From Pirellula sp. SH-Sr6A (GTDB lineage Bacteria; Planctomycetota; Planctomycetia; Pirellulales; Pirellulaceae): 64,000 bases of DNA. The DNA is taken from the NCBI RefSeq assembly GCF_001610875.1, contig NZ_CP011272.1, positions 5,871,988 to 5,935,987 on the forward strand, read 5' to 3'. Below the pieces are notes generated by a model. The model was not told the DNA's origin. It worked only from the letters and a program-made list of their open reading frames with translations, and searched no databases. Of this stretch, positions 1 to 64,000 are shown in pieces. Position numbers and translations under genes: made by a program. Each line of letters begins with the position of its first letter. The first letter of the stretch is position 1.

Positions 1-309
1 TGGGTCTATCTCTTCGACGAATCGACCAACCCTTCCAAAAAGGAACGCGTTACTTGGAGCTGCCCCGATTCCATCGAATTACAAAAAACTCCGGAACTCA
101 CAATCACCTCCACGGGATTTGCAACCACCCGCGATATCGAAGTCTGGCACGAACGAGAAAAAATCGGCACGATCCAGACGGGGGAATCCAAACTAACTCT
201 ATCGATGCCCCAGGTCGGAACGGGGCCTATTCGATTGCAGCTCCAACAACCCGGAGAGGATGGACGGACCATTCAATCGGATATTCGCACCGTGCACGTG
301 AACCCCTAG
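1..309 (+). CDS. C-terminal fragment of an unrecognised protein
   Basis: Reading frame 1 is open from the first base of the window to a TAG at 307-309, so this is the last 102 residues of a gene that begins to the left. The residues are polar with alternating hydrophobic positions, as in a beta-rich domain, and end in VHVNP. I do not recognise a family. The next gene starts 9 bases downstream in the same frame, so the two may be co-transcribed. Confidence 0.6.
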   Translation, partial: WVYLFDESTNPSKKERVTWSCPDSIELQKTPELTITSTGFATTRDIEVWHEREKIGTIQTGESKLTLSMPQVGTGPIRLQLQQPGEDGRTIQSDIRTVHVNP

Positions 310-318
310 GCGCATTCG

Positions 319-1899
319 TTGATCGATCCCATCAAGTCGTTTGACTTCATCGTTGTCGGAGCTGGCTCCGCGGGCTCGGTATTGGCCTGGGAAATAGCAC
401 GCCGTGAACTAGGTTCGGTCGCAGTTCTCGAGTCAGGCGCTCGCGCAACACACCGGAACTCTCGAACCCCAATCCTCTATCCATGGCTTTTCCGCGAAAG
501 CCCTCTCTGCCATTCGATTGCTACCCTACCGCAGTCGCAATTGGCCCAGCGCCGCATTCCCCTTCCCGCGGGCAAAGGGCTCGGTGGATCCTCCCTCGTC
601 AATGCGATGATCTGGTCCCCTCCAACCCCTCGAAACCTTTCCGATTGGGAATCGATCACGGGCGGGAACTGGGGTTTCGCAGAACAAAGCGATGCACTCA
701 AGCGTCTTGAGCAGGCCTATTTCCAGGAGCCTTCGACTGCTCCGATGGAGCCCTTCGTCCACCCTTCGCTCAAACCATTCCTTCATGCCAAAGACCGCGA
801 TGGGGAACCAATATTCTTTCCCTATCCTCGGACCATTCGATCGGGACGGCGACGGAATGCTTGGCAAGCAAACAAGCATCCAGCCCCTTGTTCGAACTTG
901 ACGGTCCTGAGGGGGCTTCACGCGATGCGAGTTCTTTTCAAAGATCAAACAGCCATCGGTATCGAAGTCACCGACTCAGTCTCTGGCTCGCAACACTCCC
1001 TTCTTGCCAACCGTGGAATCATCCTGTGCGCCGGTGCGCTTCACTCCCCCGAAATCCTACTTCGAAGCGGAGTGGGGCGACGCGAAGAACTGGCCGATGC
1101 GGATATCGAGCCTCGGGTCGAATCACCGCAAGTAGGGCAAAACCTGCAAGACCATTTGATCTATCCGGTGATCTATCGCTCCAACCTTCCAACACTCCCG
1201 AGTCGCTTCACACGAGACGAAAGGAACGCTTGGCTGTCTGACAAAAATGGTCTCATGACCTCCAACATCGCCGAAATGGGGTCTTTCCTGTCGCCAACCC
1301 AACCAGAAGATTGGAAACTGACGATGCAAAGAAACGAAACCACGGACCTCCCAGCGATGCGATTCGAAGGACAACTTCATCTGACTCCCACCCATTACCT
1401 GGAATACCCGATTCGGGAACAACCAACCCAGGCGATCAGCATCGGTGTCACGCCGCTTCATCCTCAAAGCCGTGGTTCGCTGCGAATTTCCTCCTCAGGT
1501 CAAGTTGAAATCGATCCGAACTATCTTGCCGAGCCCAATGATCGCGATGTTTTCGTGAGAATGATCCAATGGATCCGAAACCATCCGATGCACCGGACAT
1601 GCGAACTTTCCATCGGTGATGAAATCTTGCCGGGAAACAAAAGGCAGAGTGACGATCAAATCGCAACGTCGTTGGCCCGGTTCGCTACCACTCTCTACCA
1701 TTACATCGGAACCTGTTCTGTTGGCACCGACCTTGAAACAGTGTGCGATCCCGATTTTCAAGTTCGCGGTGTGTCGCGGCTCTACGTGTGCGACGGATCC
1801 ATCCTTCCATCCCAGCCCTGCGGAAATACGCAAGTCTCTGTCATGATGATCGCACACCTCCTAGCAAATCGAATCTCGAAGGCAAAATCGCTCGACTGA
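319..1899 (+). CDS. GMC family oxidoreductase (choline dehydrogenase-like)
   Basis: This 526-residue protein is an FAD-dependent glucose-methanol-choline oxidoreductase that oxidises an alcohol; the substrate cannot be read from sequence. The N-terminal dinucleotide motif GAGSAGS follows IVV near residue 13. GMC signature 1 is seen as GKGLGGSSLVNAMIW near residue 90 and signature 2 as GALHSPEILLRSGVG near residue 240. The C-terminal active-site region carries HYIGTC (catalytic His) and CGNTQ (Asn at the second catalytic position). No signal peptide is visible. The start is TTG: the upstream stop at 307-309 is in the same frame and the FAD motif begins only 12 residues in, leaving little choice. 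Length is normal for the family. Confidence 0.9.
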   Translation: MIDPIKSFDFIVVGAGSAGSVLAWEIARRELGSVAVLESGARATHRNSRTPILYPWLFRESPLCHSIATLPQSQLAQRRIPLPAGKGLGGSSLVNAMIWSPPTPRNLSDWESITGGNWGFAEQSDALKRLEQAYFQEPSTAPMEPFVHPSLKPFLHAKDRDGEPIFFPYPRTIRSGRRRNAWQANKHPAPCSNLTVLRGLHAMRVLFKDQTAIGIEVTDSVSGSQHSLLANRGIILCAGALHSPEILLRSGVGRREELADADIEPRVESPQVGQNLQDHLIYPVIYRSNLPTLPSRFTRDERNAWLSDKNGLMTSNIAEMGSFLSPTQPEDWKLTMQRNETTDLPAMRFEGQLHLTPTHYLEYPIREQPTQAISIGVTPLHPQSRGSLRISSSGQVEIDPNYLAEPNDRDVFVRMIQWIRNHPMHRTCELSIGDEILPGNKRQSDDQIATSLARFATTLYHYIGTCSVGTDLETVCDPDFQVRGVSRLYVCDGSILPSQPCGNTQVSVMMIAHLLANRISKAKSLD

Positions 1900-1910
1900 A
1901 AAGTCGATGA

Positions 1911-2447
1911 CTAGACATACCATTCGATGAATGCGCGGGAACGCCGATCTAACGCCGAAAGATCTTCGACTCGAAATCGCATTCCGTTTGCATCGAGTAT
2001 GTTCACCGCCTGGTTGGAAACTCGATGAACGTCCTCTTCCGCGTTGAGCACGAAACTGGTGACACCATGATTGGTTTCCACCAGCCATTCACACGGCTCC
2101 GTTTTGCCCGAGACGCTGATAACTCGCTGGATGACAGGGATGAACTCGCGGAGCTTGAGCTCCTGCTTGAGCAACCCTGATGCTTGCTCCGATAGTTCGC
2201 TCAAGGAGTCGATACAAAGCAACTCCTCGAACTCTTGGTCGAGGATTGAAATGCCACGTTCCGGAGCGGTCAACGGAAACAACGGGATAATATTGATATT
2301 CGAATAGGTGACTCCCGCCGCATCCACCAGCTGAACATGTCCCCACGCGTCCAACGAGAGCTCAAAAAGCCATGCTCCATTCTCGGACCTTACATTGGGG
2401 ACCTTGGCCAACGAGAGCCCAGTACTCCCATTCGTCGCTTGCGTCAC
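1911..2447 (-). CDS. DUF1854 domain-containing protein
   Basis: This 178-residue protein matches my recollection of the DUF1854 family. It has an N-terminal segment around LDAWGHVQLVDA, a central FPLTAPERGISILD, the conserved LREFIPVIQRV and WLVETNHGVTSF, and a C-terminal LDANGMRFRVEDL-LDRRSR. In other bacteria the domain sits next to or is fused to an ABC transporter and is sometimes linked to cyanophycin metabolism; no such transporter is visible here. The gene lies 40 bases downstream of cysH on the same strand and converges on the oxidoreductase with an 11-base gap. Biochemical function is unknown. Confidence 0.8.
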   Translation of the reverse strand: MTQATNGSTGLSLAKVPNVRSENGAWLFELSLDAWGHVQLVDAAGVTYSNINIIPLFPLTAPERGISILDQEFEELLCIDSLSELSEQASGLLKQELKLREFIPVIQRVISVSGKTEPCEWLVETNHGVTSFVLNAEEDVHRVSNQAVNILDANGMRFRVEDLSALDRRSRAFIEWYV

Positions 2448-2487
2448 GATTCTGTCCTATTACGAAAGGAGTTTCCCAATCAATCGA

Positions 2488-3240
2488 TCAGTCCGACGTA
2501 TGTAGACCGCACTCGGTCTTCCCCGTCCCGCTCCATCGCCCCGCTCGCTCGTCTTCCCCGAAACTCGTAGGACGCGTGCAAGGCCAGCAGCCAATGCTCG
2601 TGTACCCTTGGTCCACAAGCGGATTGTAAGGGATCTCTTTTTCGAAGATCCGGTTCCAAACATGCTTCTTGGTCCAGTTGGCCAAAGGACTGACCTTAAC
2701 CAAGTGAAACTTTTTGTCCCATCCCACAATCGGGGCAGCGGCCCGATCCGGGCTTTGATCCCGGCGAATGGCGCTCGCCCAAGCGTGACGACCCGACGCC
2801 GCCCTTTCTAGTACCTTGATCTTGCGATCAAAGCAGCAGCGATTGGAGTCCGTCAGATAAAGAGGGCCTCCGTGCAATGCTTCGTATTCAGGAACCGCCA
2901 ACTCGGGCTTCAGCAAATCCACGACCAACCCGTACTTGTCAGCGACCTTGTCCCGCAGGTCGAGTGTCTCCTGGAACTGATATCCGGTATCGAGATTGAA
3001 TACGTACATCGATGGGGCAATGCGCGAGATCATTTCAAGAATGACCATCCCCTCGGGACCGAAGGCCGTCGCCATCGTGAATTTACTTCCAAACCGCTCC
3101 CACGCCCACTCCAAGATTTCCTCGGGTGAAGCGGTTTCCAGCTTCTCACTGGCCGCTTTGAGGTCGGACAAGAGTTCGTCTGTTGGGTAAAGGGGTGGCT
3201 CGGCAGCTTGCGAGCCGACCAACCTGTTGTCTTCGGCCAA
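2488..3240 (-). CDS. cysH: Phosphoadenylyl/adenylyl-sulfate reductase
   Basis: This 250-residue enzyme reduces APS or PAPS to sulfite with thioredoxin in assimilatory sulfate reduction. The N-terminal PP-loop region includes TMATAFGPEG and the DTGYQFQET segment. Two cysteine pairs that bind a 4Fe-4S cluster are present, CC in NRCCFDRK and CWPC in IGCWPCTRP, which indicates the iron-sulfur, APS-preferring class. The C-terminal catalytic motif is KTECGLH. Length fits the family. The ATG start has no obvious Shine-Dalgarno, which is common in this window. It may form an operon with the DUF1854 gene. Confidence 0.92.
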   Translation of the reverse strand: MAEDNRLVGSQAAEPPLYPTDELLSDLKAASEKLETASPEEILEWAWERFGSKFTMATAFGPEGMVILEMISRIAPSMYVFNLDTGYQFQETLDLRDKVADKYGLVVDLLKPELAVPEYEALHGGPLYLTDSNRCCFDRKIKVLERAASGRHAWASAIRRDQSPDRAAAPIVGWDKKFHLVKVSPLANWTKKHVWNRIFEKEIPYNPLVDQGYTSIGCWPCTRPTSFGEDERAGRWSGTGKTECGLHTSD

Positions 3241-3391
3241 CTTAGGTTACCAATCGATGGGGAGGTGAGGAGGTAATGGAAAGGTACCGGGCCGCACGGG
3301 TTTCCAACATGATCCGTGCTCGCATGCGGTGCTGAAATATAGCGGCCGCTAGCGGATTCGGTCAAGATTGCGAGGTTGCTCGGTCATGCCG

Positions 3392-4750
3392 CTAAGGTTG
3401 TTTGGATTGCTCTGCAAATCGGGTAGCGAAATAAAACTCCCCCTTGGATGTCTCAAGCCCCTTCCGGACGTTTTCTGCTTCCGCGGATTTCCCAAGAGTC
3501 TGTTTGATCCGGTACAAGAAATAAGCCGCGTCGCGGGACAAGTTTCGGTTAGCCGTGGGACGATTAAAGGATTCTTCACCTTTTTGTGCATCTCCCGACT
3601 TGGCGTATGCCCATCCCAAGGTGGCGATCGCTTCAATCGAGTATGCAAACTTTTGCGCATTGACCTCAGCCAACTGAAGCCCTTTCTGCTTGTCGGCTCC
3701 CTCCTCGCTTTCCAGCAATGCCCAGGCGTAATGATTAGCGATGGGCAAATTGCCCGAATTCTGTTCCCAAAGCTTTTCAAGAAGGGGACGAGAAGCGGCA
3801 AAATTTCCCAGCATCTGCTCGGCTTGCGCGACATGGAACACAAAATCGGTCTTCAACGCCTCGCTCGGTTTGGTCTTAGTTAAGACGGCCTTCGCCTCCT
3901 CGGCGCGATTCTGCCTCAATAGCAACCGAGCATACTCGCGACGAATGAGATCCCCTCCTTCCCGCTCCGCTCCCTTTCGCAGCCACTCCTCCGCTTCCGT
4001 GACCATCTGGGACGCCTCAAACAAGGCCGCCATCGCTAACTCTGTCGGAGGTGCAATCCCCGGTTGCAACTGCTCCAGCGCGCGAAACTTGCCCTCTGCT
4101 TCGTTGTAGTCCTTTAAATAGAATGCCGCTCGCGCTAACCCCTGCAGCGCTGCAACCGATTTCGAATTGGACTGCAGCAATTCGCTGTACCGAGTTCTCG
4201 CCTCATCCCACCTCCCGCGCCGCTCTTCAATCGTTGCGTTCACTTCCTGAAGCAACTCCTTCATATGACCTTTGTAAGCGTCGCTCCACTCCGATTGAGG
4301 CACCGCCTCGCTGGCCATCCTGGCATGCAAACTGGCTTCGTACAATCTCCCCTGTGTAATCGCCAACCGTGCCAACTGTAGGCAAGTGTCCTGACGCGTC
4401 GGATATTCAAACCCGATCTGTTGCATCAACTGGTTCGCGGGCACTGGTTGGTTCAACTCAAATAGCCAACCCGCAATCAACAAGTCGGCGAGGGGAAGAT
4501 CTTTGTAGGTCTCTGTGATATTCGCAATCCGCTCCTTGCAGCCCGCCACATCCCCCTGGGCGAGCCGCCCTTTGGCCTCATCCAAGGCGGACTGGATCAA
4601 GGTGCTATGAAAATCACCTACCAACTTGGGGTCTGCGGTCTTGATGTTCGAAAGGATGTCCGCCGAAACAACAGAACATCCAATCAAGGCAAACAACAAT
4701 GACACAAACCATTTCTTTGCAGGGATCGTTCCTGTACGCATCGCATTCAC
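3392..4750 (-). CDS. Exported tetratricopeptide-repeat protein
   Basis: This 452-residue protein has an N-terminal signal (KKWFVSLLFALIGCSVVSA). The LIGC fits a lipobox and the following VSA fits a type I cleavage site, so lipoprotein or periplasmic location are both possible. The rest is alpha-helical with TPR-like units, for example the runs around ALQGLARAAFYLKDYNEAE, LATLGWAYAKSGDAQ and ARLLLRQNRAEEAKAVL. No catalytic motif is seen, so a scaffold or assembly role is the plain reading. Two further in-frame ATG codons close to the first make the exact start uncertain. It sits 83 bases upstream of purK but shows no functional link to it. Confidence 0.75.
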   Translation of the reverse strand: MNAMRTGTIPAKKWFVSLLFALIGCSVVSADILSNIKTADPKLVGDFHSTLIQSALDEAKGRLAQGDVAGCKERIANITETYKDLPLADLLIAGWLFELNQPVPANQLMQQIGFEYPTRQDTCLQLARLAITQGRLYEASLHARMASEAVPQSEWSDAYKGHMKELLQEVNATIEERRGRWDEARTRYSELLQSNSKSVAALQGLARAAFYLKDYNEAEGKFRALEQLQPGIAPPTELAMAALFEASQMVTEAEEWLRKGAEREGGDLIRREYARLLLRQNRAEEAKAVLTKTKPSEALKTDFVFHVAQAEQMLGNFAASRPLLEKLWEQNSGNLPIANHYAWALLESEEGADKQKGLQLAEVNAQKFAYSIEAIATLGWAYAKSGDAQKGEESFNRPTANRNLSRDAAYFLYRIKQTLGKSAEAENVRKGLETSKGEFYFATRFAEQSKQP

Positions 4751-4833
4751 CTTGTTCCATTTTGGGCTTCGTTCGTAACCTAAACTACCTATCCCATACG
4801 CTTACCAATCACGTTGCAGCTTCGCCTTCCGTC

Positions 4834-5997
4834 TTAACCCTTTACTCGATATCGCATCCGTTCTCGTATCGCAAAAGCACGCGACTTGGCCGCCTCGGCA
4901 GTTTGATCGAGCACGGTCAAATGCCCCATCTTGCGTCCCACCCGGGCCTGTTCTTTCCCATACAAATGAAGATAGCTCGCCGACTCCACAAACGCCTCTT
5001 CAAACCGCGGAGAACCCTCTCCCCAAACATCTCCTAAGAGATTGACCATCGCGGCGGGTTGAATCAGCGACGTATCACCCAGGGGCAAATTGCAGACGGC
5101 CCGTACCTGTTGCTCAAACTGACTCGTCCGGCAAGCCTCCATGGTCAAATGCCCGGAATTGTGCGGACGTGGTGCGATCTCATTGATCATCAAACCGAAG
5201 GACTCGGATACGAAAAACTCCACACACAATAGACCCTCCAGTTCAAGCGATTCGGCTACCCCACATGCAATCCGCCGTGCCTCGCTTTCGATCTGAACCA
5301 GCTCTCCCTCGGTCGGGCAAGTCGTCACGTCTAGAATGTGATTCGCGTGCGCGTTGGTGAAGGTGGGGTAGACCGCAACCTCTCCTCGCGGAGATCGAGC
5401 TACCAATACAGAAACTTCGGCGCGATACGGTATCCACTTCTCCGCAATCACCGGTTCTGGACCTAACAGTTCCCAAGCTTCCTTGGCCTCGGTTGGGGTC
5501 GCAACCTTCTTCTGCCCTTTGCCGTCATAGCCCCAGCTGGTGGTCTTCCAAACCATGGGCCATCCCAATTGCTTGGCCGCACTTTCCGCCTCCGCGAGCG
5601 AACGAATTTCACAATAAGGCGTGACGGGGAAACCAGCTTGCGATAACGCGGACTTCTCGCGAATTCGATGCTGCGCCACCGCCAACACTTGTCTGCCCGG
5701 GCGGACCGTCACGATCTCGGATGCTCTCGCGACCGCCTCCAGTGCAATGTTCTCAAACTCCAACGTGATCACATCGACCTTCCCGGCAAACTCACGAACA
5801 GCCACGGGATCCAAGTAATCACCCTGGATGGTCTCATTGGCGATTTGCGACGCAGGTGAATCGGTCTCGTCGGTGTAAACAACCACGCGATAACCCATCT
5901 TCTGAGCTGCATGGGTGAACATGCGCCCGAGCTGACCTCCACCAAATACTCCCAGCGTTGCTCCTGGCTCTATGACTTGCACGTGATCTTTATCCAT
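4834..5997 (-). CDS. purK: N5-carboxyaminoimidazole ribonucleotide synthase
   Basis: This 387-residue ATP-grasp enzyme makes N5-CAIR from AIR, bicarbonate and ATP in purine synthesis. It opens with the typical GVFGGGQLGRMF motif and continues with YTDETDSPASQIANE. The ATP-grasp core shows KTTSWGYDGKGQ and the metal-binding FEN-type region LCVEFFVSES, then INEIAPRPHNSGH. The C-terminal PurK domain includes GKEQARVGRKMGHLTVL. Length is normal. It follows purE on the same strand with an 81-base gap, the usual purE-purK order, so co-transcription is likely. Confidence 0.95.
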   Translation of the reverse strand: MDKDHVQVIEPGATLGVFGGGQLGRMFTHAAQKMGYRVVVYTDETDSPASQIANETIQGDYLDPVAVREFAGKVDVITLEFENIALEAVARASEIVTVRPGRQVLAVAQHRIREKSALSQAGFPVTPYCEIRSLAEAESAAKQLGWPMVWKTTSWGYDGKGQKKVATPTEAKEAWELLGPEPVIAEKWIPYRAEVSVLVARSPRGEVAVYPTFTNAHANHILDVTTCPTEGELVQIESEARRIACGVAESLELEGLLCVEFFVSESFGLMINEIAPRPHNSGHLTMEACRTSQFEQQVRAVCNLPLGDTSLIQPAAMVNLLGDVWGEGSPRFEEAFVESASYLHLYGKEQARVGRKMGHLTVLDQTAEAAKSRAFAIRERMRYRVKG

Positions 5998-6078
5998 TCT
6001 TTTGCATTCGATTTATGGCGTTCTCTCTGTAGCAGTCGCCATGCATTTAGGCACACCACTCCCGATCTGTCGCGAACA

Positions 6079-6600
6079 TCAAGGCGTAATCGGTGGTAGT
6101 ACCTGATTCTCCGTCACACTCGCGGTTTGGTCGCGTAGGAACGTGGACATCTTTTCTCTCAATGTCGCATCTCGCACGCCAAGTATCCTGGCGGCGAGCA
6201 AACCAGCATTCTTCGCCCCCGCCACGCCAATCGCAAGCGTCGCGACCGGTATCCCCCCCGGCATCTGCACGATGCTCAACAGGGAATCAATCCCATTCAG
6301 TGCCTTGCTCTGAACGGGAACTCCGAGAACAGGCAGCGGAGTACATGATGCGACCATCCCCGGCAGGTGGGCTGCGCCTCCCGCTCCAGCGATGATCACC
6401 TCGATTCCCCGCTCATGCGCATGAGTCGCATACTCGATCATCGCATGGGGCATCCGGTGCGCCGAAACCACCCTCGCCTCATACGATATTCCGAATTGAT
6501 CCAGGATCTTGCAAGCCTCCTGCATGGTGCTCCAATCGGATTGGGAGCCCATGATCACCCCTACCTGCGGTTGAATTGAAACCGATTGCGAATTCGTCAT
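6079..6600 (-). CDS. purE: N5-carboxyaminoimidazole ribonucleotide mutase
   Basis: This 173-residue protein is the PurE mutase that converts N5-CAIR to CAIR, working directly after PurK. The signature [11 protein letters not shown] lies near the N-terminus, followed by the catalytic VVSAHRMP and the [14 protein letters not shown] loop; VLGVPVQS and [14 protein letters not shown] complete the class I (bacterial) pattern. Length is typical. A single ATG start is supported by the N-terminal position of the fold. Confidence 0.95.
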
Positions 6601-6720
6601 CCTGAAGCGATTTCCTTTAACGACTCATGAATTCCATGCGGCCCCAACCGCAAACCTGCGGGGATTGTACTCCCTGATATCCACTTTGTTGAGCCGCACC
6701 AGTTCTTTCGATACCGGTTT

Positions 6721-8283
6721 TCACTCCCTGCCGTTGCTCTTCCCAGAAAGTTGCCCCAACTCCATCCAGACATTCGAACATTTTTCCTGCAGCAACTGGG
6801 CCAACGCACTTGGCAAATCCCCTTGCGCGAGCGGAACAAACCGCGTGTCTTCCTCTCGTTCGGCATCGACCCGCCTTCCGTATTTGTAATCGCTCAATAA
6901 ATTGCCCTGCGCGTCGCAATGCTCCTGCACCGAAGGGGATGGTACGGACCAATACATCCCTTCTACCCGAGGTCGATCCGAACCCGCTCGTTTTGCATTT
7001 CTTCCGGTCCTCTTCAAAGTGACGAACAACTCCTTCGCGGTCCACTCCGCCGGATCAATCAAACGAATTTCTTCAGCCAGAATCGACCGGTAGGGATACG
7101 TGCCATCCTCCCCCTTCCAGTCTCGTAGCCGCCGAAGATTCTCACGGATCGCTTCCGCTTCAAACGGAAAATGGGTGCAGCCGAGGATGACGCTGTGAAT
7201 AGGTGATGCGCTCCCCGTGCGTCGATAGTTCTCCACCATCGTCACCACATCGTACTTGACGTAATTGCTCACGGAATTGAGTCGCATACTCCCCCGCTCC
7301 CGATTCGAAAACAAGATTCCCGTCGGCTCAAAGTCGTAGACGGGGGCAAGCTCACGAAGGAGAGGGGCCGAATCACTCTCGGGCGCAGGCCCTTGATACA
7401 CGGCCTGCTTGGCTTCCACTTCGTTGCCGGCCTGGGACGGAGATACGACGAAGGAAGGATTGCCTTCAATGGCGCCTGCCAATCCAACACTCCCTTGCTG
7501 CCATACAATCGGTACCCGTTTTCCCGCTTGACCCGCCATCCTCGCGATCGCTTTGGGATACGCCTGACTGCTACAAGTTCCCACGGTCGCCATCACCGCA
7601 ACCGCCCCAGGAGACTCGACACTGGTAAGCTCCCGTACCAACGTGTTCGCCCCCGCCTCTACGACTCCAATCACCGGTATATCCAAATCCCATCGACGCA
7701 ACGCATCCCGAATATCATCGAGACCAAATGCGGTCGCGGTGTTGCATGCAATAACAATCGCTTTCACCGGAGGTTTGTCGAAGCTCGGCTCCCTCGCATC
7801 TCTTGAAGGCCAATAGCGATTCCCTAGCAAGAACATCGCATCGCGCAGAATAAGCTCACGAAGAAAGAGCTCGCGTCCGCTGCTCTCATAATTCCCATAT
7901 GGCATATTGGCTTGGTCACCCAAGTAAATAAACGTCTCGTTCTGAAAATCCGGGATGCCGTCTGCTCCAGGTTTCGCACTCCTGTTGTCATAGGCGTCCA
8001 GTCGCAAAATGGTTTCCAAAACAGTCAATCCACCGATCCCCGAATCGAACACACCAATGGGTAGGTTCTCATGAGGCGAACGACGTAAGTCTTCCAACGA
8101 AAGTCGATAGTCCTTACCACTACCACCGCTATCAGGGACCTGATCGATGAATCGCTGCAATGCGGCTGCTTCTTTCGTATCCTCGGGGGCTTTCGCTACG
8201 ATCTCGCCAGCCGGCAAAACGATCCCTACGCAAAACACCACCCAACCCACCGAAAGAAAGTTCCGATCTCGAAACATGTCCAC
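6721..8283 (-). CDS. Exported glutamate racemase-like protein
   Basis: This 520-residue protein contains a MurI-type Asp/Glu racemase core. Visible motifs are IGVFDSGIGGLTVLE near residue 77, the first catalytic cysteine in VIACNTATAFG and the second in VILGCTHFPFEAE. Ordinary MurI proteins are about 270 residues and cytoplasmic. This one is nearly twice as long and starts with a hydrophobic export signal (GWVVFCVGIVLPAGEIVAKA). Extra segments lie before and within the core (for example FIYLGDQANMPYGNYES) and after it. Both cysteines are kept, so racemase or hydantoin/Asp-type chemistry remains possible, but an extracytoplasmic location makes a housekeeping peptidoglycan role unlikely. Confidence 0.8.
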   Translation of the reverse strand: MDMFRDRNFLSVGWVVFCVGIVLPAGEIVAKAPEDTKEAAALQRFIDQVPDSGGSGKDYRLSLEDLRRSPHENLPIGVFDSGIGGLTVLETILRLDAYDNRSAKPGADGIPDFQNETFIYLGDQANMPYGNYESSGRELFLRELILRDAMFLLGNRYWPSRDAREPSFDKPPVKAIVIACNTATAFGLDDIRDALRRWDLDIPVIGVVEAGANTLVRELTSVESPGAVAVMATVGTCSSQAYPKAIARMAGQAGKRVPIVWQQGSVGLAGAIEGNPSFVVSPSQAGNEVEAKQAVYQGPAPESDSAPLLRELAPVYDFEPTGILFSNRERGSMRLNSVSNYVKYDVVTMVENYRRTGSASPIHSVILGCTHFPFEAEAIRENLRRLRDWKGEDGTYPYRSILAEEIRLIDPAEWTAKELFVTLKRTGRNAKRAGSDRPRVEGMYWSVPSPSVQEHCDAQGNLLSDYKYGRRVDAEREEDTRFVPLAQGDLPSALAQLLQEKCSNVWMELGQLSGKSNGRE

Positions 8284-8410
8284 TACCTCTGTGTCCTACG
8301 CGAATAAGCCCCTTTGAATCGTCTTTTGATTCCCAATTCTACTGGTTCCCAATTCTACTCCGACCGCTCCCGTGAAGGGGTGGTTATTTCGTCCGTCGCA
8401 ATCCCACCGG

Positions 8411-10942
8411 TCAATCCCGGCCGTTTTCTCTCGCAGCGCGAAGCGCCCTACCTGTCGGGGTCTCCTTCGCCGCGATCGCCTCTGGCGGACCGCTGCCAAC
8501 GATCTGCCCACCGCCGACCCCAGCGTCTGGTCCCATATCAATGACCCAATCGCACGCACCCAAAACATCCATGTGATGTTCAATGACCAACACGGAATTA
8601 CCCTTGTCGACCAATGTCTGGAGCACTCCGATCAAACGATGCACATCCTCCGTATGCAATCCCGAGGTCGGTTCATCGAGCAGGTACAACGTATTTCCTG
8701 TTCCAGCACGCGATAGCTCCGTCGCTAACTTGATTCTCTGCGCTTCGCCGCCGCTGATCGTCGTCGCAGGTTGACCGAGAGGCATATAACCCAATCCCAC
8801 TTGGCACAGTGCCTCGAGCGGCGCATGGATCTTGGGAATCTCGCTGAAGAATTCGCACGCTTCCTCAATAGATAGATCGAGAACCTGTGCGATCGACTTT
8901 TCCTTGAAACGCACAGCCAGTGTCGTTCGTTGAAATCGGCTTCCGCGACATCGAGGACAAAGGACGTAAACGTCCGCCAGAAAATTCATTTCCAACTTCT
9001 GTCTACCTTGCCCACTGCACACTTCGCATCGGCCATTACCAGAGTTAAAACTGAAATGGGCCGGTAAAAACCCTCGCTGCTTCGCATCCTTGGTCGACGC
9101 ATAGAGCTTTCGGATTTCATCCCAAAAACCGCAGTAGGTCGCGGGGATGCTCCGAGGGGACCTTCCGATAGGAGATTGATCCACCTCGATTACTTTATCG
9201 ATGGACTCGTAACCAGAAATTGCGCCGAGGTGATTCGGGAGTTCCAACTCTCCCTGCAAAACCGCTTTCATCGCTGGTGCTAACGTGTCGTGGACGATCG
9301 TGCTCTTTCCACTACCACTTACCCCGGATACCCCCACCAGTCGTCTAATCGGTATATGCACATCCAACTCTTGCACATTATGCAATCGGATGCCCTTTAA
9401 CCCGATACAAGGATGCTGGCTGTCGATCGCCCTCCCGATGGCAGCTGGGGGTGACAAAGCGCCTGCCAAGTGCCTGGACGTGATGGACTCAGGGAAGGCC
9501 TTTACCGACGATGGATGAAAGAATTGCTGCGGTTTCCCCTCGCCAACCACGCGACCGCCACGATGCCCCGCACCAGGTCCAAAATCGACAATCCAGTCGG
9601 AAGCCCGCATCATGTCTGTGTCATGCTCCACGACAATGACTGAGTTCCCTTTTTGCTGCAACATCCGAAGCGATTCGATCAACGAACTCGTGTCCCGAGG
9701 ATGCAATCCGACCGACGGCTCATCTAGGACATAACAGACCCCCGTCATCCCGGTGCCAATACTCGTCGCCAACCGCACACGTTGCAACTCTCCTCCACTA
9801 AGCGTCGACGCACTCCTGGCCAACGTGAGATACCCAAGCCCCACATCGCACAAAAACCGCATCCGCGTGACGATCTCCTTGCGAATGGGCGAACCTACCA
9901 CCCCCCGATTCCCTTCCAAGGAAAGGGAGGAAAACCAATCAGCCGCTCGCGACAAGGACATTTCTGACAGATCGGCAATCGACATCCCCTCAAGCTTTAT
10001 GGCCAGGGATTCTTTCTTCAATCGACTGCCGTGGCATACGTCGCAAATGCTATCGCCGCCATCTTGACTGCCAAATCCTTCGCACGCCGGACACGCCCCA
10101 TAGGAACTATTGAAGCTGAAAGTGCGCGGCTCAACCTCTAGCAAGTTGATGCCACACGACGTACACGCAAATCGAGTCGAAAAGAACTGCTCCAAGGTTT
10201 CTCCCGTCGCTCGCCCATCCCCTCGTGTCTCTGCATGAACCTCAATCAAACCATTGCTCAATCGCAATGCGAGAAGCATCGCCTCCTGAATGCGATCCGA
10301 CTGCTCCGGCCTCAACACCATCCGGTCGACCACAGCAGAGATTGTGTGCTCCTTTCGAACCGCCAATGTTGGCAAGTCGTCCATCTCGTAGAACGTCCCA
10401 TCCACCTTGACACGCACCAGTCCCGCTTTGCTTATTCGATCGAAAACGTCGGCATGCGAACCCTTGCGCCCCAATACCATGGGCGCTAACAACACCAATT
10501 TGCACTCGCTGGGAAACCTTAAAACCGCCTGCAGAATATCGCTTGGGGATTGCCGTTCGATCGGCCGGCCGCATTGATGGCAAGCAGGAATGGCAACGCG
10601 AGCCATCAACAATCGAAGGTAATCATAAATCTCCGTGACGGTCCCTACGGTGCTTCGCGGACTCAAAGATCCCTGCTTCTGATCGATGCAAAGGGATGGT
10701 TGTAGACCTCGAATAATATCCACATCCGGCCGCTCCATCTGGTCGACAAACTGACGGGCATAACTTGACAAACTCTCCAAGTACTGACGCTGGCCTTCCG
10801 CGAAGAGCGTGTCGATCGCCAGCGAACTCTTGCCACTCCCGCTCACGCCCGTAATCACCACGAACTTCCCGCGAGGTATATCCAAATCGATTCCCTTCAG
10901 GTTGTGCGTCCTCGCACCGCGAATTTCAATTTCTGAAATCAT
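8411..10942 (-). CDS. uvrA: UvrA-like excinuclease ATPase (short form)
   Basis: This 843-residue protein has the tandem ABC layout of UvrA. The first Walker A is TGVSGSGKSSLAIDTLFAEG and the second GVSGVSGSGKSTIVHDT. The two signature/Walker B blocks are LSGGELQRVRLATS with YVLDEPSVGLHPRD, and ISGGEAQRIKLATE with YLLDEPTSGLH. Zinc-binding CxxC pairs occur in CHQCG, CTSCG with CPACEGFG, and CEVCSGQG with CPRCRGS. It is about 100 residues shorter than canonical UvrA, so it may be a class II paralogue (UvrA2-like) rather than the main repair protein. Its start overlaps the upstream gene by four bases (ATGA), showing translational coupling. Confidence 0.9.
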   Translation of the reverse strand: MISEIEIRGARTHNLKGIDLDIPRGKFVVITGVSGSGKSSLAIDTLFAEGQRQYLESLSSYARQFVDQMERPDVDIIRGLQPSLCIDQKQGSLSPRSTVGTVTEIYDYLRLLMARVAIPACHQCGRPIERQSPSDILQAVLRFPSECKLVLLAPMVLGRKGSHADVFDRISKAGLVRVKVDGTFYEMDDLPTLAVRKEHTISAVVDRMVLRPEQSDRIQEAMLLALRLSNGLIEVHAETRGDGRATGETLEQFFSTRFACTSCGINLLEVEPRTFSFNSSYGACPACEGFGSQDGGDSICDVCHGSRLKKESLAIKLEGMSIADLSEMSLSRAADWFSSLSLEGNRGVVGSPIRKEIVTRMRFLCDVGLGYLTLARSASTLSGGELQRVRLATSIGTGMTGVCYVLDEPSVGLHPRDTSSLIESLRMLQQKGNSVIVVEHDTDMMRASDWIVDFGPGAGHRGGRVVGEGKPQQFFHPSSVKAFPESITSRHLAGALSPPAAIGRAIDSQHPCIGLKGIRLHNVQELDVHIPIRRLVGVSGVSGSGKSTIVHDTLAPAMKAVLQGELELPNHLGAISGYESIDKVIEVDQSPIGRSPRSIPATYCGFWDEIRKLYASTKDAKQRGFLPAHFSFNSGNGRCEVCSGQGRQKLEMNFLADVYVLCPRCRGSRFQRTTLAVRFKEKSIAQVLDLSIEEACEFFSEIPKIHAPLEALCQVGLGYMPLGQPATTISGGEAQRIKLATELSRAGTGNTLYLLDEPTSGLHTEDVHRLIGVLQTLVDKGNSVLVIEHHMDVLGACDWVIDMGPDAGVGGGQIVGSGPPEAIAAKETPTGRALRAARENGRD

Positions 10943-12648
10943 CGACTTAAACCCATTTCATAGAGCATATAGAGCTTGGGCTCGAACAACGAGTTGACCG
11001 GAGTCTCCACGGGGCCATCATCCTTCGCGAACACCTGCGAACTCCGAAAAATGTCGTCGTTCAAATAGCGAAGCGGCACGTCGCGAAGGGCCGCCATACT
11101 AACGTCAGTCGATCCAGACTCTTTCACCGCCAAATGAAACCCCCACTCTCCGAACGAATTCAAATAAGTTCGGTAAGGGGTGACCCGCAGCCTGCTGGCC
11201 TCCAATGTCCTTCGAATACACCAAAATGCCTCGCGGGTCACAATCGGGGAACCACTCTGGGTCACCAGACACCCGTCTTGCGCCAAAATGTTGGACACCA
11301 TCGTATAAAACTCCCGCGAATAGAGCTTATTGAGGACCTCGCTGTGGGGATCCGGTAAGTCAATCAAAATGCGGTCGTAAACGAATTCGTCTTCGCTATC
11401 CCCGTTTGGCTGCCGTTCGTGCCTGGCCCGAGACATATCCATCACATAATTGAAAGCGTCGACATGGTGGACTCGCACTCGAGGATCAAACAAGGAATCC
11501 CCATTCAACTTGCGGAGCGGACCAAACTCTCGAGCCAATCGTGTCATCTGGGGATCGATATCGACCAAGTCAATTTCCGCAACCTCGGGATATTTGAATA
11601 CCTCCCGAATCGCTAACCCATCTCCTCCCCCCAATATCAGCACCCGTTTGGGGACTCCCCCCAAACTCATCGCAGGATGTACCAGCGATTCGTGATAGCG
11701 ATGCTCGTCGGACGCCGCAAACTGCAAATGGCCATCCAAGTACAGTCGCAGCTCTCCGTTTCTCGGATGCTTGGTGAACACAATCCGTTGGTAAGGACTC
11801 TGCTCGCTGTAAATCATCTCGTCGGCGAAGAGTTGCCCCTCCGCGAATTTTGCCAACCAAGTCGACGCAAACAATCCTCCGAGCAACCCCATCGTGACCG
11901 CGAGGGTCCCCCATCGATAGGGTCGCAACTGAGGATGACTACGCCGTAGCACCCACAATGCAATCGCAGCGACGGCGATGTTGAGCAACCCGATGGCAAA
12001 CGACGACCGAAATAGCCCCAAACTCGGCAAGAGCACCAATGGAAAACTGACCGAACCAATCAATGCCCCCAAGTAATCCAACGAAAGAACATGTGCTAAT
12101 GACTCAGAAAAACCCTCCTCGTTCGCTAAGATTCGCGTGAGAAGAGGAATCTCTAAACCTACCAATGCACCGACGATTCCAATCAATAAAAACATCGTTG
12201 GGCGATACAACGCGAAGGTAGGAAAGATACAAAACAGTATCGTGGCGCTAAATCCTCCTACCAACGCGACGGCAATCTCGATCTGAACAAAACGAATCAC
12301 CAAGTCCTTCTGGATGAACTTCGTCAAATAAGACCCAATACCCATCGAGAACATGAACAGTCCAATGGTGATCGAGAATTGCGCAACACTATTCCCCAAG
12401 AGATAGCTCGATACGGCCGCGATAATCAACTCATATGCGATCCCGCACATCGCAACAATAAGAACCGAAAACAATAGCCACCCTGCTTGCGAGGAACTCA
12501 GCAATTCAACATTCTCTGGATTGCCATCTTGCGAAACATCGAAATGGGGGGGGGACGAATCTATGGTCAACCCATTCTCTCCTTCTAGACTTCGTTCTTT
12601 GGGTGGTCGTGTCTTCCCGCAGTGCATTGGGATACGTGTTGGCAGCAC
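10939..12648 (-). CDS. Membrane-anchored spermidine synthase-like protein
   Basis: This 569-residue protein combines about seven N-terminal transmembrane segments (roughly residues 50-265, starting AGWLLFSVLIVAMCGIAYE) with a C-terminal Rossmann methyltransferase-type domain. That domain shows RVLILGGGDGLAIREV, EIDLVDIDPQM and DRILIDLPDPHSE, the pattern of polyamine aminopropyltransferases. Such membrane spermidine-synthase-like proteins are known in many bacteria but their true substrate is usually untested. The first 45 residues are hydrophilic and low complexity, so a later start (ATG at about 12627) is possible. Its 3' end overlaps the uvrA-like start by four bases. Confidence 0.85.
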   Translation of the reverse strand: MLPTRIPMHCGKTRPPKERSLEGENGLTIDSSPPHFDVSQDGNPENVELLSSSQAGWLLFSVLIVAMCGIAYELIIAAVSSYLLGNSVAQFSITIGLFMFSMGIGSYLTKFIQKDLVIRFVQIEIAVALVGGFSATILFCIFPTFALYRPTMFLLIGIVGALVGLEIPLLTRILANEEGFSESLAHVLSLDYLGALIGSVSFPLVLLPSLGLFRSSFAIGLLNIAVAAIALWVLRRSHPQLRPYRWGTLAVTMGLLGGLFASTWLAKFAEGQLFADEMIYSEQSPYQRIVFTKHPRNGELRLYLDGHLQFAASDEHRYHESLVHPAMSLGGVPKRVLILGGGDGLAIREVFKYPEVAEIDLVDIDPQMTRLAREFGPLRKLNGDSLFDPRVRVHHVDAFNYVMDMSRARHERQPNGDSEDEFVYDRILIDLPDPHSEVLNKLYSREFYTMVSNILAQDGCLVTQSGSPIVTREAFWCIRRTLEASRLRVTPYRTYLNSFGEWGFHLAVKESGSTDVSMAALRDVPLRYLNDDIFRSSQVFAKDDGPVETPVNSLFEPKLYMLYEMGLSR

Positions 12649-12991
12649 AAATGCCCTGCGTGCAACGGCTAGGAAAACGCAGGCCGATAGTGTGACACAT
12701 CGTCAAGACCTTCGAAAGGCTTGCCGCTTCCGCCATGCTGGATCTTTGCGAGCTCTCTTATCGCTTTCCCCTTTCCGGTATACTCTGTGCGCCGGCGTTG
12801 CGCCGGCTCGACACGTCTCCCTGCAAAAGCCGATTTCGTTCAACAGGCAGCCATAGATCTACTTCCCGCGACCTTGACCCGCTTTCCAAGAGACCTCCAA
12901 TTCGTCTGCCAGTCAGTCCCGGGCGTACTTACGCAGCAGGCCAACTACAACCATCAGCCACCCATACTCCTCGACTTCCGAAACCATCTTC
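12649..12991. other. Intergenic region between divergent genes
   Basis: No convincing coding frame is present in these 343 bases. The stretch separates the minus-strand spermidine-synthase-like gene from slyX, so both promoters should lie here. A GC-rich hairpin (GCCGGC..GCCGGC) lies near 12789-12807, without a following T-run. I could not define -35/-10 boxes. Confidence 0.4.
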
Positions 12992-13210
12992 ATGACAATC
13001 GACAACACTCAGCGCATCGAACACCTCGAGTTCCTCATTGCCCATATGCAAAAACTCTACGAAGAACTCAATAAAGTGGTCTTTCGCCAACAAACCGAAC
13101 TCGACGCCCTCCGAAACCACTTCCTGCGCCTCGATGTTGGCTATCAATCGCTCCTCGAATCCGATCGCTCCCCACGCACCCTCGCCGACGACCGCCCCCC
13201 CCACTATTGA
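12992..13210 (+). CDS. slyX: SlyX family protein
   Basis: This 72-residue protein is a predicted coiled coil of the SlyX family: RIEHLEFLIAHMQKLYEELN is followed by KVVFRQQTELDALRNHFLRL, the conserved ELN-V--RQQ-E-D-L pattern. The C-terminal PPHY tail is also typical. The function of SlyX is not established. The ATG start leaves only a few residues before the coil. Confidence 0.8.
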   Translation: MTIDNTQRIEHLEFLIAHMQKLYEELNKVVFRQQTELDALRNHFLRLDVGYQSLLESDRSPRTLADDRPPHY

Positions 13211-13416
13211 TCCCATGCAGCATCCTTCTGTACCAGTTTTGCCGCCATTTCGGTTAAAAACGCTCCAGCTCCCCCAAATTCAGGAAGTTGCTTCGCCAGC
13301 CAATCCATTACCATAGATCAGTAACCTAGGCTCCCTCATGTGATGTGGGGTGCTGCGCTCCTGCGCCGCCTCCGCATTGACTCTTCCCCCAGCACTCTGA
13401 TCCTTGGTCTCGTCCC

Positions 13417-15306
13417 ATGTGTGGTATCGTCGCATACGTTGGTAGAAAAGAAGCAACCCCTTTCTTGCTCTCCGGCCTCCGCAGGCTCGAATACCGTGGC
13501 TACGACAGCGCAGGGATCGCAACCTTGCCCCCCCAAGCCAACGGGTTCCAACTCTCTCGATCTGTCGGGCGCATCGATCGGCTCGCGGAGCAAATCGACA
13601 AATCACCCATCGTCGGAAGTATTGGCATCGGGCACACCCGTTGGGCTACCCACGGTCCCGCTACGACCGAAAACGCTCATCCGCATTTAGGTGGACGAGG
13701 AATCGTTGCTGTTGTTCACAATGGAGTGATTGAAAACTACCAACAGCTCAAAGAAACTCTCATCGAGAAAGGCTACGTCTTCCAATCGGCCACCGATACC
13801 GAAGTCATCTCCCACCTCGTCGCCGATCGCTTGAAAGATCTTCTCGATTCCCCGACCAACCCGTCGTTCACAACCATCGCGACAGGACCGAACGCTGTCT
13901 ATGTAGAAGCCGTCCGCGAGACGATCGCCCAACTCCGTGGCACCTACGGACTCGTCGTCATGTTCCGCGATCGTCCCGATCTCCTCGTCGCAGCGCGCTG
14001 CGGCAGCCCGCTCGTTCTCGGAGTCGGGAAAGGGGAACAATTCATTGCGAGCGATACCTCTCCCCTCGTCGGTCACACCGAACGCATCATATACCTGGCT
14101 GATCACCAACTCGCCGTCGTGACCCACGATTCCATCCAAGTCGTCCACAAAGACCAAGGCCGCGTGAGACCAGAAGTACGCGTTCTGGAGGAACGCTCGC
14201 AAGACGTCACTACCGACGGGTTTGCCCACTACATGCTCAAAGAAATCTACGAGCAACCCAACTCGCTCCGCAATGCCATGCGTGGTCGACTCGACCGCGA
14301 GAACGCAACAGCTAAGTTCGGTGGCCTCAACCTCACCCCCTCGCAACTTCGCAGCGTGAATCGTCTGATTCTCACCGCCTGCGGAACAAGTTGGCACTCC
14401 GCTCTCGTCGGGGAATACCTCATCGAAGAACTCGCTCGACTTCCTGTCGAAGTCGAATACGCCAGCGAGCTTCGGTACCGTAACCCTCCCGTCGATCATG
14501 ACACTCTCATCTTCGGTATCACCCAAAGCGGTGAAACCGCCGACACTCTCGCGGCCCTGCGAGAAATGAAACGAAAAGGTCACCATACCCTCGCCATTTG
14601 CAATGTCATCGGTAGCAGTATCGCGCAAGAAGCCGACGGAGGGATCTACCTGCACGCCGGCCCGGAAATTGGAGTCGCCTCCACCAAAGCCTTCACGTCG
14701 CAACTGTGCGTCCTCAGCATGCTAGCCCTCTACTTCGGTCGTCTCCGACATTTGAGCTACGAAGCAGGCCAACGCATTATCGATCAGCTGGAGAATCTCC
14801 CCACCCTGGTGGAACATGCCCTCGGATGCGATGCCGCTGTCCGAAAGATCGCCGAGAAATACAAAGGGGCGAACAATTTCCTGTACCTGGGACGCAACTA
14901 CAATTTTCCCACTGCCCTCGAAGGTGCCTTGAAACTCAAGGAAATCAGCTACATCCACGCCGAAGGCTACCCATCTGCGGAGATGAAACACGGTCCGATT
15001 GCCTTGGTCGATGAACACACGCCCTCGGTCTTCATCATGTCCCGTTCGACCGTCTACGATAAAGTGATGAGCAATCTCCAAGAGGTTAAAGCAAGACGTG
15101 GGCCCGTGATCGCCATCGTAGATCAGATGGACTCGCAATTGGAAAAGCTAGTCGATGACTACATCGAAATTCCCTACGCCGAGGATTTTCTGCAACCGAT
15201 CGTCGCATCGATCCCTCTGCAATTGCTCGCCTACCACATCGCCGTCTTCCGAGGCTGCGATGTCGACAAACCTCGAAACCTAGCCAAAAGCGTTACGGTA
15301 GAATAA
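13417..15306 (+). CDS. glmS: Glutamine-fructose-6-phosphate aminotransferase (isomerizing)
   Basis: This 629-residue enzyme makes glucosamine-6-phosphate from fructose-6-phosphate and glutamine, the first step to UDP-GlcNAc. The start is fixed by the N-terminal nucleophile: MCGIVAYVG, with Cys2 exposed after Met removal, then RLEYRGYDSAG. The glutaminase loop GHTRWATHG follows. The two SIS sugar-phosphate domains show ILTACGTSWHSA, ITQSGETADT, the GRNYNFPTALEGALKLKE segment and the C-terminal tail PRNLAKSVTVE, all conserved. Length is slightly above E. coli GlmS. No glmS ribozyme-like sequence was recognised in the 206 bases upstream. Confidence 0.97.
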   Translation: MCGIVAYVGRKEATPFLLSGLRRLEYRGYDSAGIATLPPQANGFQLSRSVGRIDRLAEQIDKSPIVGSIGIGHTRWATHGPATTENAHPHLGGRGIVAVVHNGVIENYQQLKETLIEKGYVFQSATDTEVISHLVADRLKDLLDSPTNPSFTTIATGPNAVYVEAVRETIAQLRGTYGLVVMFRDRPDLLVAARCGSPLVLGVGKGEQFIASDTSPLVGHTERIIYLADHQLAVVTHDSIQVVHKDQGRVRPEVRVLEERSQDVTTDGFAHYMLKEIYEQPNSLRNAMRGRLDRENATAKFGGLNLTPSQLRSVNRLILTACGTSWHSALVGEYLIEELARLPVEVEYASELRYRNPPVDHDTLIFGITQSGETADTLAALREMKRKGHHTLAICNVIGSSIAQEADGGIYLHAGPEIGVASTKAFTSQLCVLSMLALYFGRLRHLSYEAGQRIIDQLENLPTLVEHALGCDAAVRKIAEKYKGANNFLYLGRNYNFPTALEGALKLKEISYIHAEGYPSAEMKHGPIALVDEHTPSVFIMSRSTVYDKVMSNLQEVKARRGPVIAIVDQMDSQLEKLVDDYIEIPYAEDFLQPIVASIPLQLLAYHIAVFRGCDVDKPRNLAKSVTVE

Positions 15307-15411
15307 ACCCGTCAACCGCCGGCACCTGGCCCCGGTTACCACACACACCCTTGATAAGCCGGCGGGCGTTATCCCCCCGGTTTCGGCCCCTAACCCAATT
15401 CTCTCAAGACC

Positions 15412-15627
15412 ATGAAAAAAGACGATCTCGGCCTCTCCTACAGCGCTCGGAAAGCATTGACCGTCCACTTAGGTGAAGCGGCTGGTAACGAAATCGCAAC
15501 CCTTATTCAACGCATGGCTGCTCAGATTGAAGAGCTTAAGAAATCGAAAGTCAGCGTGACGCAAGTCATCCCGAACCAGTCCAAGATCGACCCAGTCCTG
15601 CAAGCCCTCGAGAACGAATCCTTCTAG
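15412..15627 (+). CDS. Small conserved hypothetical protein
   Basis: This 71-residue protein starts with ATG and is charged and helical (SARKALTVHLGEAAGNEIAT, then LIQRMAAQIEELKKSKV), ending in an acidic tail. I recall similar short proteins in planctomycetes but no function. It lies 105 bases after glmS in the same direction and converges on the phosphoesterase pair. A long-loop inverted repeat (CCGCCGGC at 15316-15323, GCCGGCGG at 15358-15365) lies between glmS and this gene and may end glmS transcription. Confidence 0.6.
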   Translation: MKKDDLGLSYSARKALTVHLGEAAGNEIATLIQRMAAQIEELKKSKVSVTQVIPNQSKIDPVLQALENESF

Positions 15628-15700
15628 CCCCCCCGTATCCGCCGCTCCCCACACTCTACTCTCTACTCACCACTATCTACTCTCTCGCGCGCAGCGCGTC

Positions 15701-16474
15701 CTACCTGCCCTCGCGCAGCCTTTCCCCCAAGAAATTATCCAACTCGGGGATCGCAAAGATCTTGCTAATCGTCGTCTCGATGTCGTACTCGATCCTGCGG
15801 AACTCCAAATCTTTTCCGTCCAAGATGACATAGCAACTTCGCCAGTCTCCGTCGCGCGGTTGCCCGACACTCCCGACGTTCACCATCGCCTTGTCCGATG
15901 GCAACTGCGTTCGATACCCCAATTCATCCGGGCGCTGAAACTGCATGTTCGAAGTAAAAATGCCTGGCGCGTGCGTGTGCCCCTGAAAGGTGTAGCCCTG
16001 CACCATGGAGAAAAGCTTCTCCATTTTGCGGCGATTGAATACGTCTTCCGGGAAGACGTATTCATTGAGTGGGTTGCGAACCGATCCGTGGACGAAAAGG
16101 ATATTCCCTTCCGCGATCGTTCGAGGGAGACGAGCCAAATATTCCAGCCGCTTCCTCGAGGCATCAGGAGTCGTTGGATTCTCTAACTGCCTTCTCGTCC
16201 AGAAAATTGCCTGCTCCGCGGCAGCGCTGAAACCCTCGGGATCGATGAGAGCCCCGTAGTCATGGTTACCAAGCACGCACGCATCGACGTTGGAGATGAC
16301 GTCCAAACACTCGCAGGGGTTGGGGCCATAGCCGACGATGTCACCGAGGCACACGATCCGTTCGCAACCTTCCGCACGAAGGTCGGTCATAACTGCCAGT
16401 AACGCTTCCAGGTTACCGTGAATATCGCTAACTATTGCCGTGCGCACTTCCGATTGGACCTTACTAATCTGCAA
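15701..16474 (-). CDS. YfcE-like metallophosphoesterase, copy 1
   Basis: This 257-residue calcineurin-like phosphoesterase carries all metal-binding motifs: SDIHGN, CLGDIVGYGPNP, GNHD, FVHGS and GHTH. The family cleaves phosphomono- or diesters; the substrate is unknown. It begins about seven residues longer at the N-terminus than its neighbour. It is about half identical by eye to the gene immediately upstream (16500-17252), with the same motif spacing, so the pair is a tandem duplication. Confidence 0.88.
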   Translation of the reverse strand: MQISKVQSEVRTAIVSDIHGNLEALLAVMTDLRAEGCERIVCLGDIVGYGPNPCECLDVISNVDACVLGNHDYGALIDPEGFSAAAEQAIFWTRRQLENPTTPDASRKRLEYLARLPRTIAEGNILFVHGSVRNPLNEYVFPEDVFNRRKMEKLFSMVQGYTFQGHTHAPGIFTSNMQFQRPDELGYRTQLPSDKAMVNVGSVGQPRDGDWRSCYVILDGKDLEFRRIEYDIETTISKIFAIPELDNFLGERLREGR

Positions 16475-16499
16475 TCCCTGACATGTTGAATGGAAGGCC

Positions 16500-17252
16500 T
16501 TACCGACCGGTTCTCAGTCGATCCCCGAGCATGCGATCGAGATCGGCGATGCCGTAAATCTTCTTCGCGGTCGCATCGAAATCGTATTCGACACGCCGGT
16601 AAATAAGCTTCTTGGTGTCGTGATCGATGATGGCATAGCAAGCTCGATTGTCCTCGTCGCGAGGCTGACCGACGCTTCCCACATTGACCATCAGCTTTTC
16701 CTTCCCAAGCGGAAACACGCAATCGCACTGGCTAGGTTTGATAAACTCCAAATCGGGAGTGAACACCCCAGGCATGTGCGTGTGCCCTTGGAAGCAATAC
16801 TGCGTGATGCGAGCAAATATGCTCTCCATCTTCGCCTTGTCGTAGATAAATTCGGGGAATACGTACTCGTTCGTAGGGTCCCGGGGCGAACCGTGCACGA
16901 ACATGAACTTCTCTTGCACGTAGAGCTTGGGAAGCTCGCTCAAGAAATCCCAACGCCGGTTCACCACATTGGTCGGCCCCGCATCCAACCGATCGCGCGT
17001 CCAGTAAATGGCCCGCAAGGCAACCGGGTTGAAACCGTCTGGATCGAAAAGGGCCGCTTGGTCATGGTTTCCCATGATCGTTAGTTTGCAGCGTTTCATC
17101 ACCAGATCCAAACACTCGCAAGGGTTCGGGCCGTACCCGACGATATCACCAAGGCAAATGATTTCGTCCACGTTTTGAGCTGCGATGTCAGCAAGGACGG
17201 CCTGGAGAGCTTCCAAATTGCCGTGGATATCGCTAATCAACGCTTGCCGCAC
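16500..17252 (-). CDS. YfcE-like metallophosphoesterase, copy 2
   Basis: This 250-residue protein has the same motif series as its neighbour: ISDIHGN at the very N-terminus, CLGDIVGYGPNP, MGNHDQ, FVHGSP, GHTH and VNVGSVGQPRD. The start is fixed because the first metal motif begins at residue 6. It lies 25 bases upstream of copy 1, so both are probably transcribed together from the region right of 17252. Confidence 0.88.
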   Translation of the reverse strand: MRQALISDIHGNLEALQAVLADIAAQNVDEIICLGDIVGYGPNPCECLDLVMKRCKLTIMGNHDQAALFDPDGFNPVALRAIYWTRDRLDAGPTNVVNRRWDFLSELPKLYVQEKFMFVHGSPRDPTNEYVFPEFIYDKAKMESIFARITQYCFQGHTHMPGVFTPDLEFIKPSQCDCVFPLGKEKLMVNVGSVGQPRDEDNRACYAIIDHDTKKLIYRRVEYDFDATAKKIYGIADLDRMLGDRLRTGR

Positions 17253-17667
17253 GCTTTTGCCTCGTAAAGAACCGAAAAAACGACATTCCGTAAGCTCCCG
17301 ACTGATCTGGGACAGGCGCTCTAGTCTAGACGATTCCTTGAACGATGGGAGACCACCCTAACCCTTTTCCCTGGGAAGCTCGGGAAATCGCCGGCCGTTT
17401 CGCTCCCGGCAGAGCGAACAAGTCCCGTAGACCGCAAAGTTGCGAGTCCCCACAATTCCCCCCCGCTTCCGTCCAACCGTTACCCCTCCGCCCCTACCCA
17501 CTCTCGTCCTCCAATCCCCCAGCTCCCCCCCCGCGTCTTCTGGCTCCCTCCGAACACCTTGTTGATTCATTCGCCCGGCTACTCCTGCTGCTAATCCGCC
17601 GAACGCTGAGTTTTGCTCTATGGCAGGCCCTGCCACGGCGAAGCCCCTCCCCGCCGCTGCCACTTAT

Positions 17668-17751
17668 CGCCCTGTCACTGCAACGTATGCGCCCTGTTAC
17701 TGCAATGTAACGCTCTGTCACTGTCACGTCGCGCCCTGTCACTGCAATGGC
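17668..17751 (+). repeat. Four imperfect 21-bp tandem repeats
   Basis: Four adjacent units of 21-22 bases start with CGCCCTGTCACTGCAA or a close variant at about 17668, 17690, 17711 and 17732. They differ at a few positions each. The array is non-coding as far as I can tell. Confidence 0.75.
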
Positions 17752-17836
17752 AAGCCCTTGTTGCTGCGATCAAGTTCCGGCGAAGTGGGATTGTCAATTC
17801 GTACTGGTGGAGTGGGTTTAGTTACGTGTGGCAAGG

Positions 17837-17936
17837 TATGTAGGCCTGGTTATGTAGGCCTGGTTATGTAGGGCTGGTCACGTGGGGCTGGTCACGTGGG
17901 GCTGGGGCACGTGGGGCTGGGGCACGTGGGGCTGGT
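17837..17936 (+). repeat. Seven 14-15-bp tandem repeats
   Basis: Units begin TATGTAGGCCTGGT (three copies, the third with GGGC) and then change to CACGTGGGGCTGGT or GGGG (four copies). The change from one variant to the other suggests growth by slippage from two ends. The array ends about 80 bases before the tRNA gene. Confidence 0.8.
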
Positions 17937-18016
17937 CAAGGCTGACAAGGAGTCTGATTCCCAAGAAAAGAGACAATTGGGCTAGACGTGTGGGAAAGGA
18001 TCAGTACTATTTGCCC

Positions 18017-18090
<74 letters not shown>

Positions 18091-18117
18091 CTGAATTAAG
18101 GGTATCGAACTCAGTTT

Positions 18118-18132
18118 GACCCTCCGGTTATA
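18118..18132 (+). repeat. GACC-N4-GGTTATR motif, copy next to tRNA
   Basis: GACCCTCCGGTTATA matches the pattern GACC-N4-GGTTATR that is also found on the minus strand of the tRNA anticodon arm (18051-18065). It lies 28 bases after the tRNA 3' end. It may be part of an attachment site; see findings. Confidence 0.45.
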
Positions 18133-18136
18133 CCGA

Positions 18137-18167
18137 CAGGCCGACGCCTTAAAACGTCGGCCTGTTT
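18137..18167 (+). terminator. Rho-independent terminator after tRNA-Met
   Basis: Perfect 10-bp arms CAGGCCGACG (18137-18146) and CGTCGGCCTG (18155-18164) enclose an 8-base loop and are followed by TTT and a second short T-run. This fits an intrinsic terminator for the tRNA transcript. Confidence 0.8.
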
Positions 18168-18800
18168 GCGTTTCTGGCCTTGTTTTTCCCAGTCATTCGC
18201 GAAATTCTCGCCTCTCGAACTCTCCCCATCGAGACTTCTCTCCGACGGCCGGCGCGACATTGGCTAGGGCTGATTTCTCTCCCTCCGCCCAGAACTCTCC
18301 GGACTCTCAAAGTCTCTTGACCCTGGGGTTATGGAAATCGCTCTAACTTCATAACCCTGTTTTGGAAACTCGAAGTTTGGCCTGAAAAATGATAGTTAGC
18401 ACGCGAAAGTGGAACATAACCCGTGCGCACTTGGACTGCCTTTCTGTCGCGCGTTCATAACCTAGCTAACGAACCCAGCGAGTCTTGGGTGATGCGATTG
18501 CCGTTAGCGTTACATTTGATCGGGTTGCCACATCGCGATGGCACCAAGCCATCGAGCCCTCTCGACCTGATGCCCCAAGCATTGCGTTCTTGACTAACAG
18601 TATCGGGTTATAGCCGGCTCGATCGAGCCGCGAGTGGCGGAGCGTGGAGCGACAAATTCGTTCACATCCAACGAGCAGTACTACTTGCCGCTGTATTTTG
18701 CGCGGCATAATCGACCTGAACTTTGCTTTATGATAACCTCCTGAATGAAGAACGTTTATTATCGCCCCGCTAGTCGCGGGGGAATTCTTGGTTATGCACT
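18168..18800. other. Non-coding border region with GGGTTATG inverted motifs
   Basis: No supported gene is seen here. The octamer GGGTTATG or its complement occurs at 18326-18333 (+), 18350-18357 (-) and 18415-18422 (-). The first two form an inverted pair 16 bases apart. The 80-residue open frame on the minus strand at 18466-18708 has no family resemblance. This is the likely left border of the accessory DNA and should also hold the promoter of the ankyrin gene. Confidence 0.45.
18319..18333 (+). repeat. GACC-N4-GGTTATR motif, left of recombinase island
   Basis: GACCCTGGGGTTATG, preceded by TT as in the copy at 23431. With that copy it forms a direct repeat (14 of 17 bases from the leading TT) that brackets the ankyrin-to-HTH gene group. 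Confidence 0.5.
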
Positions 18801-19592
18801 ATGCCTCGTATCGACTTCACAGCACCTCTTATCGTCACTGACACTGAAGACCGTCGCATTACCGACTGGTCGATTTTGAGTCAATTTGTGGGGCGATCTT
18901 TCGAGAACTCAGACATTCTCCGCTACTTCGGTCAGTCGATCGACGAGGTGCCCGTGGCAGTCCTGCTGGATCGGTCGGGCGACATCCAAATCTTGGCCAA
19001 CTCACGAAACAACAGCTTACTCGCGAAGTCCTCGCTTCGATCAATCCGAATGTTAACAGCCGAGGAACTTGACGCTCTTCAAAACTATGTCGAGGGTACT
19101 TGGTCCGATGGTGTCGGGGAATGTCTCGAATTGGACGATATGAGCTTCTACCTTGATCTCGACCAAGTTGACCGCCGGCAGGAGGACGATGGCGTCGTCT
19201 CGCTCGGATCAGGCACCCGTAATTTGTTTCCTGCGATTCATGCAGGCGACATCGGAAAGGTGCGTGCTGCCATTGATGATGGCGAGAACGTTAATGCAAT
19301 TCTTGGTGGCACGACGACACTGGGTTGGGCAATTGCCTTTGCCGACGCATCGATCGCCCATCTCCTGATCGATAACGGTATGGATGTCCATTACCTTGAG
19401 CATGACATGCAGACAGTCCTTGTTTCATGTGCAGCCAGCAGAGACTTTGTTGACGCAGACGCTTCGTCGGTTGTGGTACGTTTGCTTACAATTGGTGGGT
19501 TCGATCATGAAATTAATCGGACGGCCGAGATCGCCGAGCAGCGAGGCAAGGTACAACTCCTGAAGGTTCTGAAGCAACACCAGAATGCGTGA
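18801..19592 (+). CDS. Ankyrin-repeat protein
   Basis: This 263-residue protein has an N-terminal half without recognisable motifs and a C-terminal half with ankyrin-type helices: FPAIHAGDIGKVRAAIDDGE, then TTLGWAIAFADASIAHLLID and NGMDVHYLEH, followed by a third weaker unit. A binding role is likely but the partner is unknown. It begins with ATG and its stop overlaps a possible GTG start of the next gene. Base use looks less biased than in the host genes, consistent with transfer. Confidence 0.65.
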   Translation: MPRIDFTAPLIVTDTEDRRITDWSILSQFVGRSFENSDILRYFGQSIDEVPVAVLLDRSGDIQILANSRNNSLLAKSSLRSIRMLTAEELDALQNYVEGTWSDGVGECLELDDMSFYLDLDQVDRRQEDDGVVSLGSGTRNLFPAIHAGDIGKVRAAIDDGENVNAILGGTTTLGWAIAFADASIAHLLIDNGMDVHYLEHDMQTVLVSCAASRDFVDADASSVVVRLLTIGGFDHEINRTAEIAEQRGKVQLLKVLKQHQNA

Positions 19593-19687
19593 CCTTCGCA
19601 TGCAATAGAGCCGGCGGTCGGGCCGGTTTTGAAATTAACGCGTATCGCGCCGACCCGCTGATGCGAAACGTTGTGCCTCAAGAGTAT

Positions 19688-20491
19688 ATGTCTGACGTAA
19701 TATGGGTCCTCGAGCCCGATATCTTCCCTGAGACACATGTGCCGATCCGGAATGCCATCCGTGATCGTGGGCATCGTCTCGTTGAATGGTCGGACGCTTG
19801 GTGGTCCGACGGCGTGCCGGCCCAAGTACCCAGTACATCCATTGTGTTTCATGGCTCTCTTGGTAATGCCGCTCGAATCGCCAGCGACCTTCACTGGACG
19901 CCGGGATCGTTTTGCCCGGTCGAATCTTTTCGCTGCTCTTCATGGTACGAATCCGCCCGACAATGGCTTGTCCATAAAGATTGGCACATTTGCACTGCCA
20001 ATGAACTAGTCGCAAGAGCCCCAATTATCGCAAAACAACTTGGTGCGACTGATCGCATTTTCGTGCGCCCTGATAGCCCGCTTAAACCGTTTAGTGGACG
20101 GGTCGTGGAGATCGCTGATCTTACCCTTGCTAAGCTCGATCATGGTTTCTACTACGATGATGATACAATTCCGGTTGTCGTCGCACCCATCCAAATTATT
20201 GGTAAAGAATGGCGTTTCGTGATTGCAAATCGTACGGTCATCACAGGATCGGCCTATGATCCTAAAAAACGTAAACTATTGCTCGCGCAATTGGACTCAG
20301 CCGCTGCGAACTTCGCGTCGAGAGTGGCAGCGTCGATTTCGGAACCTGAAACCGTATACATACTCGACGTCTGTGAGTGCAATGATCAATTACGGCTGTT
20401 AGAATTGAACCCGTTTGGTGGTGCTGACCTTTATGCTTGTGATGCAACGGCAATTATCGATAGCGTGTCGGTGATCGCTGCTTCAGCTTAA
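19688..20491 (+). CDS. ATP-grasp protein, R2K-like clade
   Basis: The open frame extends to GTG at 19589, but the folded part appears to begin at MSDVIWVLEPDIF, so the ATG at 19688 is preferred (267 residues). It resembles the R2K group of ATP-grasp ligases, which couple ATP hydrolysis to amide-bond formation and are frequent in phages and polyvalent proteins. Suggestive parts are IFVRPDSPLKPFSG, APIQIIGKEWRFVIANR and the late LLELNPFGGADLY, which fits the E-x-N metal site. The acceptor is unknown. An amidoligase at 39363-40220 is a second peptide-ligase-type enzyme on the same element. Confidence 0.6.
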   Translation: MSDVIWVLEPDIFPETHVPIRNAIRDRGHRLVEWSDAWWSDGVPAQVPSTSIVFHGSLGNAARIASDLHWTPGSFCPVESFRCSSWYESARQWLVHKDWHICTANELVARAPIIAKQLGATDRIFVRPDSPLKPFSGRVVEIADLTLAKLDHGFYYDDDTIPVVVAPIQIIGKEWRFVIANRTVITGSAYDPKKRKLLLAQLDSAAANFASRVAASISEPETVYILDVCECNDQLRLLELNPFGGADLYACDATAIIDSVSVIAASA

Positions 20492-20622
20492 AAACGGCAT
20501 AAATTGGATAAGGCTCCCCGTTTCCGGGCATCCTTACAATACCACCACGGCATGCGGGTCCGCGCTCATCTGAGTCGTTTTCCCATTCGAGCCCCTGCGC
20601 CCATTTTCTCCCTGACGGCATA

Positions 20623-20681
20623 CATAACCCGGGTGAGCTGAAACGTCTTCAGCTCACACTCTTCGAACCCGGTGGGTTATG
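20623..20681. promoter_or_regulatory. Nested inverted repeats upstream of the recombinase operon
   Basis: Outer arms CATAACCC (20623-20630) and GGGTTATG (20674-20681) enclose a perfect 10-bp inverted repeat GTGAGCTGAA (20633-20642) and TTCAGCTCAC (20648-20657) with a 5-base loop. The structure ends two bases before the ATG of the next gene. It could be an operator, a translation-controlling hairpin or the crossover region of the nearby recombinase. Confidence 0.55.
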
Positions 20682-20683
20682 CC

Positions 20684-20893
20684 ATGACCAATCTTTCTTT
20701 CTCGGATCTCTCCGTTAGCCAACGCCGTGAGCGGATTGCCGCTCTCCTCGGGATCGGCCTTCAACGCGTGCTCGATCAAAGAGCCCGCATCTCAGCCAAC
20801 TCTGGCGATTCCAGCCTTGAGGTTTCCTCCGACTTGAGGCTCTCTGTGTCTCAACCCGACGTCGGGGAACCAGACGACGCCGACGAAACATGA
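20684..20893 (+). CDS. Small protein of the DUF2924-recombinase operon
   Basis: This 69-residue protein starts at ATG 20684 (MTNLSFSDLSVSQRRERIAA) and ends in an acidic tail. The open frame could extend to GTG at 20672, but that lies inside the inverted repeat. No domain is recognised. It is the first gene of a tight operon with DUF2924, the recombinase and an HTH protein. Confidence 0.5.
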   Translation: MTNLSFSDLSVSQRRERIAALLGIGLQRVLDQRARISANSGDSSLEVSSDLRLSVSQPDVGEPDDADET

Positions 20894-20951
20894 TCGACGT
20901 CGGTCAGGCCAAGTGAACTCGCAAAGAAACTACAAACCAATGGAGGTCCCT

Positions 20952-21431
20952 ATGGACTCGGTAACAGCAGCCGAGATTGCAAAGCTGGACACGATGACCG
21001 TTTCCAAGCTGGTCGAGAGATTCGAATCGCTCGTCGGCGACAAGTGCCGGAGTAGAAACAAACGTTACCTCATCCGCCGAATCGCTTGGCGTCTTCAGGC
21101 CAACGCGGAAGGTGGCCTCTCGGAGCGAGCGTTGAAACGTGCGGCCGAGCTCGCACTCGACTCGGAAGTCCGAGTTACTCCACCTCGCGAACACAAACGA
21201 TCCCGAATTGTCGTTGCACCCGTTGAATCGAAACCAGTTCGCGATCTTCGATTACCTCCTGCCGGCTCGATGCTTCATCGAGATTACAAAGGTAGACCAA
21301 TCCGAGTGCTCGTCCACGAGGACGGGTTTGAATACGAAGGCCAACTCTTCAAATCTCTTACTGCAGTTGCCAACACGATCACTGGATCCCACGTGAATGG
21401 ATTTCAGTTCTTTCGATTGAGGAGCACCTAA
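20952..21431 (+). CDS. DUF2924 domain-containing protein
   Basis: This 159-residue protein starts at ATG 20952, six bases after a GGAGG. It carries the DUF2924 pattern: a helical N-terminus with RYLIRRIAWRLQANAEGGLS, then LPPAGSMLHRDYKGRPIRVL, a GFEYEGQLFKSLTAVA segment and ITGSHVNGFQFFRL at the end. DUF2924 genes are commonly found directly before large serine recombinases in mobile elements; their role is unknown, with an accessory factor being a fair guess. The stop overlaps the recombinase start by one base (TAATG). Confidence 0.85.
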   Translation: MDSVTAAEIAKLDTMTVSKLVERFESLVGDKCRSRNKRYLIRRIAWRLQANAEGGLSERALKRAAELALDSEVRVTPPREHKRSRIVVAPVESKPVRDLRLPPAGSMLHRDYKGRPIRVLVHEDGFEYEGQLFKSLTAVANTITGSHVNGFQFFRLRST

Positions 21432-22993
21432 TGACCAATCAACCCAAAAGCACAGGCCCAAAGAACCGCTGTGCCATCTACACACGAAAGTCTTGCGAAG
21501 AGGGACTTGAGTTAGAGTTCAATTCGCTTCATGCCCAGCGAGAATCGGCCGAAGCATTTATTGCGAGCCAACAGCACGAAGGCTGGGAATGCTTGCCGGA
21601 TCGATACGACGATGGCGGATTCTCGGGTGGAACCTTGGATCGCCCCGCTCTTAACCGTCTCCTTGAGGACATCAAGACAGGACGCATCGATTGTGTGGTC
21701 GTCTACAAAGTTGACCGGCTAAGTCGATCCCTGTTGGACTTCTCGCGAATTATGGAGACCTTCGATAAACACGGCGTCTCGTTCGTCTCGGTCACTCAGC
21801 AGTTCAACACGACCCATTCGATGGGCCGCCTTACACTGAACATCCTGTTGTCCTTTGCGCAGTTCGAGCGGGAGATTATTGGAGAACGTACACGAGACAA
21901 GATCGCTGCCCAACGCCGAAAAGGGAAATGGACCGGTGGTATTCCGATCTTGGGTTACGATGTCGACCGTTCCAACGCGAGCCCCAAGCTGGTAGTCAAC
22001 GCCGAGGAAGCGGTTCAGGTTAGGCGCATCTTCTCGTTATACCGAGAGCTCGGATCGCTCCTCCCCGTCGTCAAAGAGGTCAACAAACGCGGCTGGCAAA
22101 ACAAAGTATGGAAGACAAAGAAGGGTGTAACGCGAGGCGGGAAGGCGTTCGACAAATGCTCGATCTACTCGTTGCTGACCAATCCGTTGTACGCTGGTCT
22201 GATTCGCCACAAGGATTTGATCCACAAAGGTGAACACGAAAACCTGATTGAACCCGAAGTATTCGAAGCAGTTCAAAAGCAACTGAAGCATAACGGTCGT
22301 GGCCAGGGAAACCACTTGATTAACAAGCACGGAGCGATCCTCAAGGGACTGCTGCATTGCACCGCCTGCGATCGAGCGATGGTCCATACCTTCACGAGGA
22401 AGGACGAGAAGGTCTACCGGTACTATACATGCACGAACGTCATCAAAAACGGTCGCGGTAAATGCCCATCGCCAAATCTTCCAGCAGGAGAAATCGAGCA
22501 AGCGGTGATCCAGCAGATTCGAGCCGTCGGAGCCGACGTGGAGATTCAGAACCAGGTTGCAGCCCAGATGAAGGCCACCCAATCCAAGCAACTCGATGAA
22601 CTGCAAACGAACCGCCGTCAGTTGGAACGCCAACTTTCACGAGACCACGCCGAAATTGGAAAGCTGGCAGTGATGCATGATCCTACTGGTGCAACGAGCT
22701 CACGAATCGCCGACCTCCATGTCCGCATCACGAAATGCGAGTCAGACCTTTCCCGCATAATTGCGAGCCTCACGGAATTGGAGCGTCGCGCAACGGAAAA
22801 GGGGGAGATCGCCGAAGCGGTACTCGACTTCGAATCGATCTGGGAGGCGTTCAACAGCCGCGAAAAGAGCCGGCTGATTCGCTTGATGGTCTCGCGGATC
22901 GAATTCAACGCCAAAGACACATCGATTGCAGTAACGTTCTATCCCGATGCACTCCGTTCCCTCAAAGTCAAGAGAAAGGATGATGCCGCATGA
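21431..22993 (+). CDS. Large serine recombinase (site-specific integrase)
   Basis: This 520-residue protein has the resolvase catalytic domain at the N-terminus. CAIYTRKSCEEG contains the nucleophilic serine near residue 20, followed by RYDDGGFSGGTLDRPAL, the Arg-rich VVYKVDRLSRSLLDFS and FAQFEREIIGERTRDK. A recombinase domain (WTGGIPILGYDVD...) follows, then the zinc ribbon GLLHCTACDRAM with YYTCTNVIKNGRGKCPS, and a C-terminal coiled coil. This is the architecture of phage and ICE integrases that recombine attP and attB without supercoiling. It lies about 3.4 kb from the tRNA, as expected of an integrase near one end of its element. Confidence 0.93.
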   Translation: MTNQPKSTGPKNRCAIYTRKSCEEGLELEFNSLHAQRESAEAFIASQQHEGWECLPDRYDDGGFSGGTLDRPALNRLLEDIKTGRIDCVVVYKVDRLSRSLLDFSRIMETFDKHGVSFVSVTQQFNTTHSMGRLTLNILLSFAQFEREIIGERTRDKIAAQRRKGKWTGGIPILGYDVDRSNASPKLVVNAEEAVQVRRIFSLYRELGSLLPVVKEVNKRGWQNKVWKTKKGVTRGGKAFDKCSIYSLLTNPLYAGLIRHKDLIHKGEHENLIEPEVFEAVQKQLKHNGRGQGNHLINKHGAILKGLLHCTACDRAMVHTFTRKDEKVYRYYTCTNVIKNGRGKCPSPNLPAGEIEQAVIQQIRAVGADVEIQNQVAAQMKATQSKQLDELQTNRRQLERQLSRDHAEIGKLAVMHDPTGATSSRIADLHVRITKCESDLSRIIASLTELERRATEKGEIAEAVLDFESIWEAFNSREKSRLIRLMVSRIEFNAKDTSIAVTFYPDALRSLKVKRKDDAA

Positions 22994-23388
22994 TAACGGT
23001 GCACCAAAAACTATCGATCACGAAAACCCATCGAGGCCGCAGACGACTGGAGCCTCGCCCTGAAGAACAACCGGTGAAGCCAACCAGCAGCGTTCCCAGA
23101 ATCTCTCGACTGATGGCACTGGCGATCAAGTATCAGGGGATGCTTGATCGTGGCGAAGTGGCGGGCATCACGGAACTCGCAAGGCTTTGTCGAGTCACTC
23201 AACCACGAATGACGCAAATCCTGAATCTCAATTTGCTCAGTCCGTCCATTCAGGAGCAGCTCCTGCACCTGCCGCCACATTCCTCCGGCAAGCAGGCGAT
23301 TCACGAAAAGAAGCTTAGAGCGGTGTGTGCACATACCGATTGGGGGTCCCAACAATTGCACTTCGCCCGCTGCTGTTCAAGCAAATGA
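22990..23388 (+). CDS. Small HTH protein of the recombinase operon
   Basis: This 132-residue protein starts at an ATGA overlap with the recombinase. Its basic N-terminus (HRGRRRLEP) is followed by a helix-turn-helix-like segment, ITELARLCRVTQPRMTQILN, and then LLSPSIQEQLLHLP, resembling ParB/KorB-type HTHs. Genes of this kind repeatedly follow DUF2924-recombinase pairs, so a directionality or accessory role is inferred. The C-terminal 30 residues look less conserved. Confidence 0.65.
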   Translation: MITVHQKLSITKTHRGRRRLEPRPEEQPVKPTSSVPRISRLMALAIKYQGMLDRGEVAGITELARLCRVTQPRMTQILNLNLLSPSIQEQLLHLPPHSSGKQAIHEKKLRAVCAHTDWGSQQLHFARCCSSK

Positions 23389-23430
23389 ATTGAGATCCGA
23401 TCGTTTTCACGATTTCTGGTCGTGCCTCTT

Positions 23431-23445
23431 GACCGCCGGGTTATG
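23431..23445 (+). repeat. GACC-N4-GGTTATR motif, left arm of 16-bp inverted repeat
   Basis: TGACCGCCGGGTTATG at 23430-23445 is the exact reverse complement of 26922-26937. The two arms bracket the XRE-ImmA island. It is also a direct partner of the copy at 18319. Confidence 0.7.
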
Positions 23446-23452
23446 TCTCGTC

Positions 23453-23467
23453 ATGCTTACTAAGCAT
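23453..23467. promoter_or_regulatory. Operator-like palindrome upstream of the XRE gene
   Basis: ATGCTTACTAAGCAT is a perfect 6-bp dyad with a 3-base centre, 45 bases before the XRE start. The core TGCTTACTAA recurs upstream of the gene at 24687. This fits autoregulation by the XRE protein. Confidence 0.6.
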
Positions 23468-23511
23468 TAAACGCCATCGCGTCCAATCCATACTGGTACC
23501 CGGCGAAAACC

Positions 23512-23871
23512 ATGGCTTCCACAGCAAAAACCTTCGGGAAAGTTCTCCGTGAACGGCGACTCGCGTGCGGCTTTGGCCTGCGAGAATTTGCCCAGATGGT
23601 TGGCGTGAGCTCCACCTATATTTCGCAGTTGGAGCAGGAGAATATCGATCCGCCAACGGCCGAACGAGCGGCCAAGATGGCTGGGATTTTGGGTGAGAAT
23701 GCCGACGAATGGATCGCACTGGCTGGTCGAGTGCCCGATGACCTAGAAGGAATCATTCAGAAGGAGCCCATCGGGATGCCGGCGCTTCTGCGTGAAGCGA
23801 ATGGCCTTACCGCTGAACAACTGAAAAGACTCGCTGAAGAAGCCAAGAAGATGAAAGGGGGAAAGTCATGA
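23512..23871 (+). CDS. XRE-family transcriptional regulator
   Basis: This 119-residue protein has a lambda-repressor-type HTH at residues 5-60: FGKVLRERRLACGFGLREFA, then MVGVSSTYISQLEQENIDPP. The C-terminal part is short and charged. It overlaps the ImmA/IrrE peptidase gene by four bases (ATGA), the usual arrangement in which the peptidase cleaves the repressor to induce the element (known for ImmR/ImmA of ICEBs1). Similar HTH-peptidase pairs also act as toxin-antitoxin or defence modules. Confidence 0.88.
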   Translation: MASTAKTFGKVLRERRLACGFGLREFAQMVGVSSTYISQLEQENIDPPTAERAAKMAGILGENADEWIALAGRVPDDLEGIIQKEPIGMPALLREANGLTAEQLKRLAEEAKKMKGGKS

Positions 23872-24620
23872 ACGAGCGATTCTCACTCGTTGATCGCCAG
23901 GTCCCTTACCTTCATGAGAAGCAAATCGAGCGCGAGGCTCGTTTCCTCCTCGATGAGTACGAGCTCAAGTTCGAACGCAAGGTCACAGCACCGATTCCGT
24001 TGGAAAAGATCACCGAATTCCAGCTGCAGTTGACGCTGGAATTTAAGGACATGAAGTCCTTATTTCCGTTTGCTGACGTGCATGGGGCGATCTGGTTTGA
24101 AGAGGGAATCATCGGTATCGATCAAAGCCTCAATCCGGACGAGAACCCGTTGATGCTAGGGCGATACCACTTCACGTTGGCCCACGAACTTGGGCATTGG
24201 TGCCTCCACCGGCATCTCTACAAAGAGAATCCCAATCAGCCAATGTTGTTCGAAGATGGTGTTCGCGTGCCCGATGTCGTCTGCCGGTCCAGCGAACGCA
24301 AGAAACCTGTGGAATGGCAGGCCGATGCGTTTGCCGCCAACCTGCTCATGCCAAAGCCCCTCGTCTTCCAGGCATGGGCAGAGCACCACGACGGAGATGA
24401 TCAGCCTGCGGAAATGGCGACCTTGCGTCCAGCGAGTGCGGACAAGTCTTTTTCGCTTCGAGGTCGCTTGGCCACCACAGCGGAAGAGCGAGATGCCGCA
24501 ATCAAGGAACACTATGCTGCCCCTTTTGCAGAACGCTTCAGCGTCTCGAAGGAAGCGATGCGAATTCGACTAGAAGAACTCAAACTGTTCGTCGAGAACC
24601 GACCTCGATTGCTGTTCTGA
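23868..24620 (+). CDS. ImmA/IrrE family metallopeptidase
   Basis: This 250-residue protein contains the zinc peptidase motif HELGH in FTLAHELGHWCLHRH near residue 104. The downstream glutamate motif appears as EWQADAFAANLLMPK, typical of the family. The C-terminus has a winged-helix-like stretch (RFSVSKEAMRIRLEELKL). It most likely cleaves or inactivates the XRE protein encoded just upstream, to which it is translationally coupled. What triggers it is unknown. Confidence 0.9.
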   Translation: MNERFSLVDRQVPYLHEKQIEREARFLLDEYELKFERKVTAPIPLEKITEFQLQLTLEFKDMKSLFPFADVHGAIWFEEGIIGIDQSLNPDENPLMLGRYHFTLAHELGHWCLHRHLYKENPNQPMLFEDGVRVPDVVCRSSERKKPVEWQADAFAANLLMPKPLVFQAWAEHHDGDDQPAEMATLRPASADKSFSLRGRLATTAEERDAAIKEHYAAPFAERFSVSKEAMRIRLEELKLFVENRPRLLF

Positions 24621-24637
24621 TATTTTTTTACCCAAAT

Positions 24638-24654
24638 TGCTTACTGCTTACTAA
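24638..24654 (+). promoter_or_regulatory. Second operator-like site (TGCTTACT repeated)
   Basis: TGCTTACT (24638-24645) overlaps by one base with TGCTTACTAA (24645-24654). The latter has the same core as the palindrome at 23453. The site lies 33 bases before the next start codon, so the XRE protein probably also controls the two downstream genes. Confidence 0.55.
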
Positions 24655-24686
24655 TCAGATGATTCGATCAAAAGGAGCTACAGAAG

Positions 24687-25871
24687 ATGGCAACATTCGA
24701 CTTGAAGAAACAACTAACGATTCACGACCGTGGCCTGCTTCAGCAGCTTCTGGGAAATGAACCCTCGATGCAAGCAATCGAGTGGGCTGCGATGCCAAAA
24801 AACAACATCGCGCCACTTATCGCTGCATGGGAAGCGATGGACGACGCCAGGAAACGGCACTACCAAGTTATCCTTCAGGACGTCCAGCACCTAGCTGAGC
24901 CGACAGCGCTGAAAGTACTGATCGAGGAGCTTGAGTGGAGGCACCCTGACAAGCTGCCGATCTTTTCAGCACAGTTGGGCACTGCGGACAAGGCGCTTTG
25001 GGCTTACCAGAATGCCACCGACGCGTTCGATGCGGCAGCAATCTTTGCTCGCGCCGAAGCTCTCCGGAACGGCCAGCAAGCAAACATCTGGAACAGCCTG
25101 CCAAAGGAACCCATTGCTGTCACCCCAGACAAAATCAGCTCCCTTGAGCAGCGAATCCGCTCCTACTACTGGGGTCGAGAGATGCGGGGCGAAGTATGCA
25201 AGGTCCATCAGTATGATCGCCACGACGGTTCGCAGTACTTCTTTGCTTACCTACCCGATTGGCCTGACAAGCGACTTTGCTTTGATGAGCAAGAACAACT
25301 AACACCTCGAGAAGATGCATACGCCTTCAGCAACGCCTTCGTGTTCGAACCAAATCTCGGCACCATCGAGCTGATTGCGAAAGGCGGAAAGAAGGTTCAG
25401 AAAGAACTTCGCCGTGCGTTTTGTCTGTCGATGCTTGGAATCGAAGTAGATGACGAAGATCCCGTCAAGCCGGTGTATCAGCTTGATCAGTTACTCGATC
25501 CAAGTTTCGCTTTTGTTACCGAGGCCAACGAGCGCATCCAGGATGTGAAACTACGACGGGTACGGATTGTCCCACGAGTGAAGGTACCCAACATCGAGCA
25601 GATCGAATTCAAGTTTCGTGAAGCCACCGATCTTTCAAGCATTCGATCATTTCTTGCGGCGCAACTAGCCTCCATGCAACTTGGCTTCGACCAGATCAGC
25701 GTGACTCAAGCCGGTATCCAATTCCAATTCATGGGTAATGGCGACCGCAAAGGGAAAACCATGACGGTCAATGTGAGTTGCCCCAATACCTGCGACCTCA
25801 AATTCAAACCAGAGGAACAGGAGCTGATTGGTCGCGCCTGCTTCGTTCGCTGGGGGATCATCAATGGTTGA
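24687..25871 (+). CDS. Unrecognised protein of the XRE-ImmA island (first)
   Basis: This 394-residue protein starts at ATG 24687 after AAAGGAG. I recognise no family. The first 130 residues are helical (TIHDRGLLQQLLGNE, then WRHPDKLPIFSAQL); the middle has a beta-rich segment (YYWGREMRGEVCKVHQYDRH, YFFAYLPDWPDKRLCF) and the C-terminus includes MTVNVSCPNTCDLKFKPEE. No Walker, nuclease or membrane motif is visible. Its own operator-like site and tight overlap with the next gene suggest a two-protein effector under XRE control. Confidence 0.7.
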   Translation: MATFDLKKQLTIHDRGLLQQLLGNEPSMQAIEWAAMPKNNIAPLIAAWEAMDDARKRHYQVILQDVQHLAEPTALKVLIEELEWRHPDKLPIFSAQLGTADKALWAYQNATDAFDAAAIFARAEALRNGQQANIWNSLPKEPIAVTPDKISSLEQRIRSYYWGREMRGEVCKVHQYDRHDGSQYFFAYLPDWPDKRLCFDEQEQLTPREDAYAFSNAFVFEPNLGTIELIAKGGKKVQKELRRAFCLSMLGIEVDDEDPVKPVYQLDQLLDPSFAFVTEANERIQDVKLRRVRIVPRVKVPNIEQIEFKFREATDLSSIRSFLAAQLASMQLGFDQISVTQAGIQFQFMGNGDRKGKTMTVNVSCPNTCDLKFKPEEQELIGRACFVRWGIING

Positions 25872-26832
25872 CCCATTGGAATATCTACTGCCGATGATTG
25901 AGTCGCAGCAAATGACTGTGGGTAACGACGAAGTTTCTCGGTGGCCGACTGGAGTACTCCAAACTCTAACGGATCTGGGGATTCTCGTCTCGGCCGAAGA
26001 TGCCGACTCGATTCGTTGTCCTGAGTGCGGTGAACATTGGGAGGAGATTTTCGCTATGGATGGCCCCGGCGATTCCACTCAATTGTTCATTCGTTGCCCT
26101 GAAGTCTTGCGGATCGAAGTTACCCAGCAGCACCGACGGCAATGGCGTCCCGATCTCTCATCGCTGATGCGATTCCTTGCGTCGTCGCTGAATCTCAAAG
26201 GAAAGCCACAGGAGCTATTCTCAGAACGTCTGTGGCGTTTGGGACGACTTACCTGGAACAAAGTGTCTCGCGACGTGCTGTTCGTCCGAGGCCTCCGCTG
26301 GCCGGATGCCGAGCTGCCTCGTGCTCAAATTGTTCGGCAACGAAAGCCGATCCTAATCAGCTCCACGTACGCGATGCCGGAAGAGTACTGGAAGACACCT
26401 CCGCCCCAATTGGTCCTTCGGAATATCGCTTGGTTCGCGGATCGATTCGAAATCGATGTGGAAGAAGTGGCTGCTTGCATTGCGGATGCAACCAAGAAGG
26501 TTGGCGATTCTCCGATTCTGGGTGTTACAGAAGAGGAATTGAAGCTGACGATTCGCCGGCAGATCAAAGCAGAGAACAAGACGGAACTGACGGACGACAT
26601 TTACGTCAGGGCATATCGCCAATTAGGTTCACTTCGTTTGGCAGCGGAATTCCTCTCGGACCAAACTAACGCGATAGTCACTAAAGATAGGGTGAAACGA
26701 GCGATCGATCGCTACGGAGGTATTCCTTCGCTGGCCAACGAGGAGGATTCAAATTCGATCGTTCGTGGTGTCGCGTCGCACCACCGCGACAGGAAAGGAA
26801 AAAATCTAGCAACAGGAAAACCCACGAAATGA
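25864..26832 (+). CDS. Unrecognised zinc-finger-like protein of the XRE-ImmA island (second)
   Basis: The ATG at 25864 overlaps the preceding stop by eight bases and is preferred over the upstream GTG in the open frame, giving 322 residues. An N-terminal zinc-finger-like part has CPECGEHWEE and a later RCPE. The middle includes RLWRLGRLTWNKVSRDVLFV. The C-terminal part is helical with an HTH-like stretch (LGSLRLAAEFLSDQTNAIVT, then KDRVKRAID). I cannot assign a function. The C-terminal HTH would allow DNA or regulator binding. Confidence 0.68.
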   Translation: MVDPLEYLLPMIESQQMTVGNDEVSRWPTGVLQTLTDLGILVSAEDADSIRCPECGEHWEEIFAMDGPGDSTQLFIRCPEVLRIEVTQQHRRQWRPDLSSLMRFLASSLNLKGKPQELFSERLWRLGRLTWNKVSRDVLFVRGLRWPDAELPRAQIVRQRKPILISSTYAMPEEYWKTPPPQLVLRNIAWFADRFEIDVEEVAACIADATKKVGDSPILGVTEEELKLTIRRQIKAENKTELTDDIYVRAYRQLGSLRLAAEFLSDQTNAIVTKDRVKRAIDRYGGIPSLANEEDSNSIVRGVASHHRDRKGKNLATGKPTK

Positions 26833-26854
26833 AAGGAGATTCGCAAATCTCGAC

Positions 26855-26891
26855 TGTCGCACGCTGACGCGCAACCGCGTCAGATGCGACA
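26855..26891. other. Strong hairpin after the XRE-ImmA island
   Basis: TGTCGCA (26855-26861) and CTGACGCG (26864-26871) pair with CGCGTCAG (26876-26883) and TGCGACA (26885-26891) around a CAAC tetraloop. That is 15 base pairs with a small internal loop. No T-run follows, so it is not a classical terminator. A second stem CTGACC/GGTCAG (26898-26903 with 26933-26938) lies right behind it. Confidence 0.7.
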
Positions 26892-26921
26892 CGGCAGCTG
26901 ACCTCCGAGGGCTTCGAGGCC

Positions 26922-26936
26922 CATAACCCGGCGGTC
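26922..26936 (-). repeat. GACC-N4-GGTTATR motif, right arm of 16-bp inverted repeat
   Basis: CATAACCCGGCGGTCA at 26922-26937 is the perfect complement of 23430-23445. Extended to the left (from about 26915, CGAGGCCCATAACC...GGTC) it matches the initiator tRNA anticodon arm of this window at 18 of 22 positions by eye. Confidence 0.7.
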
Positions 26937-27034
26937 AGAAAGTTACCTGTGACGTTTCTGCAATTTTCGCAGCACAGATTCTTGTAGCACTGATGGAATT
27001 GCCAGGCTGCAGCCTCCGCCCTCAGGAGGTTGCC

Positions 27035-27622
27035 ATGTCGGCACAACCACAGGATGTACTTTCTGATTACGCTCGGACTCTTATTCGAGTAAAGGCCCGC
27101 CAGCTGGTCCGTCGGCCAGAGTTCACTGTTTGCGAAGCGGAAGACCTTGAACAGGAGCTTACGCTTCGAATTCTACTTCAGCTCGACCGCTTCGATCCAA
27201 CCCGAAGTTCCATCAACACCTTTTTCGTACGCGTTGTCAACTCGTCCGTAGCGATGTTGATCCGTGAGCGAGGTAGGATCAAACGAAATGGTGGCGAAGG
27301 CGTCGAGATCGAGTCCTTGGAAAAGATGGTCGAGAAGGCGGATGGATCACCGGCTCCGCTCTGGACCACGATCTCTGACCAAGACGCACATCGACGGCAT
27401 CAATCACGTCCTCTCTCGGACTCGGAAGCGATGCAACTTCGAATGGACATCGCGTCCGTTCTTGAGCAACTTCCGCCGGATCTGCGAAGCATCTGCAAGC
27501 AGTTATTGGCTGGAGGTCATACCGATACTCGACGAGACAGCCAACTCTCTCGCCGCAAGTACCAAGCGGCAATGAGCCTGATACGGGAGCAGTTTACCCG
27601 TTCAGGTTTCTCGTCTGAGTAA
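27035..27622 (+). CDS. Sigma-70-like phage transcription factor
   Basis: The ATG at 27035, with AGGAGG eight bases before it, is preferred over upstream starts (195 residues). Region 2-like features are CEAEDLEQELTLRILLQLDR followed by FDPTRSSINTFFVRVVNSSV. The C-terminal part resembles a degenerate region 4 (LEQLPPDLRSICKQLLAGGH, then SRRKYQAAMSLIREQ). It is the first gene of the early phage region and may direct polymerase to phage promoters. Divergence in region 4 makes recognition of ordinary -35 boxes doubtful. Confidence 0.75.
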   Translation: MSAQPQDVLSDYARTLIRVKARQLVRRPEFTVCEAEDLEQELTLRILLQLDRFDPTRSSINTFFVRVVNSSVAMLIRERGRIKRNGGEGVEIESLEKMVEKADGSPAPLWTTISDQDAHRRHQSRPLSDSEAMQLRMDIASVLEQLPPDLRSICKQLLAGGHTDTRRDSQLSRRKYQAAMSLIREQFTRSGFSSE

Positions 27623-27640
27623 CGAGGCGCGCAATCGGAG

Positions 27641-27713
27641 ACACCAGCGGCATAGGTAACCAACGGGAAGCAAATGAAAAACTGTTAACGGAGTTACCTA
27701 TGTTCGCTGGTGT
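27641..27713 (+). promoter_or_regulatory. Long stem-loop covering the start codon of the next gene
   Basis: ACACCAGCGGCATAGGTAAC (27641-27660) pairs with 27693-27713 over about 20 bp: ten Watson-Crick pairs, two G-T pairs, one bulged C and eight more pairs. The right arm contains the ATG at 27700 and the 32-base loop contains the likely ribosome-binding site (ACGGAG). This geometry suggests translational control of the early operon. Confidence 0.7.
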
Positions 27714-28002
27714 TTTCCGGTTCACATTCGACGAGTCTGTGCCAATCGAAGAGGCCGAAATGACTCTGCATCTTGCAATCTTCGCTGCCGAGGGCCTGTT
27801 CGGCAAACCACGCGTTGCGATGGAGTTTCACTACGACATCCAGCCATTCGACAATTTCATCGATGTCCACGGTGAAACCGAAGTTGGTGTCGCGGTCGCG
27901 CAGGTTTTTGGAGGCCTGCTCTTGCGAGAGTTTGGCGAATCGGCATTTCGAATCACCAACCTTCCATCCTATGACTCTTTCAGTCATGAGGTGGCCGCGT
28001 GA
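27700..28002 (+). CDS. Hypothetical early phage protein
   Basis: This 100-residue protein has no recognised domain. It is acidic, with alternating beta-like stretches (MEFHYDIQPFDNFIDVHG). Its start lies inside a stem-loop and its end overlaps the next start (GTGA). Position suggests a role in the early replication or recombination operon. Confidence 0.6.
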   Translation: MFAGVFRFTFDESVPIEEAEMTLHLAIFAAEGLFGKPRVAMEFHYDIQPFDNFIDVHGETEVGVAVAQVFGGLLLREFGESAFRITNLPSYDSFSHEVAA

Positions 28003-28778
28003 GCATGCTATCCAAATTGCAGCGTGGTCGAACAGCAAAACCACCTCGCATTCTTTGTTACGGAATTGAGGGCGTCGGCAAATCAACCTTTGCGTCACAA
28101 GCACCCAAACCGGTCTTCATTCAATGCGAGGACGGATTGGATGAGCTTAATGTCGACAAGTTTCCGTTGGCGACCAGGTACGACGAGGTGATCTCCGCTT
28201 TGGCTGATCTGCAGCGAGAGTCGCACGACTACGAAACCGTGGTGATCGATTCGTTGGACTGGCTTGAGCGATTGGTCTTCGACCGATTGTGTGCGGAACA
28301 CAACGCAACATCGATTGAACAGGTCGCGGGTGGATATAGCAAAGGCTACACCCTCGCGCTGACCTATTGGCGAGAGATCATCGAGCATCTCAACGCGCTG
28401 AGGAATCAGCGAGGAATGGTCGTGTTGTTGATCGCTCATAGCAAGGTTGAGCGATTCGAGGATCCCGAGTCATCGCCTTATGACCGTTATTCTCCACGGC
28501 TGCATAAACACGCAGCTGCACTGATGAGCGAATGGTGCGATGCCGTACTGTTTGCCACACGGAAGATTCGTACCCAATCCGAAGACGCCGGCTTCAATCG
28601 CAAACGGACCATCGCTCATGCCATCGGCAAAGGTGGTGGTGAACGAATCTTGCGGTGTGTTGGCGGCCCTTCATGTGTCGCAAAGAACAGGTACGGAATC
28701 GTCGAAGAGTTGCCGCTCTCCTGGGCGGCGTTTGTTCAAGCAATTTCTCAATCACAAGGAACTCAAAGTAATGGCTGA
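27999..28778 (+). CDS. RecA-fold phage ATPase (Sak4-like recombination protein)
   Basis: This 259-residue protein has Walker A as CYGIEGVGKSTFA near residue 23 and a Walker B region at YETVVIDSLDWLE. FIQCEDGLDEL and VVLLIAHSKVERFE follow, the pattern of phage nucleotide-binding proteins of the Sak4/RecA-like group, which promote single-strand annealing in phage recombination. The GTG at 27999 is used by overlap with the upstream gene; an ATG follows two codons later. It is followed by a DUF669 protein and RusA, a coherent recombination set. Confidence 0.82.
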   Translation: MSMLSKLQRGRTAKPPRILCYGIEGVGKSTFASQAPKPVFIQCEDGLDELNVDKFPLATRYDEVISALADLQRESHDYETVVIDSLDWLERLVFDRLCAEHNATSIEQVAGGYSKGYTLALTYWREIIEHLNALRNQRGMVVLLIAHSKVERFEDPESSPYDRYSPRLHKHAAALMSEWCDAVLFATRKIRTQSEDAGFNRKRTIAHAIGKGGGERILRCVGGPSCVAKNRYGIVEELPLSWAAFVQAISQSQGTQSNG

Positions 28779-29241
28779 CCTCAATGGTTTCGATGCTAAC
28801 CAAGTTGAACCGACCGGAGACTTCGATCCGATTCCTGCGGGCAAATACCTTGCGGTCATCACCGACAGCGAGATGAAGCCCAACAAAGCGGGAACCGGCA
28901 GTTTGCTCCAGCTGACGTTTCAAATCATCGAAGGGGAGTACAGGAATCGACTGATTTGGACTCGACTGAACCTCGATAACCCGAATGCGGTTGCAGTGCA
29001 AATCGCACGTGCGGACTTGTCCGCCATCTGTCGGGCTGTTGGAGTACCCTCGCCGAAAGATTCGGTCGAGCTACACAATTTGCCGCTGGTAATCAACGTT
29101 CGCTGCAAGAAGCGGAACGACACCGGCGACATTGTCAACGAGATCAAGGGGTACGCAAAGCGTGAGCAACCAACGTCGGTTGCGTCGCCGGCTCAAGCGG
29201 CTCCGGTCAACAGCAGCTCTCCTCCTTGGAAGCGATCGTGA
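28771..29241 (+). CDS. DUF669 protein (probable phage ssDNA-binding partner)
   Basis: The ATG at 28771 overlaps the previous stop by eight bases and gives 156 residues. The sequence fits DUF669: GDFDPIPAGKYLAVITDSEM, then GTGSLLQLTFQIIEGEYRNR and LIWTRLNLDNPN. It ends in a disordered Ser/Pro/Ala tail and PPWKRS, recalling the tails of single-strand-binding proteins. DUF669 genes usually accompany Sak4-like or similar annealing proteins in phages, as here. Confidence 0.8.
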   Translation: MADLNGFDANQVEPTGDFDPIPAGKYLAVITDSEMKPNKAGTGSLLQLTFQIIEGEYRNRLIWTRLNLDNPNAVAVQIARADLSAICRAVGVPSPKDSVELHNLPLVINVRCKKRNDTGDIVNEIKGYAKREQPTSVASPAQAAPVNSSSPPWKRS

Positions 29242-29585
29242 TGGTCGAGTTCCATCTTCCCTATCCGCCAAGTGTGAACCACTACTGGCGACATGTTGGG
29301 TCTCGGACGCTCATTTCACGCGGAGGGCGAGCATTTCGCGCGGCGGTTTGCTCGCTTCTCGCGTCACAGGGGATTCAACCGTTGAGCGGCCCTTTGATCG
29401 TTGATGTTGTCGTGTATCCACCGGATCGTCGACGACGCGACATAGACAACGTCCAGAAAGCATTGCTCGATGCGCTTCAGCATGGCGGTGCTTACAGCGA
29501 TGACAGCCAGATTGTTCGCCTTTCGATTGAAAAGGGACAACCGGTCGAAGGCGGAAAGACCATCGTTCAGATTCGAGAGGCGTGA
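29241..29585 (+). CDS. rusA: RusA-family Holliday junction resolvase
   Basis: The ATG at 29241 overlaps the previous TGA by one base and gives 114 residues. RusA motifs are LPYPPSVNHYWR at the N-terminus, PPDRRRRDIDNVQKALLDAL with the catalytic aspartates in the middle, and YSDDSQIVRLSIEK. The enzyme cuts four-way junctions as a dimer. It completes the recombination group with the Sak4-like and DUF669 proteins. Confidence 0.9.
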   Translation: MVEFHLPYPPSVNHYWRHVGSRTLISRGGRAFRAAVCSLLASQGIQPLSGPLIVDVVVYPPDRRRRDIDNVQKALLDALQHGGAYSDDSQIVRLSIEKGQPVEGGKTIVQIREA

Positions 29586-29587
29586 CC

Positions 29588-29953
29588 ATGACCAAGAACC
29601 AAGCGCAAAACCAATGCGGACATTGCGGCCGTATCTTTCGGAATAGAAAGACCAAACCGACACGACAGCAGTTGCTGAGCATCGAGAATCGTAACTGGTA
29701 CTGCTCAGACGATTGTTGGAGCAAAGTTTGTCAACCGCGCACGTGTCTGCGATGCAACTCCGTCTTCGGCTCGACGGGGCCATTCAATCGCATCTGTAAA
29801 CCGTGCTCTGGCGTTAATGCAAGGATTGATCTTTCCGAATCGGAGCTCCAACGTCAACGCGGCACGAAGCGGCTCAACGGCGACAGCATCGAGTGCATTC
29901 ATGCTGGACCTCATGAAGGTTGCGTTTTCTCAATCGCACAGCGGAGGTCGTAG
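29588..29953 (+). CDS. Small multi-cysteine zinc-binding protein
   Basis: This 121-residue protein starts at ATG 29588 (a GTG at 29582 overlaps rusA). Four cysteine pairs are visible: CGHCGRIF, YCSDDCW, CLRCNSVF and CKPCSG, which suggest two zinc sites. The C-terminal third is polar. No catalytic motif is seen; a nucleic-acid-binding role is likely. Confidence 0.6.
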   Translation: MTKNQAQNQCGHCGRIFRNRKTKPTRQQLLSIENRNWYCSDDCWSKVCQPRTCLRCNSVFGSTGPFNRICKPCSGVNARIDLSESELQRQRGTKRLNGDSIECIHAGPHEGCVFSIAQRRS

Positions 29954-29954
29954 G

Positions 29955-31616
29955 ATGATTACACTTCGACCTTACCAAGAAGATGTAAAAGCAGCAGTCT
30001 ATGACCACCTTCGCTCCCGCGATGACAACCCTTGTGCGGTTGTGCCGACAGCGGGGGGGAAAACCCCAATCATGGCCAGTATCTGTAAAGATGCCGTCGG
30101 GATGTGGGGAGGCCGGGTCTTAATTCTCGCGCACGTCAAAGAGTTGCTTGAGCAGACAGCTGACAAGCTGAAGGTAGTCTGTCCTGAGATTGGATTTGGG
30201 ATCTACTCAGCCGGACTCAAGCGTCGCGACACACAGAACCCAGTGATCGTAGCCAGTATTCAATCGATCTACAAACGGGCCTGCGAACTGGACGCCTTCA
30301 ATCTAATCATGGTGGACGAAGCCCATTTGATTCCTCTGGAAGGCGATGGGATGTATCGGCAGTTTCTAGCTGATGCCAAGGTGATCAATCCGGAGGTGCG
30401 AATCGTCGGTTTTACAGCCACACCATACCGGCTCAAGACCGGACCGATCTGCACACCGGAAGGTTTTCTAAACCACATCTGCTACGAGGTGAGTGTACGC
30501 GAGTTAATCCGAGATGGCTTTCTCTGTCCGCTTATCAGCAAGGCCGGCCGTGTGAAGGCGGATATGTCATCGCTCCATGTTCGCGGCGGTGATTTTGTAT
30601 CGGATGAAGTGGAGTCGTTGATGGACCAAGAGTCACTAGTCCGTTCGGCAGCCTCCGAAATTGTGGAATATACAGTGGATCGGAAGGGGTGTCTGATTTT
30701 CGCCTCCGGCATCCAGCATGGCCATCACATCGTCAATGTATTGGCCGAGGAACATGGTGTCGAATGTGGCTTTGTCAGCGGTGATACACCCAATTCCGAG
30801 CGTGATGCAACGTTAGCAAGATTCAAAGCAGGCAAACTGAAATACTTGTGCAACGTCAATGTGCTGACGACCGGTTTCGATGCGCCTCACATCGATTGCG
30901 TCGCGCTCGTCCGCCCTACGATGTCGCCGGGGCTCTATTATCAAATGGTCGGTCGTGGTTTCCGCCTTCATCCAAGCAAAGAGAATTGTCTGGTCCTCGA
31001 CTTCGGTGGCAATGTGCTACGTCATGGACCGGTGGATGAAATTAAGGTTACCACGTCGGATCGCATAGAAGGCAAAGCGCCCGCAAAAGAATGTCCTCAC
31101 TGTCAGGCGGTCATCGCCGCGGGTTTTGCGACGTGCCCGCAATGTGGTTACGTTTTCCCGCCCCCCGATCGCCAACAGCATGATGCAAAGGCAAGCGAAG
31201 CCGGCATTCTCTCGGGCCAAGTCACGACAACGAAATACGAAGTCCAGGACGTCTATTACGGCATCCATACCAAACGAGGCGCGAGTGAAGATGATCCTCG
31301 CACCCTTCGAGTGGACTATCGAGTTGGTTGGCATGAATACAAGTCGGAATGGATTTGTTTCGAACACGAAGGGTACGCACGTCAAAAGGCAATCGCATGG
31401 TGGCGTAAACGTTCTCCCGATCCAGTTCCTGACAGCATCGAGCGAGCCATCGAGATTATCGAAGGAGGCGGTCTCGCAAACACGCTGGCAATCAAGGTGC
31501 GCAGTGTCGCTGGCGATCCCTACGAGCGGATCATCGATTATGAGCTGGGGCCAATGCCTGAGGGAATTCCGGTGAGCGAATCGGAAGTCTTCACAGATGA
31601 CGAGCTCCCCTTCTAG
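29955..31616 (+). CDS. DEAD/DEAH-box SF2 helicase (RadD-like) with zinc ribbon
   Basis: The ATG at 29955, seven bases after GGAGG, starts the helicase fold directly (ITLRPYQEDV is the Q-like motif) and is preferred over the longer frame, giving 553 residues. Motif I is VVPTAGGKTPIM, motif II MVDEAHLI and motif III FTATPYR; the second RecA lobe shows VLTTGFDAPHID and MVGRGFRLH. A zinc ribbon CPHC...CPQCGYVF follows near residue 380. Such phage helicases assist replication or branch processing. It lies between rusA and the primase. Confidence 0.9.
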   Translation: MITLRPYQEDVKAAVYDHLRSRDDNPCAVVPTAGGKTPIMASICKDAVGMWGGRVLILAHVKELLEQTADKLKVVCPEIGFGIYSAGLKRRDTQNPVIVASIQSIYKRACELDAFNLIMVDEAHLIPLEGDGMYRQFLADAKVINPEVRIVGFTATPYRLKTGPICTPEGFLNHICYEVSVRELIRDGFLCPLISKAGRVKADMSSLHVRGGDFVSDEVESLMDQESLVRSAASEIVEYTVDRKGCLIFASGIQHGHHIVNVLAEEHGVECGFVSGDTPNSERDATLARFKAGKLKYLCNVNVLTTGFDAPHIDCVALVRPTMSPGLYYQMVGRGFRLHPSKENCLVLDFGGNVLRHGPVDEIKVTTSDRIEGKAPAKECPHCQAVIAAGFATCPQCGYVFPPPDRQQHDAKASEAGILSGQVTTTKYEVQDVYYGIHTKRGASEDDPRTLRVDYRVGWHEYKSEWICFEHEGYARQKAIAWWRKRSPDPVPDSIERAIEIIEGGGLANTLAIKVRSVAGDPYERIIDYELGPMPEGIPVSESEVFTDDELPF

Positions 31617-31683
31617 TGAATTCCCTGTCTGCGTTTGATCTCTGTGTCGTTGTTCTGCGAGCAAATTCAAAGGAGTGTGGCGT

Positions 31684-33954
31684 TTGAGCGAGACCGCAAT
31701 ATCCTACCTTCGAGCCGGCCTATGTGTCCTTCCCGCGATTGCATCCGAGAAGCGTCCCTCGCTGGCGGGGTGGAAGCAATACCAACTGCGACTGCCGACT
31801 GAGCGGCAGGTTCGCACTTGGTTCGCAGAGACATCAGCCACGTGTATTCTCACGGGGGTAGTTTCAGGCCACCTGGAATTGATTGACTTCGATGGCGAGC
31901 CAGAACTGTTTGATCGTTGGCGAGCCATGGTCGCGGATGAACTTCCCCACGTTGTAAACCGGCTGGTGATCGAAGAATCGCAGTCTGGTGGCCGGCATGC
32001 GATCTATCGATGCGAAGAGTCGATACCAGGGAATAGGAAACTGGCGCAACGATTAATCGTCGCCGAGTCAGGCGACACAGTAACAATCGCAGGAAAGCGT
32101 TATGTGCCTCGCCGTAACAACGGTCGGTTCGAAGTTACGCTGACCCTCATCGAAACGCGAGGCGAAGGAGGACTCTTTCTATGTGATCCAACCCCGAATT
32201 ATTGCATTCAACAGGGATCCTTTGAGTCGATTCCGGTTCTGACAAACGCCGAGAGATCGGTGCTGATCGAAGCCGCATGTGCTTTGTCAGAAACCTCGCC
32301 TCCTCCTGCGCGAGTGCCAACATCGCTCATTGGTGAAGGCCGGCCGGGAGATGATTTCAACGAACGAGGAGATGTTCGGCAACTGCTCGAGCGACATGGA
32401 TGGCAGCGAGTCCGTGGTGGTGAGAACGAATATTGGCGACGTCCGGGCAAGGAGCATGGCTGGAGCGCTTCGCTTCGTAACAACCAACTGTTCGTGTTCT
32501 CATCGAATGCAACGCCATTTGAACCGGACCGAGCCTACGGTCCGTTTTCAGTCTACGCATTGCTGGAGCATGGAGGTGATTTCGCGGCGGCAGCAACGGC
32601 ATTGAGACTGCAGGGGTATGGGCAAACATCGGACGAGTCTGGCGTGGACCTTTCCCATCTCATTCCGGGCCCAATTACCGCTCCGGCATCACAATCGAGT
32701 GCCTACCCCGATCCCGGTCCTTTGCCGGCGGAATTGCTGCGGATTCCCGGATTCGTCTCCGATGTCATGGACCATTGCCTGGAGACTGCGCCGTATCCCA
32801 ATCCCGCGTTGGCGTTCTGCGGAGCGTTGTCCCTTCAGGCCGTGCTGGCCGGCCGCAAGGTTCGTGACCCGGCCGACAATCGCACCAATATCTATCTGCT
32901 CGCGCTAGCCTATTCCTCCGTCGGCAAAGATTGGCCCCGCAAGATCAACACCCACATTATGCATCGCGTGGGGATGGTGACAGCACTGGGGGAGAAGTTC
33001 GCGTCCGGTGAAGGCATCCAAGATTCGCTGTTCCTCACCCCATCGATGCTGTTTCAAACGGATGAGATCGATGGACTATTGCAGTCCATCAACAAGGCAC
33101 GCGATGCGAGGCATGAGAACATCATGGGCACTTTGCTCACGATGTACTCTGCAGCCAACAGCATTTATCCGATGCGACGTAAGGCCGGCAAGGAAGTTCC
33201 TGGCGTGATCGACCAGCCGTGCCTTGTGGTCTATGGCACCGCAATACCCACGCACTATTACGACTCCCTCTCGGAGCGAATGCTCACTAACGGCTTCTTC
33301 GCACGCATGCTGATCGTCGAAAGTGGGCCTCGAGCGATCGGGCAGGATCCAGGCATCATCAACCCCCCGGCTTCCATCATCGATACAGCGCAGTGGTGGT
33401 CGGAGTTCAATCCTGGTTCAGGAAACCTGGAGTCGTTTCATCCGCAGCCCATCACCGTCGTGGCGAACGAAGAAGCTCGTGGTTTGCTTGCCGAGGCTCG
33501 GCGGACCTCGGAGACCGAGTATGCCAATTCAGAATCACGTGGTGATCCGGTGGGGACCACAGTCTGGGGCCGAGTACCTGAGCAAGTTCGCAAGCTCGCG
33601 CTGCTCTATGCCGTCAGCGCGAACCATCAATCACCGGTAATCGACGCTGCGGCCGTGCGATGGGCTACGGAGTTCATGCTCCACCAAACTCGCCGCATGC
33701 TCTTCATGGCACACAACCACGTCGCGGAGAACCCGTTCCATGCCGAGTGCCTCAAGCTTGTTCGAAAGCTTCGCGAGGAACCCAGCCGGCAACTTGCCCA
33801 CAGCGTGCTACTCAAACGCATGAAGATCGATGCCAAGACCTTTCAGGAGTTGGTGACGACGCTCGAGCAGCAAGGAGACCTGCTGACGGTGATCCAAGCC
33901 ACAGCCGGCCGACCACAGCGGCACTACCGATTGCTGGGTGAAAGCAGTGGGTGA
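31684..33954 (+). CDS. Bifunctional primase-polymerase / DUF3987 helicase-like protein
   Basis: The open frame begins at GTG 31675, but that codon overlaps the AAGGAG ribosome site. The TTG at 31684, eight bases after it, is preferred (756 residues). The N-terminal PrimPol part has LELIDFDGEPE with the DxD metal site and SQSGGRHAIYR with the SGGxH motif. The C-terminal half resembles DUF3987: a Walker A-like AYSSVGKDWPRK and a Walker B-like FQTDEIDGLLQ. Together they would lay primers and unwind at the phage origin. The iteron-like repeats begin inside its last codons. Confidence 0.82.
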   Translation: MSETAISYLRAGLCVLPAIASEKRPSLAGWKQYQLRLPTERQVRTWFAETSATCILTGVVSGHLELIDFDGEPELFDRWRAMVADELPHVVNRLVIEESQSGGRHAIYRCEESIPGNRKLAQRLIVAESGDTVTIAGKRYVPRRNNGRFEVTLTLIETRGEGGLFLCDPTPNYCIQQGSFESIPVLTNAERSVLIEAACALSETSPPPARVPTSLIGEGRPGDDFNERGDVRQLLERHGWQRVRGGENEYWRRPGKEHGWSASLRNNQLFVFSSNATPFEPDRAYGPFSVYALLEHGGDFAAAATALRLQGYGQTSDESGVDLSHLIPGPITAPASQSSAYPDPGPLPAELLRIPGFVSDVMDHCLETAPYPNPALAFCGALSLQAVLAGRKVRDPADNRTNIYLLALAYSSVGKDWPRKINTHIMHRVGMVTALGEKFASGEGIQDSLFLTPSMLFQTDEIDGLLQSINKARDARHENIMGTLLTMYSAANSIYPMRRKAGKEVPGVIDQPCLVVYGTAIPTHYYDSLSERMLTNGFFARMLIVESGPRAIGQDPGIINPPASIIDTAQWWSEFNPGSGNLESFHPQPITVVANEEARGLLAEARRTSETEYANSESRGDPVGTTVWGRVPEQVRKLALLYAVSANHQSPVIDAAAVRWATEFMLHQTRRMLFMAHNHVAENPFHAECLKLVRKLREEPSRQLAHSVLLKRMKIDAKTFQELVTTLEQQGDLLTVIQATAGRPQRHYRLLGESSG

Positions 33955-34191
33955 AACCAAGAGTGAAAAGTGAAAGAAGTCCACCGTAAGTGGCAAGTTA
34001 GACCGGTGAAGGAAGCCTCGAATCGGAGAAAGACCCGTGAAACAAGTACCAACCCAAACCACCCCAAACGCCAGTGAAAGAAGTGAAAGAAGCGAGTCAG
34101 AGACCAAGAAAAACACTGCACCAAATGCTTCTTTCTTCTTTCACCCGGTCACGCAGATATATCCATTCACACACCTTCTTTCTTCCTTCAC
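33938..34191. repeat. GTGAAAGAAG iteron-like array, possible replication origin
   Basis: GTGAAA or GTGAAGG-type repeats start at 33938, 33951, 33963, 33970, 34006, 34037, 34073 and 34083, mostly continuing as AAG. The inverse CTTCTTTCAC type follows at about 34128-34144 and 34174-34191. The array lies directly behind the primase gene in a 568-base gap without genes. The right part is an alternating purine-pyrimidine stretch (about 34200-34240) and a GTGG/CCAC-rich inverted repeat near 34370-34410. Confidence 0.6.
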
Positions 34192-34522
34192 CCACACCCA
34201 CGTATATGCCCGCGCGTGCGCGTATAGACACGCGTGTATGAGAGGGGTGGAGAAAGAAGAAAGAAGGATTCGAGGGCCGGTCATTACCCCACCGCGTCGC
34301 CAAGGTTGGCCCACGTTCGCGTCGTTGCGATTGAGTGGGGATTGGGTTAAGTGCCGGCAATGAACGCGACACGTGGCCACACGTGGGCCCGTGGCACGCC
34401 TGCCAATGTGGCAGACCCAATAGGTACTTCCGCGTGATCTGTCACCGGAGTGGGACGCCGGAACAGCCGCCATTGATGAGACAGTTTTATTTTCTGGTCA
34501 GAACAACAAAAGAAAGAAAGTT

Positions 34523-34729
34523 ATGTCAACGCAATCAGAACAGCAACGTGATCGATGGAACACGATGGTCGTGCCAGCAGCAAAGGGATTGGAGCGATTC
34601 TTTTGGAGCCTCGCTTGGTTTTGCGTCTTGCTCATGGTGCTCTTTGGTGGTCCATGCATTCGCAACAAGCAACACCCTATCGAGAAAGGAGAATCCGATG
34701 AGCAGCAATCAGCTGAACCTACCCCATAG
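34523..34729 (+). CDS. Small single-pass membrane protein
   Basis: This 68-residue protein starts at ATG 34523 after a purine-rich GAAAGAAAG. It has a hydrophilic N-terminus, one hydrophobic segment (FFWSLAWFCVLLMVLFGGP) and a charged tail. No family is recognised. It might be a phage exclusion or lysis-related peptide, but nothing proves this. Confidence 0.5.
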   Translation: MSTQSEQQRDRWNTMVVPAAKGLERFFWSLAWFCVLLMVLFGGPCIRNKQHPIEKGESDEQQSAEPTP

Positions 34730-34778
34730 CCGACTCGGCTTGTTCGGCAACTCGCGCGAACTTGCCTTCTTGTTTTGA
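34698..34778 (+). CDS. Possible 26-residue peptide
   Basis: A short frame MSSNQLNLPHSRLGL... starts at ATG 34698 with AAAGGAG ideally placed, overlapping the end of the membrane-protein gene in another frame. Only the ribosome site supports it. Confidence 0.3.
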   Translation: MSSNQLNLPHSRLGLFGNSRELAFLF

Positions 34779-34812
34779 AAGACCACCTCACGAGATTTCT
34801 GAAAGATCGAAA

Positions 34813-36186
34813 ATGAAAATCGAGCAAAGATCAATTGCGGACATTAAACCCTATCCGAACAATCCCCGCATCAACGATGACGCGGTCGATGCCGTTGCCG
34901 GCAGCATCAAGGAGTTCGGATTTCGTCAACCGATTGTGGTCGATGAAGATGGAGTGATCATCTGCGGTCACACTCGCTTTAAAGCGGCACAGAAGCTTGG
35001 CATCGAAAAGCTCCCTGTCCATGTTGCGAAGGATCTTACCCCCGAGCAGATCAAGGCGTATCGCATCGCCGATAACAAAACCGCTGAGCTTGCCGAGTGG
35101 AATTACGATCTGCTCCCAATCGAACTGGGTGACTTGCAAGCCAACGGGTTTGATCTCTCGCTCCTTGGATTCGATACCGATGAGCTCGCCAAGCTGATGG
35201 ACACCGGAGTCAACGAGGGACTTACCGATCCCGATGAGGTTCCGGCGCCTCCCGATGAAGCGATCACGAAGCCAGGGGATCTTTGGATCCTTGGTAACCA
35301 CCGGCTGCTCTGCGGAGACTCGTCATCGCCGGCAGACCTGGGTCGCTTGCTGGCCGGCAATGCGATCCATCTTTGCAACACAGACCCGCCCTACAACGTG
35401 AAGGTGGAACCGCGATCGAACAACGCGATCGCGGCAGGTTTGTCCTCGTTCTCGAACGATGCAGCGTCAGGAAAACTCAAGCAGGGCCAAGGCAATGCCG
35501 CTTCGTTCGGTGTTGATCACGAGACAGGCAAACCGAAGCATGCCGCAACGCATAAGAAGCTTCGGCCGAAGGATCGTCCCCTCGCGAATGACTTTGTCAG
35601 CGATGGCGAGTTCGATCGACTCCTCGATGCGTGGTTCGGTAACATCGCGCGCGTCTTGTTGCCGGGTCGATGCTTTTACATTTGGGGAGGTTACGCCAAT
35701 CTTGGAAATTATCCCCCATTCCTAAGTCGCCACGCCCTGTACTTCAGCCAAAGCATCGTGTGGGATAAACAACACCCTGTTTTGACACGAAAAGATTTTA
35801 TGGGGGCGTTTGAGCTTGCGTTTTACGGTTGGAAGGAAGGCGCAGGGCACAAATACTACGGGCCCAACAATGCGACCGACCTGTGGCAAGTGAAGAAGGT
35901 CAATCCGCAATCGATGATCCATCTCACCGAGAAGCCTGTCGAACTCGCGGTGCGGGCGATGCAGTACTCTTCCGTGCCTGGCGAGAATGTTTTGGATCTC
36001 TTCGGTGGTAGCGGATCCACGTTGATCGCCGCTGAGCAATGCGGTCGCAACGCCTTCTTGATGGAGCTTGATTGCTTGTACGCAGACGTGATCGTTGATC
36101 GCTATCAGAGGTTCACTGGCAAGCCGGCGATCCTAGAGCGAACCGGCGAGTCTCCGATCCCAATGCGGGCTGCGGACGCCAAGTAA
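34813..36186 (+). CDS. ParB-domain DNA methyltransferase
   Basis: The ATG at 34813 starts the fold directly and gives 457 residues. Residues 1-110 are a ParB/Srx-like nuclease-type domain (IADIKPYPNNPR, VIICGHTRFKAAQKLGI, RIADNKTAELAEWN). The rest is an amino-methyltransferase of the beta group, with catalytic motif NTDPPYNV near residue 195 and the SAM site VLDLFGGSGSTLIAAEQ near the end. N6-adenine or N4-cytosine methylation is expected; the target is unknown. In phages such fusions modify phage DNA against restriction. No partner nuclease is seen. Confidence 0.92.
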   Translation: MKIEQRSIADIKPYPNNPRINDDAVDAVAGSIKEFGFRQPIVVDEDGVIICGHTRFKAAQKLGIEKLPVHVAKDLTPEQIKAYRIADNKTAELAEWNYDLLPIELGDLQANGFDLSLLGFDTDELAKLMDTGVNEGLTDPDEVPAPPDEAITKPGDLWILGNHRLLCGDSSSPADLGRLLAGNAIHLCNTDPPYNVKVEPRSNNAIAAGLSSFSNDAASGKLKQGQGNAASFGVDHETGKPKHAATHKKLRPKDRPLANDFVSDGEFDRLLDAWFGNIARVLLPGRCFYIWGGYANLGNYPPFLSRHALYFSQSIVWDKQHPVLTRKDFMGAFELAFYGWKEGAGHKYYGPNNATDLWQVKKVNPQSMIHLTEKPVELAVRAMQYSSVPGENVLDLFGGSGSTLIAAEQCGRNAFLMELDCLYADVIVDRYQRFTGKPAILERTGESPIPMRAADAK

Positions 36187-36188
36187 CG

Positions 36189-36509
36189 CTAGATCTTCTG
36201 GCAGTGCCAATGCCCGTCTTCAAAGACGTAGAGATAGTTCGCATCGCAGTTGCGTGCGAACGTGACGAGCGACGCTCGGTCGCAAAGATGCTTTGGGAGC
36301 CGCGCCCGAGGGAAGTACTCGGGCGCCCCATCGCTCGCATTCAAACTTCGCAGCTCACCTCCGGCGATTAATGCCGAGGCCTTCTCGATGGAGTTGTACC
36401 ATTGGTTGAGAACCACCCCAGCATGTTCCGGGTAGCCATCGAAGTGCAGGTAGGCGGCTTGGTAGCCCCCGTCGCTGTTCGCACAGGCGATCGTTGCTCG
36501 TGTCGACAT
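36189..36509 (-). CDS. Conserved small phage protein
   Basis: This 106-residue protein begins MSTRATIACANSDGGYQAAY and continues LHFDGYPEHAGVVLNQWYN, a pattern I recall from many phage and plasmid proteins of unknown function. It converges on the methyltransferase with a 2-base gap and is the last gene of the leftmost transcription unit in the minus-strand cassette. Confidence 0.72.
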   Translation of the reverse strand: MSTRATIACANSDGGYQAAYLHFDGYPEHAGVVLNQWYNSIEKASALIAGGELRSLNASDGAPEYFPRARLPKHLCDRASLVTFARNCDANYLYVFEDGHWHCQKI

Positions 36510-36521
36510 GGTTTGGTCCCT

Positions 36522-36740
36522 CTACGATTGGAAGTTCTCGGGGGTAATGATCTTGATGATGTCACCGGGAATGGTCAGCATGAGGGAGCGGCCGCTATCC
36601 CAATCGACTTCGACCTGCGTCCAGCCATGGTGGGGGTGGACCTTCCGAACCGTGCCGACGGAACCTCGTGGTATGGGATCGGGATCATCAGGCATCGCGA
36701 TCAGTCGAATCCGATCACCGACGTTGGGAATTCTTGTCAT
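36522..36740 (-). CDS. DUF4314 domain-containing protein
   Basis: This 72-residue protein fits DUF4314: VGDRIRLIAMPDDPDPIPRG is followed by SVGTVRKVHPHHGWTQVEVD and WDSGRSLMLTIPGD. It looks like a small SH3-type barrel. The function is unknown; it is common in phages and mobile elements. It lies 12 bases before the next gene of the same unit. Confidence 0.82.
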   Translation of the reverse strand: MTRIPNVGDRIRLIAMPDDPDPIPRGSVGTVRKVHPHHGWTQVEVDWDSGRSLMLTIPGDIIKIITPENFQS

Positions 36741-36758
36741 TGTTTGGTTTTCCTTCGT

Positions 36759-37019
36759 CTAGAGAATCTTGCCGAGGAGGCTTTTCTTCATCGCATCGAT
36801 CGCTTCGCATGCGAGGAGGTGTTCGGTCAACAGAGGGCCGGCCGTTTGTGGTTGCTGTGCGTCGGCGATCTCAAGCATCTCCATCAAGGTGTGGAGCCCT
36901 TCCACCGTCTTGTAGTAGGCTTCGCGAATCTCTTGCGCTTGGTGCGGGTCCATCGTGCGGAATGCGTCGCGGAGGATCTTTTCGTCGATCTTGCGTTGGG
37001 GGTTGGTCGCGTCGTTCAT
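36759..37019 (-). CDS. Hypothetical small helical phage protein
   Basis: The ATG at 37019 has a CGGAG ribosome site and is preferred over the longer frame, giving 86 residues (MNDATNPQRKIDEKILRDAF...). It is helical and charged, with no recognised domain. The promoter-like repeat at 37056-37104 lies directly upstream, so this gene heads the unit 37019 to 36189. Confidence 0.6.
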   Translation of the reverse strand: MNDATNPQRKIDEKILRDAFRTMDPHQAQEIREAYYKTVEGLHTLMEMLEIADAQQPQTAGPLLTEHLLACEAIDAMKKSLLGKIL

Positions 37020-37055
37020 CGTTGTTGCTCCGTGTTCGGAAACCTGTTTTCGTTG

Positions 37056-37104
37056 GGCGTTAACACCAATGAGCCATGCCGTGCGCAAAGCCTCAAGTCA
37101 ATTC
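37056..37104 (-). promoter_or_regulatory. Promoter-like repeat, copy 1
   Basis: Read on the minus strand, AATTGACTTG is followed by a GC-rich spacer, then GGCATGGCTCATTGGTGTTA and ACGCC. The block is shared with copies at 38640 and 39096. TTGACT is a good -35 box; the conserved CATGGCTCAT at the -10 position is not a normal sigma-70 hexamer. It lies 37 bases before the start of the downstream gene. Confidence 0.6.
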
Positions 37105-37265
37105 AAAAAAGGATTCGATGCTTTTTCGGAGAATGTTTTGAAGCCCCACAATCGCCACCGTTTGCCCCCGGTCGCGTCGCGTTGCATGTTGGGGTAACGA
37201 CGCCATTTCACGACCGAACGCCCACACATCGCAAACGTGGGGCGTTGGTGCGAAGCCGGCGATCC

Positions 37266-37505
37266 TCAGCGCTGAGGCCAATTTCGAACCTTGATCATTT
37301 CGAAACCATCAAAGCCGGAGACCGCATAGTCTCGGCCGTTGTACCCTCGCGCGATCAATCGATCCCCCCGGCGCTCGACATACGCGATGGTGGTGTCGAG
37401 CGAGGAATCGTCGATGGATTGGACTTCGTAGGAATAATCGGGTTCGGGAATAGCCCGCTCGCCGTCGGCCAAGTCGGTAACCAAGCGAAGTTGTCCGATG
37501 TGCAT
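37266..37505 (-). CDS. Hypothetical small phage protein
   Basis: This 79-residue protein (MHIGQLRLVTDLADGERAIP...) has a beta-rich look and no recognised family. A perfect palindrome CCTCAGCGCTGAGG (37264-37277) overlaps its stop codon and may end transcription. It appears to be the last gene of the unit that starts at 38600. Confidence 0.55.
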   Translation of the reverse strand: MHIGQLRLVTDLADGERAIPEPDYSYEVQSIDDSSLDTTIAYVERRGDRLIARGYNGRDYAVSGFDGFEMIKVRNWPQR

Positions 37506-37607
37506 GTCAGGAATCTATGTTGGGTTTGCGATGGGATGGAGAAAGGGTATCGAGCCCTTCGGCATTCGAACGCTCGATCTCAACGGCTCGGTTGCTTGGG
37601 TCGCTGG

Positions 37608-38177
37608 TCATTGGGTTACCTCTGCGCTCGCGTTGGCAGGAGCGAATCGCCCTCGTTCGGTTTTGATGAACCGCGAAGCATCTCCCTTTCCGATCTCGCG
37701 GAGGATGGCGCTGTAGAGCGTCGCGTGGGGTGTCTTGCCACCGGGGCTGGTCCAGTACCCCTTGGCGGTCATCGCTTCGATCATCTGCTGAACGTTCAGC
37801 GGTTCGGTAGCTTCGCAAAGAACCTTGTGGGCAGCAGCCAAAGCGCTAAGCCGTTTGGGTTGATCGCCATCGGGTTTCTTGAGAACTCGCTTCGGTTTGG
37901 TCGCCGGCTGTTGGGGACCGTCGAACGCGATCACCTCGGCGGGTTCGTTCTCGACAACGGTGAGGTTGTCGGTCGTGGTGACCTTGGCCGAACCCTTGCG
38001 GGGTGCGACTTCCCCCTGCAACCGCTGTGCGGTTCGGATAATGATTTTCTTGCCGGTAGCCAGGTTCGTGGCGAACCAACCGCCCCCGGTTTTCTCGCTA
38101 TCGATTCGGATCTCGACTCTCTTGCCGGTGACGTTTGCGTAGTACTTGCCACCGATCTTGACCTCTGCCTTTTTCAT
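37608..38177 (-). CDS. HARE-HTH-like (HB1/ASXL-type) winged-helix protein
   Basis: The ATG at 38177 follows GGGGAGA and is preferred (189 residues). The N-terminus (VKIGGKYYANVTGKRVEIRI) forms a small barrel-like domain. The C-terminal half fits the HARE-HTH fold: LSALAAAHKVLCEATEPLNV, then QQMIEAMTAKGYWTSPGGKT and LYSAILREIGKGDASRF. In bacteria this domain occurs in restriction and DNA-modification proteins and in RNA polymerase delta, and senses or binds DNA. A role in reading modified DNA is only a suggestion. Confidence 0.72.
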   Translation of the reverse strand: MKKAEVKIGGKYYANVTGKRVEIRIDSEKTGGGWFATNLATGKKIIIRTAQRLQGEVAPRKGSAKVTTTDNLTVVENEPAEVIAFDGPQQPATKPKRVLKKPDGDQPKRLSALAAAHKVLCEATEPLNVQQMIEAMTAKGYWTSPGGKTPHATLYSAILREIGKGDASRFIKTERGRFAPANASAEVTQ

Positions 38178-38222
38178 CTGCCTGTCTCCCCTGTAGGAAC
38201 CGTGGTTAGCTGCCATCGTCAG

Positions 38223-38244
38223 GCCGCTCGCACTACCGAGCGGC
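38223..38244 (-). terminator. Hairpin between minus-strand genes
   Basis: GCCGCTCG (38223-38230) and CGAGCGGC (38237-38244) form a perfect 8-bp stem with a 6-base loop behind the gene ending at 38274. No long T-run follows, so termination may be partial. Confidence 0.5.
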
Positions 38245-38273
38245 GATCTCGATCGCGTCGAGATTTCGGCTTA

Positions 38274-38600
38274 TTACCCGAAGACCAAATCGGCCAATCC
38301 CATTCCGAGGAAGTCGACCAAGACCTGGATCTCGGTGGTCGCGGCGGGTACATCCAACCCGCGGTCGAAATTGAAGAGGGTCTTCTTCGTTTCGAGGTCT
38401 TGGATCCAAAGCTTCGAGATCTTGGTTCGTCCGAGCTCGTACTCTTCGCACTCTGCATGTTCGGAGAAAACCAAAGCATCGAATCGGTATGCGTTGTTGA
38501 TCTTGCCTCGAACCCAAGAACCGCCGGCACCTGGGGTTCGGTGGCTGATCTTCGTGATCTTGAGGTCGAAGTCCGTGGTGTCGTTCTCGTTGTGGGTCAT
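38274..38600 (-). CDS. Conserved small phage protein (DUF7678-like?)
   Basis: This 108-residue protein includes WVRGKINNAYRFDALVFSEH and GRTKISKLWIQDLETKK with LFNFDRGLDVPA. The pattern SKLWI...FDRG recalls a family of small phage proteins now catalogued as DUF7678, but I am not certain. The promoter-like repeat at 38640 lies directly upstream and a hairpin follows the gene. Confidence 0.6.
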   Translation of the reverse strand: MTHNENDTTDFDLKITKISHRTPGAGGSWVRGKINNAYRFDALVFSEHAECEEYELGRTKISKLWIQDLETKKTLFNFDRGLDVPAATTEIQVLVDFLGMGLADLVFG

Positions 38601-38639
38601 GTTTGCGTTTCCGTATCGGAAGGGGTGGTGAATCGTTTG

Positions 38640-38690
38640 GCGTTAACACACATGAGCCATGCGGTTCGCAACACAGCAAGCAGCATTCGC
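38640..38690 (-). promoter_or_regulatory. Promoter-like repeat, copy 2
   Basis: On the minus strand: TTGCTGTGTTGCG, then AACCGCATGGCTCATGTGTG and TTAACGCC. It matches copy 3 almost throughout the right half; the -35-like hexamer here is TTGCTG. It lies 40 bases upstream of the gene starting at 38600. Confidence 0.6.
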
Positions 38691-38733
38691 ATTCATTTGC
38701 AGAAATGTTTTCAGGTTTCCCCCACATGCGAAA

Positions 38734-38759
38734 AAGCTCGCCCTAATCGGAGCGAGCTT
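38734..38759 (-). terminator. Rho-independent terminator (minus strand)
   Basis: AAGCTCGC (38734-38741) and GCGAGCTT (38752-38759) form an 8-bp stem with a 10-base loop. On the minus strand the stem is followed by TTT. It lies just behind the gene ending at 38778. Confidence 0.75.
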
Positions 38760-38777
38760 CGTAAAACAACTAGGCAT

Positions 38778-39059
38778 TTAGTTGCCCCGAGCGACGTCCC
38801 ATGCTCGCTTGGTTCCATAACCAAGCTGCCTACCCTCCACGATGAAGAGGACCGCATCCTCGGCCACATCGTCATCGTCGTCCCCCTCGTCGGCTTCACC
38901 GTCGTCATCGACGTAGTCGTTGATCTCCAATCCAGATGCGAGCCCGTAAATCGAGTTCTCAAAGGGCCAGTTCTGCTGCGTCATCAATCGCACCTCGGCA
39001 TCGCCACCGATCTCATCTCGGTACTCCCCGAGCCGTCCAATCAATTCATCGATCGTCAT
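38778..39059 (-). CDS. Acidic small phage protein
   Basis: The ATG at 39059 is preferred over the longer frame (93 residues). MTIDELIGRLGEYRDEIGGD and AEVRLMTQQNWPFENSIYG recall a common small phage protein of unknown function. A run of aspartate and glutamate (EADEGDDDDDVAED) interrupts the C-terminal part. It has its own promoter-like repeat and its own terminator, so it is a stand-alone transcription unit. Confidence 0.68.
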   Translation of the reverse strand: MTIDELIGRLGEYRDEIGGDAEVRLMTQQNWPFENSIYGLASGLEINDYVDDDGEADEGDDDDDVAEDAVLFIVEGRQLGYGTKRAWDVARGN

Positions 39060-39095
39060 GTTTGTTTCTCCCGTGTCTTCGAAAATGGATATCCA

Positions 39096-39145
39096 ACGAA
39101 CGTCATCACACATGAGCCATGCCGTTGGAAACACAGCAAGTCAAT
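39096..39145 (-). promoter_or_regulatory. Promoter-like repeat, copy 3
   Basis: On the minus strand: AATTGACTTGCTGTGTTTCC, then AACGGCATGGCTCATGTGTG. This is the most complete copy, with TTGACT and the CATGGCTCATGTGTG block. It lies 37 bases upstream of the gene starting at 39059, the same distance as copy 1 from its gene. Confidence 0.65.
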
Positions 39146-39320
39146 TACCGAAACCATCAGCAGCAATTCCAAAGATTCATTCGCGCCCCAACAAACCAAC
39201 GACGTTCGCATGTGTCGCGTTGAGATGCGTGGTTGGGGGTTTACTAAGCGATACCCGAGAATGGCGTTTTGTGGGGCACTGTCGCGTCCGGTTCCCCTGA
39301 ATCATTCCAGTAATGGACAA

Positions 39321-39342
39321 CGCCGCTCGAGTGGGAGCGGCG
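39321..39342 (-). terminator. Hairpin terminator behind the amidoligase gene
   Basis: CGCCGCTC (39321-39328) and GAGCGGCG (39335-39342) form a perfect 8-bp stem with a 6-base loop. On the minus strand TTG follows, so the T-run is short. Confidence 0.6.
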
Positions 39343-39362
39343 CTGTTGATCTCTGGGTTGAA

Positions 39363-40220
39363 CTACGCAGCTTGGTCGTACTTCCTCGCCATCTCGAGGA
39401 GCTTGCTCTTGATGGCCTTCCAATCTCGCTGGGTCTCGCCGGTGATTTCACCAAATCGCTTGTCGCGAAGCTCGCCCTTGTACCAACCTTTGGTCCATCC
39501 GAGCCGGTAGAAGAGTCGGTTGAGTTCCGTTTCGCCAAGGCCGGCTCCTGGTCGATCCCAGCAGCTCGTCGTTCCGTCTTTCTTCGCGTAGTCCCAATCC
39601 GCGCATCGCTTGGTGTTCATCGCGAGTTCGACCAATCCGAGAACCATCATCAGGTATCCGACCACCTTGGTCTTGTTGAGCGTTCCGGCGAAGGCTCGAA
39701 ACTCGATTCGGTTTTTACCGGCAGCCAGGTGCGTGAGGTTCAGCAGGTGGTATCGATCGGCTTCGCATCGGTTCTTCGCGGTGTCTTTGTCCCCGTACTG
39801 TTTGATCCGCTTGGTGTAGATCGTTTGTTCGCGGCGTCGTGTTCCCGTGCTTGCGAAGATCGCCTTCTCGTGGTTGCCGACCAAGGAAATCAATCTGGCC
39901 AAGGCGGCTGCGTCGCCATCCCAAGAGATACTCACATGGAGCCCGCAGGTTTTATTAACCCGTCCTCCGTGTTCGTTGATCTTGTCGATCGCTTCTTCGA
40001 TTTGTTTGAGGCCTTCGTACCCTTTAAGCTTGGGGCTTACGAACTCGCATCCCTTGCGGTTGGGTGTCTCGGGTTTGATGCTCGCATCCCGTTCGGCTCG
40101 CCATCCGGTGGGGAGCCAAGGCACTTGGTAGCCGTGGTGGTAGGGGCCAATCGGTGTGGTGTCGCTGTTGGGCAGCGTCGTTTCGAACTCCAGACCGAAG
40201 TGGATTTCGTTTGCGTTCAT
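39363..40220 (-). CDS. Amidoligase family protein (COOH-NH2 ligase)
   Basis: This 285-residue protein fits the putative amidoligase family of the glutamine-synthetase-like fold. Motifs are IHFGLEFETTL at the N-terminus, WRAERDASIKPE with GCEFVSP, then NKTCGLHVSISWDGDA and RYHLLNLTHLAAGKNRIEFR. The family joins carboxyl and amino groups using ATP and is found in phages and conserved gene clusters that make or attach peptides. Its partner substrate is not clear. It is the first minus-strand gene of the cassette, read away from the terminase region. Confidence 0.85.
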   Translation of the reverse strand: MNANEIHFGLEFETTLPNSDTTPIGPYHHGYQVPWLPTGWRAERDASIKPETPNRKGCEFVSPKLKGYEGLKQIEEAIDKINEHGGRVNKTCGLHVSISWDGDAAALARLISLVGNHEKAIFASTGTRRREQTIYTKRIKQYGDKDTAKNRCEADRYHLLNLTHLAAGKNRIEFRAFAGTLNKTKVVGYLMMVLGLVELAMNTKRCADWDYAKKDGTTSCWDRPGAGLGETELNRLFYRLGWTKGWYKGELRDKRFGEITGETQRDWKAIKSKLLEMARKYDQAA

Positions 40221-40275
40221 CTTTGTCTCTCTGTTTGGGTTGGTTGGGTCGGTTGGTTGCGATCGCCATGTTGCT

Positions 40276-40310
40276 GGCGTGTGTCACATGAAGCCCTGCC
40301 GCAGAGAGAA
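40276..40310 (-). promoter_or_regulatory. Promoter-like repeat, degenerate copy 4
   Basis: On the minus strand: GCGGCAGGGCTTCATGTGAC followed by ACACGC. The block shares GGC-(4)-TCATGTG with the other copies, but TTGACT is missing. It lies 56 bases upstream of the amidoligase gene. Confidence 0.4.
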
Positions 40311-40495
40311 CATCCAGCCGATAAAGCATGTTTTCCCCAGTCTTTTTTCATGTTTTCAGGCACCCCCACAAACGCCACACATGGGCCCGTGTGGCATGCA
40401 AAACATGCTTGCCCAAGGGGGCGGACCTCAAAAGAAAACGCACCGGTGGGGCCCGCGTTCGCGACTGTGCGAAGCATTGAAGAATGGAGTCTGGC

Positions 40496-40702
40496 ATGAG
40501 TGACGGAAAGAAACCGATCGATCCGAATCGGCTTACGGTCGAGCAGGCATCCAAGCTGCTCTCAGCGGCTGCAAAGATCCGGGTGCAGACGGAATTAATC
40601 CTGGAAGACATCGAGGCGGGAGCGCCAAGGAATCCAGACGGAACGATCAACTTGATGCATTACGCAGCATGGATGGTGAAGGAGATGGGCCGTGGCAACT
40701 GA
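40496..40702 (+). CDS. Small protein before terminase, TerS-like domain
   Basis: The ATG at 40496 lies six bases after GGAG and is preferred over 40484 (68 residues). The end of the sequence (DGTINLMHYAAWMVKEMGRG) resembles the segment DARFVDLLRYVAWLIEIRHT near residue 50 of the large terminase encoded next, and the preceding helices align too. It could be a small terminase subunit or a shared DNA-binding domain. It overlaps the terminase start by 11 bases. Confidence 0.6.
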   Translation: MSDGKKPIDPNRLTVEQASKLLSAAAKIRVQTELILEDIEAGAPRNPDGTINLMHYAAWMVKEMGRGN

Positions 40703-42959
40703 CCCTAGAAAATTAAGACCAAGCGATCTATGTCGATTGTTGAACTCAACGCCACTTGGTGAGGTTATCAACGAACGGCAATTACATCGCCATCGCACTC
40801 GAGCCGGCATGCGTATCGGTGACGCTCGCTTTGTAGATCTGCTCCGCTATGTTGCGTGGCTCATCGAGATAAGGCACACACCTCGTAACGAACCAGAAGG
40901 GGATCCGTATGGAAAGCTGAAAGAACGTGCTCGTGCGCGAAACGTTGCCATCGCTCTGGCAGGCCGAGACATCGGCGAGCTGCCGCCCGTTGCTGATCCG
41001 GAGCGGAAGGCTCGCGCTGCAAGAGACTTTCGCTTCTTCTGCGAATCCTATTTTCCGTTAACCTTTCATCTGAATTGGTCAGACGACCATCTCAAGGTTA
41101 TCAATCGTATTGAGCAAGCTGTTTTGAGTGGTGGTCTCTTCTCTATGGCGATGCCCCGTGGTTCGGGCAAGACGACCATCTGCGAATGCGCATGCATTTG
41201 GGCTGCACTCAATGGACATCGTGAGTTCGTTTGTCTCATCGGAAGTGACGAGGGGCACGCGATGGATATGCTCGAATCGATCAAGATGGAGCTCGATGGC
41301 AATGAACTTTTGTTAGCGGATTATCCCGAGGTGGTCTTTCCGATTCAGGCCCTCGACGGGATCGCTAATCGCTGCAATGGCCAGCTTTATCAAGGACAAC
41401 GTACGCATATCGGTTGGACCGCGAGAGAGATTGTGCTTCCAACTATGCCAGGAAGTGTTGCCAGCGGCGCCATTGTCAAAGTAGCCGGTATTACTGGTCG
41501 CATACGGGGAATGAAGTACAAACGCGCGGATGGACGGACTGTTCGGCCGACGTTGGTTGTGATCGACGACCCGCAAACGGACGAATCTGCCCGATCCCTG
41601 TCTCAGTGCGCAACGCGGGAAAGCATTCTCGCAGGTGCGATTCTTGGGTTGGCCGGCCCGGGGAAAAAGATCTCAGGGATTATGCCGTGCACAGTCATTC
41701 GACCGGGGGATATGGCAGACAACATTCTCTCGAGGGAAAAGCATCCCGAATGGAACGGCGAACGAACGCGAATGGTTTATTCGTTCCCAACGGATGAAAA
41801 GCTTTGGCTGCGATACGGCGAACTGAGGGCGGAGAGCCTTCGCATGTACGGCGACACGCGACTAGCCACCGAGTTCTATTCATCCAATCGTTCTGCCATG
41901 GACGCTGGGGCAGAGATCGCTTGGCCCGAGCGATTCAATCACGACGAACTATCGGCCATCCAGCATGCGATGAACCTCAAGCTACAGGATGAAGCAGCGT
42001 TCTTCGCCGAATACCAGAACGAACCATTGCCTGAAGTTAAGGCTAGTGACAACGAGCTGACCACGGACCAGATCGCTGGCAAGATCAATCGTATCGAGCG
42101 GCAGTTGGTTCCGATTGGAGCCAACCACCTGACGATGTTCGTCGACGTTCAAGCAACGCTGTTGTTCTACTCGGTGATCGCTTGGGAAGATGACTTCACA
42201 GGTTACCTCGTGGACTATGGCACTTTTCCCGATCAGAAGCGACCGTACTTTACACTGCGGGATGCGAGAACCACGCTTGCACTGGCTACGAAAGCAGGCG
42301 GTCTGGAAGGCTGTATCTACGCCGGCCTCGAGCGACTCACGGCAGACTGCCTTACCCGCGAATGGAGGCGTGATGATGGTGCCATGTTGCGGATCGAGAA
42401 ATGCTTGATCGACGCCAACTGGGGCTCGTCAACCGATGTTGTCTACCAGTTCTGTCGGCAGAGCCAGTTCGCAGGAATTGTCATGCCCAGCCACGGTCGA
42501 TTCGTAGGCGCTTCCAGTCAGCCGTTTTCGGAATACAAACGAAAGCCGGGGGATCGCGTGGGCCACAACTGGCGAATTCCGAACGTGCATGGCAAGCGAG
42601 CTGTACGGCACGTTGTCTACGACACCAATTTCTGGAAGACATTTGTCCATGCTCGTTTGGCGGTCGCGATGGGAGATCGCGGTTGCCTATCGCTCTTTGG
42701 AGACACACCGGACACCCATCGGCTCTTGGCAGAACACTTGTCGGCAGAGTATCGCGTTCGAACCGAAGGTCGAGGACGCATTGTCGACGAATGGAAACAG
42801 CGACCGGAGCGCGGTGATAATCACTGGTTCGACTGCGTGGTCGGCTGTGCAGTTGCGGCATCGATGCAAGGTGTCAATTTACCCGGTGCCGAAAGTCTGG
42901 CTGCCAAGAAGCAAGGTCGGGTGAGCTTCGCGGAGCTCCAAAGGAAACGGGGCCGATGA
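40692..42959 (+). CDS. Phage terminase large subunit (TerL)
   Basis: This 755-residue protein starts at GTG 40692. Residues 1-65 form a small helical domain like the preceding gene product. The packaging ATPase has Walker A at SMAMPRGSGKTTI near residue 155 and Walker B at TLVVIDDPQTDE near residue 290. The C-terminal nuclease part begins with MFVDVQATLLFYSVIAWE near residue 480, giving an acidic residue at the expected first position. It is long for a TerL because of the N-terminal addition. It cuts and pumps phage DNA into the head through the portal encoded downstream. Confidence 0.9.
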   Translation: MATDPRKLRPSDLCRLLNSTPLGEVINERQLHRHRTRAGMRIGDARFVDLLRYVAWLIEIRHTPRNEPEGDPYGKLKERARARNVAIALAGRDIGELPPVADPERKARAARDFRFFCESYFPLTFHLNWSDDHLKVINRIEQAVLSGGLFSMAMPRGSGKTTICECACIWAALNGHREFVCLIGSDEGHAMDMLESIKMELDGNELLLADYPEVVFPIQALDGIANRCNGQLYQGQRTHIGWTAREIVLPTMPGSVASGAIVKVAGITGRIRGMKYKRADGRTVRPTLVVIDDPQTDESARSLSQCATRESILAGAILGLAGPGKKISGIMPCTVIRPGDMADNILSREKHPEWNGERTRMVYSFPTDEKLWLRYGELRAESLRMYGDTRLATEFYSSNRSAMDAGAEIAWPERFNHDELSAIQHAMNLKLQDEAAFFAEYQNEPLPEVKASDNELTTDQIAGKINRIERQLVPIGANHLTMFVDVQATLLFYSVIAWEDDFTGYLVDYGTFPDQKRPYFTLRDARTTLALATKAGGLEGCIYAGLERLTADCLTREWRRDDGAMLRIEKCLIDANWGSSTDVVYQFCRQSQFAGIVMPSHGRFVGASSQPFSEYKRKPGDRVGHNWRIPNVHGKRAVRHVVYDTNFWKTFVHARLAVAMGDRGCLSLFGDTPDTHRLLAEHLSAEYRVRTEGRGRIVDEWKQRPERGDNHWFDCVVGCAVAASMQGVNLPGAESLAAKKQGRVSFAELQRKRGR

Positions 42960-43129
42960 ACAACGACTGCGATTCATTGAAGAAGAAAGGGATCATCTGT
43001 CCCAAGTGCGGGTGCCGTCATTTCATCACGACGCACACGGAGCCTTTACGTGATGGACGCATCCGCCGCAGAAAGCGTTGTCGCAACTGCGATCGAAAAG
43101 TGATCACTCACGAGGTTCCTGAGAAATAG
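42956..43129 (+). CDS. Small NrdR-like zinc-ribbon protein
   Basis: This 57-residue protein starts at an ATGA overlap with the terminase stop. It has CPKCGCRHF and RCRNCDRKV, separated by a basic stretch RDGRIRRRKR, and ends THEVPEK. The spacing and the basic linker are like the zinc ribbon of the NrdR repressor, whose ATP-cone is absent here. It could be a small phage DNA-binding regulator of late genes. Confidence 0.75.
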   Translation: MNNDCDSLKKKGIICPKCGCRHFITTHTEPLRDGRIRRRKRCRNCDRKVITHEVPEK

Positions 43130-43207
43130 ATCGCTACATCTAGCACCCCACCAAGAATCGCATCGATCTGCGCGCAGTATCACGGCTCTTCGGCATAGGT
43201 AATCGAG

Positions 43208-43272
43208 GAGGAGCCACACCGGTCCGAGCAAGTCTACTCATCGCCGGGTGCCTCTCGACCGGACTCCTCTTT
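43208..43272 (+). terminator. Terminator-like hairpin before the portal operon
   Basis: GAGGAG (43208-43213) pairs with CTCCTC (43264-43269), and CCGGTC (43219-43224) pairs with GACCGG (43257-43262). The stem has an internal loop and a 32-base apical region and is followed by TTT. It lies in the 163-base gap between packaging and head genes and could split their expression. Confidence 0.5.
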
Positions 43273-43292
43273 CATCGAATAACCAAAGAAGC

Positions 43293-43490
43293 ATGTCAGA
43301 AGATTTGAAACAAGCTATCACTCAAAACGCGCAAGGCCCTGCAAAGGCCTCTGGCGACGCCGGCAGTGTTGAGCAGCACAAGCTGACTGATCAAATCGAA
43401 GCAGCTCGCTTTCTAGCCTCGAGAGATGCCACGAAGTCGAAGCGTCGTGGCTTGGTCTTCAACAAGATTGTTCCACCGGGGGCCGAGTAA
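43293..43490 (+). CDS. Small protein between terminase and portal
   Basis: This 65-residue protein starts at ATG 43293 (MSEDLKQAITQNAQGPAKAS...). It ends KSKRRGLVFNKIVPPGAE. Its place before the portal is where gpW-type head-joining proteins are often found, but I see no clear match to that family. Confidence 0.6.
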   Translation: MSEDLKQAITQNAQGPAKASGDAGSVEQHKLTDQIEAARFLASRDATKSKRRGLVFNKIVPPGAE

Positions 43491-43492
43491 CC

Positions 43493-44950
43493 GTGTTGTC
43501 CTGGATTTCCAATTGGTGGTCACCCAAATCCGTGCGAGCGCACAAACTAAGCGCGAGTCGCATCGTGCGCGCACGTTATGATGCTGCGGTGACCACCGAC
43601 GATAATCGGCGCCATTGGGCCTATGCGGATGGGCTTTCGCCCAACGCATCCAATAGTGCCGAAGTTCGCCGAATCCTTCGAAACCGTGCTCGGTATGAAA
43701 CGGCCAACAACTCGTATGCCCGCGGGATCGTTCTGACCCTCGCGCATGACGTCGTCGGTACCGGCCCCCGGTTGCAGATGCTTACTGGCGACTCTGAAGC
43801 CAATCGTCGCATCGAACAAGCCTTCATGCTGTGGGCTCGTTCGGTGCATCTTCCTGAGAAACTCCGCACGATGCGGATGGCTCGCGCCACGGATGGCGAA
43901 TCTTTCGCTGTCCTCACGAACAATCCTCGCCTCAATACGGAGGTCCAACTCGATCTCCGCCTCGTCGAGGCAGACCAGGTCACGACGCCCGATCTCGATC
44001 GACTTTCCACCATGGCGGTCGATGGGATCGTCTTTGATTCCGCTGGGAATCCGCTCGAGTACCACATCCTCCGGCATCACCCGGGGGACCGTTTCTATTC
44101 GGCTCGCAGCGAATACGATCGTATCCCCGCAACATCCGTACTCCACTGGTTTCGTGCCGATCGCCCCGGTCAAACGCGTGGAATTCCGGACATCATGCCG
44201 GCTCTTCCCCTCTTCGCACAGCTTCGGCGATTCACGTTGGCCGTTCTCGCTGCCGCAGAAACCGCAGCCGACTTTGCAGGGATCCTCTACACCGATGCCC
44301 CTGCCAATGGGGAAGCCGATGCAGCCGAGCCATTCGAGCCGATCGAGCTTGAGAAGCGAGCGTTGGTAACGATGCCTGGCGGTTGGAAGATGGCTCAAAT
44401 GCAGGCCGAGCAACCATCGACCACGTATGGGGAGTTTAAGCATGAACTGCTCAACGAGATCGCGCGATGCTTGAACATGCCTTTCAACGTCGCTGCAGGC
44501 AATAGTTCGGGTTACAACTATGCCTCAGGTCGTCTCGATCATCAGACGTACTACAAAGCGATTCGAGTCGAACAATCGCATCTCGAGCGAATCATCCTCG
44601 ATCGCATTCTCGCCGCTTGGCTTGATGAAGCCGCTCTTATCCCTGGTTTGCTACCAGACGGACTCGGTCCCTTTGCGCAGTGGCCCCATCAATGGTTTTG
44701 GGATGGTCACGAGCATGTCGATCCCGCCAAGGAAGCCAACGCACAGGCAACACGGCTCGCCAGTCATACCACCACATTGGCAGATGAATACGCCAAGCGA
44801 GGCCAAGACTGGGAGACTCAGCTTCGCCAACGCGCGAAGGAAATCGCACTGATGTCAGAGCTTGGTCTCGCAACCGAGACGCTGATGCCTACCACTCAAC
44901 AGGAAACCACGAATGTCGAAGACGAGGAAGTCCCTGCCGATGACGCTTAA
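43493..44950 (+). CDS. Phage portal protein (lambda gpB-like family)
   Basis: This 485-residue protein starts at GTG 43493, two bases after the previous stop. Portal-type stretches are RARYDAAVTTDDNRRHWAYA and ARYETANNSYARGIVLTLAH near the N-terminus, HWFRADRPGQTRGIPDIMPA in the middle, and LNMPFNVAAGNSSGYNYASG followed by RLDHQTY. These match the lambda-family portal, which forms the dodecameric ring for DNA entry. The acidic C-terminal tail overlaps the next gene by 11 bases. Confidence 0.92.
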   Translation: MLSWISNWWSPKSVRAHKLSASRIVRARYDAAVTTDDNRRHWAYADGLSPNASNSAEVRRILRNRARYETANNSYARGIVLTLAHDVVGTGPRLQMLTGDSEANRRIEQAFMLWARSVHLPEKLRTMRMARATDGESFAVLTNNPRLNTEVQLDLRLVEADQVTTPDLDRLSTMAVDGIVFDSAGNPLEYHILRHHPGDRFYSARSEYDRIPATSVLHWFRADRPGQTRGIPDIMPALPLFAQLRRFTLAVLAAAETAADFAGILYTDAPANGEADAAEPFEPIELEKRALVTMPGGWKMAQMQAEQPSTTYGEFKHELLNEIARCLNMPFNVAAGNSSGYNYASGRLDHQTYYKAIRVEQSHLERIILDRILAAWLDEAALIPGLLPDGLGPFAQWPHQWFWDGHEHVDPAKEANAQATRLASHTTTLADEYAKRGQDWETQLRQRAKEIALMSELGLATETLMPTTQQETTNVEDEEVPADDA

Positions 44951-46943
44951 GCCCCAGCACAACCAAAGCCAATTGAGCCTCTCCGCTACCGCGGTCCTCG
45001 ATATTGATGCATCGGCAGACGGCTCCAGTGCAGCCGCGCTACCGAAGTTCCGCATGGTGGCCTACACCGGCGGGCCGATGCGCGTCGCTGGTTGGCGATA
45101 CCCCGTGATCCTCGACTTGGCCGGCCTTGCGATCCCATCACAATCGCGACCCATTCGCTTCGGACATGACCCCCTCTCGGGTGTCGGTCACACGGATGCG
45201 ATCCGAGTCGAAGGTGGCCAGCTCATCGCTACCGGCATCGTCTCTCGCGATACCCCTGCTGCCAGGGAGGTCGTGGTGAGTTCGAAAAACGGATTCCCGT
45301 GGCAAGCCTCTGTGGGCGCTGGCGTGGATGAATTCGAGTTCGTCAAGGAAGGTCAAAAGGTAACCGTCAACGGAACGCAATACAGCGGTCCGGTGAACGT
45401 CGTCCGTAAGTCCTCGCTTGGTGAAATCAGTTTTGTAGACCTTGGTGCCGACGGAGCAACGAGCGCAAGCGTTGCCGCTCAGGCATCTGCAACCCCAGGA
45501 GAAGTTTCCATGGACGATTCGCAAGCCTCAACGCAGGAAGACAGTCAAACCACCTCGACCGCAACGGTCGCGCCATCGCCGGCACCGAGCGAGCCCGCAC
45601 TAACACACCCCGAGGTGAACGCCGCGATTGAAGCGATGCGAGTCGCCCATGCAGCAGAGCTCGAACGGATCGGTGCGATTCGTCAGATTTACAATGGAAC
45701 GCTTCCAAGCCTGGAGGCCCGTGCCATCCGTGAAGGTTGGAATGTGGAAAAGGCTGAGCTGGAGAAGATCCGGGCAACCCGCCCTGCGGTTCCGGCGATC
45801 CATGTCCAACAAAACACCATCAACTCGAACGTTCTGGAGGCAGCTTGTTTCCTGGCAGCCGGCCTCTCGAACGTCGAGCAAGTCGCTGACTCGCAGTCCC
45901 TCGATCTCGCGGCGCGACGATTCCGCGGGGGAATCGGATTGCAAGAACTCCTCCTCGAAGCCGCATGGGCCAACGGATACTCGGGGCGCAACTTCCGCGA
46001 TCACCGAGCGGTGATGCGTGCTGCGTTTGGTAGCTCTGTCGAAGCCAGTGGGGTTAGCACCATCGACATCGGTGGTATCCTGTCGAACGTGGCGAATAAG
46101 TTCCTGTTGGATGGCTTCTTCAGCGTCGAACGGACTTGGCGCAACATCTGCGCGGTTCGCAACGTCTCCGATTTCAAAACGGTGACCAGTTACCGATTGA
46201 TCGGTAAGGACCAATACGAGTTGGTCGCCCCTGGTGGTGAGCTCAAGCATGGGAACCTCGGGAACGAGAGCTACACGAACCGGGCCGACACGTATGGTTT
46301 GATGATGGCTGTCGATCGACGCGACATCATCAACGATGATCTCGATGCCATTACCACGATCCCGCGCAAGCTCGGTCGAGGATCCGGACTCAAGATCAAC
46401 GATGTGTTCTGGTCCATCTTCATGGCCAACTCGGACTTCTTCAAGACCGCGAACAAGAACTTCATCAGCGGAGCGTCGACCGCGATGGGGATTGATGGAT
46501 TGACCGAAGCGGAAGTCACCTTCATGGAACAAGTCGACTCGGATGGCAAGCCGATTGGGGTGATGCCTCTGATCTTGTTGGTTCCGCCTTCTCTCTCGGC
46601 GCTTGGTTCGCAGCTCTACAAGTCGATGGAGCTTCGCGACAACACGGCTGGCAATAAGTACCCGGTATCGAACCCCCACCAGAACAAGTTCAAGGTCGAA
46701 GTGAGTCGGTACCTGTCCAACTCGCAGTACACCGGCAACTCGGCGAAGGCATGGTACCTCTTGGCCGACCCCACTGACCTGCCAGTCATCGAGGTCGCGT
46801 TCCTCAATGGCCAAGAATCCCCCACGATTGAAACCGCCGAAGCGGACTTCAACGTGCTTGGTGTCCAAATGCGTGGTTACCACGACTTCGGTGTGGCACT
46901 GCAAGACCCACGTGGTGGGGTGAAGGCCAAGGGCGAAGCGTAG
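44940..46943 (+). CDS. Prohead protease-major capsid fusion protein
   Basis: The ATG at 44940 overlaps the portal stop; an upstream ATG at 44913 is also possible. The product has 667 residues. The N-terminal 190 residues look like a prohead protease (FGHDPLSGVGHTDAIRVEGG, then FPWQASVGAGVDEFEFVKEG and LGEISFVDLGAD). A disordered Ser/Thr/Pro/Gln linker and a coiled coil follow, as in scaffold domains. The C-terminal 400 residues resemble the Mu gpT-like major head protein (TYGLMMAVDRRDIINDDLDA). One chain would thus supply protease, scaffold and capsid subunit. Confidence 0.85.
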   Translation: MTLKPQHNQSQLSLSATAVLDIDASADGSSAAALPKFRMVAYTGGPMRVAGWRYPVILDLAGLAIPSQSRPIRFGHDPLSGVGHTDAIRVEGGQLIATGIVSRDTPAAREVVVSSKNGFPWQASVGAGVDEFEFVKEGQKVTVNGTQYSGPVNVVRKSSLGEISFVDLGADGATSASVAAQASATPGEVSMDDSQASTQEDSQTTSTATVAPSPAPSEPALTHPEVNAAIEAMRVAHAAELERIGAIRQIYNGTLPSLEARAIREGWNVEKAELEKIRATRPAVPAIHVQQNTINSNVLEAACFLAAGLSNVEQVADSQSLDLAARRFRGGIGLQELLLEAAWANGYSGRNFRDHRAVMRAAFGSSVEASGVSTIDIGGILSNVANKFLLDGFFSVERTWRNICAVRNVSDFKTVTSYRLIGKDQYELVAPGGELKHGNLGNESYTNRADTYGLMMAVDRRDIINDDLDAITTIPRKLGRGSGLKINDVFWSIFMANSDFFKTANKNFISGASTAMGIDGLTEAEVTFMEQVDSDGKPIGVMPLILLVPPSLSALGSQLYKSMELRDNTAGNKYPVSNPHQNKFKVEVSRYLSNSQYTGNSAKAWYLLADPTDLPVIEVAFLNGQESPTIETAEADFNVLGVQMRGYHDFGVALQDPRGGVKAKGEA

Positions 46944-46988
46944 TTCCTGGTAAGCAACCCTCACTGAAATTCAATCACGGAGTTTGAA

Positions 46989-47318
46989 ATGGCGAAAGCA
47001 ACGTTTGTTCAAGATGGCGACGCCATCAATTACACGCCAGAGACGGATCTGGCATCAGGAAGTGTCGTCGCGGTCGGCGATTTGATTGGCATCACGCGGA
47101 CAGAGATCAAGGCGAACAACCTCGGTTCTCTCGCTGTGGCGGGTGTCTTCGATATCGCGAAAGATCCTGCGGCGGTGATCAGTGCTGGCACCAAGGTCTA
47201 TTGGAAAGCCGACGACCAAGCGGTCGTAACGCTCCCAACGGGGAACAAGTTGGTTGGAAAAACTATTGCGACAGCCCCTGCGGGGGCTACGACCGCACGC
47301 GTGTTGCTAACCCACTGA
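46989..47318 (+). CDS. DUF2190 family phage protein
   Basis: This 109-residue protein fits DUF2190: FVQDGDAINYTPETDLASGS, then VVAVGDLIGITRTEIKANNL and GSLAVAGVFDIAKD. These small beta-barrel proteins are found next to capsid genes and are thought to decorate the head. It starts at ATG 46989 after GGAG. Confidence 0.88.
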   Translation: MAKATFVQDGDAINYTPETDLASGSVVAVGDLIGITRTEIKANNLGSLAVAGVFDIAKDPAAVISAGTKVYWKADDQAVVTLPTGNKLVGKTIATAPAGATTARVLLTH

Positions 47319-47344
47319 TTCGATTCCTAACGGATTCTCCCCAG

Positions 47345-47947
47345 ATGATTCCATCGATTCGATACATGCTGTTATTCATTCCGCTGTTGTCGTTCGCGAT
47401 CGGCTGTGATTCCAAGGAAGTTCGGGTGAGGTCTCTTTCGACTCCGCCCACCGAGCAACCGACTGCGAATCTGCCGGTCGAACTGCATCAACGGAATTGG
47501 ACTGGCAAGCTCAATCAAGGAAGCTGCGTTCACGCTTCCCTGGTGAACCACTTCCGATGGCTCAATCAATATGAGCTTGGTGAGCGATGGCGTGCGACCT
47601 ACAGCGATGGGGAATGGGATTCCCGATTGCGGGACCGACTCGATGCTGCAGGTATCGACTATAGCTACACGCTTAAAGCCGATCCGCGGTTCCTCGATTG
47701 GGCCAGCGCCACACGTCGTGGTGCGATCCTTTGGTGGAAGCCAGCCCACTGCTGCACCTTCGTTGGCTGGGTAATGCGTGATGGAAAGCAATACGCAGCC
47801 ATTCTTGATAACAACTACCCCGGTCGATTCGAACTCACCCCTCGCGATCAGTTCATTCGACTCTGGGCCGGTTACGGTGGATTCGCGCTAACCGTGATCC
47901 ACGATCCAGCTTCTTCTCTCACGTATCGAAGTTACGAGGTGTACTAA
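47345..47947 (+). CDS. Lipoprotein with cysteine-peptidase-like (C39/papain-type) motifs
   Basis: The ATG at 47345 starts a clear lipoprotein signal (YMLLFIPLLSFAIGCDSKE, lipobox AIGC), which decides against the longer frame. The product has 200 residues. The mature part has NQGSCVHASLVNHFRWL, a candidate nucleophile Cys; WWKPAHCCTFVGWV, a candidate His; and AILDNNYPGRFE, a candidate Asn/Asp. The order and spacing are those of papain-fold peptidases. An exported lipoprotein inside a head gene cluster is unusual. It may act on the host envelope or on other phages; this is inference. Confidence 0.7.
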   Translation: MIPSIRYMLLFIPLLSFAIGCDSKEVRVRSLSTPPTEQPTANLPVELHQRNWTGKLNQGSCVHASLVNHFRWLNQYELGERWRATYSDGEWDSRLRDRLDAAGIDYSYTLKADPRFLDWASATRRGAILWWKPAHCCTFVGWVMRDGKQYAAILDNNYPGRFELTPRDQFIRLWAGYGGFALTVIHDPASSLTYRSYEVY

Positions 47948-47950
47948 GCC

Positions 47951-49033
47951 ATGAGCGATACTGTACGAATTCGTCTGAGCCTTGGATTGCTCGTTGTGGC
48001 TGTTGTCCACGCGATTCTCGTCGGGGTGGTATTCACGGCGCTGCATGATTCCCCCGCGAAGGATAGCTATACGGAATTGCTAAAGGAGCCACCTTTCCGT
48101 CCCAGCAAACCGAGCATTGGCCAAATCGAGAAACTCGATGAGCCGCTTCCTGTGAACATCCAAGCGCAGCAGGAGATCAAGCAAGGGATCTTTGGTAATC
48201 GAACAGGGCGATTCTTTCCTGTTCGAACTCCCAGCGTTTATCCGAGCGTCTATGCGGTTCCAAGAACTACCGAAAGGGCTCCCCTTTGCACTGATCCGAG
48301 CAAATGTCCATTGCCAGCTTCTGGCAATAGTCCCTCTGCGCAACCTGTGATCGTTCCTCCCAAAGGGCCGGATGGATCTGCGTTCAAGGATCCAATCCAG
48401 CCACCTCTCGTGGTGACTCCGGTGAAAGCACCAGAGAGCAAAGCGTACCAACTGGCATTGTTCGTGGGCGATGACTCGCAAAGCCGGCGGCTGATCCAGT
48501 GGTTCGAATCGAATCCGAAGCTTCTCAAGCTACGTGAGCTCTGTGAATTCCAAATCTATACCGAATCGAACCCACTCTACCGAGAACGCTTCGCAAGCAT
48601 CGTTCCTCGTGAACAGTTTCCGGTGGTACTTCTGCAAGATGCGAAAGGAGGACACATTCACGCGGCGGGGCGAGCCATGATCCCTTCCACGCCGGAGGAG
48701 CTCTATTCCGATCTGCAGTATGGATACCAACTCTACGAGCAAGCCCTTCAAGCGGAGAAGACAGGAGCTATTCGATCGGCTGGGTATTCGTGGGATGAAA
48801 TGATCTCTCCCACGATGACGCTCTTCTCCCAAGATTGTCCCGACGGATTCTGTCCGATCGATACCAGCGATCGATTGCGACCAGGGGCCCGGATTCGCGA
48901 TCGGTTGTTCGATGAAGTGAACGATGGCCGCAGCGCCATTCTTTGGGCTTCGGCTGGCGAAATGATCACGCTTGCCTTGATCGTCGTTGCTGTCTTGCTG
49001 TTGGGTTTCATTCTTATCAAACGAGGAGTCTAA
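47951..49033 (+). CDS. Two-pass membrane protein with extracytoplasmic domain
   Basis: This 360-residue protein has one membrane segment at the N-terminus (LSLGLLVVAVVHAILVGVVF) and one at the C-terminus (MITLALIVVAVLLLGFILI). Between them are a Pro-rich part with the cysteine pair CTDPSKC, a domain with a thioredoxin-like strand-helix look (YQLALFVGDDSQSRRLIQWF), and later CPDGFC. The two cysteine pairs could form disulfides outside the membrane. It lies three bases after the lipoprotein gene and they are probably expressed together. Confidence 0.68.
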   Translation: MSDTVRIRLSLGLLVVAVVHAILVGVVFTALHDSPAKDSYTELLKEPPFRPSKPSIGQIEKLDEPLPVNIQAQQEIKQGIFGNRTGRFFPVRTPSVYPSVYAVPRTTERAPLCTDPSKCPLPASGNSPSAQPVIVPPKGPDGSAFKDPIQPPLVVTPVKAPESKAYQLALFVGDDSQSRRLIQWFESNPKLLKLRELCEFQIYTESNPLYRERFASIVPREQFPVVLLQDAKGGHIHAAGRAMIPSTPEELYSDLQYGYQLYEQALQAEKTGAIRSAGYSWDEMISPTMTLFSQDCPDGFCPIDTSDRLRPGARIRDRLFDEVNDGRSAILWASAGEMITLALIVVAVLLLGFILIKRGV

Positions 49034-49035
49034 AC

Positions 49036-49284
49036 GTGACGACGTCGATTATTGCACTAGTTGTGGTCTTGGTATTGTTGGCGGTTGCTATTTATCCCAA
49101 GAAGTCAAACACCTCCCAAAGCTCGTCTGGATTGCCAAACCCATGGGACTCGTCGAGCTTGCGAGTGCGCCAAGTCCGCGAGGAAGCGGATGCGATCGCT
49201 GATGAGTTTCGCCGCAAAGCGGAAGAAGCTTGGCGAGCGGAGCTTCGGCAGAAAGCATCCCAGCTCCTAGCTGATCCCAAATGA
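49036..49284 (+). CDS. Small single-pass membrane protein
   Basis: The GTG at 49036 gives 82 residues: one N-terminal membrane helix (SIIALVVVLVLLAVAIY) and a long charged helix (REEADAIADEFRRKAEEAWR). It lies two bases after the two-pass protein and overlaps the next gene by four bases (ATGA). It belongs to the envelope trio inside the head operon. Confidence 0.62.
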   Translation: MTTSIIALVVVLVLLAVAIYPKKSNTSQSSSGLPNPWDSSSLRVRQVREEADAIADEFRRKAEEAWRAELRQKASQLLADPK

Positions 49285-49664
49285 GAGATCTCTTAGCCGA
49301 AGGGCAAAAGTGGCTGTCCGGTCAACTCTATCAGCACATGTCGCGAGAGATCATCTACCGGCGCAATGAACTGAGCGTGTTGATCCGAGCCACTATCGGA
49401 AAGTCCATGTACGACCAAGACGACGGGGAGGGAATCGTTACCCGCAGTCAGGTTCGAGACTTTCTGATCAACACTCGCGATCTCACGACCTCCATCATCG
49501 GATCGCTCCCCAAAGCGGGGGACACCATTGTGGAGATCGATGACGAGAGCGAATTCACCTACGAGGTGATGTCGATGGGGAGCGAGCCTCCCTGGCGATA
49601 CAGCGATCCCTTCCGTTTGAAGTTACGCATTCACGCCAAACAGGTTTACTCACAGCCTTCATGA
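49281..49664 (+). CDS. Head-completion-type phage protein
   Basis: This 127-residue protein has RRNELSVLIRATIGKSMYDQ, then TRSQVRDFLINTRDLTT and a C-terminal beta part (WRYSDPFRLKLRIHAKQV). Size, place and fold impression fit a head-tail connector or head completion protein, but I cannot name the family. Confidence 0.65.
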   Translation: MRDLLAEGQKWLSGQLYQHMSREIIYRRNELSVLIRATIGKSMYDQDDGEGIVTRSQVRDFLINTRDLTTSIIGSLPKAGDTIVEIDDESEFTYEVMSMGSEPPWRYSDPFRLKLRIHAKQVYSQPS

Positions 49665-50089
49665 CTACGATCCTTCAGGTTGCCGACAGCGTCACCGAGC
49701 AGCTCAACGCAGCAGAGTTCGATCAGGACTTCGTGGCGGAACGCCTCTATGTACCGAACTTCGATCTAGAAGACATGAAGGAGCTGCGAGTCAGCGTCGT
49801 CCCCCGCGATGTGGAGATACTTCCTCATGATCGATCCCAAAATCGATACCACTGCCGCGTGGACATCGCCATTCAGAAGAAGTTCTCACAGGGGTCGAAC
49901 CAAGAGATCGATGCCTTGGTGGATCTGGGCGAAAAGATTGCTGATGAGTTCCGGCTTAAAAGGCTATTGTCCTTTCACGCAGCTCGCTGCATTAAGGCGG
50001 AGCACACAGTGCTCTATTCCAGCGAGCATTGGGAGCAGTTGCGACAGTTCACCAGTCTCCTGACGCTTACCTTTGAGCTTTCGCGATGA
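49661..50089 (+). CDS. Probable tail terminator / neck protein
   Basis: This 142-residue protein starts at an ATGA overlap. It has LQVADSVTEQLNAAEFDQDF, then ELRVSVVPRDVE and the strand-rich RCIKAEHTVLYSSEHWEQLR with FTSLLTLTFELSR. The pattern is that of small neck or tail-terminator proteins. Function is inferred from place in the head-to-tail gene order. Confidence 0.6.
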   Translation: MTTILQVADSVTEQLNAAEFDQDFVAERLYVPNFDLEDMKELRVSVVPRDVEILPHDRSQNRYHCRVDIAIQKKFSQGSNQEIDALVDLGEKIADEFRLKRLLSFHAARCIKAEHTVLYSSEHWEQLRQFTSLLTLTFELSR

Positions 50090-50649
50090 TCCGGTTAAGT
50101 GTTCGCACACAATTCGATTCTCGGAAGCTGCAGCGCAAGACGGAGCAAGCGACGTTCCGTTCGCTGCGGCATGCTGGAGGCGCGATCCGACTCACAGCGC
50201 GCCGAAGTATCCGCCGACGCAAAAAACCATCACTACCTGGAACACCTCCACATACACCAACCGGTCACCTGAAGCGGGTCTTCCGTTACGAAGTCTCCAA
50301 CGACAAGACCAACGTTCGCATTGGACCCGTGAATGAGTTCGCAGGGAAGATTTGGAACTTGCATGAATTTGGTGGCAAAGCCAAGGGGCGCAGGCTGCTC
50401 AAAGCCCATCGATTTCAAGTCGGCGAATACGGACCGATTCGAATCAAACAGCGAGGCTTCAATACCAAGTTTGCACGTATCCAATTGCAAACACCCGCGC
50501 AAGCCAATCGTGCGACGCGGTTGATTGAAGAAGAGAACACCCTACGACAGAACGAAGTTCGAAACTACCCCAAACGTCCGTTCATGAAACCCGCATTGGA
50601 TGCCAATCGCTCCAGACTGCCAAAGTTCTGGGCTAACAGCGTGAACTAA
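50086..50649 (+). CDS. HK97 gp10-like neck/tail-completion protein
   Basis: This 187-residue basic protein has RLSVRTQFDSRKLQRKTEQA, then HAGGAIRLTARRSIRRRKKP and a later YPKRPFMKPALDANRSRLP. The last motif is typical of gp10/minor-tail proteins that join head and tail. It starts at an ATGA overlap with the previous gene. Confidence 0.7.
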   Translation: MIRLSVRTQFDSRKLQRKTEQATFRSLRHAGGAIRLTARRSIRRRKKPSLPGTPPHTPTGHLKRVFRYEVSNDKTNVRIGPVNEFAGKIWNLHEFGGKAKGRRLLKAHRFQVGEYGPIRIKQRGFNTKFARIQLQTPAQANRATRLIEEENTLRQNEVRNYPKRPFMKPALDANRSRLPKFWANSVN

Positions 50650-50664
50650 AGGAGAAGATTCTCA

Positions 50665-51090
50665 ATGGCCGAAGTCGTACTCGGTCTCGATGCCGTTCTC
50701 AAAATCGACGGTGACGAGATCAAAAACTGCAAAGATCTTACCGTGTCGCTTGAAAAGGCGGAGGCCGATGCGAGCACGCGAGATAATAACGGGTGGCGTG
50801 CCACCGTTGGCACTCTCAAGGATGCCTCCATCGAGTTCACCGTCCTCAATAAAGTAGGGGACACCACTTTCGCAATGATTCAATCTCTCTTCATGTCGGG
50901 GGATCCCTGCGATGTGGAGATCAGCGACGCGGGGGGAACTCTCTTGCTCACTTGCGAGGTGATGCAGTTCAACGTCAATCAGAACCTCGAAGAGGTGATT
51001 GCTGCCGACGTGACACTCAAACCAACCCAGTCTTCCACCGGTACCGGGGTGAATGTCGGAACGCCAGCGCCTGGGGGAGGAGGCACCTAA
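50665..51090 (+). CDS. Major tail tube protein
   Basis: This 141-residue protein has the beta-sandwich look of tail tube subunits: VLGLDAVLKIDGDEIKNCKD, then VSLEKAEADASTRDNNGWRA and TVGTLKDASIEFTVL. It ends in a glycine-rich tail (TPAPGGGGT). It lies just before the tail chaperones, as expected for a siphovirus. Confidence 0.82.
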   Translation: MAEVVLGLDAVLKIDGDEIKNCKDLTVSLEKAEADASTRDNNGWRATVGTLKDASIEFTVLNKVGDTTFAMIQSLFMSGDPCDVEISDAGGTLLLTCEVMQFNVNQNLEEVIAADVTLKPTQSSTGTGVNVGTPAPGGGGT

Positions 51091-51093
51091 TCC

Positions 51094-51561
51094 ATGAAGA
51101 AGTTCATCGATTCGCAAGGTCGTCCTTGGGTAGTGGATGTCAACGTTGCCACGATCAAAAGGGTGAAAGGACTTGCTGGCATTAATCTCTTGGAAGTTGT
51201 GGAAGGAGAATTGGTCGAACGTCTCAGTTCGGATCCGATTCTTCTTTGCGATGTTCTCTACTCTGTTTGCAAGCCTCAAGCGGACCGGGAAGGAGTCTCC
51301 GATGAGGATTTCGGAACCGGATTGGCAGGGGAAGCCATATCGGAGGCCACCAAAGCACTTATCGAAGCGTTGGTGGACTTCTTCCCGGAGCCGCGACGCC
51401 GTCTGCTGCAGAAAGCGGCGGCGAAGTTTCACCAGGTGCAGACAAAGGCGTTCCAGATGATCGAGACGAAGCTGGAGAGTTCCGACATCGAGGCGCAGAT
51501 CATGCAGCAACTCGAGCAAGAACTTCAGCAAGCGATACCGAGCAACTCATCTTCCGCTTAG
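51094..51561 (+). CDS. Tail assembly chaperone (gpG-like)
   Basis: This 155-residue protein has a beta start (MKKFIDSQGRPWVVDVNVAT) and a long helical part (EALVDFFPEPRRRLLQKAAA, AQIMQQLEQELQQAI). It lies between tail tube and fibre/tape genes like the G protein of lambda. The following frame is open in -1 register across its end, so a G-GT-type frameshift product is possible. Confidence 0.68.
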   Translation: MKKFIDSQGRPWVVDVNVATIKRVKGLAGINLLEVVEGELVERLSSDPILLCDVLYSVCKPQADREGVSDEDFGTGLAGEAISEATKALIEALVDFFPEPRRRLLQKAAAKFHQVQTKAFQMIETKLESSDIEAQIMQQLEQELQQAIPSNSSSA

Positions 51562-51584
51562 CAGGAGTCTTTGGGATCGATCCG

Positions 51585-55992
<4,408 letters not shown>

Positions 55993-55995
55993 TCG

Positions 55996-58320
55996 ATGTC
56001 CCAAGTCAAAGCCGGCGCTGCCTACGTTGAAATCTCGACACGCCATTCACAATTGTTGAAAGGACTACAACAGGCTCAAAAGCAACTGCAGAGTTTCGGT
56101 CAGTCCACTCAATTGCTCGGTACACGCTTGATGAGCATGGGAACTGCCGCAGCACTCCCTATGGCAGGTAGCATGGCGGTCTTCGCTTCCTTCGACGATG
56201 CGATTCGCGAAGTGCGGGCGGTGACACAAGCAACCGAAGTCGATTTCGAACGCTTGAGAAATAAAGCCAAGCAGCTCGGTGCAACGACCAGCTATTCCGC
56301 TTCCGAAGTGGCCAAGCTGATGGCAGAGTTAGGTCGCGCCGGCTTCAACCCGGATCAGCTCATCGCCATGACGGGTGCGGTCATGGACTTGGCCCGTGCC
56401 ACCGGAATGGATGCAACACGCGCGGCGGGAATAATGGCTGCCAGTATCCAGCAATTTGGTTTGTCCGGAGAAGACGGCACACGGGTGGCCGATGCTCTGA
56501 CGGTAGCAGCCAATAAAACATTCAATTCGGTGGAGGCCCTGGGGGAAGCTCTGAAGTATGCGGCCCCCGTCGCAGCCGATGCCAACATGACTCTCGAAGA
56601 GACGCTCGCCATCTTGGGTACTCTTGGAAACATGGGGATTCAAGGAAGCGATGCAGGGACTTCGCTTCGTCGCCTTCTGACTCTGAGTGCAGCCGAAGCC
56701 CAAAGCTTCCAAGAGGAATTCGGCGTCGCAACCATGGATGCTGCTGGGAACTCTCGCCGTCTGATCGATATCCTCGGTGAAGTATCGGAAGCAACAAGCA
56801 AACTCCCCACAGGGGAACGAGCTGCCAAGTTCGCGCGTGTGTTTGGGATGCTCGGGATCACCTCCGCAAGCGCGATTGGAAAGTCGGCAGCCGATACGCG
56901 GGTTCTCCTCGAAGACCTGAAAAATGCAGGTGGGACTGCGTCGAGGACCGCCAAAGAGATGGAAGCCGGGATCGGAGGCGCCTTCCGGATTCTCAAAAGC
57001 TCGATCGAGGGGCTAGCTATCGCGATCGGTGAATCGCTCAGCAGTTCACTGCAATATCTAAGCAATGCCCTCTCGGGAACGTTGACCGGCGTCATCGCTT
57101 GGATCGAGAAGAACCATCAAACGATCAAGCTCGTAGCCAAGGTAACATTCGCCATTCTAGCGATGGGAACGGTTGTTGTTAGCTTGGGAGCGATGTTCTC
57201 GTTTGTTGGAGCTTCTATCAGCGGATTCTTAACCACTCTCGGTTTCGTATCGGGGATCCTGTCAGCGATAGGAACCCTCTTCGCCGCACTTATTTCCCCG
57301 ATCGGTCTCGTTTCGATGGCCGTCGTCGGACTGGGAACCTATCTGCTTTATGCATCGGGCTTGGGCGGGCAAGCTATCCAGTGGCTCGGTACGAAATTCG
57401 ACACGCTCCGATCGGATGTCTCCACCGCGCTCGGTGCCATTGGCAAAGCACTTACGGCAGGAGATCTCAGCACTGCGGCCAAGATCCTTTGGTTGACGCT
57501 CAAACTGGAATGGATGCGAGGGATCCGAGCTCTCACCGAGTATTGGGTAGCATTCAAGGATTCGATGCTCGCTGTCACCGATGCCATGACTTATGGCATC
57601 GCCCAAGGGATAAGCGATGGTTGGGCCGGTATCGAAGTTGCGTGGGTCGAAACCATTGGATTCCTTGCGGATGCTTGGTCTCTTTTCACTGGTACCCTCA
57701 CTAAAACATGGTACTCGACGGTCGGCTTTATCAAGAAGGCTTGGACGCGACTGAAAGGAATGTTCGATTCCGACATCGATGTGAACGCAGAAGTGCAGCG
57801 TATCGATCAGGAAACGACCTCCCTAAACGACAACGCCGACCAAGCGATGCTCGATGCAATCGGTAAGCGAGACCAAGATCGCAAGAACCAGCGAGCTCAA
57901 ATCGAATCCGAGCGGCAAGGGCGCGCCGATGCCCTAGAGCAGGCCAAGCAATCAGACGCGGCGACGAGGCAGCAGCAAGGTCAATCGGCCATCGATGCCG
58001 CTGCGCAGGAGCTCGAACTAGCCAAACAGGAATGGCGAAAAGCGATCGAAGACCTCAATACCGAGGAATCGAAAGACAACGCGCCCTCTCCGCTCGATCC
58101 CTCGATGGCAGCATTGAAGCAAGCCCTCTCTGCATCGGGAGCCTCTGTGAACATGGAGAAGCAGACAGCTGAGGCGAAATCAACCTTCAATGCCTTTGCC
58201 ATTCGAGGGCTTGGCGCCGATCGCTTGTCTGATCGTCAGCTTCAAGCCGCAGAACAAACTGCTGCCAACACTCGGAAACTGATTCAAGTCGTCGCAGATT
58301 CTCGTTTGTCCTACAGCTAA
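55996..58320 (+). CDS. Tail tape measure protein (TP901-like)
   Basis: This 774-residue protein carries the TP901 tape-measure core near residues 65-300: FASFDDAIREVRAVTQATEV, then TTSYSASEVAKLMAELGRAG and TLGNMGIQGSDAGTSLRRLL. A hydrophobic stretch with several membrane-like segments lies at about residues 375-460, and the C-terminus is a charged coiled coil (REDQ-rich). The length sets tail length in siphoviruses. At 774 residues a short to medium tail is expected. Confidence 0.92.
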   Translation: MSQVKAGAAYVEISTRHSQLLKGLQQAQKQLQSFGQSTQLLGTRLMSMGTAAALPMAGSMAVFASFDDAIREVRAVTQATEVDFERLRNKAKQLGATTSYSASEVAKLMAELGRAGFNPDQLIAMTGAVMDLARATGMDATRAAGIMAASIQQFGLSGEDGTRVADALTVAANKTFNSVEALGEALKYAAPVAADANMTLEETLAILGTLGNMGIQGSDAGTSLRRLLTLSAAEAQSFQEEFGVATMDAAGNSRRLIDILGEVSEATSKLPTGERAAKFARVFGMLGITSASAIGKSAADTRVLLEDLKNAGGTASRTAKEMEAGIGGAFRILKSSIEGLAIAIGESLSSSLQYLSNALSGTLTGVIAWIEKNHQTIKLVAKVTFAILAMGTVVVSLGAMFSFVGASISGFLTTLGFVSGILSAIGTLFAALISPIGLVSMAVVGLGTYLLYASGLGGQAIQWLGTKFDTLRSDVSTALGAIGKALTAGDLSTAAKILWLTLKLEWMRGIRALTEYWVAFKDSMLAVTDAMTYGIAQGISDGWAGIEVAWVETIGFLADAWSLFTGTLTKTWYSTVGFIKKAWTRLKGMFDSDIDVNAEVQRIDQETTSLNDNADQAMLDAIGKRDQDRKNQRAQIESERQGRADALEQAKQSDAATRQQQGQSAIDAAAQELELAKQEWRKAIEDLNTEESKDNAPSPLDPSMAALKQALSASGASVNMEKQTAEAKSTFNAFAIRGLGADRLSDRQLQAAEQTAANTRKLIQVVADSRLSYS

Positions 58321-58357
58321 TCCCCATGGGCTTCTCGTCTCTAGCAACCACCTATCT

Positions 58358-59146
58358 ATGACTGCTTGGATTGCCGAACGTTATGACTCGCGCCCTTCCA
58401 GCGAAGGGGACGACAATCGAGCCGACTTGATCTATGTCGTGCGCGGCACGGACGACGAAGCAGAAGTGCGTAGCCTTGTGAAGGCCAATGCACCCGAGAA
58501 CTACTTTGATCTGAGCTTGGTGCAGATCGATACCGAACCGCAGGGTGGAGATCTTTGGTATGCCACCGCTCGATACCAACTGATCGAATTTCCAAGCGAC
58601 TATGAATTTGATACTTCCGGTGGGACGCAGCGTATTTCAACGAGCTTGGCGACATTGCAACGATTGTCAGTGCCTGGCTACGTCGCCCCCAATTATCAAG
58701 GAGCCATCGGTGTTACCGAAGACCGAGTGGAGGGTGTCGACATCACCGTTCCGGTCTTCAATTTCTCCGAGACCAAATACCTCGATGCCCTGACCGTCAC
58801 CCCTGCATTCAAATACAACCTCTTTATCCTGACAGGCAAAGTCAACGGCGTGCCTTTCAAGGGCTATGCAAAAGGGGAACTGCTGTTTCTGGGGGCTACA
58901 GGGAGCAAGCGTGGGCGCGAGCGTTGGGCCATTACCTACAAATTCGCTGCCAGCCCCAATGTCGTCAACCAACCGATCGGTGATGGTGGGCTCTTAGTCA
59001 GCAAAGAAGGTTGGCAATACCTGTGGGTGCGATTCGTCGATGATGAAGATCCAACAGCCAAGACGTTGATCAAACGCCCCGTGGCTGCGTATGTCGAGCA
59101 AGTCTATCCCTATGGTGACTTCAGTACACTCGGAATTGGAGTCTGA
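58358..59146 (+). CDS. Unrecognised distal-tail-region protein
   Basis: This 262-residue beta-rich protein (RADLIYVVRGTDDEAEVRSL, FNFSETKYLDALTVTPAFKY) lies right after the tape measure, where distal tail proteins are usually encoded. I do not recognise the family. A 37-base gap separates it from the tape measure gene and a 3-base gap from the next gene. Confidence 0.6.
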   Translation: MTAWIAERYDSRPSSEGDDNRADLIYVVRGTDDEAEVRSLVKANAPENYFDLSLVQIDTEPQGGDLWYATARYQLIEFPSDYEFDTSGGTQRISTSLATLQRLSVPGYVAPNYQGAIGVTEDRVEGVDITVPVFNFSETKYLDALTVTPAFKYNLFILTGKVNGVPFKGYAKGELLFLGATGSKRGRERWAITYKFAASPNVVNQPIGDGGLLVSKEGWQYLWVRFVDDEDPTAKTLIKRPVAAYVEQVYPYGDFSTLGIGV

Positions 59147-59149
59147 TCA

Positions 59150-59821
59150 ATGGCGGAGCCATTTCGAAAAGTACAACCGGGAGATCCTTTGCGGATTCCA
59201 GCGGAGGCTTGGAACGCGTTGATGGATCTCTCTCAATTCCAAAGAAATCAGCGACACAATCAGCTCTCCGATACAGAAGGCACCTCGAGGCAAACGTCGC
59301 TTGCCAAGGTTCGCAATCAAACCGGGGTCGACTTGGATCGATTCTCCATCGTTGCACTTGGCTCTCCCATTGTTTCCCCGACGGACAATCTCAACGAGTT
59401 CAAAAACCAATCGAACTTTCAGGGGCTCCTTCCCTCTGCTAATACAAAATCGCGTTTCGGGATTCTGCTGGAGCCCCTTGGGGAAAACAGGATCGGAACC
59501 GCGGTGGTGAGCGGCTGTGTCATCGCAAGAGTTTCGGTTGGCATGCAAGTCTATGACTGTGTGGAAACCGTGCCTGGTGAACATGGCTTTCTGCGAAATG
59601 TCCCGCATGGTCCTGCGTCGGTCATGTGGATCGAATCGACCGGTACCATCCGCTGGGCCGTGATTCGCTTCGATAACGCGAACTACGAAGAGGTCGTCTT
59701 CATCACCAGCAACATACCGGATGCCAATGGCTATTACCCAGGCGTGGTCCAACGATTCGATGTCGCTTCGCAAACTTGGAACACAGTCTTTAACTGCAAA
59801 GTGGTGGATGCTAATCGATGA
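59150..59821 (+). CDS. Unrecognised tail-region protein
   Basis: This 223-residue protein begins MAEPFRKVQPGDPLRIPAEA WNAL and has a beta-rich body (RFGILLEPLGENRIGTAVVS, GCVIARVSVGMQVYDCVET). The repeated phrase EAWNALMDL recalls planctomycete phage proteins of unknown role. A baseplate or fibre-base part is inferred from position. It overlaps the next start by four bases. Confidence 0.55.
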   Translation: MAEPFRKVQPGDPLRIPAEAWNALMDLSQFQRNQRHNQLSDTEGTSRQTSLAKVRNQTGVDLDRFSIVALGSPIVSPTDNLNEFKNQSNFQGLLPSANTKSRFGILLEPLGENRIGTAVVSGCVIARVSVGMQVYDCVETVPGEHGFLRNVPHGPASVMWIESTGTIRWAVIRFDNANYEEVVFITSNIPDANGYYPGVVQRFDVASQTWNTVFNCKVVDANR

Positions 59822-60699
59822 CCCTCTCTTCGCGCCGCTACATCGCTACTGCTGTTCAAGGCAAAGTCGATGACCTCCCGGTCTATGCCGCAACCTGTGC
59901 GCAAAAACGCTCCGGTCAAAACGCGAAACGGCAGCTAGGGCGCTTTCTAGGTATGAACGATGGTAGCCCTTTGTATGCAGTATCGAGTTGCGAGTTTCCC
60001 CACATGGGACGCTACCTCATGCGCTATCTTGGATTGGCCGACTTGCCAGTCTATGCCCTCGTCTGTTGTGAACAGTCCTCAAGCGGATCCTCCGGTTCCA
60101 GCGGTCAATCTGGTTCAAGCGGCCCCTCGGGATCCAGTGGGACAATTGGTTCGAGCGGCCCATCAGGCTCGAGCGGACCTTCTGGCAGCCAGGGCTCTCT
60201 AGCATCGTCCGGTCTTTCCGGTTCATCCGGTTCCTCGGGCCCAAGCGGTAGCAGTGGAAGCCTAGGTTCGAGTGGTAGCAGCGGCCCATCCGGCTCCGCT
60301 CCCTCCGGGAGTAGTGGTCCCAGCGGGAGTGTTTCCGGAAGCCAATCCGGTTCATCAGGCTTCTGTCCCAATCTGTGGATCGGTGTGTTCTTCAATGGAC
60401 CCTCTGGTGGTCTTTGTTCCATCGGCGAGTCAACGGAAGTAACCCAAGTCGGCGCAGTTAATGAGCTGAATGGATGCTCCGCGATCTATGGTGAATATTC
60501 CTTCTGGGCTACCTGCTCGGAAGTACCGCCGACCAACTGTTACTTTCCGAATCCCTTCTTTAGCTGGTTGACGTGGTATCAAGGAGCGGACCCAAGACAG
60601 CTCGCAGCCGACTTGGGTATTCCTGCCGAATGCTACCTGGAATTGAATCCCATTCCCAATTGCTGCAGTAACGGTTCTGACTTGGAGATAGGTGAATGA
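59818..60699 (+). CDS. Ser-Gly-repeat tail fibre-like protein
   Basis: This 293-residue protein has three parts. The first 80 residues contain two copies of a short motif (DDLPVYAATCAQ and ADLPVYALVCCEQ). Residues about 84-180 are a low-complexity Ser-Gly-Pro repeat (SSGSSGPSGSSG type) with Gly every third position, like a serine-rich collagen. The C-terminal 110 residues hold many cysteines (SGFCPNLWIGVFFNG, CYFPNPFFSWLTWYQG) and are probably disulfide-stabilised. It is followed at once by a glycosyltransferase gene, and the serine residues are ready O-glycosylation sites; this link is inference. Confidence 0.72.
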   Translation: MTLSSRRYIATAVQGKVDDLPVYAATCAQKRSGQNAKRQLGRFLGMNDGSPLYAVSSCEFPHMGRYLMRYLGLADLPVYALVCCEQSSSGSSGSSGQSGSSGPSGSSGTIGSSGPSGSSGPSGSQGSLASSGLSGSSGSSGPSGSSGSLGSSGSSGPSGSAPSGSSGPSGSVSGSQSGSSGFCPNLWIGVFFNGPSGGLCSIGESTEVTQVGAVNELNGCSAIYGEYSFWATCSEVPPTNCYFPNPFFSWLTWYQGADPRQLAADLGIPAECYLELNPIPNCCSNGSDLEIGE

Positions 60700-62006
60700 T
60701 GGCAAGTTGCATGGACGCCAATCCCGCGATGACTCCCGATGCGATGATGGAACTGATTGCACAGTGTCCGCCGGGGCCTTGGCCCAATGGATGGGGAACC
60801 TGGGATAACACCATCGAAGCCCACCAGCGGTTGGTTGATCAGTTCATCGACAACCTCAAACCCAGTCACGCGACCTACTCCCAAGAGCGGGGCATCGTCA
60901 TCGCAGGGGGAGGACTCAAGTACTTCCCAAGCGTGTGGGTGAACGTCAATCTCCTCCGCCATTTCGGATGCACACTTCCGATCCAACTGTGGTATTTGGG
61001 AGATGGCGAAATGGATCCCTACATGAAGCGACTGCTCGCGCCCCTCGGCGTCGAGTGCGTCGACGCGCGTGAAGTTGAAAAAGAACACCCCTGCCGGATC
61101 CTATGTGGCTGGGAATTAAAACTTTTTGCGACGCTCCATTCACCGTTCGCCCAAGTTCTCTTCCTCGACGCCGACAATGGAGTCGTGTGCGATCCCACGT
61201 ATCTGTTCGAGTGCGACGAGTACAAACGCCACGGCGCGGTGTTCTGGCCCGACTACGCATGCTGGACTCTCAAGCCCGGAGTGTGGCGCATCTTCGGGAT
61301 GCCCGACATGGCCGAACCGGAAGTGGCCGAGCATGAACGCGCGTTCGAATCGGGACAATACCTCATCGATAAACGTCGATGCGATCGCGAGCTGCGATTA
61401 TCTCTACTCTATGCCGAGCATTCCGACTTCACGTTCCAACATGTCTATGGTGACAAGGAGTGTTTCCATCTGGGATGGCGACGATTGGGCTCGGAATACG
61501 CGATGCCGAGCGCCGGCCCTGGGTGGAATGTCCACACCATTGTTCAATACGACTTCCGCGGTCAGATCCTCTTCCAGCACCGTTGCCAAGACAAATGGCG
61601 ATTCGGAGGTAATCGCTTTAATGATTCTTTGGCCAACGAGCAGTTCTGTTTCGATCTAGTCCATTCGCTCGCTTCGATGTGGAGTGGTGTTCTCTGGAGA
61701 AACGAACAGCCAACCTCGAACGAACAATCCTTGATCGAGTCCATCCAGGGCAAGAAGGCAATCTATAGACGCGTCGGTTACGACGAACGGGTTTTGCAAT
61801 TCGATGGCGACCGAATGATTGGCGAAGGTGCTGCCGAGTGCGAACGTTGCTGGCATGTGAACCAAGTCGATAGCGGCATGGTTCTCACGCTCTCCCGAGT
61901 GGATCGTCCCACCTGCCATCTCCGGCAGCGAGACCCACAAACGTGGACGGGGCAATGGCTCGAATACGAGCGAATGCCGATCGAACTGGTCTTTCTCGAT
62001 ACCTAA
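60696..62006 (+). CDS. Glycosyltransferase (GT71/GT8-like)
   Basis: This 436-residue protein has the fold signals of a retaining glycosyltransferase of the alpha-mannosyltransferase (GT71-like) type. GIVIAGGGLKYFPSVWVNVN is followed by LRHFGCTLPIQLWYLGDGEM, the metal-binding QVLFLDADNGVVCDP, then AVFWPDYACWT and ESGQYLIDKRRCD. The C-terminal part contains RVGYDERVLQFDG, like small mutarotase-type add-ons. It starts at an ATGATG overlap with the Ser-Gly protein. A role in glycosylating the fibre, or the host surface, is inferred. Confidence 0.82.
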   Translation: MMASCMDANPAMTPDAMMELIAQCPPGPWPNGWGTWDNTIEAHQRLVDQFIDNLKPSHATYSQERGIVIAGGGLKYFPSVWVNVNLLRHFGCTLPIQLWYLGDGEMDPYMKRLLAPLGVECVDAREVEKEHPCRILCGWELKLFATLHSPFAQVLFLDADNGVVCDPTYLFECDEYKRHGAVFWPDYACWTLKPGVWRIFGMPDMAEPEVAEHERAFESGQYLIDKRRCDRELRLSLLYAEHSDFTFQHVYGDKECFHLGWRRLGSEYAMPSAGPGWNVHTIVQYDFRGQILFQHRCQDKWRFGGNRFNDSLANEQFCFDLVHSLASMWSGVLWRNEQPTSNEQSLIESIQGKKAIYRRVGYDERVLQFDGDRMIGEGAAECERCWHVNQVDSGMVLTLSRVDRPTCHLRQRDPQTWTGQWLEYERMPIELVFLDT

Positions 62007-62024
62007 CTCCCGAAAGTAACTGCG

Positions 62025-62720
62025 ATGTCGTTCCCTGCTTGTTACCAAGTCTATGGTCGAGACTTCTTCATCGAGCCTGCAAGTGCTCAATTCGCGAACG
62101 CCGTCTTTCAAGATGAGTACCAAGTCGATGTGCTGCGATCCCATCAGGTGCGAACCATCTTGGACATCGGCGCCCATGTGGGCAGCTTTACGGTCCTGTG
62201 TCATCACTATTGGCCCGAAGCTAGGATCGTCGCCGTCGAGCCCCATCCAGAAAGCTTCGAACTGTTGGTTCGCAACACGGAGCATATCCCCGAAGAGAAT
62301 CTGACACTCATTAACGCCGCAGTTGCCCCCGAAAGCGGTCGCTGCATCCTCTCGTCGCCCGTTTCGCATAGTCGTGTAAGCGAGTACGTCCCCAAAGTCT
62401 GGGAATCTATTGAGCCGAGGCATTCTGATTTCGGTTTGCAGGTCGATTGTATCTCTCCGAAAGATCTCTGGAAGAAGCTTGGCGATGTCGGCATCGACGA
62501 GATCGACTTACTCAAACTGGACTGCGAGGGAGCCGAGTATTTGATCGTCTCTGAATTCGCAGCCTTGGGGCTCATGGAACGCATTGGATGGATCCGTGGC
62601 GAGTGGCACAGCCGCAAAGACAATCTCCTACTGGCCGGCTTTCTAGGCCAGACTCACGTGTTCAATATCGATCCGAATCACCCGCACTCCGTGGGAATGT
62701 TCGTGGCGCATCGCGCGTAA
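62025..62720 (+). CDS. FkbM family methyltransferase
   Basis: This 231-residue protein has the FkbM SAM-binding core: TILDIGAHVGSFTVLCHHYW, then RIVAVEPHPESFELLVRN, LTLINAAVAPESG and IDEIDLLKLDCEGAEYLIV. FkbM enzymes methylate sugar hydroxyls. It lies 19 bases after the glycosyltransferase, so the two likely act on one glycan. It is the last plus-strand gene of the tail operon. Confidence 0.9.
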   Translation: MSFPACYQVYGRDFFIEPASAQFANAVFQDEYQVDVLRSHQVRTILDIGAHVGSFTVLCHHYWPEARIVAVEPHPESFELLVRNTEHIPEENLTLINAAVAPESGRCILSSPVSHSRVSEYVPKVWESIEPRHSDFGLQVDCISPKDLWKKLGDVGIDEIDLLKLDCEGAEYLIVSEFAALGLMERIGWIRGEWHSRKDNLLLAGFLGQTHVFNIDPNHPHSVGMFVAHRA

Positions 62721-62774
62721 GTGTGGTCATGGAATTGTGGATCAAAACGGGTGGGGGGAATCAACATCTTACGA

Positions 62775-63365
62775 TCAAACCTGCTCTTGGATCGAATCGA
62801 TCGAATCCGTGAGGCCTGCCAATCGCAAGGCCTTCTTCCAACTCTTAAACCGCAATTCCAAAAGTCTCGCAGCCGCCATGTTGTCGCAGGCGAAGTCGAT
62901 AAAACGCATGGGCTTCCCCTGCTGAAACCGATCACGCAACAGTTGGAATATCTGTTCATCACTCAGTTTTGGACTCGTAGGTCCATAGTAAAGACGAGTC
63001 GTGTCGACGCCGGCTTCCTTTAAGGCGTTTCTCCACGAACCAAATGTAGCAATCGCGGCCTTATAGAGCTTAGAGTCAGACCGCCGAACATTCATCGCCT
63101 TCACGGAATAGAGCTTCGCGACATGGCTGCGTATCTTTCCAACTACAGCGCCGGGGGCAAGTGCCTTGTTGCATACCGGTCGCAAACGTACCCCGGCGTA
63201 ATCGAGGGCTATCTCCCATGTTCCAAACAGAGAGCATGCTTCTTCGAACAAGTCTTTGTGCAACTGACTGACAGATTCTTCGGTCAGCGTTTGATGCAGG
63301 CTCTCCATCTCGAGGATTTTTCGAATCACTTGTTTCCTTTGGGTATCAATCGAGTTCATGCGCAC
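62775..63365 (-). CDS. Homing-endonuclease-associated-repeat protein
   Basis: This 196-residue protein contains three similar units that end in a W and an ALxxAG motif: LFEEACSLFGTWEIALDYAG, LYKAAIATFGSWRNALKEAG and LLELRFKSWKKALRLAGL. This is the pattern of homing-endonuclease-associated repeats, small DNA-binding HTH-like units. No nuclease motif is visible. The start is GTG 63365 or ATG 63359. It overlaps the 3' end of the upstream ParB-like gene by one base, so the two form one unit. Confidence 0.7.
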   Translation of the reverse strand: MRMNSIDTQRKQVIRKILEMESLHQTLTEESVSQLHKDLFEEACSLFGTWEIALDYAGVRLRPVCNKALAPGAVVGKIRSHVAKLYSVKAMNVRRSDSKLYKAAIATFGSWRNALKEAGVDTTRLYYGPTSPKLSDEQIFQLLRDRFQQGKPMRFIDFACDNMAAARLLELRFKSWKKALRLAGLTDSIDSIQEQV

Positions 63366-64000
63366 TACCCCTCGCTTCCTTCGACGATTTCTCGGAACCC
63401 AACAAGCAATCCTGCATGTTGTTCGGCAAGCTTCGCATGCACGCGTTCATTCGCCATTAGGGACCGAACGTAGATGATGAGCTTCAAAAGGTTGTAGGAG
63501 TACTGGCGGTACAATCCAGCATAGAACTCTTGTTTTTCCTCGACCTCTTGTAGGCGTTTAAGGAGGTCGTCGTTCTTCTTCTCAGACTTCTCCCATGGTG
63601 AAAAGCCGTTGGCAGGAAGCTTGGCCCTTTTTGCTACTGGAGTTTTAAGAATGAGCCCTCTAACGAATGGAACGCTGAAGTCGTTGCATGATTCCATCAG
63701 CTCAAGGATTTCTATCTGCCGCTCGGGTTTTACATACCTCAATTCCCTTGCCACATTCTTTGGTACCTTGCCTGTCTCAAAGGCTTTCGCAACCGAAGGA
63801 TGTAGTTGTTTCAAAAGTGATTGATTCAGCCTGTGCCCGATGCTGCTGATACCAAATGCAGCGGCAATCGTCTTTTCATCCAATTCCTCGAGCGATTTTC
63901 GCAGCATCCGCATCTCCTGGGAGTGGCTGAGACGATTCACCATTCGGTTGCCGGTGAATGCCTCACACTCATTCCAGATGATGCAGGGAACACGCTCGAT
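63365..64000 (-). CDS. ParB/RepB-like partition protein (5' end outside window)
   Basis: The frame is open to the right edge, so the start lies outside; about 211 residues are visible. The segment CIIWNECEAFTGNRMVNRLS followed by HSQEMRMLRKSL and LDEKTIAAAFGISSIGHRLN matches the HTH part of ParB/RepB-type proteins. The C-terminal half (SVPFVRGLILKTPVAKRA, then helices with YRQYSYNLLKLIIYVRS) resembles the RepB C-terminal domain. A ParA partner is not in the window. In phages this can mean plasmid-like maintenance or a transcription regulator. Confidence 0.75.
   Translation of the reverse strand: MERVPCIIWNECEAFTGNRMVNRLSHSQEMRMLRKSLEELDEKTIAAAFGISSIGHRLNQSLLKQLHPSVAKAFETGKVPKNVARELRYVKPERQIEILELMESCNDFSVPFVRGLILKTPVAKRAKLPANGFSPWEKSEKKNDDLLKRLQEVEEKQEFYAGLYRQYSYNLLKLIIYVRSLMANERVHAKLAEQHAGLLVGFREIVEGSEG

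What the first reader, a model, noticed from the sequence alone, without database searches (positions are those of the whole stretch)
23430..26937. XRE-ImmA island with two unrecognised effectors, shared operator and inverted-repeat borders
Seen: an XRE regulator and an ImmA/IrrE peptidase (ATGA-coupled) are followed by two coupled genes (24687-25871 and 25864-26832) that I cannot place in any family. The core TGCTTACTAA occurs as a palindrome before the XRE gene (23453) and as a doubled site before the unknown pair (24638). The whole group is bracketed by a perfect 16-bp inverted repeat. Known: ImmR/ImmA pairs control mobile elements, and HTH-peptidase pairs can act in defence. Inference: a discrete, regulated two-effector cargo, possibly a prophage-encoded defence or exclusion system.
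Basis: partly seen in the sequence, partly recalled or inferred. Interest (0 to 1): 0.72.

Follow-up and report, generated by a model that had tools for sequence, protein, structure and literature searches.

The report
Phage switch with unlisted RNA leader
The four genes look like the on/off switch and first lytic genes of a dormant virus of a planctomycete bacterium, not a defence cargo, and the supposed border repeat lies in a conserved folded RNA that appears to hide the start site of the virus's own sigma factor gene.

Summary
The observations are right; the reading "discrete defence cargo" is not. Window 18.8-63.4 kb is a prophage. XRE and the HExxH peptidase form an ImmR/ImmA (CapH/CapP-like) lysogeny switch. 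In relatives its operator recurs before the unknown pair (GTTTACYGT in 49 of 90 ImmA-U1 gaps, 7.1/kb against 0.015/kb). The unknown pair (U1, U2) is a core early operon: 72 of 85 testable loci carry XRE-ImmA-U1-U2-sigma in order.

The "inverted-repeat borders" are two regulatory sites. The left arm is the -35/spacer of the XRE promoter. The right arm lies in a conserved structured RNA (26885-27037) ending at the start codon of a phage sigma-70/ECF gene (27035). The RNA covaries (147 both-side-changed cells against 61 shuffled, 0/500). It precedes sigma in 98 of 101 loci that have sigma and in 26 of 26 hits of two genome surveys. It hides the Shine-Dalgarno site in 81% of 62 leaders (35% shuffled; 8-38% in six other genes) and matches no Rfam family. 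It was not detected beside most distant U1 relatives (18 of 24 loci).

Best explanation: repressor cleavage frees U1-U2, and an RNA leader gates translation of the phage sigma factor. The trigger is unknown.

The parts
23429..23445 (+). Left arm: -35-like TTGACC plus spacer element GGTTATG of the lysogenic (XRE-ImmA) promoter; reverse complement of the RNA element at 26922-26937
   Evidence: TTGACC-N4-GGTTATG recurs at this promoter in other phages
23454..23466 (.). Palindromic operator TGCTTACTAAGCA at the XRE promoter
23512..23871 (+). XRE repressor (ImmR/CapH-like)
   Evidence: Pfam HTH_31 1.9e-11; PADLOC capH 8e-11
23868..24620 (+). ImmA/IrrE-type (M78, CapP-like) metallopeptidase with HELGH
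   Evidence: Pfam PF06114 2.4e-11; PADLOC capP 4e-20; HExxH at 24183
24638..24657 (.). Doubled operator before U1 (TGCTTACTGCTTACTAATCA)
   Evidence: the equivalent GTTTACYGT in 49 of 90 relatives' ImmA-U1 gaps
24687..25871 (+). U1: 394-aa early protein of unknown function, weak CENP-N/CENP-L/RdgC-like fold
25864..26832 (+). U2: 322-aa early protein with invariant CxxC..H..C (putative Zn site) and C-terminal helix-turn-helix
26769..26791 (+). P0: dyad TGTCGCGTCGCA-N4-CGCGACA inside the U2 coding end, frozen at synonymous sites, 93-97 nt before the RNA in relatives
26885..27037 (+). Structured RNA leader of sig (covariance model R1, 92.7 bits; the window row is one of the 62 training rows)
26922..26937 (+).
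26947..26977 (+). P4 hairpin of the leader (CUGUG...CACAG), the best-supported helix
   Evidence: 93-96% of cells paired, 8 of 12 pairs with compensatory change
27013..27029 (+). P5 hairpin pairing CCUCC with the Shine-Dalgarno GGAGG of sig
27035..27622 (+). sig: phage sigma-70/ECF family factor; start ATG 27035
   Evidence: TIGR02937 46.7 bits, cut-off 42.9; Pfam Sigma70_r2 2e-8
27999..28778 (+). Sak4-like recombinase ATPase, early in the replication block downstream (DUF669, RusA-like, helicase, primase follow)
   Evidence: phrog_124 9e-44; synteny
20913..23388 (+). Integration block upstream: DUF2924, large serine recombinase, phrog_14161 protein

Best explanation
The four genes are the lysogeny switch and first lytic operon of a temperate planctomycete phage. 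In the lysogen, XRE occupies TGCTTACTAAGCA-type operators at its own promoter and at the U1 promoter. On DNA damage (inferred from ImmR/ImmA and CapH/CapP) ImmA cleaves XRE and U1-U2 is transcribed. Expression of the next gene, a phage sigma-70/ECF factor, has a second gate: a structured, pseudoknot-capable mRNA leader that pairs the Shine-Dalgarno site until something (a protein such as U1 or U2, a ribosome passing the U2 end, or a ligand) refolds it. The sigma factor then serves later phage transcription. Shown by comparison: synteny, operators, covarying leader, SD occlusion, one RNA per locus at the sigma start codon. Inferred: cleavage, the trigger of the leader, the targets of the sigma factor.
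For: Synteny: 72 of 85 loci long enough on both sides have XRE-ImmA-U1-U2-sig; U2 in 102 of 107 and sig in 100 of 105 testable loci. Operator: 49 of 90 ImmA-U1 gaps, 7.1/kb against 0.015/kb. RNA: 83.9% of 2144 cells paired against 34-45% when slid; 147 both-side-changed cells against 60.7 shuffled, 0/500; G-U against A-C cells in P4 59:9 and P2 14:2, so the + strand is likely the RNA. One hit per locus at E<=0.01 in 100 of 111 by covariance model (many of these loci trained it) and 99 of 111 by sequence profile; of 101 loci with sig, 98 have it, in 94 of those ending within 12 nt of the expected sig start. Genome surveys: 9 hits in 8 of 392 genomes (phylum) and 20 in 16 of 397 (class), 26 distinct, all 26 directly before sig; some are the same assemblies as the training loci. 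L155 and L120 have RNA+sig without a detectable U1/U2, and a gene inserted between U2 and the RNA leaves the RNA with sig. SD: P(unpaired)<0.2 in 81% of 62 leaders, against 8-38% for six other genes and 35% of 620 shuffles. No Rfam match to E=5 on the window region or E=1 on five relatives.
Against: The trigger is unknown; no experiment. The RNA was not found at E<=0.01 beside 18 of 24 U1 loci from the whole-genome survey, mostly distant relatives; only 7 of the 23 genomes with U1 had an RNA hit, under strict filters. In the window's own sequence the pseudoknot P6 is not better than shuffles (z +0.68); over 62 leaders the mean z is -1.3, 58% below -1. P2 and P6a are 94% paired in one group of 30 but only 56% and 60% in the other 32. 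In one search the pair-level measures are weaker (22 pairs with both-side change against 17.5, 7/500; pair types 12/500), and the structure was drawn from this same alignment, which favours it over slid versions. G-U against A-C is less lopsided in P6 (13:6) and P5 (59:30). The window's minimum-energy fold is not the consensus fold and its minus strand folds relatively better (z -4.25 against -2.39), although over 31 leaders the plus strand is better (mean z -3.9 against -2.7). P5 as drawn is 80% paired, and 11 of 62 leaders have P(unpaired)>0.3. A terminator-like hairpin lies between U2 and the RNA in 22 of 61 loci (loose rule), so there it is unclear how the leader is transcribed.
Confidence: 0.7

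Rival explanations
1. U1 and U2 are defence or superinfection-exclusion effectors carried as a cargo under XRE-ImmA control, as CapH/CapP controls CBASS.
For: XRE and ImmA score best as capH/capP in PADLOC; ImmRA-like pairs do control defence operons (PMC10233336, passages read); some relatives carry extra DNA between the lysogenic promoter and XRE.
Against: U1-U2-sig is core and is kept in 8 testable loci without an XRE-ImmA pair in place; no PADLOC hit for U1/U2; followed by replication genes rather than defence genes.
Confidence: 0.06
2. The region from P0 to the sig start is a DNA element (replication origin or multi-site operator) bound by U1/U2, and the hairpins are incidental.
For: P0 lies at a fixed 93-97 nt from the RNA in all 86 loci where it was found, with little conserved sequence between, and A/T positions recur about 20 nt apart; U1 has a weak RdgC/CENP-N-like fold; the weak cumulative GC-skew minimum of the prophage is at 25810.
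Against: G-U pairs far outnumber A-C in P4 and P2; SD occlusion and the end at the start codon; RNA+sig without detectable U1/U2 in L155 and L120.
Confidence: 0.13
3. The RNA acts on transcription (put/nut-like antitermination for the long sig-replication operon) rather than on translation of sig.
For: Position at the head of a long operon; terminator-like hairpins between U2 and the RNA in 22 of 61 loci.
Against: SD pairing specific to sig; the RNA ends at the sig start codon in nearly all loci; the terminators precede the RNA.
Confidence: 0.13

Closest known systems
ImmR/ImmA, CapH/CapP, DdrO/IrrE repressor-peptidase switches
   Same: XRE repressor with overlapping M78 HExxH peptidase gene, shared operators, mobile element
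   Different: Here upstream of a phage early operon that continues into an RNA-led sigma gene; cleavage not shown
Sigma-70/ECF factors (TIGR02937) and phage sigma factors (phrog_1740)
   Same: sig passes the TIGR02937 cut-off and matches phrog_1740, E 2.1e-8
   Different: Preceded by a conserved, SD-occluding structured leader; targets unknown
Cis-regulatory mRNA leaders (riboswitches, protein-bound leaders, thermosensors)
   Same: Conserved fold directly before one gene, SD in a hairpin, competing pairings of one segment
   Different: Family not in Rfam 15; seen so far in planctomycete-type loci; ligand or protein unknown
Rhodopirellula-1 motif (Weinberg 2010, PMC2864571)
   Same: A candidate RNA listed from Planctomycetes (table row seen)
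   Different: Listed also from Proteobacteria; its sequence could not be compared here
CENP-N/CENP-L and RdgC folds
   Same: Weak fold resemblance of U1 (the CENP-L and Chl4 names of the chains are recalled)

Membership tests
ImmR/ImmA (CapH/CapP-like) switch | XRE-type HTH repressor gene | tested here: met
   Pfam HTH_31 1.9e-11, PADLOC capH 8e-11
ImmR/ImmA (CapH/CapP-like) switch | Adjacent M78 peptidase with HExxH | tested here: met
   PF06114 2.4e-11; HELGH; 4-nt overlap
ImmR/ImmA (CapH/CapP-like) switch | Common operator at repressor and target promoters, conserved in relatives | tested here: met
   exact GTTTACYGT in 49 of 90 gaps, so not in all
ImmR/ImmA (CapH/CapP-like) switch | Peptidase cleaves repressor on DNA damage | not testable with these tools
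   needs biochemistry
Anti-phage defence system | U1 or U2 matches a known defence family | tested here: not met
   no PADLOC hit at E<=1 for either
Anti-phage defence system | Mobile cargo separable from phage core genes | tested here: not met
   U2 in 102/107 and sig in 100/105 testable loci next to U1
Sigma-70/ECF factor | Curated family cut-off | tested here: met
   TIGR02937 46.7 bits against 42.9; Sigma70_r2 34.3 against 24
Sigma-70/ECF factor | Directs RNA polymerase to specific promoters | not testable with these tools
   no promoter set identified
Any Rfam 15 RNA family | Match to a covariance model | tested here: not met
   none on the region to E=5 or on five relatives to E=1
Cis-regulatory leader RNA | Conserved covarying structure tied to one downstream gene | tested here: met
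Cis-regulatory leader RNA | Changes expression of that gene | not testable with these tools
   needs reporter assay
Rhodopirellula-1 motif | Same sequence and structure | not testable with these tools
   the main text gives only a table row; no Rfam number in that row
CENP-N/RdgC-like fold (U1) | Significant structural match | tested here: inconclusive

The most novel reading that the evidence does not exclude
A previously undescribed phage RNA switch: a bipartite leader (P0 dyad in the preceding coding end plus a 163-position pseudoknot-capable domain) gates translation of a phage sigma factor. The same CATAACC-N4-RGTCA element is read in two forms, as RNA in that leader and as double-stranded DNA at the lysogenic promoter, by one phage regulator (U2 or U1), so that lysogeny shut-off and sigma synthesis are coupled.
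Probability: 0.2. Interest if true: 0.82.

Novelty: new variant of a known kind. Interest (0 to 1): 0.62.

Why it matters
Little is on hand about planctomycete phages: no relative of U1 or U2 was found at E 1e-5 in 50,697 deposited phage records, and one search of six phrases for planctomycete phages listed only one paper, a fish-transcriptome study. This gives that phage group a defined switch, operator, core early operon and sigma factor. The RNA is a testable candidate family (62 aligned sequences, a covariance model, strong covariation) placed where an RNA decision could set the timing of a phage programme. The P0 dyad, kept at a fixed distance even when another gene carries it in another frame, shows a nucleic-acid signal overlapping protein code.

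Tried and rejected
Defence-cargo reading: rejected on synteny and PADLOC. Transposon or cassette borders from the 16-bp repeat: rejected, because each arm is a separately conserved regulatory site. Attachment-site or tRNA reading: the element resembles the anticodon region of tRNA-Met at 18017-18091, but no exact 14-base repeat, direct or inverted, joins window 17851-18900 to the 26 kb from 56 kb on; left open. Antisense pairing between the XRE promoter and the leader: 29 of 83 loci have >=80% complementarity, against 2 and 2 in controls. Three of the 29 (L032, L091, L110) are not at the promoter, one (L059) is the window's own prophage, and many are close relatives; the 2 same-orientation control hits (L060, L108) are the RNA matching itself. 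By eye the middle four bases do not covary, so pairing is not shown. RNAalifold on the full alignment found only the inner part of P4. A regular-expression promoter scan found matches in 17 of the loci it printed and none in the window's own group; the sigma-70 scan found none in the window region. Foldseek gave no PDB match at E<=0.001 for U1 or U2. Paper searches on phage sigma factors, candidate structured RNAs and SD-controlled leaders listed no title or abstract start describing this RNA (listings only).
Full report
CHECK OF THE OBSERVATION. The XRE ORF and the M78 peptidase (HELGH) overlap by four bases; two further coupled ORFs follow; the operator core is exact only at 23454 and 24645; the 16-bp inverted repeat is perfect. 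The repeat alone is not striking, since the 64-kb window holds two such pairs.

WHAT SURROUNDS IT. The window lies in a 6.53-Mb chromosome. From about 18.8 kb it carries a prophage: DUF2924, a large serine recombinase and a phrog_14161 protein, then the finding, a sigma-70/ECF factor (TIGR02937 above cut-off), Sak4, DUF669, a RusA-like ORF, a helicase, Prim-Pol, a ParB/methyltransferase, terminase, portal, capsid, tail fibre and tape measure ('RusA' is my own label, not from a family search). IMG/VR holds this prophage as contig 2687453341_000007, 44,559 bases, which maps to window 18801-63359 (L059).

RECURRENCE. U1 has 136 and U2 has 76 listed relatives in the protein collection; neither has a match in 50,697 deposited phage records at E 1e-5. 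Fetching U1 relatives gave 57 genome and 54 viral loci. Of 85 loci with room on both sides, 72 have XRE-ImmA-U1-U2-sig. Thirteen do not. Eight keep U1-U2-sig without the pair on that strand; three of these, L044, L101 and L110, have an ImmA-like ORF on the other strand. Five lack U2, sig or both (L013, L041, L042, L109, L111). U1 occurs in 23 of 392 genomes of the phylum. Of the 57 genome loci, 50 are Planctomycetota by record title; seven MAGs are titled otherwise (L010, L015, L028, L035, L043, L047, L048) and may be mis-binned.

THE SWITCH. GTTTACYGT lies exactly in 49 of 90 ImmA-U1 gaps (7.1/kb against 0.015/kb elsewhere), and similar sites overlap the -10 region of many XRE promoters. The lysogenic promoter commonly reads TTGACC-N4-GGTTATG, then an operator/-10. 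By best match, 29 of 83 loci have at least 80% identity to the complement of their own RNA element (26 of them at the promoter), against 2 and 2 in control orientations. For many of the rest the promoter may lie outside the stretch searched.

THE RNA. The right arm (26922-26937) falls in the U2-sig gap. That gap is conserved across phages whose U2 and sig proteins are down to about 30% identical. In 62 aligned leaders, a structure of six helices (P2, P4a, P4b, P5 and a two-part pseudoknot P6), drawn by me from this alignment, is paired in 83.9% of 2144 cells against 34-45% when partners are slid by 1-3 columns. 147 cells carry changes on both sides against 60.7 in shuffles, 0 of 500 reaching it; the pair-level measures are weaker (7 and 12 of 500). 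P4 is the best supported. P2 and P6a are clear in one group of 30 (94% paired each) but 56% and 60% in the other 32. In that group the CATAACC segment can pair upstream (P3) or downstream (P6), a possible switch (inference). G-U exceeds A-C 59 to 9 in P4, 14 to 2 in P2, 13 to 6 in P6 and 59 to 30 in P5, so the transcribed strand is likely that of sig. Over 31 leaders (every second row), mean folding z is -3.9 (minus strand -2.7). In the window itself z is -2.39 on the plus and -4.25 on the minus strand, and P6 is not better than chance: results against my reading for this single member.

TIE TO SIG. The covariance model finds one copy at E<=0.01 in 100 of 111 loci and gives 92.7 bits in the window; 61 of those loci and the window trained it. 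A sequence profile finds 99 of 111 with one hit each. Of 101 loci with sig, 98 have it and three do not at that threshold (L014, L052, L111; the covariance model finds L014); four of the 98 end more than 40 nt from the expected start. In two genome surveys with strict filters, 8 of 392 and 16 of 397 genomes carry it: 26 distinct hits, all directly before sig, 23 of 26 with U2 upstream. The exceptions are L120, L155 and L158, the last cut by its contig end. Against this, only 7 of the 23 genomes with U1 have an RNA hit, and with default filters 18 of 24 surveyed U1 loci have none at E<=0.01: either the RNA diverges beyond the model or it is absent there. In L006, L007, L009, L011 and L148 another gene lies between U2 and the RNA (L011 and L148 have the same ORF). 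So, where found, the RNA goes with sig.

RIBOSOME SITE. All 62 leaders have a Shine-Dalgarno match of at least 4 of 5. Its mean unpaired probability is below 0.2 in 81%, against 8-38% for XRE, U1, ImmA, DUF669, helicase and Sak4 in the same loci (43-78 starts each) and 35% of 620 shuffles. Eleven leaders are above 0.3.

P0. The last conserved motif of U2 (VASxxRD) is written with the same codons in 91-100% of the rows that have the residue (observed codon identity 0.83-1.00 against 0.25-0.54 expected; the mean excess over the earlier conserved columns is 0.03). The nucleotides form a dyad TGTCGCGTCGCA-N4-CGCGACA. By a pattern allowing some variation it was found in 86 of 99 loci, 93-97 nt before the RNA in all 86; of the other 13, nine show a near-match by eye and four (L087, L105, L106, L107) none. 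The U2 stop is 50-79 nt before the RNA, except 417-427 nt in three loci and one outlier of -447. Where a gene is inserted, its own end carries the dyad in reading frame 2, while in U2 it is in frame 0 in 83 of 83; in L148 the distance is again 96 nt. It is therefore a nucleic-acid signal; its role is unknown.

MECHANISM AND NOVELTY. Lysogeny: XRE holds both promoters. Induction: ImmA cleaves XRE (by analogy; passages of PMC10233336 read). U1-U2 are made; the leader then controls sig, and sig or its operon drives the next stage. The switch itself is of a known kind. The leader has no Rfam counterpart. The one printed lead that I cannot exclude is the Rhodopirellula-1 motif, seen only as a table row.

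Noticed in passing
window 17848-18795: ATAACC/GGTTAT hexamers cluster around tRNA-Met and the prophage left end (8 within a 700-nt window; 23 in the whole 64 kb), including TTGACC-N4-GGTTAT at 18116 and 18317; 4 of the 5 TGACCNNNNGGTTAT sites of the genome lie in window 18.1-26.9 kb. No other locus fetched by then had 4 or more in 500 nt.
   Followed up: partly
L072-L077, L079, L081, L103: In several relatives 5-9 kb separate the lysogenic promoter element from XRE, as if a cargo site under the repressor promoter; L049, L073 and L104 have a weak helicase match there.
   Followed up: no
   Followed up: no
window 26792-26884 and relatives: The spacer between P0 and the RNA has near-constant length but little conserved sequence, with isolated AA/TT positions about 20 nt apart; a DNA-geometry constraint is possible.
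   Followed up: partly
L155: Relative with RNA+sig but no detectable XRE, ImmA, U1 or U2 in the 3.2 kb held; DUF2924 and the serine recombinase lie upstream on the other strand.
   Followed up: no
L006, L007, L009, L011, L148: A 126-130-aa ORF between U2 and the RNA reads like a LexA-type N-terminal HTH (by eye) and carries the P0 dyad in its end in another frame.
   Followed up: partly
window 36402-40499: 1365-aa phage ORF without a Pfam match at E<=0.001.
   Followed up: no
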